DNA from: Branchiostoma floridae
Taxonomy: Eukaryota; Chordata; Leptocardii; Amphioxiformes; Branchiostomatidae
Direction of reading: 5' to 3'
NCBI RefSeq assembly: GCF_000003815.2
Contig: NC_049994.1
Span: 7,094,307 to 7,158,306 of the forward strand
Length of the DNA: 64,000 nt
Shown here piece by piece: positions 1-64,000 of the stretch. Both the position numbers and the translations under genes were made by a program. Position 1 is the stretch's first letter; the number at the start of each line of letters is the position of its first letter. The notes beneath the pieces were generated by a model, which ran no database searches, was not told the DNA's origin, and worked only from the letters and a program-made list of their open reading frames with translations.

Positions 1-3000
1 GTGAAGAAACCCTGTCCCTCCCTGCGGGCAAAGTGGACTTTCCCACAGATGACGCATTGCTACCCTTCACCTCTTCTTCTTCTTCAGACGTCGGGTGGAA
101 GGTATAAGCACTTTCGCATATTTAAGTACGCATGTGCAGGCGACAGAAAGTCTGGGTAATATGTCAAGAGTAAAAGCCCCTGAGACGTAAACAGCCTCGT
201 CTTGACAATTGTTTCTATTTGCCCAGACGATAATGGCGCCAGCAAAATGGCGGAATATTTACAGTGAGGGGCCTTCACCTCTGACACCCTGTCTCCTGCA
301 CATGCGTTTTCGAATGTGCAAAAGGGCTTATTCGTTCCATTCTTTTCATAGTGCACATCTTGTTACGATTCAGTGGCACTAGTGTGTGTAAAGCTTTTTA
401 TTGTTGTTCTAGTGTTGTCTGTGCTGTTACATCGTTTTACGTTGCTGCTACAGTGATGATTGTTATTACAGTGTTATGGATAAAAGCTCTGACTGATGCT
501 GTATGCCTATTTTCATCTTTATGTCAAGTCCAATGTCGTCATGTTGCCTGAGTGTCTCCTAAAATTTTCTTTCCAGATCACAGGCTTCAATGACAACCCT
601 TACATCTGGGACAGATCTGCAGGGGACATCAAGTCGTCTGTCGTGGACGTCACTCTGGGAGACGCAAACGGAAACGAAATCCCTGTTAACGTTAGTGTAT
701 TTTTAGTGTAGTCTTGTAGCTTTTTTTCTGTATCACTAACCAAAAGAAAACAATTCTCCCCTAACATCACAAAAAAACAAACGTTACAGAAAAGGTGGGA
801 TCACTCGTACGTCATCTACTGTCTCTGAATAAGAAGTCGAACCCAATAACTCATATTCTAGAGTTAGCTTATATACTACAGTAGACACATGCTATAGTAT
901 TGTTGTTGGATGTCCATCGTCACTTCGATGATGACTTCAATGGCGTGTCTGGTGCGACCGTAACCCGAAGGCCGAGGCGCATATTCGTCCGCATGTCGGA
1001 CACACGACGGCGGTTGGGTCTCCTATAATATAGTATAATAATTATACACTGTTTATCCCCATAAATATTACCTGCAATTAGCCCACGGGCAGGAATTTGA
1101 AATAAATTTTCATTATAAACTTTCATGATAAAATATGTTGGCATCTGGTTGCCATCAAAGATAACTATATTTCAACCAACTTACACTTACTAATAGATGG
1201 TATCTGGTGTTAGTTAAGTATGTCAACGTATGTCAGAGTTTGTATTGTTTCGTGATCGTTAGTAACTGAAAGTAATCATTTAACAGGCGCGTTAGCTCTA
1301 TTAGCTCAACAATAAACACTTATCATCTTTCATTAGCTTTAGATATTGGTTGAAATCAACCCTTTGACATCTAGATTTAACTATCGTTTCTCATGCCATT
1401 CTTTCTGTCTTCCACAGGGTCTGTCTGAAGCCATTACCATCGTCCTTCAGAACCGGCCAGAGATGTTCCGGGTCGGGCATCTCGTGAACTACAAACACTA
1501 CGATAACGACACCATGGCGTTCCGAGACTTCCAGGCCCTGGAGAACGCCACATACGGGGTCACCCTGACGGTACGGACCGCCGGATTCATCAGAGAAGCT
1601 AAGGTGTACGGGAAGCTTGGTGGCGATCCTAACGACACAGTCCACGATTTCAGGTACTAAGGCAATGAGTACAAACCACAAACATCCTTCTGTTGCCAAT
1701 GGAAATGCGAACCATTTAACGGTTCTGCCAGGTCCACAGTTTGTATTGGTATCAGGCAATTAGTTTTCGTCCTTTTTGTAACATCAACGCTGGCTAACCG
1801 CCATCAACCAATCACGTTACAGCCTGCGAAAATGGGGCAACGTGATTGGCTGGTAACTTTCCCTCTATTGAACATCGGGAGGGGCAGGGGTATGTGATTG
1901 GATGGCGGCTAATGGACCGAGAAGGACAGAATGTAGTACGATACGCCGGGGTCATTACTTGATACATGTACGTATACATAGAGGCGAATCTGGCATTAGA
2001 GTATGTCTACTCTTGATGATCTTTTATCCGTTTGATTTGCAGGACGGTTCTTTCGTGGGAAGACTTCGACATAACCGGGTATGAGGGCAATGAGACTTTT
2101 ACTGCCTTCATCGTACTTCCTGTCGGGAAGGTCAACAATGGAAGCGGGCAGTACACGCTCGGCCTTCTGATTGAAGGTACAATCAATTTTTAATCATTAT
2201 ACTTATATCTATTCATGAACATTCCAAAACGGTAGATTCTACTAGTAAGATATTTACGTTATAAGTTGGTCTGTCAAAGGGGCTTATACGTCGTCATCAT
2301 CATCATCATCAATCGTTGATTAATTCTTATTGCTATCTTCATTGTAGTTTCTATGTACCGCAAAACGAATCAATTATACAGAATGTTAAACATGAACGAA
2401 GACCGAGAAGTCAAGGACTTTCCTAAAGTCTAGCTGAAGCTTACAGCTGAAGCTATCTGTTATCATTTCCAGAGTGCCTGTCACAGACGTGCAAGTACTC
2501 AGCGGATATCGTCAGGATAGGCTGCAGGTACTGGGATACAGAGGACAACGCTTGGAAGGGAGACGGCTGCAAGGTGGGAAACTTTGGCATCGTTTTTACA
2601 TGTACCATATTGTATTTAACTATATTATATTGCGTATTCTCATGTCATTTAGATTTCCAAGCCAGTAGTTGCTGTATCGGTAAAATGCAGTTGATGTTTT
2701 GTACCTTTATCGTAACCCTTCACGATGTTGTTGACAGTATTACCTACAGTAGGTTGTATTAGATACTCGTCCTCAAAGTGTTTCTCAACAACATTTACAC
2801 TATATCTAAAGTACGTGTAAGAAGTTGTAGAACATTCACTGACTACGGTGGATTTGATTTGATTTTATATTTATTCGGCTGTATAGTGAGAAATACAGCC
2901 AGGGCTACCCAACTAGCCGGAGGCTATTATCAAGAGCTAGCCCTGGTAACAGTACAATATACAATAACAGCACTGACTACGGTTTCCATACAGGTCAGCT

Positions 3001-3152
3001 CAAAGACCTCCCGGAAGGAGACAATCTGCCTGTGCGACCACCTGACTGCCTTCGCAGCCGACATAGTTCGGGTTCCCACCCGCGACCCGTCCTACTCAAG
3101 ATCACGACAAGTAGTTCTTCATGACGACTCTATGGTCTGTCTTGAGGAGTAG
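1..3152 (+). CDS. Polycystin-1-like protein, GAIN domain and GPS motif, 3' part of gene
   Basis: Six exons join in phase: 1-101, 577-690, 1418-1653, 2043-2176, 2473-2573 and 2994-3152 (stop at 3150-3152); the gene starts outside the window. The peptide contains NPYIWDRSAGDIKSS, then GNEIPVNGLSEAITI, then a Cys-rich GPS: CRYW..., an AW...GC pair and CLCDHLTAFA. In polycystins and adhesion GPCRs this GAIN/GPS module self-cleaves between Leu and Thr of HLT, and the released strand (TAFAADIV) can act as a tethered agonist. The NP-(I/F) and IPV-x-L-S pattern is closer to polycystin-1-like proteins than to adhesion GPCRs. Oddly, only about 28 residues follow HLT before a stop, so the visible model lacks the 11-TM part. 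A weak alternative donor (ACAA|GTAGTT, near 3113) could lead to unseen exons, but the next sequence downstream is intergenic. The exon set is secure; the family name is fairly secure; the C-terminus is uncertain. Confidence 0.75.
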
Positions 3153-4040
3153 TGAACATGTAAACTGTAGTGTCTCTATAGAAGACACAAGGTATTGAAT
3201 TTCGTAAATGCATGTAGTTTCATTAGCTTCGTAGATTATTGAATATTGAAGTTCTTGTGCGTAAGGGCGTAGTCACATAGGTTCTGCGATCGTCGTTAGA
3301 TCGCTAACTTCGGGCATTTTGGAGGACAATAATGTAGGTCTCCTGCATGCAAAATCCAACTGTCTTTGTACACAAAATGCTGTTTTGGATCCATATGATC
3401 GATATTTGGTTCTGTCATGTCCTGCTTGAAAATCCTTTGGCATGAAAATGGTACGACGATGACGCTACCTATGTGACCTCGCCCTAAGCAAGCTTACATT
3501 ATTATTACACGTTTCTTTGACCCGTCTGCTACCATCAGCAGGGCTTTGATAACTCAATGGGGCTACCAGAATGAGGGGGGTACAGACATAACCGCGTTTG
3601 AGATTATGTTTTCACCGCGATACGACACCTAGCGACGAGAAGTAGCTCCAGTCGATAGTTGTAAAGCCCCTATTTACAATAACAGAAAAACGGGACAGCA
3701 AAAACGTAACAGTCGTTATGTTACGATAAAAAGTATGCACAACTTTGTACATAGCAACAATATATGCAACTTTTATTGTGTTATTCTGTTTTCATTATTT
3801 TCTGTAATACTATATATTCTGCTCTGTTCAGCTCTGCGAAATCTTGGTTTATTGGTTTGGATTTATGTGATTATGATATGATTTCTGGTCTATTATCTAA
3901 TTTGTTTAATAGTTATCGATTATGTTCTTGCTGTTCTCTTATGTTACAATATCCTATGTCCACTTATACTTGTTGTATGTTGTATGTGTCTTATAAGCCC
4001 ACGTGGGCTGGGCGTTCTAACGCATGGCACGTTAATAAAA

Positions 4041-4162
4041 TTCCTTCCTTCCTTCCTTCCTTCCTTCCTTCCTTCCTTCCTTCCTTCCTTCCTTCCTTCC
4101 TTCCTTCCTTCCTTCCTTCCTTCCTTCCTTCCTTCAGTCATTTATTCATTCATTCATTCATA
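4041..4162. repeat. (TTCC)n microsatellite grading into (ATTC)n
   Basis: About 23 uninterrupted TTCC units run from 4041 to 4135, followed by a short CATT/ATTC tract. The translated FLPS/EGRK frames on either strand are artefacts of the repeat. Confidence 0.98.
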
Positions 4163-4520
4163 TATAAATGTACGGTGTTTCAAAAGCCTGGGGTTTGCAT
4201 TAAAATCGTACCGATGGCGATATCCAATATCACCTGATTTGTTAAAACATTATATACGCTGAAGTTCAATGTTAAAATTATGATATAAGTTCTTATTATA
4301 AGTGTGTGTTTTATCCATACAACAATTACTGACAGATATGACATGATAAAGAATGATGTTAATGATTTACTGCATGTTAATCTAAAAAGCATTTTCAAAG
4401 CCATACAATAAAAAGCATCTATATGCTACGATGTTGCATTGTTCTTTCTTATAAATTACTTCGTTGCAAATACAGTATGCATTGAGCAGATCCGCTAGAA
4501 TGTATATTACAATATGATAA

Positions 4521-4694
4521 TTAATCTCCAAGTAGATCCTATGGTAGCATAAGATAGTATCAAAAGCTGGCAGAGGAGTGAAGCTGGCTTAGGAGTGTGT
4601 TTCGCTACCGGCAAATGGACACCTCTTGGCTGACTACACTCCTTGGCCAGTTTAGTACTATCTTATGCCGTTGTAAGATCTGCTTGGAGATTAA
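4521..4694. mobile_element. Foldback MITE with ~40-bp terminal inverted repeats
   Basis: Left end TTAATCTCCAAGTAGATC and right end (reverse complement) TTAATCTCCAAGCAGATC continue as matching arms through CATAAGATAGTA. The flanks ATGATAA and TGATAATC suggest a TGATAA target duplication. A related fragment lies at about 48177-48230. There is no coding capacity. Confidence 0.75.
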
Positions 4695-5353
4695 TGATAA
4701 TCTCTAATAAAACACCCCCCCGCAGTTTAAATAAAGTAACATTGAGGCAAAACTCACACCACTTACTTCATGTTGCCCCAACTAATAACTATCTACCAAA
4801 AATGACGACCATAACATGTCCAGAACACGAAATATGAAAACTGGAAGTTCCTTTGTAGTGCCGCAAAACCTCGCCAGGCCGCCAATCATTTTAATTGTCT
4901 CATTAAAACATATATACCCACATGCCAAGTATCAAGACAATCTATCCAGGCCTAATCTCAAAATAGCGTATTGACATACGGCCCGTCACATGACAAACTA
5001 GTTTCAACAAGAGGAACAGTTCCTGCAGCAATGAAAAAGAACATTGCTGTGTAACCCTTTACATCTGAATGTGAGTGTACTATCATACCGTTTTTATGCA
5101 TATTCTGTAACACGTAACACCAATGAAGCCTTGTAAAGCAATTTCATTTGTAATGTAGTTTTCGTACGTAGTGTGAACTGCTGCTATATCTCCCGCGTGA
5201 CATTAGATAAGCCCTCATTTGCCACTTTACAAGTGGAAGAATCTAGATTTTGTTATTTCGCTAAGGAAAGAACTACTGGAATAAGCGCTAAGACGAGGCC
5301 CCGTCCCAGAGGCGTCGCCAAAAGGAAATGTTATCATACTCTAGGTTTGTTAG

Positions 5354-12391
<7,038 letters not shown>

Positions 12392-14634
12392 TGTTGGTGA
12401 AGTCAGTGGAAGCTAAAGATGAAATAAAAACTCTAAAAGATTCAGCGTGTCAGGACGACAAGTGACTAGTCTGGGAACACCCAATGTAATGCTCGCTGGC
12501 CTGATGTAATTATCTTCCCGCCCAATCACGTCACAGATTTAGCCGTAGGGACATGAGTGACCTCCAACTGCAACAGTCCCATGACGTACGTAAGCTTTGC
12601 TTACATCTATAGGCGCCTTTCATTCTTGTAAATACAATGCACTCCTTCAAAGGATATACAGCAGGGTAGATATACGGCATAATGTAGGTTATACATGCTA
12701 CATGTATCAAAGTCCTATTCTGGAAAACACTGGTATATAAATTTAGAATTTGCTCATCAAAAATTAAGTCCTGTTGTTGCATAACGTGCTTCAATATGTG
12801 TAAATATTTCTTTAGAGCTTGAAATCATGGAAATCTGCTCATCTTCATGTATCCTCTTGGTTTCTAATAAAAACGTCCCTGTGGTTCCAGTATAAGCTGA
12901 TAGGGGACAGACATTAGACTCCACTTTTCCTGACATTAAAAAAAATGTCTGGTACCCCAAATCAAAACTTTCGCATGCCGAGGACAAAAGATTGTGAAAG
13001 AAATAGCAATAGAAACGGAAATTCTGCTGCAGGTCCAAAGAACCCCGCCAGGGTGCCCAACGTCGACTTTGACCTTCGCATTCAGGAGTTGCTCACATAC
13101 CAAAGATCATTACAATTTGTTCAACCCTGTTTCAGTCATGTAAATAAAAAAAAATGTTTCGAAAACACACAAAACAATACCTTATTTCTTATAGAGGCAT
13201 TTACTGATACAATGGTGGGGGTAACTACAAAGAAACTGGCTTCAAAGTATGCATGGCAATCTGTGTCGGCTCAGCGTTTTTTTATTCAGCTGCAGTGCAC
13301 GACGAAACTGCTAGATGTCGCTTCTACCACGCTGCTTCAGTCATTCAGTTCATTCAAGTTTTGCAGCAGTGGTCCAAAGGCTGTACTATTTGTCCCCGGA
13401 ATTTCAGCACCATTTAAAACTACATTTTGTATACCTATATTTAACAACTGACAAGAATGTTTAAAGATATTGGCATCATGAATTTTTCACTTTGTGAAAT
13501 AACATGAACAATTTCAATTGTATAAGTGAAAAAAAAGTTTTGAAATAAAACTAAAAATATGCCAGACTATTGGAAATCACTTTGACAATCCTCTGCTACG
13601 TTTAGAAAAACAACCTTGTCAGCAAACAAAACAGAAATGCAATTATTGCCTTCCAAAAACATTTTATTCTCAACAAACATCCCATACATTTACGACAAAT
13701 ACAGTATCTACATCTTTATACAAACATCCACAAATTTTACAGGGACTGTCTTAGGCTCAATACAAAACATCCTCTTTTTTCTCAAACTTTCTACAACTGT
13801 TTTTGAAATTCCACTATACACATGTTTGGAATGTGAAAAGTGAGGCAAATTAAATATAATGTGTAATGGAAAATGTACAAACAGATATTTCTTGGATTGT
13901 AGTAAAACAATTAGACTACATCAAAGGCACATGAAAGTTGGGTTCAGTATATTTTTGCATAGAACAAAGAAGGCATAAGGTCTTAAATAGTAGAAACTCT
14001 CTTGAGGAAACTAGCTGTCTTTCAATGATATCATACGATATACATTTGCACATGAACATGTGACTTTATCAGCAATACTTTGACATTAGGTAAATAGAAT
14101 TTCTTCAAAGCATATTTCTTTTTAACTTTATTATAATAATATAAGCCTTTATTATAATACCAAGCTGTTATCAATTTGGAGACCATATGGAGACCATAAC
14201 ACATACTGACCCCAATTCTTTGTTGTACATCCATGTATCTTCAAACATGTATTAGACAAAATAATGACTTCTGTGTCTTCGTACAATTTCAAAGTTTTAA
14301 CTGCAAGATGGGATGTAATTTTCAAGAGTTTGAAATTTTTTTATCAAATTTTTAACAATGAAATACAAACATGTACACCCAGGACTTTCCTAAGCTTACA
14401 TCAACTCTCATAATTCCAAAATAACACCTCCATGTGAGAAACAAATACACAAATGTTAGGTTATTAGAAAAATTAAATGGTACCAATGTAGCATCACTAA
14501 TCCTAAGGTATATACACTTCAGACATTTAGGCATTCAAGACAATCTTGAGAAGGCCTCTATAAGTTTATAATGGCAATTTTTGATGAGGCAGTATAATGG
14601 CATCTGGTGGAATTATGAGAATTGAATAATTACA
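12392..14634. other. Spacer: tubulin upstream region and ERICH2-like 3' region
   Basis: Between the tubulin start and the ERICH2-like stop, both on the minus strand. Candidate minus-strand poly(A) signals (TTTATT on the plus strand) lie at 13663, 14127 and 14148. A degenerate MITE occupies 14397-14626. A 168-aa open frame at 12945-13451 is not recognisable as a gene. No clear promoter element was identified. Confidence 0.5.
14397..14626. mobile_element. Degenerate MITE abutting the ERICH2-like stop codon
   Basis: The left arm ACATCAACTCTCATAATTCC and right arm GGTGGAATTATGAGAATTGA are inverted copies of the terminal repeats of the element at 15976-16175. It ends about 8 nt from the stop codon (14635-14637), so it forms the beginning of the 3' UTR. 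Confidence 0.65.
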
Positions 14635-15231
14635 CTAATTGGTGAGGAAAGTCGGAGGATATTTGCTGCTTGATGCTGTTGCCTGGTCGTCTGCTTTCTT
14701 TTCTGAACCAGTTGTCTCTTTGCTCTTCTTCTCTGCATCTTCTTCTTTATCATCTTCATCTCCGGAAGATGATGTGGTACTAAATGGGAAGATGACCATC
14801 ATGATCACATCTAAGACTCAAATTTTACTTGATATCATCTGCAGATTTCCTAACAAGCAAAGAACATTTTCTTAATTCTGGAGGACCCTTTTTTGACATC
14901 TGTGTGAAACTGAAAAAAGTCTTATCACAAATATACAATACACTTTGTCTGTGTGGTTACAATTGTTGACTCAGATCTTGGAGGTATCTTGGACAAAGCA
15001 TAGGGAACTTAAAAGTTCCCTATGCTTTGTCCATAATGATAAATCGAAGATCCCTAATGTTGGAGGAGAGTTTAAAAAGAGAAGGAGTTCTTCAAGGTGT
15101 GAGTGGCTCAGATAGATCTGTCTACAAATGCAGCATGTATTTCACAATACAAAAAATAAGGTGGTCTCCAGTTATGCAATACAAAACAAACATTTGATGT
15201 TAGGTGACTACAATACCTTTCATCGTCGTCG

Positions 15232-15263
<32 letters not shown>

Positions 15264-18200
15264 TGTGGACCCTTCACTGCTGCTGCTCTCTTCTTCAGCT
15301 TCAGCCTCTGAAATGGCATTCCAAGGACGAATGTTGTTACAAGACTACTGGGGGCCAGTACATTGGTACCAGACTTAATACAAAACTGGTTTTCCTTCTT
15401 GGACAGGTGAACTGGATAATGGAACAATTTGAAAATGAACACAGCAGGCATTCACATGTTTGGGGGCTTACCAGTTCAAGAAAATAACAAGAGAGTTCAG
15501 TTTATAGTTGTTTCTATACCTGTCCAGGTTAAATTTTTTACTGACTGAGTCAGTTAGCATTGTTTAAAGGAAGACATATAGGATTTTAAAATGCCAGTGG
15601 GAGTCAGATATTTCACCAAACAGAAGTCATAATGATTGAAACATTTGGAAAAAATATAATGTATTGTCAGCCTCTTGCAGAAGGCAAAGCAAACCAAACC
15701 AAAAGAATTGCTTGAAAAAGTTGATAAGATTTGTTTAAATTTGATATTAATGATTAATATCAAATTTAAACAGATCTTATCAACTTTTTCAAGCAATTCT
15801 TATATCAATTATAAATCATATATAGAGGTTAAAGCCGTCTCACCTTGTTGTAGTCTTTCTTCTATCAAAGGCTTGAACTGTAGAGCTTCCGGGTTTTCTG
15901 GTTCATAGATTAGAACTGAGAAAAAAAGATACAAAAGTATATGCTGAAGATTTTTACACTTCAGTCTTGTACACATAACATCAACTCTCATAATTCCACT
16001 GGATGCCTTCTCAAGATTGTCTTGAACACCTGAATATCTGAAGTGTACCTCAGCATTACTGATGCTGCATTGGTACAATGTACATTGGTACATCTCTTTA
16101 AATCACTTTGAATTCATGTAATTTTTCTCATGTGACTGTATAATGGCATCCGGTGGAATTATGAGAGTTGATGTTACTGGTCTGTACATTCATGCCTGAC
16201 TGAATGTCTTCAACATTTTAGCAAAGCCAAATCAGATAAACAATTCTCCAAATCTACTATAATAATATCAAAACATCATAGCAGGCTGCCTAAGTTAGAA
16301 CACAAACAACTACAAACAAACAAACACACCAACTAGTTAGTAATACAATGCCTCCGTTTTCATGGAGGTAATGATATGAGTAGTAAAAATAAAATGACTT
16401 ACTCATCTGGCATAACTTCTGTGCTGTTTCATACTCTTCCTTCATGACTGACTCTAAGAACTAGAGAACAAGAAGATGAAAAAATCAATCATGCTCTATA
16501 TAAATATATGACAATAAAAGTTTCTGTTTTCAGCATCTTAGATATCGACAACATGAGATATTGACAACATGAGATATCAAAACCTGAAGTTAAGTTGCAG
16601 CAATATAGAAGGTCACTAGAAAAAAAAAGTTCCTGTTTAGGGTATTTCCTGAAGTTTAGCTGATGTACCTTAGAAAGACGCTAGGGGCCTATTATTGCAC
16701 TTGATCTTCATTATTTTACCCTTACCCATATACTTCATGTCGTGGAGATACACTTACTACTTTTCAAATTGTTCACAAACACAAAAACAAACAAAAAAGT
16801 CAGAAATATATCCTATGAGTAAGACAAAGCTAGCAAACCTCTCCTAGTAGTTCAAATGGTGCCTTGATTTCATCATCACTGTCGTCTTCATCTTCTTCCT
16901 CCTCCTCCTCCTCATCATCATCATCACTGTCATCACTTCCCTCCTCTTCCTGCTCCCCTGGTCCAGCTGGAGGAAGTTGAGGTGCTGCATTACCTGGAGC
17001 ATTCTGGGAAGGGTCTCCATCAGGCTGTATTGGGACTGATGAAAGAATGATTGAAGAGTTTAAACTTCTGTACATTACAAAGTTAGCCTGGGTACCATCC
17101 AGAAAGTACTTAGCGCTGGCATTTAATACAATTACACTTAATACAAAATATAGAGTCGCTTCTCCCTCTGAGATTTTAGCCTTGACCATCTTAACGTCTG
17201 GAATCGTTCAAATTTTAGATGAAGGCGGTGATTGCTCTTTAAACTTGAACGAATTAAGGAATGGGTTCATGAAAGCGCTCATTCCAACAGCCAACTCCAG
17301 AGTATGATTCTTGATAATTACCTTCTCTGTGAGACTTTCCTTGAGAAGTGTCTTTACACTCTCTCCTTCTCCCTTCTTCCAGCTCCAACCTCTCCAGCCT
17401 CTGCCTCATTTCTTCCTCTTCTCCATCTAGCTCATCCCTCCTTCTGTCCATCCTGTCTGTAACACCGGTGGCAGCTGGTTCAGAACTGGGAGTCTCCTGT
17501 GTTCTGTTGGGTAGTTTTGTGGTAGACTCTCTCTTAGGGCTGGGGAGCCGGGTCCCATTACTGACAGGAGGAAAAACAAAAGATTTAAAATCAAGGTTCT
17601 AGCCAGGGTTTTATTTCAGTAAAATGGTAATGGCTAGGGCTGGCAAACAGTACAGAAAATTCAGGTACAGGTATTACAGTCTTAGACCTATCATGGTCCA
17701 CCTCACTATAGATAATTCTGTTTGATGGAGCATCCCACTTCTATATACTGGCATTTTAAAATCCTATCTTCATGTAAACAACACTAACTGCCTCCGTTTC
17801 AATGAAAATGCAGGATGTTTCTGAAGGGGAAAAAAGAAACTTGTTAGAAAAGAAGTAAAAATGCACTGTTTGCAAGATGAAAGCGTTGTATAATCATACA
17901 ATGTATATAATAAGATATACATGTATGTCTAAAAAGGAAAAAAGAAGAAAAAAGAAGAAAAATTCAGAGGTGGGACATGAACCCTTGTTCTTCTGCATTA
18001 TGGACGATTGCTCTGCCTAACATCATCAGCTGTGCTGAGTTTTGATTGGTTGACAATGGAAGAAAAAAAAACGCAGGCTAGTAGGCCAGCAAAAATAGAA
18101 TGTTATCCTTGGAAACAAAAAAAATGTAATTGCAAGCTTTGTCACAAGTATGTAGACAGTCACTAGACAGTACTCACATTTCTGGATTCTTCCTGGCCAC

Positions 18201-19823
18201 CTTAAGAGACACCTGTTTGTTAGGTGTGTATGGCCTCCTCCCTCCACTACCTGGTCTGGTATCACCTGCGTCAGGTGTGTAGGGTCTGGCCTCACCTGGA
18301 CTGTCCAGTACCTCAAGTGCTGGAAGAACAAAGAAAAATTATGTCATCAACTTGATCAAGAATACCGGTAACCTTCAAAATTCGCCTTAAAGTTAAACTT
18401 TAGACACTAGCTTAACTTATAATTATAAGAGTGCTATACCAAAGGATGGTTATACATGTACTACTAGCAATATGCATTATACAATCATGTGTAAGGAATA
18501 CCAGTTTGTTTCAACTCAAGCCTGGGGACCTCTAGATACAAGTGAAACAAAAGAGACAAGTATGGTCTTGTGGTTATAGGATTTGGCAATCTCTCTTGCC
18601 GATAACAACCCACTGCCTGTATATCCTCAAAAAGGCTATGGCACTACCTGTACTTTTAGTACCTTCTCACTCCATGTATATTGCATAGTACCCAAGAGTA
18701 TCACTACTAGTACTTATTCGTATAATAAGTAGAGGTATTTCTCACATATCATCAAAAATCAATGCTGCTACACACTTGAAAATGATGCAACATTTCAGTC
18801 GTGTGCTGACCAGATTCAGGGTGCTCTCACAGTCACAGAAGACAAGTGGGTGCTTTGACCACGTTGCTTAATACTTGTGTATATGGGGGGGAAAATCGAG
18901 ACCGACCAAAAGCGGTCACTATCCATCGGCCGATGGTCGCTGGATGTGGTTGCTCATACAAGTTTCAGTGTACTGATAAAACAATTCACCTGATCGCCTG
19001 CCTGATGACCCAGCACTGTTAGTTCTCCTCCCCTCCTCCTCCTTAGCAGGGTTCAGGACCTCCAAACTGCTTCTTCTCATCTCCAGACTAAAACTCTGCA
19101 GAGGCACAAAAGATGTTTTTTAGCTGGGGTTGTTAACTCAGAATCTGAAGTTGCTGGGTTCACATCCCCAGTCTACCCGAACATTGTTTATTTAGAAAAG
19201 GCATTTTACAGCTTTTTTCTCACTTGACTCAGGTGAAGATGTGTAATTTGCTGTGGTTTTAGGGGCATCCTATTGGATCCACACTATTGAAAAGGAGTAA
19301 CTTGGTCCTTCCTGGTGTGAGTGAACAGATCAAAGCATACAACTTGTTTTTTACAAGGGCTTTTCAATGGTCAGTAAATAAAATGTGGAGCTTACCTTTG
19401 TAATAGATCTCCTTCCTGAAGATGGAGGTCTGGATATGATATTGCAAAAGAGTCAATATGTTATTGAAATACAGAGAATCATTGTAAAAAAACGATATGA
19501 CTAATCCAGCGCACTCCAGGCAACATTAGGATCAATCTTTTTTTTTATGTAGCAAAGACTGTCATTCTCGGATAAACTGCCAATCCCTTATTAAAAAAAA
19601 TCATGATTCTAATGCTCCAATTTTTACAATCATTGACACTCTATAACTCAGCTACCACAACGTACACATATGAAGAACATGGTTATGGGTAAACAAATTA
19701 TAAGAATGAAAACATGGCTTGTAAAAAAAATGTGTTTTACCTTGCTGTGTCTGGCGACACTGAGCTGCCGGGATCCAGAACCGTCATGGTCCCGGGTGTC
19801 CGGGCTCGGACTCCCGATGCCAT
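14635..19823 (-). CDS. ERICH2: Glutamate-rich protein 2-like (ERICH2-like)
   Basis: Ten exons, minus strand: 19741-19823 (ATG 19821-19823), 19396-19429, 18990-19095, 18178-18319, 17322-17560, 16839-17035, 16403-16460, 15844-15915, 15217-15307 and 14635-14779. All phases match, giving 388 aa. The N-terminal half is Ser/Pro/Arg-rich and disordered. A charged stretch MDRRRDELDGEEEEMRQRLE could be a short coiled coil. An Asp/Glu tract leads into the conserved core: IKAPFELLGEFLESVMKEEY, ETAQKLCQMILIYEPENPEA, LQFKPLIEERLQQ. The tail is poly-Asp, then Lys/Glu/Ser-rich. The core (KLCQMILIYEPENPEA) is what I recall as the conserved C-terminal block of vertebrate ERICH2. The protein's molecular function is unknown; the helical core could be a TPR-like pair. 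The exon model is strong; orthology rests on memory of that block. Confidence 0.85.
14991..15032. repeat. Perfect 20-bp inverted repeat with 2-nt loop
   Basis: GGACAAAGCATAGGGAACTT is followed by AA and then its exact reverse complement, in the last intron of the ERICH2-like gene. In RNA it would form a near-perfect hairpin. Confidence 0.97.
15703..15801. repeat. 48-bp inverted repeat with 3-nt loop
   Basis: Left arm 15703-15750 and right arm 15754-15801 are reverse complements with one mismatch (T/C); the loop is TGA. It lies 42 nt downstream of the donor of ERICH2-like exon 8 and is predicted to fold into a long hairpin in the pre-mRNA. Confidence 0.97.
15976..16175. mobile_element. MITE with ~31-bp TIRs in ERICH2-like intron 7
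   Basis: The left end TAACATCAACTCTCATAATT continues as CCACTGGATGCC. The right end is its inverted copy, GGCATCCGGTGGAATTATGA through GTTGATGTTA. Flanking TA suggests a TA target. It ends 60 nt upstream (in gene sense) of exon 8. Confidence 0.88.
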
Positions 19824-22518
19824 GTCTCCGTTAGAATATCCACAAGTAGTTGTGTTTTCTTCCTAGTCACTTCTTACAGTTTTAACACCTGTTCAAGTGG
19901 GGAGGGGGGCAGGTTTAGAACTTGGCTTCGGAGCACACGAAAGATTTCAGCGTCGAAATAAACCTACAACAACGCTCTGTCCTCACAGCGGAAAACATTT
20001 AGTCGTGATAATACTCACTTTTATGAGAAACAGTGAAAAATCGCTGGTTATTCAAGACACCAGTAGAAACAGGACGCCGAAAATCACCATAGAAACCTGC
20101 ATGAAATTTGAAGTTTCTTGTTTGGTCATGTGACCGGCTAGAGATAGCTAGCGACGCATTCGTGTTACCGATTCGCATGGATCTGTTTCATGACAGTACA
20201 GAAGCGACATCTAGCGGAATGTTTGTAAAGTGCACGTTCTGTAATATTGGCGGAGATGAAGCGACTCCTCTATATGGCATCCTATATGCACTCTACTTCT
20301 AAGTTCTAACAGCTAATAAAAAGCTAATAGATTAAGAATTTCTGAACCTAGTAACTGAGAAAATGAAGTTTGATGAAAAGCCAAAACTTTCTTGAATTGT
20401 GTGATCATTCTTTGATAGCGCATAACTTTTGTTGTAAATAACTTGTGTGCATGGAATATAAAATTATATTTTAGAGGTGTTGTGGCATATTATCACTGCA
20501 CTTAAGAGTTCAACCTACGAGACACCATATCTACAATAATAATAATAATGCATAATGTGAATTTCAACTATTCTAACTGCAGTGCGACTGCATTCTACGG
20601 CATTCCAACTTTATTCCAAACATTTTGATCTCATTGGATGGAGAACCGGCCGGCCACAAGAGTGAACACAAATATCTGGAATGCAGTGAAAATTTCTGGA
20701 ATGTACTACCCAGGAATACTCAGGAATATACATGAATTTTCATTCAGACGGCATTCCGGCTCATTCCGCCTTTTCCACGGTGAAGAGGTAACGCAAGGTT
20801 ACCAGTTTACGTGCAGTACCACACTGAGTTTACGGTCACTTATGGGCGGGTGCAGACTTCGAGGTGATTGTTAAAAAAAGAAGAATTCTCTTGAGCAGGA
20901 AAGAAGACCGTCTAACAATATGTGTCTTGTCTATCATATAAGTATGCACCCAGCAAAGCAATGGACTATACTAAACGTCTGAAAAGTCCGACAACAATTT
21001 TCATTGACGAGTGAGATCGCATGCATAACATTGTAACTATTATCAGGTGCATTTGGAATTCTCGAGCGAATGTTTGCAAAATCTTAATTCTGGCTGGTTC
21101 TGCCTGATTCCTGCTGCTAATTCGGTTTCAGTGTGAATGCCCTATAAGGAGGTCCTTGATAAGTCTTACAGATTAATTTCCCCTTAAAGAAATGTCTAGA
21201 CAATATTAGAATAACCTGCATTCATGGACGTAAAGCAGCCACAATCTCTCGATGGCTGGGGTTAATGACCCCCTCCCGGCTGCTAGGAGCGCGATTTTAG
21301 TCAGGCTAGGAAGTAAAGTATACATGTAACGTTACATATCCCATACTACAACTTCTGTGTTAGTTAGATAAGCGTTAAGTATGCCATACTTTATACCCCG
21401 TACAATGGTTGTGCAATAAAGCTATCTATGTTACAAGAATAATGATAACACGCCATTTTTGTCTAATGCATTGAAGAAAACGTAAATATCAATTCAGGTG
21501 CATATAGATTATCTTATTCTGCATTTTCCGTCTATTTGTACGTATTGTTGCCATTGTATCGTTATTTTTACAGTAGAATTCGTGGATAACTGCCATTTGT
21601 GTATTTATTACAAAATCCGCACGACGACGCTACTACACAACTCCCACTTTGCACTGCGCTGGAAAGCATGTTTTTCAATGCGCATCATCTTCTGCGCAGG
21701 TTTGGGAGGTCGCTCTTCCCCTGCACAGCTGTGTACATTTCCTTAAAGACGTCCGATTCCTCCTCCCTCCGGCCTTGGACGACGTCTTCGACAAGCGGGG
21801 ACGCATGAAGAAGAGTTTCTGCTCGCGTTGCATCAAGTTTGGTTGATCTGCGACCTTGCATTGTGGAGAACGAGCTCGTTTTGTGCGGGAGGGAAGCCCC
21901 GATCGAGCGTAGGAGCCCACCATGATCTGTCTATTTCACTGTTGATTTCATCAACAAGGCACGAGAAGCACACCTCTTTCTTCTTTTTCTTTCGTTTCCT
22001 GTCTTAAATCTCTCTTCCTCGTCGCTGCCATCCTCTTACAGGTTGCTGGCATTCTTTAGATTGTTCTTAAATCGTAGCCACTTCCTTTTCTACTCTGTCA
22101 CTCTCTTTTGGCGAGGATTTGAGCCTCAAGCTAGCTCATCCATCGGGTATAAACTCTGACTAATTAAATCTACCCGTGGCGTTTTTTTAGTGGTGGCTGG
22201 GACTCGAACACGGGACCACACATACACGCCCGTATACACACACAGATACACACACACACCAACGTTTGTTTATACGTCCACCTTGCCATTATACCACGCG
22301 TTATTTGGCTAAGTGCCCCCATTGTTCAAACAATTGTTTTTCTAACATATTGTCCTCACTTTCTAACTCACCTGATTGGTGTAGAGGTGCGAAGGGCGAC
22401 CCTCCAACTAAGGACTGATGCAATAACAACATACATGGACCGTACGCAACCTTCAACGCTCGCCACAACGATATAAAGTTGTGAAACTGTAATAATTGAA
22501 ACATTCGCGGAATCGGAC
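19824..22518. other. Head-to-head spacer between ERICH2-like and SHOC2 genes
   Basis: A 2.7-kb region likely holding two divergent promoters. A fragment of a transposon seen at 41354 lies at about 20788-20850 (AAGGTTACCAGTTTACGTGC). A relatively GC-rich stretch at 21650-21920 has overlapping short frames, none recognised. No TATA box could be assigned. Confidence 0.5.
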
Positions 22519-25500
22519 ATGAGTACCAAGAGCGATACCTCGCCAGGTGCGGAAGGAAACGACCCCCCGCCGACCCCGACAGTGAAAGAAAAGAAGACTT
22601 CGGTCCCCGCGTTCGATATAGGAAAGAAAACGTCCATCGGAGGCATGGATCCGGCAAAGAAACAAGTGACGGTCGCTGTCGACGGGAATAAGCCAAAGAA
22701 AACTGTGTCGAAGAAAAAGTCGGTCCCAGGAATGGTGAGCATGTTTTTGTTTATTTGTTTTGTTTAAACAGATAAACCACTTTTAGACATAATGTTCAGT
22801 TTAACACACCATTTTTGTACAGTGGGTAGTACTCTAGCTGCGCAAGCCCGAAGAGTAAGATTTGATCAACTCAAAGACCCCTCTCCTACTGTTTCAATAA
22901 GTGTGATTGGTTCTTTACTTAACGAACTTGAAATATGGCTACCCTCAAGTCAAATGTGGGATCTGGTAGTTGTACAGCTAATCTCCCATCCAAAACATAA
23001 CCCTTTCCAGTAGTGGGCTACTAGTAGTCAATTAAAAAAACTATACATTAGCCAGGACGTCACATTTTTAAACAACTACAGAGTCTTCAATGAATTGTAT
23101 TGATAACAATAGATGACAATGAGTATCAGGTCAATCAGCATTGTAATTATAATTAGCATTGTCTGGTATAATAGGTAAACGGCCTTTAGTTGTAACATGC
23201 CAGTTTTGTACATTAAGAACAAGCAGCAAATTACATTACTAGTAGACAGGATGGTGAGGTTTGATCCACTGACACTGGAATGGACCGCTACTCTTTGTAA
23301 GTGTGGTGGGTTCTTTAACATGCTTGAGGTTTGGCTCTACTCAAACACTGGACCTGTGGGTTTATGTCCCATTCGAAGAACTTGGGAAAGTCACTTTGCA
23401 CCTATTTTCTCACTAGACTTGAAAGGCAACTTACATGTAGCTTTGGTTCAGTCCTACGTCATGTTTCCAGACCAGGGCCTGGAGTGTTCACGGCGGTTTT
23501 GAGTTTGCAGTTTACTGTATGTTTGCGGTGGGTATGATTTGACGTTGAAGCGACCACAGCACACATAAACTACCACAAGCATTTCTGCGTTTACAGTAAT
23601 CGGTGAGGGGCAGCAGTCAAAATCGGCATATGAAAATGAAATACAACCACAATATAGCAGGACCTTACATAGAATCTCAGAGCTATGCATGTAACTGTAT
23701 GGCAACCTTGCCACAGTACGTGTTTTTAACCAAGCACACCAGGTCAATACTTTTTTTTGTACTTAAAAGTATGTTGGGTTCTTTTACGCATAAGGGTTTT
23801 GATGCTTGAGGCTTGGGCCTGAAGTTCCCTCATACTAGTCAGGGTTCTAGCCAGGATTTCAATTTAGCGTAGTGGGAATGGTATGGTAGCGAAGCGACCA
23901 ATCAGGAGATTGGTGTGGAAGGGGGGTCTTGGCCCCTCCGCGGTGAGATGTTGACAATGTAGAGTTAAAAGTTAAGTAATTTGAAGGATTTTTTGGTCAG
24001 TTTTGAATGGCATATCATCATATTTCATTGTTCAGACATTGATTAGACTTTATTGAACAAGCAAATGATAGCAAAGCACCACTACACTAGTGAAAAATTA
24101 GCGTAGTGGCCCATATTTTAGCGTAGTGGTCACAAATTTTAGCGTAGGGGCCCAATACGCCAAAATGCACTAGCTAGAACCCTGCTAGTGATAATCCTAC
24201 AGGCTTAACATCAATATCCAAAATCAGCGGTGGGGGGGGGGGGCATGGGGTGGCGGTTCGCGTAGGATTGAAGTCCGGCCAACAGATGATCCACAGAAAT
24301 AGCCAGATGGCCAAGCAGCGGGGTTTCGTTATCAGTTGCACCGCGGGACATATAATCATAAATTAGCATATACTATTGGACGAATTGGTTTATAACCATT
24401 GTAAAACTACATTGTGACTACTAAAAGAAATGAAATTTTCAAAAGTACTTTTTTTCTGTCATGTTGCAACATGTGATTCTAGACCCCAAGACAAACCTAA
24501 ACATCTGTAGCGCAGCAAAATTGCAAGGTCTGTGTATTTTTTTAGTTATGCACTAGTGTATAGTCGACTCATGCAACATTACCAAAATGGCAATATTACT
24601 ATTAGCGGACATGAGATAGAGAATTTAATTCCTGGCGTTCCTGTAGCTAGATGTTTTGCCCGTTGAAAAGGTACAACATTTACATGACTTCTTTTTCTAT
24701 GCCCTGGCATATAAAATGGGCACCTGACTTTCCAACAGTAAATGGGGAGGTAAAAGGTAAAAAGAGAGGGTTTGGCTCCACCTTCCAATACCAGATACAG
24801 TGGATAACAACCCACTACTCTAAAAAATACTATGGAACTTACCTTTTAAATCAAATTCAAGCAAGTATTTCATATGGAAGAAAGCTACACTTTCCAATAA
24901 CTAAATTCTTCAGTCATTTTTACGGCTTTTGATTTTTTTATGCAGTCGTAAATTCAGGTCAAAACTTTAAAACTTGTGTGAAGCATTCCACATAAGTGTG
25001 CCGCTCAAAAGTAGGTCAACCAAAATTCCCCACTTCAGACCAATATCCTTGATGATATGAAATTCTTTCCAAGCCGGACATACCAAGAATTCGTAAAAAA
25101 ATTTAAAATGGCATAATCTTCTAGATGCCAGGTATGATTTTAGTACAACATATATAGGTCCTTGGGGCTAGGCTATCCCATAAATCTTCAAATTTTTTGC
25201 GATGGCTTAAATGTTACCTCTCTACTGCGAATTTGTGACACTGCAAATACTGTCTTAGTTTTGTATTGTAGAATTGTTTATTGTAGAATTGTTTCAATTT
25301 TCGCAAACTAAAAACACAGCAAAAACTACTTTCTCCCTTTTGCGACAAATTACACTGTAAGTCGGCGCAAAAATAGATAGATTTACAGTTACTGTAGTGT
25401 TCTTCTGAGAATATGCCCCCCCCCCCCAAAAAAAGTACCTAGAAAATGTAACATGTATGCTTTACAGTAAGGCCATGTTGATTTGATTATATGGATGACA

Positions 25501-28500
25501 TCCTTAGGGAATCCCAAAACAGATGCGAGCATGCGAATAAAAATTGTAACGAAATTTGCCTTCCAAATCTAAGTCGTCAGGAAGGTTGAACAAATGACTG
25601 AGCACACAGTATGGTATACGGAACGATGGATTATTCTTTTTTTTGTTCTTTCACTTTTTCTTTGACTTTGGTAGCGCCAAAAGGTGTAAACCCCTGCCAA
25701 TATAATTTACGACTTTAGAATTCATTTTCCACATTTATTTTTGCACTTTTTGGCATTTGACTTGCTCAATTTTCTAGCTGCTTTGCACGATTTACACTTT
25801 ACGGTATTTCTAATTTAAAAAACTTTTGGTTTGGAAACGGATAAAAATTTATGTTATCTATAAAATTGAAGCAACATAGCCTAAGGTACAGATATAATAA
25901 GTCTGGGCTTACTACTTAATATACAAAAAAGGCAGAAATTCTCAGAAACATGTGTGTATATTCATAAGCATGCTGTTGCATATGGTGGGTGAGAGACAGT
26001 AAAGCCATGAAAAGTCCTTTGCAAATATGGTTTTGTGTCTTATGAAATTATCATGTCCAACTTCATATATGTATAAACAGTATATAGAAATGACATAATC
26101 ATTTGCCAATAAGGCTTCTAGCAGGGTTCTCCCCAGAATTTTTTAGTATAGTGGAGGGGCTGACAATAATAACCCGAACCAACGCGCTGCACTTTCATGA
26201 AAATGGGTTTGCATGACAGAGGGTGTCAAATACTACAAGTTCAAGTATATTGTAGTGATTCCATTGTGTTAAGTGGCAAAACGACTATTGTTTTGATCAT
26301 AGCCCATTCAAGTTTTTGCAGACAATGCCCACTGGAAAAGTGATGCCACTTGGCACAAAAATCTGTGGATTTTCATTAATTTTAGCCAAACTAACCAAGA
26401 AAATAGGGAAGAAACACACTAAATTTCAAAAGTAGCATAGTGGAGCTGGGCTAGGAGTATAGTGGAGGGCCTCCATTATTCCATCCTCTGCTTCTAGTAA
26501 TTGATAAATCTTAGAATTATTGTGTATTTTATGTTACTATGATAGTTCAATTTTTTTAACATATCAATAAACACTCTGTAATGGTAGTTTCTTTTTTTCC
26601 CAATCCTTTTTATTTTTGTTCAAAATTTGATCATTTGAACATTTTGATTTCAAATTATTTAGTATTGCCACAAGACAACATAAATTTATACATTTAATGT
26701 CTTTGTCATTCCAGAAATCAATTTGATTTTTATTTAAAAAGAGCTAGAAACGGAATGATCAGGTCTTCAAAGGGATTAAGAATTTAAGAATAGTATGATT
26801 ATACATAATTTTTTATATTATATTTATAAATTGTGTATACATGTTTTTATGCATACAATACAATTGATACCAATACATTTTAATGGCTTTTCCAGTAGAG
26901 GTGCATACTGGTATGTAGAAAATACAGGTACAGTCAAACCTGTCTATAGCGGCCACTCAAGGGACTGGAGAAATGTGGCTACTATAGACAGGTGGCCACT
27001 GTAGAGAAAATGTTGATCAATTGACCATGAGCAAGCTACACATGATTTCAGTTCCCACTAATCTTTCTCACCAAGTAACATTGTCTCGATCTGTAAATTC
27101 ACCAACAAAGACTTGCTCTTTATTGCTCAAGGCATGCATACCTTCTGCTACTGCCAAAATGATCCTGTCAGGAACTCCAAATCCTCGCAAACTACAATTT
27201 CAAACTCGGTGCAGGGTGACATAAGGCTGCAGTATGGTTGCAACAGGCAGTGTTTCTGTATCAACGGGACCGGAAGTCGTATGGCCTTGGCCGCGTTGGA
27301 CAGGTGGCCGCTAAGCCTATTTCTTAATCATTACGAATCCAAGGGACCGACAAGAAGTGGCCACTATGGCCAGGTGGCCGGTATGCAAATTAGGTGGCCG
27401 CCAATACAGGTTTGACTGTACAGGTACGGCCTTCGGGTCCAGAGCATCAGGTCTAGATCTGGACCTGAACCTGAACCTGATGTTAAAATTTGTGTCCTAT
27501 ACTCTGGGTGGTAGTGGCCGCAATAGACATGCCGTCATCTTTGAAATGTGTCTATGTTGAGGGACTGAAAATTTCGGGGTGGACTGAAAGTGGTCACCTT
27601 GAAACCAAGTTTGACTGCGGAAATTCGGTAGATATTGCTAAAAAAACTCTACTCTATTTCACCCTGTATTTTTATTCAACAGGTAAGTGCCAACATGTGT
27701 AAACCTCTGCCAATATAATCTAGTCATTTTCTAACTGGTCCAAAATCTGGTTTACTGATTTTTCTTTATCAGATCAGTTGTTTTTTTTACCAATCCAACA
27801 AGAAAAAAAAGTTTTACCAGTACAACTATTTCCCAACCGTTAAAAAAAGGATTATGTGTAGAAACAACTGTCTCTGTCAGACTTGTTTAATTGTTTAAAA
27901 AGGTAAGCAACAATGCCCAAAAGCTGACAGAAAAAAATAAAAAAAACAGACAGTTTCAGAATTAGTAGTTACTAGTTAGGCCTTTTTAATTTGATTATAT
28001 AGATGAGATCCTCTGGGAACCAGAAAACCCTCTCTCTCTCTCTCTCTGACCGGTTTAGCGTCCGTTCTTCCCTGTAGCAGGGGTTGGTGCAAGCATTTGA
28101 ATTAAATTGAAGAAATAGTTTGGGCAAAAAAAGAAACTTCATTATGAAATCTAAAACAGGTAATAAGATGTCAGGAAGTGGAATTAGTCAATTTCTTAAC
28201 CTTCCTGACCACTTAGATTTCATTAAGAAGGTATTTTTTTTTTCTTTCACCTAATTTTTCTTCAATTCCGGTCATGATCGTCAGTTTTTGAGTTTCCAGA
28301 GGATGTCATATCTATAATCATAAATAAACATGGCCCAAGGGTTACACAAGAGTCTATGGGAACCTCTGCAGATGTGGACATATACATGTAACTGTAAATA
28401 GTGTCCTACAAAGATAATTGTGACTCCAAGGCTAGTATGTATGTCTACAGTGACAAGCATGCCTCTACGGCCAAAGTAACCTAATTCGTAGGTTTTCAGA

Positions 28501-31500
28501 TAGGGCCATGTTGATTTGATTATATGGATGACATCAGGGTTGAACAAGTTTTCTAAAATCCACTTGTCCTATCGGGCAAGCACATAAAAAATGTACTTGC
28601 CCGAACCAATTTTTCACTTGCCCAAAATTCAAATGTCACTGTTACTAGTATATGTATTTTCACTTCCAGCAATGGAATTCTCTGTAGACAATTGCTAAAT
28701 ATGTCATGACTGTAAAAAGTAACAAGTATATCAAAATTGCACTAAAATCAATGGAAAAATCTTACTTGCCCAATATTGGACAAGTGGGGTAGGACATGCA
28801 CTTGCCCGAACAGCACTTTCACTTGCCCTGGACAATAGGGCTAGTGGACTTGTTTATCCCTGGACATTCCTCTGGGAACTAGCAAGTGTGAAAAAAAAAG
28901 TTTGGCACAGATGTTATAATCAACTTCATCACAATCATATTGTTATTCTTACACTGGTAATTGTAATCATGTTGTTGGAGGCATTGATATTAATGGTGGT
29001 ATTCATTTTTCCAAAAATATATACACTGACTGAACCAAAAGTGTACTATAAAAATAGACACATACATGGCATAAACATTGTGAATGTACGTCACTAGACA
29101 ATATTTCTTATTGCCTCCACCAAGAAGGCATTGTTGAACAAGTCTGTTTACCCTATTGTCCTGGACAACCCCAGGCAAATCAAAGTGCTGATTGGACAAG
29201 TATATCTTAAATATAATTTATTTGTCTATAAAGAAAAAGAAGAAGAATAGACGTCATAGACAGTTGCACTGTCGGCTGAGCTACATTGTACTTGTACCAG
29301 CAATGTTTTGATTGGCTGACGACGGAAGAAACAAAAAGAACACAGACCAGTATAGGCTAGTAAAAATAATGTTTTCCTTCAGAAACGTAATGAACTAGAA
29401 AGGCAACATTTTCGCAAAAATGCAGAATGTTTTCCCTCAAGCCTTGTGTAAAACAAAATATAACGATAGTTCACCTTTATCCATAGGGTAACCTTCGTCC
29501 GTTCTTTTTAAGAACAAAGTAATTATGGAAATCAAGTCGACAGATGGTGGTTTCAAACTGCAATATTTTGAAAATAGTACATTTTGAAACTACCGTCCAT
29601 CGACTTGATATCCCTAGATACCCTGTATAGTAACACAACGGATATAGGTTACCCCGTGGATAATGGTGAACTAACGTTACAACTGTCCATTAGACTCGCC
29701 CCGAAGTAGTGTGTGCGAGTGAAATGGGGGTATCTGAGTAGCCTGACGTGATAGCCAGTCCAGGTAGCCAGGCCTGGTTCACAGCCCAGCCTTTTCCGTA
29801 GACCTTTTCAACTGGGAGGAAGAAAAAAAACACACCAGGAAAAACAAAAACAATATGTCTCCTCCTTTGGGAAAACATAAGAACACTAAACCACCTGGCA
29901 AGGGAGCTCTATATACTGTAAATGCAGAAATGTTCGCGGTGGAGTAATGTTCGCGGTTTTCGTGGTGACCACTTTACCGCGAACTTAAAACCACCACGAA
30001 CATTTTTCTATTATGGTATTAGACTTCAGTCTGTGGTGTTACTGCGAACTTAAAACCACCACGAAAAGTCCTTTTTCCCGCTACCGCGAAATTAAATCCC
30101 CGCAAATTTGAATGCATTTACAGTATGTCTTGTATTTATTTTCTCTTTTGTTGATTTTTTTCTGCAGGATGTGACCAAAGAATTCAATCGCTGTAGAGAA
30201 GAAGGAGCCACCAGATTAGACCTTAGCAAGAAAGTTGTAAGTAAAATTACTTCCTTATATGATTATTATTTATGTCATACCATGGCCACGATTACGTTTG
30301 ATACGGATGTTCCGGACCAGGTGATAAATATAGAATACACCGTGCTGTATGGCGAAGACTTGTGCTGGAGGCTACCATAGTCCCCGACCCTCCTGATGAG
30401 GATGGGACTAGGTGAGGTGAGACTCATACCCACCTGAGAAAACACATGTTTCGATGCGGAATGTACCAGAAGTTGAGAAAATGTTGTCTTGTGTCCTGGA
30501 ACAAAAGATTGTAACAACAGCAATTCTAACGTCTGAATCGGGTATTCGTATTTTCAACCGTGCCGTATTCGGCCCGTTTGAAATAGTTTGATTTACTCAG
30601 AGGAAGCCTGTGTGATACAACTTAGAACCTGTGTGATACGGAAAGTTATCACACGGTCCGGAACTAGCCTGGGTACCATCCTATCTCTAGGATCTAGGAT
30701 GGTACTCAGGCTAGTCCGGAACACCTGTATCGAACGTTTTCGCGTCACAGGTATGACATAAATTTTAGGAAATAAAATAAATGACATGAATATCCTACCC
30801 GCGGTCGGGCTGGTACCTCGGGTGATACGGAATTCACGTTGTTCACAAAAACGAATTTGATAGCCTGCGATTTTCTCTTTTGTTTCATTTTTGTGTTTCA
30901 CATCTCATTTTCCATCGCTGCAGGTTGACGCCATCTTGACTATCCTGCTTAACTTTGTCCCTTTGGCCAGTTGGATAAGATATCTAATGATCAACAACAG
31001 GGTTGTAGCCAGCCTGAAATCATTTTCCGTCCCCTTGATTTTGAATCCTATCGAGCGCCCAAGGCACGACTTTCCTAGGGGGGTCCTGGAGCATGCTCTG
31101 CCAGGAAATTTTGAAATCTAGACCCTCTGAAATGCTATTTCCTGCATTTTGAGGTGTAGATTTTGCTGATAGACTAAGCTGTTCAATGGCATCTGTTTTG
31201 GTGAAAGATTACACAAGGGAGACAGTTTTTTTTATATCTTAACATATTGATTTTTGTCCGTCAGGGGACGGAATGGGCAAATTTTTTTTCTGTCCCCAGC
31301 TGCACAATTCCGTCAAAGGACGGAAGGACGGGTGCTGGCTACAACCCTGATCAACAATATTCAGCTCTTCTTCAAAACATTGGATGTTTGCTTATTTTTT
31401 TTTTTTAAGTTTCTGTATTTCCCTTTCTCCACAGATATCAGTACTACCGCCTTCCGTGAAGGAACTAACCCAGCTAGTAGAATTCTACCTGTACGGGAAC

Positions 31501-34500
31501 CGGTTACAAAGTCTACCGCCGGAGATCGGACATCTAGTCAACCTACAGACCCTCGCTCTGAGCGAGAACTCCCTCACAACCCTTCCAGACCAGCTAGTAA
31601 ACCTGAAGAAGTTGAAGGTGCTAGACCTCAGACATAACAAGTTGAAAGAGGTGAGTGAAAATGGATTCTCCTGTTCCTCTCGATTACATGAAACTCTTAC
31701 TGTACGTGTACGTTTTCCTAATATATAGGTTAATTCTTGAAATTAGGGTTCTACCCATGGCCAGCATCTGTCCTTGCAGGAATTTTGCAGCTGGGGACAG
31801 CCCAAAATTTGCCAATTCTGTCCTCTGTGATGGACAAAATCGGCAATAAGATATTAATTGAACCAAACTGAGTCTGCCCACAACATCTGCCCCTAAAAAT
31901 AAAGGAAACAGCATTTCAGGGGGGTCTAGATTTCAAAATTTCTTGGGGGAGCATGTCCCTGGACCCCTTTGAATTGTTGCGCCTTCAACAGGATTTCCTT
32001 TAAAAATCCGGGGACGAAAAATTTTAGGCACATTGATATTGTTATTGAGTGGGCCAGCTACTCTCTCTTGGAGACGGGCGGAATTGCGAGGATCGCAAGG
32101 GTGCATCTGCCATTCGGCGCTAACTCAGACGACCTCAATGCGACAGCAATAAGAATTATTGCTGCAAGGTTTGGCCAAATGACTTTAGGGAAGGCCTAGG
32201 ACCCCTACTCTTTCTGATAAGTGGTGGTTTCTTTGACATGCTACAGGTGTGGCTCTCCTCAACCATGGTAACTCCATTTTTAACGTCCTATCTGAGGGAC
32301 ATAACTGAATATAACTAAATGTATAACTAAACCTAGGTACTCATTTTCACCTCAGTGAAGTGAGGAAAGTTGTGCAAGGTGCCTTTCCCCAGGGCACAAG
32401 ATTGGTAACACATCAACAGATTTGAATGTAGAATCTCTGGATTTGCGGGTTACGTTTAGGTAAAGCTTGTGGGTAACTTACTTTGACTTCTACTTTGCAG
32501 CCCGATTGTCAAATAAAAGAATAATACATTTTCGAGCCACAAAGCAAAAAGAATTACATAGTTTTTTTTTTACAGAATTGGACCAGCCTTGAATATATGC
32601 AGTCATGTGACTTCATCTAATCTAAAAAATTTTTTTTTTTCCATCAGATCCCAGATGTGGTATACAGGCTGACTTCGCTGCAGACCCTTTTCCTAAGGTT
32701 CAATAGGATCACAGTTGTCGGGGACGACCTGCAAAGATTAACGGTAAGGAAATATGACGGTCTGTTTGTTTTGCTTTTTGAGTGAACCACTTTATTTTAC
32801 AAGTGGAGGTTCATGGAGACATAGCAACAATATCAGTATGTTTGGGAAAGTTTAGACATCCAGGTTAACAATATTCAAAGATAAGATACAGAGATTATTT
32901 CCAGACATTTCGAGTGACATCCATCACTCTTCATCAGCAAGGCTAGAATGAATGACTTGCTCTGCCAGTTCAGTCAAGTAGTGCTGAAGAAGATAGATGG
33001 ATGTCACTCGAAATGTCTCCAAATAATCACTGAATCCCATCTAATTACAGATATTGATTTGTCTTTTAGAAATATACAGTTAAGTTAGCCACATAGCCTT
33101 TTTTGATGCTGTCCGAGCAGTGGGTTATCCATTGTGTTTAACACACAATATTGTAAAACAGAGTCTATCCCTCTCCTTCCACCACCTTTTACCTCCCCAA
33201 CTGAAGTTTATCACCTGGCTGGAATGAGGAATGTTGCATGATCTAAGTGCAACATCTGTCCAGAAATGCCAGGAATGAAACTCAAGACCTCTTGATCTGG
33301 CCTTTGCTAGCCTAGCCACTTAGTTGGCCATTCAATGTTAGATTGTTAGAACTTACATGTAAATATATAGAGATTTGATTGACAATTTTTCCAGCTTTTT
33401 GTGTTAGATCTATTACATTGTACTTGCTAACTGGCGTCTTACCTGCTCCTTTCCCCAGAAATTGACCATGCTTAGCTTGAGAGAGAACAAAATCCGAGAG
33501 CTTCCCGGGGGGATCGGCCAGCTGGTCAACCTGATCAACCTGGACGTCTCGCACAATCACCTGGAGCACCTGCCTGCAGGTGCACCTGTTTGTTTGTTTG
33601 TTTATTTGTTTTTGTTTGTTTTCTTTAATAAGGAGAAACAAAGTTCACTTTTCGATTGAAAACTCATCTGTGTTGGTAGAATACATAGCTACGGATTTGA
33701 GCTTTGTTCCAACACAATAGATGAACTCGCCTTAAATTTTTGGTTGACCTCGCCGACCTTTGTCAGATGTCAGATACGCTACGCTGACATTCCGACACTC
33801 ATAAGTGAGTTGACGTCAGAAGCAAATGGTAGCGAATTTCACTTTTCTTTTCCAAAAATAAACAAATTGTATTGTTCGTTTCAAATGAAAGCAGAAACAC
33901 ATTTGCTTTTTTACTTAGTTTTAGCCTGGGTACCATCTGGGTAGTAGTTTGCTCTTGTGATCGCTTACACTACCCAGTTGGGACCAATCAGTGCCCTTGG
34001 ACAAGAATTGAATATTCCAGGCATTATAGATGTCAAAAGTTCCCAGACGGAATAGCAGAAAAGTGACTGTATATGGTGTATAATAAGTATTCAAATGAGC
34101 CACTAACAGAGAAGTTACTATAGGGTGTATAATAAACGTTTGAGCAAGCTACTATCCTAAATAATTTTGCTGTCCCCACAAAAATTAAGGAATGTCTTCC
34201 TTTTTTGCTCTCATTTGAATACAGAAATTGGGAACTGTGTACAGATGTCATCACTAGACCTCCAACACAACGAGCTTCTGGATCTACCAGAGACCATAGG
34301 CAACCTCAAGTTACTCAGTAGACTAGGACTAAGGTAAGGAATGAAAATCGAAAAGTGATAACTGAATAGTTTTGTTTAAGATCTTTCCATGACTTGTACT
34401 AGTGACATCAAAGCTAGTTTTCTTACATAACATTCATATAGGGTACTTCAGTCTACATATATGAACTGTGGCATTTTCCTGCAGTTTTGCTATCTGGTGC

Positions 34501-34656
34501 TAGATGGCCTTCATGAGTAGTGTTCCAGTCTGCAGCGCCACCTGTTGGTGTGGTTGTGAACTGCAGATGAAATACAACCTGTCATAACTAAATACATAAA
34601 AATAGGAAAATCTTGTAAGTTTTGAGTACATTGAAGAGGTAAGTCATCATGTGTGT

Positions 34657-34707
<51 letters not shown>

Positions 34708-37700
34708 CGTGTACATAAACCCACTCACACACACCTACATAAATGCATCTGGGTAATGTTGTTTGCAGGTGTTCATAATGTCTCATGATGTTCTTTTGTT
34801 TTTTTTCCAGGTACAACCGGTTGGCCTCAGTACCCAAGTCCTTGAGCAACTGTACAGAGATGGAAGAGTTTAATGCAGAGGGAAACAACCTGTCATCGCT
34901 ACCGGTAAAACGTCTTTTCTCTTCAACAAAAGCTTTTCCAATAATATTGAACATACACTTCCCCTATTGCAATGTAGACAGATTCTGCCAGGCGGCACTG
35001 TTGTATGGATCATATTCATGACTTTCTTTGAATTGCATGTAGCTTCATATGTACCTATTTCTATTAGGTCAATGTTGAATCTTGTAAAGTTGAATTGTCT
35101 TGTTGTTGTTGACGAATGTTTTTGTTGTTGTTAACAGGAGGGGTTGTTGTCCAGCCTTGTCAACATGTCCAGTCTGACCCTCGCTAGGAACAACTTCAGC
35201 TCATATCCCATTGGTGGACCAGCCCAGTTTGCCACTGTCTATGTGAGTCCAGCACTACTTATTTTATTATACCTCACTGACTCGACCTTGTTCAGGGAGA
35301 GTACCATATGCAGTATTCCTGGGAATCGCTAGATGGTGCACACATACAAAGAAAAGAAAAGAAAAGCATGATGGGACCTCACGTGATGACGCCCCTTCCC
35401 AATCATCATTTCCTTTGTGCTTCGCGCAAGGTGCACGCATCGAGTTTGCTCCGGTACGATCCGGTAGTGACTCAGTTTTTCGTTGTTGGCTACGAGAAGA
35501 ACCACTTTCGGCGCACCATGCCGCCGATAGGGTAAGCCCCTATCGGCCGGCTACTATCGTCGCAGCAGGCCGTAAGACCGGGAAGGGTGAAAAGCCCCTA
35601 TCGGCGGGCTACTATCGGTACTGGCGGTCGAGCTTAGCGCTCAAGGCTTGCCAGGCGCTGGGAAGGACCAAAAGGCCCTTTCGGCGCAACATGCACGGGA
35701 AGAATTGGCCAAGCATGCCGTAGAACCTGGAGGTTATCGGCGAGGCTACGTATACAGACGGCCGTCATACCTTGTGCCTTACACGGAGCTGGCATTATCG
35801 GCGCACCAGGCCGAAAAACCTGGAGGATAGCGCAGCCACAGACGGCCGCTATGGCCATGGTGCCCGAGGTTGAGGCACTGGCCCTTTCGGTGCAGCAGGC
35901 ACGGAGAATTGAGGTAATACCCCACGTTCTTTGCGCCAGGTGACGCTAAAGATTCGAGAACGGTGGAAGACTGTTCTCGTGGCTCCATCCATATTCAGAA
36001 GGAGCGGCAGCCGCCGTGCCACGTGGGCCGATCGGGGTAATCGACATCTCAATGGAACTGTAAGTAGATTACGGGCTCCGGTCGCTCCGTTATGGTTGCT
36101 CGGATAAGCTTCCATGTTGAACACGCTGTTAGGCATGTTGCCGTTGCATTCTACGCTCGTCTAGGAGGAGCGTCCAGCAGTTTTCCCCATAATTTAAAGT
36201 CGCTTTATGAGCGGTTGACTTAGGAAAGACGTCAATCGGCACAGAAAGGGGCCTCCCCTTCTTCTTCTGCTGACTATGATACGTCGCAGTTGTCTGACAA
36301 GAGAAGCTCCAGGTGAATAAAATATTGGGAGCTTATGTTAAAGCTTGTCCCTGAGGGAAGCTTTTTTATGGCAATAAAGTTATCAATTACTTAGCCATAC
36401 TAGAAATGTGTGTCCGTAATTAGCATTATCACGGAGAATGCTCCACAAAGACAATTGACGAAATTGAATTCGTCTGGGACGTTGTGTGACTAGTCACGCG
36501 CGTAGTTATTACACATGTATGTTCAACGTCTGGCTCTTTGTTGTTACTTTAGACAACAAGATTTAACATGATTCATGTTGACGAGTCTAACATGTTTTTG
36601 GTAGTCTTGATAGAATATTGTTCTTTACGAGGAACACGTGTCCTTTCTAATAAACCATTGTTATGCAAACAATGCAAACATTGCGAATGTTGTCGGCAAA
36701 TGGTCGACGGTATTCCTCCGAACTCCGCTCACCCAGGATTGACCGTCCCGGGTGTGGTTGCGGAGCATTCTTATGATTCTACTTCTTCCTGGTAATTATG
36801 TTCCAGAAGATGGGAAGAAGGAGCTCTGTGTGCTTCACGGAACTTCAGGTAACATTATTGTGTTTACCTACTTACTACGGTAAAAACGATTGTTTACCTT
36901 TTTGCTGTTCGGTACGGCCTTATCACAAGAGCCGACAATGGAGTTTTGTTGTGTTCATTATAGTGCAAACAGACAATATAGTCTGAACATGGCGGACACT
37001 TGTCAGTTATACACTGTTTAGCCTTGCGTCCACATCGCTCGGCTTGAAAGTATCCTCATCATTCTTAGCAAAATTGTTGGTGTTTGACACCGGAACGTTG
37101 TCTTCTTCCTGTTGTTTTAGGATGAAGAAAATATTAACCACGTTCTTTAACTGGTTGATGAACTATTATATGCCGACCATCTGAGCATTTGTATACAGTT
37201 GCTCGTCTTGGCTCGCCACGTGCTCGTCCTGGACTGGCGGGGATTCCCAGTCACCAGAGCAGGGGCTATTGAGGTAGCCAATCAGGTAAACTTATCCTTG
37301 ATCCAATCAAGGACACTACCGTTCGAATATTGTAGACGTTCAACACCTCGTATGCAGGTGTGAAACCTGTTATTCTTGCCAGTAGACTTACGGTCCTAGT
37401 TACCGAATCCACAAGCACTTAGTCGGATGTTTATAAATACTGATGGCTAATGTTGTATCAGAAGTGCGATTCTTGTTTAAATCGCTAGAGGACCCCATTA
37501 AAGGGTCAAAAGGTCATTGGTAACTTTTTGGCCGCCATTATTTACGTTCCAGGCTCAGCTATATAGACCTGTTTTTACACGTTATACGTTATCGGGAACA
37601 TCACATTGGTTGAATCCGACTGAAGTCCATTATCAGCGTAACGTTCGGTGGTGTCATGGGTTTTAAAAGCAACCCGCCTTTTATCTTGTCGGCATGAACG

Positions 37701-40700
37701 CCCCCCGATGTTCCATTCATAATTTTCGGGAAATCGGTGGCGCTGTTTTTGAGGAGGGGCCTCGAGCACGCAATTCAGCCGCCTTACATTAACTTAGCTA
37801 CCTTTCTGGCTGCTAATTTTACACCAGTAGTTACTTGGTTACGTGTACAGCGGTAATCTGAAGTCAAGGGGCAAAACGCCTTGGCTACATGTACCATCAT
37901 GAACGGTGAACTTCAAGTTTCGGAACACTTGTTCTGAATTGGCGCCGCTGCCCGAGCTTGATACGTCTCCACAACTATCGCTAATATGGTTGAGTTGTGT
38001 GGAGAAATTGTGCAGACAATTTTGCTTACAATTACATTATGTTTTGTACATGTTTTGTGGCTTATTATTAGCGTTAAGCTACTGCTGGCGCTTCTATGGA
38101 CGGAAAAAGTCCGTCGCCCTTCTTCTTCACATGGTGTTGAAGTAGCGCAATATGTGTTCCTTTTAAGTTCACAGGTAACTTACAACAGAGTTGTAGAACA
38201 TGTTACACATAACCATGATCAAAACTGATCATGACAGACATTGCAGAGAAGATCAATTTAATTATCTTGTGCAGTCTTTGCACACAGACTAACGTGTGGT
38301 GTGATCAATATGATGAGATATGTGATCAATATGATGAGACATGTGATGTGATCAATATGATGAGACATGTGATGTGATCAATATGATGAGACGTGATGTG
38401 ATCAATATGATGAGGCATATGATGTGATCAATATGATGAGACATATGATGTGATCAATATGACGAGATATGTGAGGTGATCAATATGATGAGCCATATGA
38501 TGGGATTAATACGATGAAACTTGTGATGTTTTTCGTATTATGTCAACCCTTAATACACCAGATGATTATTATTATAGTCTTGCTGGTGTCTGCAACATGA
38601 CGAAGGCCCACAATGTACCTTGTCCTTCAGTGCTACTCTTGATGTCAGTTGATATTGACATATTGCAAGTACTTCTTGCTATTAATGTTTCTTAGTGAAA
38701 TATACAAGTTCACACGTTAAGGGTGGAACTGTACTCATGTGTGAGTGTAAAAAGTTCACTGTGGAATTAGGTGTTGGGGAACAATGCAAGTTACCAGACA
38801 CCTTTCTGAACGTCACTATCCCGAGCTTCCGGTAGGTGATTGGTGACAAGTGAGCCATGCAATTTAGGCTCACAAGGCTGGCTTCTGGCAGCCTGCAATC
38901 CACTTGACTGGAAACATTAAAATGTGGTGTTGAGTTACCAAAATTGGTACTCACTTCGATTGTATTTGTAAAGATTGCCTTTACCACAGATGAGGCTCCT
39001 ACTTGTTACAAGTTCAGTATGTTTGTTACACACGTTATGGGGATTCCGGAGGAATCTAACACAGTTGACTTCATGTTTTGCATGAACCACACCAATTCAA
39101 ATGTATTATTGGTATGTTGGTACTCTTTGGTTTATTTAGAGCCACAGTTAGCTTGAATTTCAGCTATTGTTTCCTGTGGTCGATAGATGGCTTGGGCGCT
39201 CTTATATTAGCCCAGTCGTTCAACACATGCATGCTATACATTGCCTTACCTTACATACATTGTACCCGTTACAATTGTTGTGCAATAAACATTGATTTGT
39301 TTTATTGTTATAGGCTGTTCTTTCACGAGGATCAGCCACTTAATCTAATGGGTTTCTCCCCTCTATGAAGGGAAACAAGAGGTTTGTGTTTTTCTCCTCA
39401 AAGGTCACTTGAGGATGTCTCCTTCCCCTTGGGAAAGGGGGGGGGGGGGGGTAAGTTGACGGGACTGGACAATGTGTACCAAGTCCTAAGGATTAATGCT
39501 TTTTCAGTGTTTGTTCATCAGGCACTCAGTGTTATCTAACAGTTATACTGGTAGGACATTAGGTCACGAGAACTGACCTTCTTAGACTATAACTGATACT
39601 TCAGTTGATACCTGTGCTGTCCAGATACAGCTTTGGAGTCTGCATATGGTACTCTCCCTGAACAAGGTCGAGTCAGTGAGGTATAATTGGGGGTTATGCT
39701 AAGATGTACTTACCATCTACAGTATAATCTGAATTATACCTCATACGAGACCTTGTTCAGGTATATCTTCCCACCCTCAGTAACTTATGTTCAGCTGCAG
39801 GGATTTAGTGAACATTGCCCACCCATGGACAGCACAGACTTATTTATCTACTCTCGCACTCAGTCAATGATGATTGGGAAGGGGCGTCATCACGTGAGGT
39901 CCCATCATGCTTTTCTTTTCTTTTCTTTGTATGTGTGCACCATCTAGCGATTCCCAGGAATACTGCATATGGTACTCTCCCTGAACAAGGTCTCGTATGA
40001 GGTATAATTCAGATTATACTGTAGATGGTAAGTACATCTTAGCATAACCCCCAATTATCTTACACACAATATCAATATCTTTTACTTGTAGACAAAAAGA
40101 AAAGATAGATAACTGTATTCTGGAAAAAATGTGTCAGGTAAGTCTATAAGACTTAGTGAGGATTTGACTAGGAAGTTGGATATCACTCGTGTACACATAC
40201 ATTTGTAAATACAGGCACAGACACACACAAACACAAACATGAAGATGCAAAACTATTACACAATATTGCAGAACAAAGCAAACTAGACTTTATATACAAA
40301 TGAATACACACAAAAATACACATCTGTAAAATCTGTATGTACAATTATTATATTGTATTGATAAAGGTTGTGAGTTGTAAGAAGGAAATTTCAAAATTGA
40401 AGAAAATGATTTACACATTGTACTTTTGAATGGTATTCTGTAAAAGTTTCAGAATTAGAGAATGAGATTATTTCTGGTAACATACATGTAGGTTTCTTTA
40501 TACCAAAGGTAAAGAATATTTTGTTAATTTCTTCTTGATTATACTAATTTTTGTATTTTCTAACAGTCGATCAACATGGAGCATAACCACATCAACAAGA
40601 TTCCGTTTGGCATCTTCTCTCGTGCCAAGTACCTGACCAAGCTGAACATGAAGGACAACCAGCTTACATCCCTGCCTCTAGGTAAGGCACAGCTTACATC

Positions 40701-42583
40701 CCTGCCTCTAGGTAAGGCACAGCTCACATCCCTGCCTCTAGGTAAGACACAGCTCACATCCCTGCCTCTAGGTAAGGCACAGCTCACATCCCTGCCTCTA
40801 GGTAAGGCACAGCTCACATCCCTGCCTCTAGGTAAGGCACAGCTCACATCCCTGCCTCTAGGTAAGGCACAGCTCACATCCCTGCCTCTAGGTAAGGCAT
40901 CTGCACATGACATACCAGGCATTGTGTGGCGCAATTGGTAAGGTGTTTGACCCAGACCCCAGATGAAATGGGTTCAAGTGGAATTAGCCTGGATTTTGAG
41001 TGGAAAGCCTTTTGAAGTTGCAATGTTGCAAAGGTGTCCTGGGTCTCCTTGGAAAATTTTAAATCAGATTCTTAATCCTCTGAAGCACTATTTCCTGCAT
41101 TTTGAGGGGCAAGCTTTGCAGGTAACGTAAGGTTATATTTTATTATAATGGTTTATTTGGCAAGCATGTCATACGAATCGCAGCCTTGCGGCTGAATTGA
41201 GGTAATGGCATTACATTCAGCACAGTTATCACTTCATACAATATAAACGATACAATTCCTAGCACATTAAGATAAGAAGCAAGGTTTAAAATATCTATAA
41301 ATGAATTACGCGATTAAAAACTAATATTGCACATTCAATTAATCGTGATTATCAAGGTTACCAGTTAATGGTCGAATTATGGAAAATGATTATTGTTATT
41401 AAATGCCTGGGCAGATTCAAATATTTAACCCATTTGAAGAAACAGTAGTTTGTCTGCTAAAAAAGTGCATGGTAATTTATTTCTTCCCTTCATCTTTGGC
41501 TGCGCACCAGCATGTAATAATGGAGTAGTTGGCAGTGAATAATTGTTCTAGGGTGACCAATTAACGGTCACTTGAGTATTTCTCCTTGTAGTGCTCTACC
41601 TACAAGCACACATATTCAAACACTTGCTGCAAAATATTACGAAAGTGGTAAACAAACAAACCACAGTAAAATTTTTGTGTATTACCCCACCATCGCCTGC
41701 AGTAGTGCCATAGTGATGAATGAAGTTGGACCGCCGAATTTGGCTCAGTAGAACATCACGTAAAGTCGACCCGGACACCACAATCTTCCATGAAAATTGT
41801 GCAATATTCATTGCAAGGGTTTTCAATGTGAATAACACATTTATAGTTTTATTATTATTGACTAATTTTTGCATGGTGCACCTTGAAATGCAGTCATGTT
41901 GCTAACTGACCGTTAATTGGTCCTGCACGTAAACTGGTACCTTACGTTAGACTCAGCTTGGTTTAACTAATATCTTTAGTTTACATGACAATTTTTGTCC
42001 GTCACAGAGGACGGAATGGCCAACATTTTTGTCCGTCCCCAGTTTCAAAATTCCGTCAAAGGACACTAGGACGGTCGCTGGCTAGAACCCTGCTTCAAAC
42101 TGTACTATGTTACAATTTGAAACTACCATATGTCGACTTGATTTCCATAAATACTCTCTTTCAAAAACAATGAACATACATATAGGTTGCCTTCAGATAA
42201 ATTTGAACTACATGTAGCATCACACATAATGAACATAACTACTAATGGTAGTTCACCTTTATCCGCATGATAACCTATATCCATTGTTTTAAAAAACCCG
42301 AATATTTAGGGATGTCTAGTCGACGGATGTTGGTTTCAAATTGCAATATTTTCATAGCGACTTGACATCCCTAAATACTCTGATTTTGTATACAACAGAG
42401 AAAGGTTACCCTGCGGATAAAGGTGAACTATCGTTACATAATGAACGTCTCTCTACAGATGTGGGGACGTGGGAGAACATGGTGGAACTGAACCTGGGCA
42501 CCAACCAGCTGCAGAAGCTGCCTGAAGACATTCAACATCTCACCAACCTGGAGACACTCATCCTCTCCAACAACCTGCTCAAG
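22519..42583 (+). CDS. SHOC2: SHOC2 leucine-rich repeat scaffold, 5' ten coding exons
   Basis: Exons: 22519-22734, 30168-30236, 31435-31650, 32648-32743, 33459-33579, 34225-34333, 34811-34904, 35138-35242, 40567-40681 and 42459-42583; all junctions are in phase (422 aa). SHOC2 joins MRAS-GTP and PP1C in a phosphatase complex that removes the inhibitory phosphate of RAF kinases. The disordered Lys-rich N-terminus begins MST (human MSS); a VPAF stretch near residue 30 sits where human SHOC2 has its GVAF PP1C-docking motif. Then comes [19 protein letters not shown] and about 14 LRRs, e.g. [74 protein letters not shown] and [18 protein letters not shown], each matching human SHOC2 in order. Human SHOC2 is 582 aa; the last ~160 aa (final LRRs) are not found downstream, where a 10-kb insertion and a gap occur. 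Intron 1 is 7.4 kb and intron 8 is 5.3 kb, both filled with mobile elements. Confidence 0.96.
23840..24184. mobile_element. hAT-like MITE, CAGGGTTCTAG termini
   Basis: Starts CAGGGTTCTAGCCAGG and ends GCTAGAACCCTG (inverted). CTAGT is repeated on both flanks (23835-23839 and 24185-24189). The interior contains several GCGTAGTGG motifs. It lies in SHOC2 intron 1. Confidence 0.7.
26122..26489. mobile_element. Probable hAT-like element, 8-bp target duplication
   Basis: GCTTCTAG flanks both sides (26114-26121 and 26490-26497). The left end reads CAGGGTTCTCCCC; the right end matches poorly, so this is a weaker call. The interior repeats the GTATAGTGGAGG motif. Confidence 0.5.
26931..27418. mobile_element. 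hAT-like MITE with perfect 8-bp target duplication
   Basis: The 488-bp element starts CAGTCAAACCTGTCTATAGC and ends with the inverted form, GCCAATACAGGTTTGACTG. TACAGGTA is duplicated at 26923-26930 and 27419-27426. CAG termini and an 8-bp duplication are typical of the hAT superfamily. It has no transposase. It is inserted within another repeat (CAGGTACGGCC...CTGGACCTGAACC). Confidence 0.9.
28535..28862. mobile_element. hAT-like MITE, CAGGGTTGAACAAGT termini
   Basis: The left end CAGGGTTGAACAAGT and right end ACTTGTTTATCCCTG are imperfect inverted copies. GACAT flanks both sides. The empty-site sequence (GATGACATCC...) is visible in a related repeat at about 25495. The interior repeats ACTTGCCC. 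Confidence 0.75.
29461..29679. mobile_element. MITE, TAACGATAGTTCACC family, copy 1
   Basis: The termini TAACGATAGTTCACCTTTAT and (inverted) TAACGTTAGTTCACCATTAT bound a 219-bp element in SHOC2 intron 1. A second copy is at 42243-42436 and a half copy lies near 42100-42215. Confidence 0.85.
29914..30125. mobile_element. MITE, TACTGTAAATGC family, copy 1
   Basis: TACTGTAAATGC at the left, GCATTTACAGTA at the right; interior rich in TTCGCGGT and ACCGCGAA motifs in both orientations. It ends 42 nt before SHOC2 exon 2 and so contributes the region upstream of that acceptor. Copy 2 is at 62017-62229. Confidence 0.9.
30280..30865 (-). repeat. Dispersed element related to 57975-58330
   Basis: Read on the minus strand, it shares with 57975-58330 blocks such as GACGCGAAAACGTTCGATAC, GTGTTCCGGAC, CCGTATCACCCGAGGTACC and TTTTCTCAGGTGGGTATGA. 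It is interrupted by a 50-bp hairpin insertion at 30665. No protein is visible, so it is probably a non-autonomous DNA element. Confidence 0.7.
30665..30714. mobile_element. 50-bp hairpin insertion with 8-bp target duplication
   Basis: The arms TAGCCTGGGTACCATCCTA and TAGGATGGTACTCAGGCTA form a hairpin flanked by TCCGGAAC on both sides (30657-30664 and 30715-30722). The uninterrupted site (GTTCCGGACCGG) is seen at 58008. Related arms begin at about 17089 and 33924. Confidence 0.85.
30998..31349. mobile_element. hAT-like MITE with 8-bp target duplication
   Basis: Termini CAGGGTTGTAGCCAGC and GCTGGCTACAACCCTG are perfect inverted copies. ATCAACAA is duplicated at 30990-30997 and 31350-31357. 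It ends 85 nt before SHOC2 exon 3. Related fragments containing a GTCCGTC...GGACGGAATGG block are near 42000 and 31750. Confidence 0.93.
34651..34706. repeat. (GT)n microsatellite in SHOC2 intron 6
   Basis: Nearly pure GT dinucleotide tract. Confidence 0.97.
35266..39687. mobile_element. 4.4-kb inverted-repeat-bounded element in SHOC2 intron 8
   Basis: Bounded by perfect 48-bp inverted repeats (35266-35313 and 39640-39687) starting ATTATACCTCACTGACTCGA. The interior at 35430-36180 is GC-rich, with degenerate in-frame units reading LSAQHA, LSAHQA and LSVQQA and donor-like GTAAGC or GTAATA sites, followed by short splice-bounded open segments (for example about 36223-36312 and 37200-37287). 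No reverse transcriptase, recombinase or transposase was recognised. No target duplication was found at these ends. It could be a decayed multi-exon transposon. Confidence 0.6.
38297..38530. repeat. ~26-bp minisatellite (TGATCAATATGATGAGAC core)
   Basis: About nine imperfect head-to-tail units of GATGTGATCAATATGATGAG, inside the 4.4-kb element. Confidence 0.93.
39687..40057. repeat. Foldback unit with ~80-bp arms
   Basis: 39687-39766 is repeated inverted at about 39970-40057 (ATAATTGGGGGTTATGCTAA ... GACCTTGTTCAG). The interior segment 39868-39990 is an inverted copy of 35290-35407 (CATGATGGGACCTCACGTGA block), so it belongs to the same family as the neighbouring 4.4-kb element. Confidence 0.8.
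40660..40899 (+). repeat. 30-bp minisatellite spanning SHOC2 exon 9 5' splice site, 8 units
   Basis: Eight units start at 40660, 40690, 40720 and so on to 40870. Each consists of CAGCTCACATCCCTGCCTCT plus AGGTAAGGCA, so each carries the end of exon 9 and a strong donor TAG|GTAAGG. Donors begin at 40682, 40712, 40742, 40772, 40802, 40832, 40862 and 40892. The 30-bp period keeps the reading frame ([10 protein letters not shown] per unit). Confidence 0.98.
40918..40985 (+). repeat. Weak tRNA-like (SINE-type) fragment
   Basis: GTGTGGCGCAATTGGTAAGG resembles an A box region, and GGGTTCAAGTGG, about 35 nt on, a B box. No cloverleaf can be drawn. Similar weak signals lie at 9150-9220 and 46637-46690. 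Confidence 0.35.
41354..41948. mobile_element. Non-autonomous transposon A, intact copy (~0.6 kb)
   Basis: Left end AAGGTTACCAGTTAATGG; right end (inverted) AACGTAAGGTACCAGTTTAC. It lies in SHOC2 intron 9. It is the intact reference for the copy split by the 10-kb insertion (43172-43259 plus 53273-53778). Confidence 0.8.
42243..42436. mobile_element. MITE, TAACGATAGTTCACC family, copy 2
   Basis: Left TAATGGTAGTTCACCTTTAT; right GATAAAGGTGAACTATCGTTA (inverted match). It ends only 22 nt before SHOC2 exon 10, so the acceptor tract directly abuts the element. Confidence 0.88.
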
Positions 42584-43022
42584 GTCAGGCATGGGGGAGG
42601 GGGGCAGAGGTTTACTCACTGTTACTATATAGTTTATGAACAAAGAAGGTCACTCTGAGGGGAGGGGGGATCCAGCATCGCACCCACCTGGAGACACTCA
42701 TCCTGTCCAACAACCTGCTCAAGGTTAGACATGGGGGAGGGGGACAGAGGTTTACTCACTGTTACTATATAGTTTATGAACAAAGAAGGTCACCCGAGGG
42801 GAGGGGGGCAGAAGTGGTTTCATCGTTGCTATATAGTTTATGAACAAAGAAGGTTACTCTGACAGGAGGGGGGGATCCAACATCTTACCAACCTGGAGAC
42901 ACTCATCCTCTTCAACAACCTGCTCAAGATCACGCATAGGGGAGGGGGGCAGAGGTTTTCTCACTGTTGGTAATGAATATGGTTCATGAACAAGAAGTTC
43001 ATTCTGAGGGGAGGGGGGCAGA
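42541..43022 (+). repeat. Tandem partial duplications of SHOC2 exon 10 edge and intron 10
   Basis: The exon 10 end (ACCTGGAGACACTCATCCT to CTGCTCAAG) recurs at about 42689-42723 and 42891-42929 together with the following G-rich intron. The copy-2 donor is AAG|GTTAGA; in copy 3 the GT is changed (AAGATCACG). Intron-only segments recur additionally. Confidence 0.93.
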
Positions 43023-43171
43023 AATCTGAATACAAACTTCAAGATATTGTCAAAAGGATCAATGAGAAATCCCTTTGTATTTCAACTAGAAAGACTTTCA
43101 GTAGAGCAAATTGACCTCAGGTTGCAGCTCATGATCAGTTGCCCATTTTTCCTTCTGTCTTACAAATGTAA

Positions 43172-43259
43172 CGTAAGGTTACCAGTTTACGTGCAGGACC
43201 AATTAACGGTCAGTTAGCGACATGGCTACATTTCAAGGTGCACCATGCAAAAATTAATC
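43172..43259. mobile_element. Transposon A, first half (split copy)
   Basis: CGTAAGGTTACCAGTTTACG through CAAAAATTAATC matches one end of the intact element at 41354-41948 in reverse orientation. The second half resumes at 53273. Confidence 0.85.
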
Positions 43260-43429
43260 AATAATAAAGAAGCTCCATCTTAAGATTGGAATTCCGTTTT
43301 TCCCATTTTGAAATGTGCTAATATTTTCAATATAAAAGCACTTGGTGCAAAGTCTTTACATATGATTGACAAGTATGATGCACAGTTGTGAAATATGATA
43401 ATAACTTTCATGAATATTCATTTTGAAAA

Positions 43430-43609
43430 TTTTCTTCCTGCAGGAATTCCTGCAGGAATTCCTGCAGGAAGCGTTTTTCCTGCAGGAATTCCTGCAGGAA
43501 GCATTTTTCCTGCAGGAATGCTGCAGGCATTCCTGCAGAAATTCCTGCAGGAGAAAGGTAAATTCCTGCAGGAAGAATGTTTCCTGCAGGAATTTCTGCA
43601 GGAATGGCC
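43430..43609. repeat. TTCCTGCAGGAA palindrome array (left TIR)
   Basis: About ten copies of the 12-bp self-complementary TTCCTGCAGGAA, with variants, sit in head-to-tail or spaced order. The same array recurs at 44858-45037 and, inverted, at 52925-53102. Leu/Gln/Glu- or Pro/Ala/Gly-type open frames across it are artefacts. Confidence 0.97.
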
Positions 43610-44694
43610 TTATAATTCATATCTAAATCAATGACACTAAGATAGGAGTGCTACACACCGGCAAAAAAGTATGCAACAAACGTTTTAGTAGTAGTTTCTC
43701 CTATTCATGCAACTTTTTCAACATATACATTTACATTTTGTACTACAGTTAAATGTAGAGTATAATCACACCCCGCGCAACATTTCTACCCCCAGTTCAA
43801 CCTGTATGACCTCACAAGCGCCATGTTCTTGTTGACTGTCGACGCATCAAAAGCCAGCCAATTTCTCAACAGTTATCATATATAATATCAATGTCACTAA
43901 ATCCTTCAAAATTATGAGGTAGTCTGGCAACATTTTGGAAGCACGACGTGTGCCCGACTCGGGGTGGTCGTGGTCGCAAGTTTGAGTTTAATCCGATTAA
44001 ATGTGAACGCATTTTTTTAATCCAACAGAAAGCTTTAATCGGATTCCTCATTTAACTCACTTGTATTTTTTCATTTGAATGGGGTCCAAGTTGCCCATGA
44101 CATGTTCAACAGTTGTGCCGACAGAGCCATTACGGCTGTTCACACATGGGTGTTTTCATCAAATGAAAACTGCTCTATTCGAATGCTCCTTCCATGCATG
44201 CAATGATATCTTGTAAATGCAGTACCAAGTTGAACGTGGCAAAGAATGAAAGCTCCTTGGTCAGCAACTTGAGATTTGTTTGATCTGGTTGGTCATATTT
44301 TGACCATCATAAGATTAACACTTGAATGTTTGTTCCAGAGAATATTTCATAAAGTTTAAAATTGGGCCTAAGAAAGCCAGGGGCTTGCTTCCTCTTGTTG
44401 AAAATTCAAGTAAGTATGCGCTATTGTAATGCGGGTTCAAAGTAAGGTCAGCTATTGTTCTATAGATATGCAAAGGATGCTGGTGTCCAATTATCAATTA
44501 TCAAAGGACTAATTATTCCCCAGGTCCAAACATCCTGGCTACCTGTAGTGCTGAGGACCTAAGGCCTTCAGAAAGAATCCTGGAACTTGGGGGTACACTA
44601 TTACAAGAAATTACAGACTGAAGAATTACAGAATTTCAGAAACCTAAGTTCACTTTTACATTAATCTATTTAAATATGAAATGGTAAACCAAAN

Positions 44695-46121
44695 AAGAAG
44701 CTCCATCTTAAGATTGGAATTCCGTTTTTCCCATTTTGAAATGTGCTAATATTTTCAATATAAAAGCACTTGGTGCAAAGTCTTTACATATGATTGACAA
44801 GTATGATGCACAGTTGTGAAATATGATAATAACTTTCATGAATATTCATTTTGAAAATTTTCTTCCTGCAGGAATTCCTGCAGGAATTCCTGCAGGAAGC
44901 GTTTTTCCTGCAGGAATTCCTGCAGGAAGCATTTTTCCTGCAGGAATGCTGCAGGCATTCCTGCAGAAATTCCTGCAGGAGAAAGGTAAATTCCTGCAGG
45001 AAGAATGTTTCCTGCAGGAATTTCTGCAGGAATGGCCTTATAATTCATATCTAAATCAATGACACTAAGATAGGAGTGCTACACACCGGCAAAAAAGTAT
45101 GCAACAAACGTTTTAGTAGTAGTTTCTCCTATTCATGCAACTTTTTCAACATATACATTTACATTTTGTACTACAGTTAAATGTAGAGTATAATCACACC
45201 CCGCGCAACATTTCTACCCCCAGTTCAACCTGTATGACCTCACAAGCGCCATGTTCTTGTTGACTGTCGACGCATCAAAAGCCAGCCAATTTCTCAACAG
45301 TTATCATATATAATATCAATGTCACTAAATCCTTCAAAATTATGAGGTAGTCTGGCAACATTTTGGAAGCACGACGTGTGCCCGACTCGGGGTGGTCGTG
45401 GTCGCAAGTTTGAGTTTAATCCGATTAAATGTGAACGCATTTTTTTAATCCAACAGAAAGCTTTAATCGGATTCCTCATTTAACTCACTTGTATTTTTTC
45501 ATTTGAATGGGGTCCAAGTTGCCCATGACATGTTCAACAGTTGTGCCGACAGAGCCATTACGGCTGTTCACACATGGGTGTTTTCATCAAATGAAAACTG
45601 CTCTATTCGAATGCTCCTTCCATGCATGCAATGATATCTTGTAAATGCAGTACCAAGTTGAACGTGGCAAAGAATGAAAGCTCCTTGGTCAGCAACTTGA
45701 GATTTGTTTGATCTGGTTGGTCATATTTTGACCATCATAAGATTAACACTTGAATGTTTGTTCCAGAGAATATTTCATAAAGTTTAAAATTGGGCCTAAG
45801 AAAGCCAGGGGCTTGCTTCCTCTTGTTGAAAATTCAAGTAAGTATGCGCTATTGTAATGCGGGTTCAAAGTAAGGTCAGCTATTGTTCTATAGATATGCA
45901 AAGGATGCTGGTGTCCAATTATCAATTATCAAAGGACTAATTATTCCCCAGGTCCAAACATCCTGGCTACCTGTAGTGCTGAGGACCTAAGGCCTTCAGA
46001 AAGAATCCTGGAACTTGGGGGTACACTATTACAAGAAATTACAGACTGAAGAATTACAGAATTTCAGAAACCTAAGTTCACTTTTACATTAATCTATTTA
46101 AATATGAAATGGTTAAACCTA
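44695..46121. repeat. Exact 1,428-bp repeat of 43267-44693, joined at an N
   Basis: The base at 44694 is N, and the sequence then restarts precisely at the TIR terminus (AAGAAGCTCC). The two copies carry identical open frames at a constant 1,428-bp offset. The last ~15 nt before the N lack single T bases present in the second copy (GGTAAACC versus GGTTAAACC), as at a low-quality read end. This is likely an assembly duplication; a true tandem copy is possible. Confidence 0.85.
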
Positions 46122-46879
46122 AAGGGTAAATCAAGGTTGTCTTTGTCAATTTAAAGGTAAACTATGAATAATTTTTCTTGAAGTTTTGTGAAAATTTGAT
46201 GGTAATTGTGGACTCCACTTATAATAAGGTAATAAATAGACTGCTCAAACCAAGGAGGTTTAATATAGGCATCATGGAATGAAGTCAGCACCTCTGTGCC
46301 TAATTTCCAATCCAGCTGTGCCTTGCTCAATTTGCCCTTCAAGCTGCGTTACATTAAACAACTGCTCGCTATCAGACCCCCTTCTGTCAGTAATGACCAT
46401 GGTAAAATCAGACCCGAGTGCTCGAAAATAAAAGCTGGACTGCTTCTAGTTGGGGGGGCTACTTTCAAAGTTGGTCATTTGGTCGTTTGATACTACTGTT
46501 GCACAGTGACTATGACTGCTTCCCAAAAAACCTAGTGCAGGATGAAGACCCAAAAAAAGTTTGCTTTTGCCCAACTAGTGTAACAGTGGGTTCAAGTAGT
46601 TCCTACCGTCCTTGCTAAGGAGCTCTGAGCTTTTGTGGTGACAGCGGTAGCGTACTGGATTTGTGATCCGGCTGCTGGTTTGAATCCTGGGAGTTGGGAT
46701 GTTGTTTTTTCTGTTCTACTCGCCCCTCTGGTTGTTTCACTGGTTGCCACACCAGATATCGAACCCTTTCTTGAGTGACAGATAAAGCTCCTTGGTTAAT
46801 AACAAAGGACACAAAATATGCCAGGAAAGGAATATACACCGGTAAGCTTGTACGGGCTAGACGAGTTCGGCTTTTTTTG

Positions 46880-47760
46880 GCGCTAAACTAGGTTACCTCG
46901 ATGGTTGAAAATATCAGACTAATGGCATTGTGAGAAGGAAAAGGTGCCCAGAGCCCGGAGGAATGACAGGGACAATGTCTGCTGTGTCTATGACGTTTGC
47001 TTCCCTGGGTCAGTGCTCCCACCAGAGGCGGCAACAGCAAGTTTCTTGTAGGCTGGGGGGGACTATTGCTGACGAAATTTTCAGCACATGGAGCGCCGAA
47101 GGCGCAACGCATCGTATGGGGGTAGGGGGTATGCTCCCTGGGAAATTTTTTAAAATCATGGCCCTCTGAAATGCTATTTCCTGCATTTTCCGGCAAATTT
47201 TGCTGACAGAATAATGAAATTTTCATCAAAATTACACATGGTTGTAGCAATTGACCTCCGGCCTCCGACATATTTTTACCATTTCAAGCTCGGACGGCAC
47301 GAGAAATTGCCAGACAAGTCCGGGGAAATTTAAAAGTCTGGACCGTCTGAAACGCCATTTACTGCATTTTGAAGGACAAATTTTGCTGGCCAACGAAGGT
47401 AAATCAAATGACATTTTATTAAAGAGAAAATTTTTTGGGCCAACGCCCCTGAAACATGTTTTCGCCAGGTCGTCGTGAGCACCAAAGCCACAAGCCGTTG
47501 CAAGGGAGGTCTGGAGAAACCTCATTTTCTGCATTCGATGAGAAAATTTTGCCGGAAACTATGCTAAGTTGGACACTGAAATCTGTTCGAGTGAAAAGGT
47601 TTTTTGGGAGGGGGAGGGGCGACGCTTCCGCAACATATTTTTACCCGAAGCGGCCGGGAGGCTCGGAGAAATTTTGAAATCTGGACCCTTTGAAACACAA
47701 ATTTCCTGCATTTTCAGGGGCTCTATCTGGCATTTGACTTCGTGGGTATAACTTGTTACG
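46880..47760. repeat. Degenerate tandem repeat, CTGCATTTT motif
   Basis: Diverged units contain a GGACCCTCTGAAA-type block followed by TTTCCTGCATTTT and AAATTTTGCTG (around 47165, 47345, 47525 and 47695). Single related units occur at about 31125 and 41085. Confidence 0.65.
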
Positions 47761-48603
47761 AAGAATTTCTTGGTAATGCTTAACGGTGAATTCGGGATAA
47801 CAAGTAACGATTAACGTGGAATTAAAACGACCAATACGCTTCACGAAGAATATACCGATAACGCTTAACGGTGAATTAGAGTGGGTCGGTAACGATTAAC
47901 GGTAAATTAAAATGGCTCGTAACACTTAACGGAAAAAGGCATGCAGGCCCTCACAGAAGTGCAACGTCCTTCACAACCTTACACTTCTGAAACACAAGAG
48001 AAAAATTTGTGCCTGGCTCCCAGGATTTTAACCTGGGCCCGCCAGCTCATGAACCCAACACATTTACCACTCAAGCTAAAAGTTGACAGAACAGACTAAT
48101 TAGACTAGTCAGTTGGTGTCCTCCGAACCCTACTGTGTCATTTGCACTGTGCTTCTTTGTCTATCATGATCAGAATCTCCAAGCGGATCTTGCAGGCTGA
48201 CAATACTATCTTATGCAACCGTAAGAAGCTACATTCTTTCATGGCCTTTCAAGTGCCTTCAAACACATCCTGTTTCAAAAAAATTTTTGATTCAGAAACA
48301 TGGCCAAAATATAAGATTATTATCTAAAAACTTTTATTTTCCTGGGTGACGCCACAAAGTATGACGTAACATACCTGGATGTAACCTGGATCCAAGCTTC
48401 AATGGTATATAATATTATATTATATTATGTAAAGTGAGAGGTTGGCTAAAGTGCAATGCAGAGCACTACCTAATTTACCATTTTTCTGAATTCTAAGATT
48501 TCCATTAGTTGGCAGTTCAAAACAAAAGTGTTGAGCCAGATCAAAGAGGTTGAAAGAGGGCCAGATCAAGTTGGTGAGATCAAGGAGCTTTTATTACTCC
48601 TTA

Positions 48604-50162
48604 GGGACTGTACGATATTTATCAGGGGGGGAGGGCTGGTGCGTTAGGGGGGGAGGGCCATGTTAATTTTTTTTGATGTGGGGGGAGGGCCATGTTAATT
48701 TTTTTTTAGATAGGGGGGAGGGCCATGTTGATTTTTTTAAAAGAATTGTTTATACTCTTTTTGTTTTGATATCTTGACATGGCCCTAAAACTGATAAAAT
48801 AAGCCTTCTGAATAGCCTAAAATGCAAGAGCTTCCGGGGGGCTTTGCCCCCCTAGGCCCCCCAAAGTGGCGCTGCCCTGGACCAGTGTTCCCGCCAGGCA
48901 TACGTCATTCCGTCTACGGACTTATTTTTTTCTGGAAAGACGCACTCGGCTCGGCTAAGTTTCCCAAAATATTTAAGTTACAAAAGCGGTGCACGGTAAA
49001 TATGTGAAGAATCCAAAACCATACACTTTATTTTTTATTTAAAACATTTCTTTTGTTTCAAAAAGACAAAATGTGCGGCAGAAAAAGGGGCCGCAATATT
49101 GTTGTCAAGTGTCGATCTAGTCGGCTGTGCACTGGCATTGGCGTCCGTAGCACATGGCGCGGCACGCCCCCCTCCCCAGACGGACTGTCGATCGCAGCGC
49201 CCAGCACGTCTTTCTGGCTACTCCTTCAAGACTACACCGGCACTGATCACTGCCAAAGATGCAGCAGATCGCCCTCCTTCGTATAATGTATAACATTCTT
49301 GGTCTACTCTACTCTATGTAAAAAGAAATCCAGCGGTGAGCCAAAGATTTCACGCCGAAAACAGGGTTACCTGAGGTCGCGCGAAACAAACGCACGCTCG
49401 TGGAAAATGACGGCGCGGCCTTGTAAAACCCGACCGATTCAATAAATGATAAATTTGAGTAAAATCATCGGGCAAAATAGAAAAAAAAACACAAGGTGTG
49501 ATGGCGCCGTTATTTTATCCTCTGAAAAAACTACTAGCATTTGATGCGGGAGGGCGCAACATCGATCACACGAGGTAGGCATTCTTTTAATATTCAATGC
49601 CGGAAAAAAATTGGCAGGATTTTTCCATGGGCTGACGAACTCACTGGCTAGAGCCCTGTTTGGAAGCATCAAAAACCCCAAATTTTCATATAGACATGAC
49701 TGGACAAATAATACCCGGGCCAGATCACGGACTGCTGATTCCCCGAGCTTATAGTTATAACGTATTTTTGGGGAGAGGGCGGACGTCGATTACTGAAAAA
49801 CGGGAGTAAAAAAGGCAACCGGCATCCAATCTCATGGGCATAATTTTCTTCTCAAATTGCAGGAAATTCTGTTTTAGAGGGTTTGAAAATCCAAAATTTC
49901 CCCTGCCCCGACGCTGTGAAAAAATCCTGACGAGAACACTGGCGCCCTTGTGCCCTGACGTCTATATTAAGATTATTTTATCGGTTGTTTTTCTACCTGT
50001 TTAATTATGCCTGTCGGGGGGAGGGTCATGTTGATTTTTTTTAGGTGGAGGGGGAGGGTCACGTTAAATTTTTTTGATATCGGGGGGAGGGCCATCAAAA
50101 AATTTTTTGATCCGACTTCCAATGCACCAGCCCTCCCCCCCCAATAAATATCGTACGGTCCC
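48604..50162. mobile_element. Nested 1.56-kb element with G-rich subterminal repeats
   Basis: Left GGGACTGTACGATATTTATC and right (inverted) GGGACCGTACGATATTTATT; each end is followed by several GGGGGGAGGGCCATGTT units. Flanking TTA may be the target duplication. Inside it, a CAGTGTTCCCGCCAGG ... CCTGACGAGAACACTG pair (about 48885-49941) marks a further nested hAT-like insertion. Confidence 0.8.
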
Positions 50163-50807
50163 TTAATTTGCCGATCTGGTTTAACCATTCGAATCCTGTA
50201 ATCTATCCCAGAAGTGAATTTTCAGGTTTCTGCAATTTTGAAGTTCTTCTAGTTCTAATCTGGCTCAAAAGCAGTTCAGTATAGAAATATCTCAGCAAGA
50301 AGCAACCTCCTTGATCTCAGGGAGGTGTTCTGAATCTTTCCATCCAGTGCTTTGGGACAGTCCCTGTGGGACTTGCTAATTCAACTTGCTAATTGGGAAG
50401 CATGCATTAACAATAACTGACCTCCTTTGAACCTGCATAACAATGTGCATAATTACCAAAAAGAGGAAAGTGAGTGCCTTATATACAGGCCCATGTAATA
50501 GGATTTGGAAACTACAAATAATCTCTGGAACAAACTTTTGCCTGTTGTTTCTATATAATGAATCAATGACCTTGATTGTACATTTGTGCTCAAACAAGCT
50601 AAGTACAGATTGTAGCGCTAGTGATAATGTACAATTTTGATTAAAAAAAAGGTATCTTGTCACCTCTACAAATACTAATACATTCCAGTATTTACAAGTT
50701 CAACTTCTTCTCACCTCTTAAAACAGTTATAAATATAAGTACAGATGGAATCAATAATGTATGGTTGATCTAATTGCATGAGAAATATGAATTTTTTTCC
50801 GTGGTAT

Positions 50808-51023
50808 TCAAGTATTTGAAATAGGGAACATATCTTGTATATTTTCAAAGAGGACGTTTCTTTTGTTGTTGTATAAAGTACAGTAAACAATAAAGTGACA
50901 CTCATCCTCTATCTTATTCAAGTTACAGTATTGGCAAATTCTTTGTTCCAGAGGAATGCGGTTATGTCGGCCTTCTGGCTTATAATGAATCATACTGGTA
51001 AACAGCTTCATAGCGGGCTTCAA
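50808..51023 (-). pseudogene. LINE-type retrotransposon C-terminal fragment
   Basis: A 71-aa open segment contains RICQYCNLNKIEDECHFIVY followed by CTLYNNKR. The CxxC...EDExHF...C...R layout is common at the C-terminus of non-LTR retrotransposon ORF2 proteins. There is no reverse transcriptase upstream in frame; it is a truncated relic inside the 10-kb element. Confidence 0.6.
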
Positions 51024-52375
51024 GTTTATTAATAGTCAAAAAGATAATGGTTCTTTGGACCAGATAAAGCCCAGGTTATCAATAAGTTTGGTTATCAAAA
51101 AGTTTGTTGTTATTTTGTGGGCCTTTCTGCTTTTCAATGGCTGGCTCTATAGTACAAAAATTGCTTGTATTTGCAAGATACTCCAGGACCCCAAATTTTA
51201 CATATCAATACCCTCCGTGTTGGCAAACTTTCCTGGTTGATTTTGAAGAGTAGAAGGCCTGTGGTATATATTTTGATGTGATACTGATAGCCATTCTGGA
51301 ATGGTAGCTTTATTCTGGCTATCAGTATCAGCCTTCAAACCCATCATCAGGAACTTTTTGTCTGAAACCAAGATAAAAGCCCCTTGCTTAAACAAGAGAC
51401 CTAAGGTAGCCAAGACAAGAGTAAAAGATTACCAATTGAAAGGCAAATAGTAAAAAATTATATCTATTCCAAGGTTGCTGTAAAACCTAGGTTAGGTCAG
51501 TGAGATCAGAGAATTCTAAACTCCTTGGTGATCTACAAGGTAGTTAAACCTCTTTGGGTAAACTTTAGTCTTCTGTGCAGTGTTAAATACTGACCTGTTC
51601 TATACACCAGTGGAGGCACTGAATAAGGCAGCTACCATTCACTTCAGTCTCTAATTACCTGTCATTATAAATCAATACACGCATTGTTGTTGCTGGCTTT
51701 AAACACCTTCATGTAGGTGCAAAGGAGATTATATAATGACTTCTCTAAAGATAGGTGAGAAAGGGGAGGGGAGGTGATAATATCACACTCTTGTGATAAA
51801 AAGGCCTTTGTCCCAATCTCAAGGATTTTAGAGCATGTAAAGAGTTCCAGATGAGGACAGGGTGTTGTTCTGATTGATCAATGTTCTGTGATCTGATCTG
51901 ATCTGGTGACGGTTGATTATTATTTTCTATTGGGCACTTAGAACTTCATTAAACACAGCTGTCCAGTAGGTATCAAAAACCTAATAAATAAGATTCATTT
52001 AGCACCAGTGTTTAATGAATTTCTAGGTGTCCACGCACCCGGCTCGGGACACTTCTAATATTGTGTTACAGTGTCATAACTAACATAAAATATGACTGGT
52101 GAATGCCACCTGGCTATATGCTAATAAAGGATCAATGTTTTACCCTGAGGGGTGCATCATGAGATAAAGCCGCCAGTGGTTGGTTTCTATAACCCAAACA
52201 CCAGCTATCAGCATGGCAAACAAGGCGGTTCATGTCATCTACTTTTCCACCAACTGAATGTATCATTTGATTTACTACAGTTTAGAATTCAGTAAATAGT
52301 TACTGGAAGTTCCGAAAATAATTTCATCAGGTTGGCACTGATAATAGGATAAAGGTTTTTACACAACATGTAACT

Positions 52376-52408
52376 AAAAGTACTGTACTTTCATTGTACA
52401 GTACTTTT
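52376..52408. repeat. 13-bp perfect hairpin
   Basis: AAAAGTACTGTAC, a 7-nt loop, then GTACAGTACTTTT. Outer ATAGGATAA and TTATCCTAT flanks also pair, suggesting a small foldback element. Confidence 0.85.
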
Positions 52409-53272
52409 CTTATGGACTCCAATGATTATCCTATTAGGGCACCCTACCCTTACAGTACATGTGCAATTTACAATAATTGAATTTATACTTTTAAGGGAAG
52501 CTTAGGCCTGTCATGAAATTTATGAATTTTGTGTTTATGTTCCTGACTTGCACCTACATGTACAATCAAATTGGCTTAGATACTAATAAACCCTAAGTGG
52601 TGATGTTAAAGAATTAAAGAAAAAAATGAAAGAAGTAACCATGCCCAAGCTTCTGTACTTCTGAAAAATATGAGTAGCCACTGAAGGAAATGCATTTTCT
52701 TGAAGTGAAGTTCATTCATAGGTCAGTTATTTCTAATGCCAGGCATCTCCAGCAACAGTCAATAAAACTAGGAAAACAAAACAATAAAAAATGCCTCCAT
52801 TATATATCTGTTTTATATACATAGTTAAAGTCAAGTCTGAAACATCTAATGAAATCTAATGCATTGTTTAACAGTTTCAAAACAAAATTAAATGCATAAA
52901 GAATGCTTCCTGTCATTGTCAAGGCCATTCCTGCAGAAATTCCTGCAGGAAACATTCTTCCTGCAGGAATTTACCTTTCTCCTGCAGGAATTTCTGCAGG
53001 AATGCCTGCAGCATTCCTGCAGGAAAAACGCTTCCTGCAGGAATTCCTGCAGGAAAAACGCTTCCTGCAGGAATTCCTGCAGGAATTCCTGCAGGAAGAA
53101 AATTTTCAAAATGAATATTCATGAAAGTTATTATCATATTTCACAACTGTGCATCATACTTGTCAATCATATGTAAAGACTTTGCACCAAGTGCTTTTAT
53201 ATTGAAAATATTAGCACATTTCAAAATGGGAAAAACGGAATTCCAATCTTAAGATGGAGCTTCTTAATAATA

Positions 53273-53778
53273 AAGCTATAAATGTGTTATTAACATTGAA
53301 AACAATTGCAATGAATATTGCACAATTTTCATGGAAGATCATGGGCCCTTGGTGCCTGGGTTGACTTTACGTGACGTTCTACTGAGGCAAAATCGGCAGT
53401 CCAACCTCATTCATCACTACGGCGCTACTGCAGGCGATGGTGGGGTAGACACAAAAATTTTACGGTGGTTTGTTTGTTTACCACTTCTGTAATATTTTGC
53501 AGCAAGTGTTTGAATATGTGTGCTAATAGGCAGAGCACTACAGGGAGAAAGACTCAAGTGACCGTTAATTGGTCACCCTAGAACAATTCTTCACTGCCAA
53601 CCTCTCCATTATTACATGCTGGTGTGCAACTAAAGATGGAGGGAAGAAATAAATTACCATGCACTTTTTTAACAGACAAACTACTGTTTCTTCAAATGGG
53701 TTAAATATCTAATTCTGCCCAAGCATTTCAGAACAATAATCATTTTCCATAATTCGACCATTAACTGGTAACCTTACG
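53273..53778. mobile_element. Transposon A, second half (split copy), running into the gap
   Basis: Continues the element interrupted at 43259 (CTATAAATGTGTTATT onward) and ends TAACTGGTAACCTTACG immediately before the N run. Confidence 0.85.
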
Positions 53779-53878
53779 NNNNNNNNNNNNNNNNNNNNNN
53801 NNNNNNNNNNNNNNNNNNNNNNNNNNNNNNNNNNNNNNNNNNNNNNNNNNNNNNNNNNNNNNNNNNNNNNNNNNNNNN
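53779..53878. other. Assembly gap (100 N)
   Basis: A run of exactly 100 N, probably a placeholder of unknown true size. The missing 3' end of SHOC2 and 5' end of the SLC22 gene may lie here. Confidence 0.99.
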
Positions 53879-53965
53879 ACAAGTCCACAACCCGCAATTT
53901 GCATATTTTCGCGCGTACAAGTCCACAACCCGCAATTTGCATATTTTCGCGCGTACAAGTCCACC
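53879..53965. repeat. 38-bp tandem repeat next to the gap
   Basis: ACAAGTCCACAACCCGCAAT plus TTGCATATTTTCGCGCGT occurs twice in full, with part of a third copy. The array probably extends into the gap. Confidence 0.95.
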
Positions 53966-54590
53966 ACGAAATGTCGCAGGATGTCTGACATTTCTTGATC
54001 AACCTCAGGCGAACTCCAACAAGAAACAGCTGCGCGGCTGATTACAGTACCGTGCTCACCCCAGACGGCCATGAACTTGTGGGTCCTTAGTCTATCTGTT
54101 ACCCTGGAAACCAGACTTGTAGTCAGCCAAGGCAGGTTTTCCCGAGGACCGGGGTTTTGTCATGCGGGGAGATTTGGCCGGGCCTAGCTAGTCCAGTATG
54201 GCTTTGAGCTATACCAGCTAGGGTCGCTAGAGAGTCAAATGAGGATGTAAATAGATATAGAGAGAGATAATGAAAGTATATGTGTGAGGGTAGGCAATCA
54301 TACGAAAGAGATCCTGATTGCATATAAATGTATACCTACATGTATTGGAGTTTGTAAATTAAAAAAATATTCCTATGAAAGAAAGTCAGAAGTACTTTAT
54401 AACTTTGTATCATGTCGGATTGTCCCCTACGCACGAAGTATTGACTTCAACTTCAGAAAAATAAATGGATGTCCACCATAACACATTCCAAGTCGACAGA
54501 GACTCCAATCGGGATCTTTCTTTTCTTTTTAAACTGTAAATTAGATTAGTATGCAGCTAATATCACTTTCTTTCTTTTTTCACGTTTTAG
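53966..54590. other. Region upstream of the first visible SLC22 exon
   Basis: About 625 bp without a recognisable exon. The expected SLC22 first exon (TM1 and the large extracellular loop) was not found here. Confidence 0.5.
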
Positions 54591-57500
54591 CACGATCTCG
54601 TTTGTGGTCGGAAATGGATGGGCAGTTTGGCACAGTCCATTTTTATGGTGGGCGTTTTGTTGGGAGCCGTCATTTTTGGCGACCTTTCTGACAGGTTTGT
54701 TTCGTGTTTATGATTGCATGTTTTCACCACACAATATTTATCTCATTCTGTTTTATCAAATTTCCATCAATTTTCTTGTCGCACATATGGATGGCGTACA
54801 CGTATGCGGGCCATATTTGGCCATGTTCTTTATAATAATTCTTGCGAATCTTTTTTTTACAGATTTGGAAGGAAAAAGATCTACTTTCTTTCCCTCTTCA
54901 TCATGCTGGTGTTTGGTGTGTCGACGGCCTTCGCACACAACTACTGGCTCTTTGTATTCCTCCGCATGATCATTGGAGCAACGAACTCCGGAGTTTTCCT
55001 GACGGCCTTTGTGTTAGGTAAATTATGCATATTCGCTGTACGATTTTTCATCACAAGACAGCTAGATTTTATACGTCACAGCTACAGCTGTCCTGAAAAA
55101 TTCATCAGATTGCTGTCACAGACACGTAATGCAACAAATGTGTCCATTAGCCATAACGTTGCACGCTTCGTTGAATACGTTGAAGTAAGAATTCGAAGCA
55201 AATCATGCAATGGTTAGCGCCCTCGTGCAATACATACAAAAACTGCAGAACGAAAAACGAAAACGTACGTGTCACACTCTCATACATTTTGTACACATAC
55301 CAAATCAACACTTTACTGCTCAAGGATAAAACTAACATAAATTTTGTAGTTTTTTTATTTTTTATTTTTTATTTTTTTATATATGAAGGGATCTCAAACT
55401 CGTTCGTCTTAATTCATAGTTGATATATGTTGTCTCTTTCTTTTCCAGCATCAGAGCTTGTTTCGCCCGACCACCGCACGCTGATCTCCATGTTCCTGGT
55501 GATATTTTTCGGGGTGGGAGGGATGATTCTGTCCCTGGTCGCCTATCTCATCCGGTACTGGGAGTGGCTTCAGCTGGCCATTTCACTGCCTAACGTCCTC
55601 TTCATTATGGTCTACTGGTGGTGCGTAAGCTTTTTCTTTTAGTTACCTCTATAAAGCAGGTGTTTTCGGTTGTTTTGTGTCTGCCTCTGTGTGGAAATGG
55701 TCTGACATACAATTTAATTGTGATGATATTTTGTCAGAGGGGAGGCGTTGGTACCCCAAAGTTGGCCCCAAAGTTGGGACTGCAGTGGAACTTTCAGTAC
55801 CCATACCTCTTATTCTGGACACCATTTACTGTTTAGTGTTGATTTTTCTGTACGTAGTAAATAGCTCTTGGGGTAGGCAAGAAGTAGTCTAAAAATCTCC
55901 ACAGAAACACAAACTCCTGGACACACACACACACGACCACCAGTCATACACACCAGGATTTTGTTTAGGAACTGGAGGTTATCCTTACATGTTACCACTA
56001 TCCTGTCTGTTCCTGTTTACAGGGTTATTAACGAATCTCCCCGCTGGCTCCTAGCCAACAACCAGAAGGACAAGGCGGTGGAGATTTTCCGAAAAGTTGC
56101 TGACGCCAACAAGAAAGACATCCCGGAGGGGCTGTTTGAAGAGGAGGGGAAAACAGATGGCGGCAAAGTACGTAAATATTTTTATAAGCTTTTTTTATTA
56201 CGTAGCATTGGAGTTTCGAAACTGGCTATAACTAGACAATACCCGCCTTTATGCTAATGATTTTGTACTAGAAGCAGGAATGTAATATCATCTAATATCT
56301 AACAGTTCATGCCACAAATTGTAAAGCTTATTGCTTTTGATAAATTCAATATAAGAGATTTTTAGCCCAATTGCTTCGGTCACGTGACCTTTCGAACCCG
56401 ACCTAATGTCTATATTCCGTGTAAGTATAACAGAGCTACCTAAAGGTGGTATCTCATGCTCTGGGGGACCGGTGCGGCACTGCGGGGTTTGTTCACTGCG
56501 GCACTGTTGTGTTATTTACGCCGATTTTTTTTATATTTCAAATATTGCGTAATACGTAAAAGTATGACTTAGAAGACAACAAAATACATAAACAAAATCG
56601 TTCTTCATCTCTGAAATTCGTTGAGTAATATTTCGAACCCCACAGTGGCGCACAGGTACCCCAAGTGCAGTGAGATACATGTCCCACCTTAACCTACGTC
56701 TCTGACTATCACAGACAGACGGAGAACCCAAGTCGCGCCATAACCTGATTGACCTGGTGAGGACTAGAAACGTGCGAAGGAAATCCCTCATCATGTTTTA
56801 TGCTTGGTACGGTTTATTTGTTACGAACATTCAAATGTTACCTCATGGACGTAAGATTACATGGGATCCACGGTAACTTTAAAGTAGATTAAGAGCTCGA
56901 CCCGTAGTCTGTAAAATTGCTGACACGCCGCCTACCGTTGTGACTACATGTGTGCTACCGATTATTTATTTACCACACGTGTTATTATTGAGCGAGGTAC
57001 TGTACAGTAATTTTGCAATCAGTGCCTATTATATTTGAAAAAAAAACTGTAATAAATTGAATAAGCCTACAGTTACTAGTATATTAGATACATATTGAAG
57101 ATGTGCGTAAGGTGAGGAACTTGAATATTACGTCAATGTGAAAAAAGGCGACGATGGCAACATTACGACAAGTAGAATGTTGAAATAACCGTGGGTCGTA
57201 TTTCATACTTGCTGCCGCTGCGCCACGCGGTCTCACTATGATGATGTATTTCGTATCATTTGCTGATGGTTTTCTCTAGGTTCGTCGCTGGGTTCGTTTT
57301 CTATGGCCTGGCGTTGAATGCAACTAACCTGGCCGGAAACCCCTACCTGAACTTCTTCGTCTCCTGCGCTGTGGAAATCCCAGCCTACATCCTTGCAAAG
57401 ATCTGTATGGATAGGTCAGTCTAGAAGAATTTCTTCAGCCAATCTGATATATGAGTGTGTAATGCAGATGGTTAAGTGTCTAATACTCCTACTTTTAGAT

Positions 57501-59534
57501 TGTAAGGTCGGGGTACCGGGTTTTATTTGTTGTTTTTCCAGTCAGATTTAGAGCAGCATTTATCAATACTACAAAGTGATAACTGTCATAATAGCTACCG
57601 GTCAATCAATTTTTCATGTCTTGTACTTTTTGTGTACGGACTTTGAAGAAAGTTCCATACGATTCGAAATCTTGTGAAATATCCTGACGTATGCTACGTA
57701 CCTGAATGTCTTTTTCTCAATAGGATCGGACGGCGGTGGTCCCTTCTGGCATTCCTGTTGGTTGCTGGCTTGTCGACGTTTTGCATCATGTTCATCCCGG
57801 TTGGTAAGGAATTACTCGCTTTTAATTTGTTTATCATTTCGTTTATAAAGCCACAGTACACAGAATTCACAGGTTTTGGTCTTGGCACTTTAAGTTTTCC
57901 TTTTTACCTTTTGAAACTGGAAATCGGTGTTAAAGTATTCAAGACATACACAACGTATACAGATTTATGTCATACCTAGGCCTGTGACGCGAAAACGTTC
58001 GATACGGGTGTTCCGGACCGGGTGATAACTTTCCGTACGGCCCGGGCTTATCACACGGGCTCCATTCGAATAAATCGAACTGTTTCGAGTGGGACGAGTA
58101 CGGCGCCATCGAAAGTTCGAATACCTGATTCGGACGTTGGAACATTACTGTTGCAACGCTTTTTTCTCGAGGGCAACAAATTTGTTCAACTTCTGGCGCA
58201 TTTCGCATCAAAACAGTGGTTTTCTCAGGTGGGTATGACATAAATAAAATACAACACGGTGTATTCCGTATCACCCGAGGTACCAGCCCGACCGCGGGTC
58301 GGATTGCACGACGGCCGAATTATGTACATGTAGAAGCAACATTAAAAGTGGATATGCAAGCCTCGGTGTACGGTCTGTCTTAAACTTTCTTTGCCATAAC
58401 TCATATTTCTTTGGCACCCTTATTATCCTAAACTATTTATAAATGAATTTTCTTTTACTTTTTAACACACAATAGCCTACTCCAAGGCGATCACCGTGCT
58501 TGCAGTGATAGGGAAGTTCGGAGCAGCTGGTTGTTTCGGGACCATCTACGTGTTCGCTACAGAGATCTTCCCCACAGTAGTCAGGTAATAAAGATGGACT
58601 TGTTTTCACATTCTACAACCTACGTCATATTACGTCATCAAATATGGTGTCATGCTGTGTCCTGACTGGGATGGACGCAATATGACGCCATATTTGATGA
58701 TGTAAGCAGCACCCCGTGGTTTTCATTTGCCGGGATTAAAATGAGATTGGCATATTTACCGCACAGTGTATTACTCTCATCATTTGATAATGAAATCGCG
58801 AAGTAGCCACAGTCAACAGTAGTAGCCACCGCCTTCTTCTGAATGGATGGCCCATACAAACAAGTACGGTCACATGGGCTTACGAACACGTGACTTCCGT
58901 TCCTCGTTCTTCGTCAGGATTGAAAGCAACATTTGACAAATGCGTAATGCGTGTAAGATTACATACTAATATTTACTTCTTCTTGCTATAGTCATTTGAA
59001 GAACAGGAAGGTGGTATCTCACTGCACTTGGGGCACCGATGCACCGGTGCCCCAAGTGTAGTGAGAGTCCACCTTAACGTTGACTTTTAGCTATATTTTG
59101 GCAGGAATGTTGGTGTGGGTGCGTCCTCCATGTGTGCCCGTATCGGTGCCATCGTGGCCCCGTTTGTCTTCCTCCTGCATGACGTCTGGTCCCCCCTCCC
59201 TTACATCACTTCCGGAACCCTGGCGCTGGTTGCCGCCGGTCTGGTGCTCCTGCTTCCGGAAACCCTGGGGACCAAGCTGCCACAGAGTCTGAAAGAGTCA
59301 GAGGACTTCACTAGGTAAGAATAGCCTACAGTATGCCTTCCTACGGTGGTAAAGAACGTTACCACAACCGAGCATAAAATTTGAGATTACCTGTTGGTAA
59401 CAAATGCTGATGATATCCTGAATTGAGAATGTATGTTTACCTTTTCTTCGGACAGGAAAACAGCACAGGCGAGCAAATCGGAAGCACCGAAGGACGACGA
59501 GGCGGCCGACCTGACAGCCGAAACAAAAGTGTGA
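54591..59534 (+). CDS. Solute carrier family 22 (organic cation/anion/carnitine) transporter, 5' end missing
   Basis: Ten exons: 54591-54694, 54863-55017, 55449-55620, 56023-56167, 56715-56806, 57280-57414, 57724-57803, 58476-58584, 59105-59314 and 59456-59534 (TGA); all phases match, giving 426 aa. SLC22 members are 12-TM major facilitator transporters of the plasma membrane. Landmarks: [20 protein letters not shown] (family DLVC entry to TM2), the MFS signature GDLSDRFGRKK after TM2, the conserved [13 protein letters not shown] after TM6, [20 protein letters not shown] before TM7, VGKFG-like [52 protein letters not shown] after TM12, then a short hydrophilic tail. Relative to ~550-aa family members about 125 N-terminal residues are missing, in or beyond the gap. 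Whether it is OCT, OCTN or OAT type cannot be decided without TM1 and comparison. Confidence 0.95.
56441..56692. mobile_element. MITE, AAGGTGGTATCTCA family, copy 1
   Basis: Left TAAAGGTGGTATCTCATGCT; right CAAGTGCAGTGAGATACATG through CCCACCTTAA (inverted). It ends 22 nt before SLC22 exon 5. Confidence 0.78.
57975..58330 (+). repeat. Dispersed element related to 30280-30865
   Basis: Shares GACGCGAAAACGTTCGATAC, GTGTTCCGGAC, TTTTCTCAGGTGGGTATGACA and CGTATCACCCGAGGTACCAG with the minus-strand copy in SHOC2 intron 2. It lies in SLC22 intron 7. This copy has the intact TTCCGGACCGG site that is interrupted in the other. Confidence 0.75.
59008..59076. mobile_element. 69-bp foldback MITE, AAGGTGGTATCTCA family, copy 2
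   Basis: AAGGTGGTATCTCACTGCAC TTGGGGCACCG is followed almost directly by its inverted copy ending CCACCTT. It is an internally deleted version of the family at 56441. It ends 28 nt before SLC22 exon 9. Confidence 0.85.
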
Positions 59535-60427
59535 TTTGTTAGAAGTAACTGTGATCCCACCTTACGAGTATGCCTTGCATGTGATATGCGTGTTGTTAGA
59601 GTGAGGATTCGACGTCCAGCAAGATGGTACAACTGCAAGTACTTACAGTGACGTTATACAGCTAGTTTACTGAACTTTCGGTCGTAGCCATCGGCCTTCA
59701 TCGGTAATTTGACGTTAGGGACAGTGATCTTAGGGATGTATGACGTCATGAGTTAGTCAAAGGTGCCCGGAAGTCCACATGTGCCATAGCCATACCCTAA
59801 CAAAGCAAAGGTATGACTAGTTAATGACACATTTGTCAAACTTTGACAATGCGAACTCTTCAGGTTTAGCCTCCATAGCAGGCTCTCTATGGCCTTTTTT
59901 TTGGCACTTTTGCTGGCCATTTCTTTTTGTACTGGGTCGCTGATTGCTGGCCTTTTCTGACAGCCGGCCGGGGGGGGGGGGGTGTTAGGGCGTGGGGTCA
60001 CGCACTGTTTTATTGGTACGTGTTGTTTTGACCCTTTGTGCATCTTTAGTGATCAAGTTTTCATGATCAAGGTTATTATCTAGCGGTCTGGTGCTATCCC
60101 CATCGTGTACCACTTTTCTTAACAAATCCCGACGATCGCCAGTCCTGCAAAAGTGTATTAAATGAGTCACATGTAACTTCTGGCTTGTCGACAACATGCC
60201 TATGGCTAACACTGACAATGATATTTGTTCCCCATGGTTTAGGTAACATAATTAGCCTTAGTTTTGCATTTACTTCTGCAAATTTTATGCTAGTGTATGC
60301 ATTGATGCACTGTAATATAAAGGTTCCATGCACTTTGTTATAGGGACAATGTATTACTATATTACTATCAATATCGTAACATTGCTTTGTCTACAGATAC
60401 AAAATATTTTTTCGTCATTTTTGTACG

Positions 60428-60433
60428 AATAAA
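60428..60433 (+). terminator. Candidate poly(A) signal for the SLC22 gene
   Basis: AATAAA about 0.9 kb after the stop codon, followed by T/G-rich sequence (TTTCTGTATTAGTCTGTGTG). It is the best-placed hexamer after 59534. Confidence 0.55.
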
Positions 60434-60533
60434 ACATTAACTTTCTGTATTAGTCTGTGTGCTTTCATCATTTTACATGCCACTGTATATCCAAGGAACG
60501 TGGTATTTGCGTGCCTTTTGCCATACAGTCGTA

Positions 60534-60676
60534 GTCTACCAGGGGTCGCAGTATACACATAGCACCCATTTTGCAAGTGGCACACAATATATATGTATTA
60601 TGAAGACATACGTCTACCAGGGGTCGCAGTATACACAAAGCACCCATTTTGCAAGTGGCACACAATATATATGTAT
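60534..60676. repeat. Two ~65-bp direct repeats, period 78
   Basis: GTCTACCAGGGGTCGCAGTA through CACACAATATATATGTAT occurs at 60534-60598 and 60612-60676 with one substitution. Confidence 0.95.
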
Positions 60677-60678
60677 CA

Positions 60679-60774
60679 TTTATTGGCAGGCATTCAGGTA
60701 GTATCTATATAGTTACCCTTAGAATAAGTCTTGGAGCCCAGATATTCCATAGTTTTCCGCGATAATTGAATAAG
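60679..60774. repeat. 96-bp direct repeat, copy 1 (copy 2 at 62531-62626)
   Basis: TTTATTGGCAGGCATTC...GATAATTGAATAAG; the copies differ at only a handful of positions and lie 1,852 bp apart in the same orientation. Nothing like a long terminal repeat boundary (TG...CA plus target duplication) was confirmed. Confidence 0.93.
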
Positions 60775-62016
60775 GGCTGCGGAAAAACGTTTGGGGGAAT
60801 TTCCGCGCTGCATTAGAGAACCATAGCCTGTGTTAAAATCACGAATCAGCGCTGCCCCAAGAAAAAAAGCCAGTACTGTTAGAAGTCTGCGAGGAAGGCA
60901 AGGGATACGCATCATGCCCCGGTTGTTTGATACTAGAATAACTACAGGATAACTTTGTTACACCACGCATATGCCCATAACTACACAATACATACATAAT
61001 CTTTATTAAGGCAACCAAACGTACAGTGCTTTCGGGTAGTCGACTAGGAACTACAAAGAGATATAACAAATAAACCTTATGTCCGTTCTTTGTTTTCTAT
61101 TGAGTGCAATTAACCAGTATATATACCCAGTATAGGTAAACTACGTTCCATATTCCGATCACTATACTGCAGTAGTCTCTACCAGACTGAATACGCTGAC
61201 AATTATAGGGAGAACAATTTGCCAGTGGAGTTTTGCTACCAGAGGGATTGGGCGGTGGCCGCTCAATTGGAACGTTAACCTTCGCGTAGACTGACTCCCC
61301 TGGCCAACTTCCCGTTTTTTGTCGAATTCTACGACCCCCGTACCCCCGTGATAGGAAGGCCTGGTGGAGGCGCATACTGCTGCGCCTCTAGAGGAGTGGA
61401 TTTTGTTGGGATTGAGAAATCCACGGTATGTGTGATTCGCAGGCGTTTTGTTGCAAACACTGCATACCTGCATGTATGAGGTACGGTAGGCTATATAGCC
61501 CCTGACCATAGGTTTTGTCTCTTCTGTCCAAAACAAATTGGAAATAAATTCCTTTGTCATGGAATGATTTTCATATGATGCCTCACGTAATAGGTTATTC
61601 ACATTTCTTTCATTGCTGAAGGGATACATTTAAATGTATATATTCATTGACAACTCTACCAGCGCAAATAGATGAATATTTTATACCAGGAAAGATGCTG
61701 AAACCTACAATTTGATTATCCCTACCAGATGGTGACATGATGTTACGGATATAATTACGGAAGTAAGATTTTTTCTAGCTTCAGTTGACTATACAAAAGC
61801 CACTTACTTCTGCTTGCCTCAATAAAGCTTTTTCCTCTATGTACTGTATAATCAATGGCGTGGTTGGAAAAGTATCCTGTAGATATTCTAGTGTCCAGCT
61901 AAATAGTTGTAAGTACATGCACGCCGAGCATTGGTAGGAAATGCATTAGTGCTTTACTGCGCGACCGTTGCAACAGGTACAATATATGGCAACTTGTACA
62001 TACACGGCAGTTGAAC

Positions 62017-62229
62017 TACTGTAAATTCAGAAATGTTCGCGGTGGTTTAATGTTCGCGGTTTAAGCGGTGACCACTTCACCACGAACTTAAAACCACCGC
62101 GAACATTTTTCCATTATAGTATGAGACTGCGGTCTAGGGCGCTACCGCGAATTTTAAAACTACCGCGAACACTCCATTTTCCCACTACCGCGAAATTGAA
62201 TCCCCGCTAATTTAAATGCATTTACAGTA
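62017..62229. mobile_element. MITE, TACTGTAAATGC family, copy 2
   Basis: TACTGTAAATTC left, GCATTTACAGTA right; the interior GTTCGCGG / CCGCGAAC blocks match copy 1 at 29914-30125 over the full 213 bp. Confidence 0.9.
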
Positions 62230-62530
62230 TCACATTTGGCATATTTAACCAACTAAGCTAATATATGACTATCAGTAATCACTAATAGCTTTGCATTCTA
62301 ATGCTAGAATAGTATGTTGATAACAGTATAGTGCACCAAGAATATATAGCATTGTCTCGTTTTTTGGGCAGGGTTGTTTATCAACTGTCCTATATAGATA
62401 GATATGGGCATGGTGATACGATTGATACGCATACGTTTTATTAATATTCTCAGAAAAATCCATACTTGGCAACTACGCTTTCTATTGTCATTCACATCTA
62501 CGGCAAATAACGAAACGGTCGCCTACAGTG

Positions 62531-62626
62531 TTTATTGGCAGGCATTCCGGTAGTATCTATATAGTTACCCATAGAATAAGTCTTGGGGCCCAGATATTCC
62601 TTAGCTTTCCGCGATAATTGAATAAG
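62531..62626. repeat. 96-bp direct repeat, copy 2
   Basis: Partner of 60679-60774. Confidence 0.93.
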
Positions 62627-63197
62627 ACTCGATAATACAGCATAATAATGGTTTATATACATAACCCTGTTGTAGGCAAGTGCGATTTCTCACGAAGCAA
62701 TTACGATTTCTCACGTTTGCTCTCAGCACAACTCAAGTCTAAGTCACCCTTTGAAGAACAGTCGAATCTCGTTTCTTCAAGAAGCCTTTACCAGCGTTTT
62801 GTCGAGTGCAGGCTATAGATAAGACGTATCAACACACCCCAGTCGTCCTTCGGATAGACGTCGCTGCCAGCTATGTGTAAGCTGGTGTATCAATCATTCT
62901 ATAAACCAAATTCCTGTCTTTTTTTTCTAGTATCTGTGGGAACGTATCGTGTTTTCTTTTCAAGAGACATAGATCCAGCTAGGGCGTACTGTGAATGAGG
63001 ATGTGGCAAGTTGGCAGGAGTGGGTTGGTGGGAGCTAGGCGGAGAAGTACTCGTAACCTGTTGTGGGTAGCTTGACACATCCCTTTTTCTTTTCTTCTTC
63101 TCTTGTATGTTCTTGGAAATGTGGATAAAAAAAAATGAAAACACTAGAAAAACTCTTGTTCATTTTTCCTTCTTTTTTTGTTGTTTTATTATTCCCC

Positions 63198-63370
63198 GGA
63201 CCACCTGACCATTGATATACAGTCAAATCTGTACAAGCGACCACCTCTACATAAGGACCACCTGACCATTGATATACAGTCAAACCTTTACAGATTGCGA
63301 CTTGTATGTAAGGACCACCTGATGATTGATATACAATCAAATCTGTACAATGGTCACCTCTACATAAGGA
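63198..63370. repeat. 57-bp tandem repeat, three units
   Basis: Units contain GACCACCTGACCATTGATAT, then ACAGTCAAATCTGTACAA and a GACCACCTCTACATAAG-type stretch. The CAGTCAAA(T/C)CT core equals the terminus of the hAT-like MITE at 26931. Confidence 0.88.
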
Positions 63371-63669
63371 CCGCCTGCTGGCCTATGTGACCCCTTTTTG
63401 GTGACCCCTTAAATACTTTTTCCAATTGACACAAACATTAAATTAAGATTAAGAACCCTATCTATAGTGACCACCTGTCCACTTGGACGAGATTTATCGA
63501 TCCCGATCATCTTGGTCAGTTTTGACGTATATATTTATCATTGATTGTTTTCCACGCTTTCCAATTTATCCTATTGAAGAAATGCTTAATGCGGTCGACA
63601 CAAGGTACGGAAGCTTTCCCGGATGTGACATGACAGTACTAACGAGAATAGACATTTCCGACGGTTAAT

Positions 63670-63769
63670 NNNNNNNNNNNNNNNNNNNNNNNNNNNNNNN
63701 NNNNNNNNNNNNNNNNNNNNNNNNNNNNNNNNNNNNNNNNNNNNNNNNNNNNNNNNNNNNNNNNNNNNN
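63670..63769. other. Assembly gap (100 N)
   Basis: A run of exactly 100 N. Confidence 0.99.
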
Positions 63770-64000
63770 TTACCTAAAATTATTGAGTGTTGCCTTTAAA
63801 GCAATGCATGATCACAATGACTTTAACATTGGCAGACTATTTATTAAAGACAGATTTTCAATCATAATACACCTTCTGCATTTTCCATGTGAGGCCTCAA
63901 ACTCTTTGATCACCCCTTGTATACAAGGTCATTGATTCAGGAGTAAGACAAGTCAATTAAACTTGTACTTCGAAAAACAAGTAGGTCCACCAAAGAGGGA
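63770..64000. other. Short tail after the gap, nothing recognised
   Basis: 231 bp of AT-rich sequence with no clear exon or repeat. Confidence 0.5.

Follow-up and report, generated by a model that had tools for sequence, protein, structure and literature searches.

How a gene copes with eight almost equivalent 5' splice sites set one after another across a single exon/intron boundary, and whether it makes any use of them, is the question raised by a minisatellite in the lancelet Branchiostoma floridae. The array crosses the boundary between coding exon 9 and intron 9 of a gene whose protein matches identify it as SHOC2. We analyzed the 64,000-nucleotide stretch of DNA around it (C16:7094307-7158306, hereafter the window) and searched the genome of 513,431,437 bases in 431 contigs, in which C16 spans 19.2 Mb and C1, the source of the comparison arrays described below, 35.3 Mb.

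The gene model consists of ten coding exons (Table 1); the numbering covers coding exons, exon 9 being the ninth of these. A phmmer search with the 350-residue product of exons 2 to 10 recovered PDB chains named SHOC-2, which we take to be human, with e-values of 4.9e-177 to 1.8e-176 over residues 2-350. On the strength of this match to the predicted product the host gene is SHOC2. Splicing from the first donor of the array gives the sequence TSLPL-D at the place matching the PDB SHOC-2 chains, and given this agreement we take donor 1 to be the ancestral site.

Table 1. Coordinates of the SHOC2 gene model and of its two boundary arrays, numbered from the first base of the window
Feature	Position	Strand	Basis or remark
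Minisatellite, 8 x 30 bp, across the exon 9/intron 9 boundary	40660..40899	+	TRF, pattern search
Eight in-phase donors	40682..40893	+	scores from human matrices
Donor GTs	40682, 40712, 40742, 40772, 40802, 40832, 40862, 40892	+	GT of donor k = 40682 + 30(k-1)
SHOC2 coding exons 1-10, 422 codons, all joins in frame	22519..42583	+	gene model
SHOC2 coding exon 9 with donor 1	40567..40681; acceptor AG ends at 40566, GT at 40682	+	model, translation, SHOC-2 match
SHOC2 coding exon 10	42459..42583	+	model; joined to donor 1 reads L-D-V-G-T-W
Second array, exon 10 tail and its donor, three copies	42530..43013	+	spacing 140 and 205 bp

In the window TRF delineated 8.0 copies with a period of 30 and 98% matches, and a search with the unit pattern recovered 8 matches, compared with 0 on average over 100 shuffled sequences, bearing out the eight tandem units that a first-pass annotation of this DNA had placed across the boundary. 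Each unit joins 22 nt of exon end to 8 nt of intron start. The first 27 bases of the unit gave 8 matches at up to 2 mismatches, all of them within the SHOC2 array, as opposed to 0 for the reversed control, and a second copy of the array was thus not encountered anywhere in the genome at this level of divergence. The donor sequence TAG/GTAAGG is found in 7 of the 8 units and unit 3 has TAG/GTAAGA; apart from this A for G and one further position, occupied by T in units 1-2 and by C in units 3-8, the units are identical. Such near-identity fits a recent homogenization of the array.

When donor k is spliced to the start of exon 10 at 42459, the reading frame is open and continuous for every k from 1 to 8, with 10(k-1) residues added. 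These translations uphold the earlier claim that all donors leave the same phase, and the 10-residue peptide that it gave for the insertion was also correct; the added peptide differs after unit 3 from that following the other units. Since the frame stays open at any donor, growth or shrinkage of the array would be buffered at the level of the protein. Similarly, the frame is kept when units are removed from a longer product, whichever of the 28 pairs of units is joined. Retention of the intron leads to a stop at 40939. It should be noted that a unit length divisible by 3 has a one-in-three chance of arising.

Donor and acceptor strengths were computed with human splice-site matrices, applied here to a lancelet gene. 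By this measure the array junctions score 5.72 as donors (4.72 for unit 3), and the exon 9 donor ranks third among the 10 SHOC2 donors; the site that the first-pass annotation had called strong is good rather than exceptional. The same AG/GT junctions score 4.97 as acceptors on the corresponding human matrix, above 4 of the 9 SHOC2 acceptors. Every unit ends in CATCCCTGCCTCTAG followed directly by GTAAG, with a pyrimidine-rich stretch before the junction. The window has 269 AGGT sites on the plus strand; if the two scores of the array itself serve as thresholds, 8 of these sites reach both, all of them in the array, and no minus-strand site does. When both thresholds are loosened to 3, the sites that pass outside the array number 9 on the plus strand and 3 on the minus strand. 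The pyrimidine tract probably follows from the codons for the residues SLPL of a leucine-rich repeat, and given this origin the dual character of the junctions is probably accidental. Leucine-rich-repeat codons may tend more generally toward pyrimidine tracts ahead of AG/GT. The donor of SHOC2 exon 5, at 33579 (CCTGCCTGCAG followed by GTGCAC), scores 4.83 as an acceptor too.

Donors 2 and 4-8 share the local sequence of donor 1, so the sequence of the site itself gives no reason for donor 1 to win. We considered RNA or DNA structure as a cause of donor choice or repeat growth and rejected it, given that folding was no better than that of shuffled sequences: z-scores were 0.25 to 0.45 for single units (n=3), 0.13 and 0.53 for exon-plus-array stretches (n=2), -0.12 for the array as RNA and 0.80 for the array as DNA.

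The window holds 22 tandem-repeat loci covering 4.1% of its length (a merge of 43 TRF rows, with some short-unit repeats excluded and some kept). Two of the 10 SHOC2 donors lie inside arrays, for which both circular shifts and random placement gave P = 0.061, while at least one donor in an array has P = 0.34 by circular shift in the window; the notion that the placement is improbable by itself is accordingly not supported within the window. The second of these donors is that of exon 10, where the exon tail and donor are present in three copies. Compared with the first copy, copy 2 is 90% and copy 3 is 73% identical, and their donors read GTTAGA (42724) and ATCACG (42929, lacking the GT) as against GTCAGG (42584) in the first; on the same human matrix copy 2 scores 2.1 compared with 3.7 for the first. 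This exon 10 array resembles an older version, now in decay, of the one at exon 9.

Genome-wide, we counted three copies of a donor word separated by gaps of 10 to 40 nt, with the same word read backwards as the control. AGGTAAG gave 1198 (689 + 509) matches against 220 (104 + 116) for the reversed word, a 5.4-fold excess, and AGGTGAG gave 1653 (925 + 728) against 94 (49 + 45), a 17.6-fold excess; these numbers are matches and not arrays, with long arrays counted repeatedly, and the repeat counts are lower bounds. Among the matches listed, C1 held 20 AGGTAAG clusters versus 3 control clusters (entered by hand), an excess with P = 0.0002, 0.005, 0.026 and 0.14 at base-rate ratios of 1, 1.5, 2 and 3, respectively. 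The first 1.47 Mb of C1 contained 8 AGGTGAG and 6 AGGTAAG clusters. As for the base rate, the single words exceeded their reversed forms by 10 to 6 and 9 to 5 on both strands of the window minus the array, which are small numbers, and many of the listed matches of the control word GAATGGA sit in ATGG-type simple repeats. The large triple-donor excess may thus be due to splicing or to the word itself. Extrapolation from C1 suggests that there may be hundreds of tandem-donor arrays in this one genome, and no genome-wide account of such arrays in lancelets was found among the matches listed from the open-licence literature.

The 30 C1 loci that we fetched represent 8 distinct arrays, 7 of which were examined. 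A protein match confirms the position at a 5' boundary for 2 of the 7: L012 lies after an exon of a dynein heavy chain (AAA_8 in Pfam, 1.8e-10), and the exon ahead of L009 matches dynein heavy chains in the PDB (best e-value 2.1e-06; no Pfam match). Two more are likely boundary arrays, namely L016 on the opposite strand, which resembles a 3' boundary and whose hand-translated sequence matches Pfam MT of dynein at 0.0011, below the cut-off, and L026, where an open frame with no Pfam or PDB match runs into the donor. The remaining three (L019, which resembles a coding repeat, L022 and L024) have no boundary assignment. We also observed a further array in L009 (495-863), likewise situated after an open frame; and L009, L012 and L016 bring several boundary arrays together with dynein heavy-chain exons within ~25 kb (C1 about 221-246 kb). 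Three comparison arrays have donors scoring 6.9 to 9.0, better than those of the SHOC2 array, but poor acceptors, ranging from -4.5 to 0.2 (about -0.4, -2.3 and -4.3), and in view of these three arrays a dual-site score is not general to boundary arrays. Their spacings are 43, 37 to 98 and 32 to 232, and in 2 of the 3 these are mostly not multiples of 3 (46, 37 and 50 in L012; 43 in L026).

Tandem repeats across exon/intron boundaries have been described from amphioxus as "mirages", a name coined for Adh3 and later extended to globins (PMC3087553), and boundary repeats are also reported from TnC and PGBD5 (PMC3902484). The SHOC2 array resembles those of Adh3, BflGb6, BflGb9, TnC and PGBD5 in lying over such a boundary, and its 30-bp unit falls in the range of 10-160 bp reported for mirages, in which later units often carry AG/GT (PMC3087553). 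As in mirages, where the authentic junction sits in one unit and splice signals are present in the rest, donor 1 gives the SHOC-2-like join and units 2-8 carry AG/GTAAG. The array differs from these mirages in that its unit is a multiple of 3, is open through all eight copies and has junctions that also score as acceptors. A search of the lancelet literature found no paper joining SHOC2 and a minisatellite among the matches listed, one of which mentions lancelet and SHOC2 once each. Beyond what the first-pass annotation had noted, the units are acceptor-like, the donor of exon 10 is present in triplicate, and this kind of array is already known and, by pattern counts, frequent in this genome.

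Human genes offer further parallels. In IFI6 (6-16) a minisatellite is reported to provide multiple splice donors (Turri 1995, as cited in PMC4526556); like it, SHOC2 has tandem, in-phase donors in an exon-end minisatellite with open products. The genes and sequences are unrelated, however, and the downstream donors of IFI6 are reportedly used, whereas those of SHOC2 are candidates. Tandem dual-specific splice sites reported to be active as both ends occur in UBC and VCX3A (PMC10809524). With UBC, whose unit is 228 nt, the SHOC2 array shares a unit length that is a multiple of 3 and an AGGT scoring as both 5' and 3' site, and VCX3A has 8 repeats as the SHOC2 array does; yet each unit of UBC is an entire protein domain within the coding exon, whereas in SHOC2 a position in the intron is predicted for units 2-8, and their dual sites are candidates. 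Boundary repeats of human segmental duplications, with units averaging 30 bp, are reported to alter splicing and may form introns (PMC2812944); they came to light through comparison of paralogues that differ in them, and they have transcript support.

We consider it probable that the array is a neutral, young and homogenized mirage of the lancelet type with donor 1 in main use. A 30-bp segment holding the exon 9/intron 9 junction would have undergone tandem duplication to yield the minisatellite, and with donor 1 as the presumed main site in vivo, units 2 to 8 would normally leave with the intron. Each unit, with its pyrimidine-rich CATCCCTGCCTCTAG and following GTAAGG, is also a candidate dual-specific site, and units entering the message via a later donor could in principle be removed whole, as reported for UBC. 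The first-pass annotation had left a choice between a neutral decoy and a tunable source of isoforms; the decoy half of that alternative is the better supported, given that the Adh3 and globin mirages are reported to leave regular splicing undisturbed (PMC3087553). By analogy with the BflGb6 mirage, which has 6 and 3 units in two haplotypes, and with the Adh3 array, described as somatically unstable (same source), polymorphism of the SHOC2 copy number is plausible. More tentatively, as a possibility to which we give limited weight, minisatellites seeded at 5' splice sites could constitute a very large lancelet class preferred by the duplication process itself, for example through breakage during transcription or through template switching where exon and intron meet; the SHOC2 array would then be a rare in-phase, dual-specific member whose repeat growth is invisible in the protein, and a live intermediate of intron birth. 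The readings weighed here and below are not mutually exclusive, and their likelihoods are to be understood in that sense.

That the array generates functional isoforms, with several donors used appreciably and perhaps under regulation, is in our view unlikely. All eight products being open and in frame would allow it: SHOC2 would gain 10 to 70 residues at the point that corresponds to the junction of human residues ~396 and ~397, and IFI6 provides a precedent (cited in PMC4526556). The undisturbed splicing reported for the Adh3 and globin mirages (PMC3087553) speaks against it. In 2 of the 3 comparison arrays most spacings are not divisible by 3, a further indication that such arrays are not generally built for isoforms. 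Leucine-rich repeats have a period of about 23 residues, which a step of 10 does not match. Equally doubtful is an array of dual-specific sites in which introns between two units are spliced, leaving a stochastic number of units and marking an intermediate in intron birth. The eight AGGT sites that stand out of 269 at the array's own scores, the unit length and the precedents of UBC and VCX3A (PMC10809524) favor this; against it, the support comes from matrix scores, and the poor acceptors of the three comparison arrays imply that dual specificity is not a property of the class. The inner introns would measure 30 to 210 nt and have their branch point ~15 nt upstream, which is short by usual standards.

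Misassembly as the source of the array or of its copy number is very improbable, even though the downstream side of the locus gives cause for caution. A stretch of 1419 bp (43267-44685) recurs exactly at 44695-46113, right after a single N at 44694, probably an artefact of assembly or haplotype merging, and an assembly gap begins at 53779. A tblastn search of the window with the human C-terminus as the query did not recover the C-terminal part of SHOC2 (human residues from ~440): besides the exons already modelled and one copy within the second array, it yielded short hits with e-values of at least 1.6. Together these observations mean that the 3' side of the SHOC2 locus is not reliable. However, the exon 9 array, at 240 bp, is short enough to fit one Sanger read, and the published assembly was reportedly built from Sanger reads merged to one haplotype, in 19 chromosomes (PMC7269912); its units also differ at ordered positions (T, T, then C onward, and the A in unit 3). 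Elsewhere in the window we noted alpha-tubulin exons on the minus strand (6574-12040; Pfam Tubulin and Tubulin_C), weak major-facilitator family matches at 54.7-56.3 kb, all below curated cut-offs, and palindromic TTCCTGCAGGAA arrays detected by TRF at 43435-43552, 44863-44980 and 52980-53097, the first two within the duplicated block. Rfam searches of the window gave 0 matches at the gathering score, and no tRNA was found in it.

Within 210 nt the SHOC2 array offers eight near-equal donors, of which seven have the same nine scored bases. With strength constant and position varying, it represents a natural experiment on how the spliceosome chooses between equal sites, a subject on which a search of the open-licence literature gave no paper for identical donors. 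The dual-specific form bears on the birth of introns from tandem duplication. If hundreds of such arrays exist, first-donor, last-donor and exon-definition models would be testable on existing RNA-seq, and the tandem-donor arrays across this one lancelet genome are the more interesting lead.
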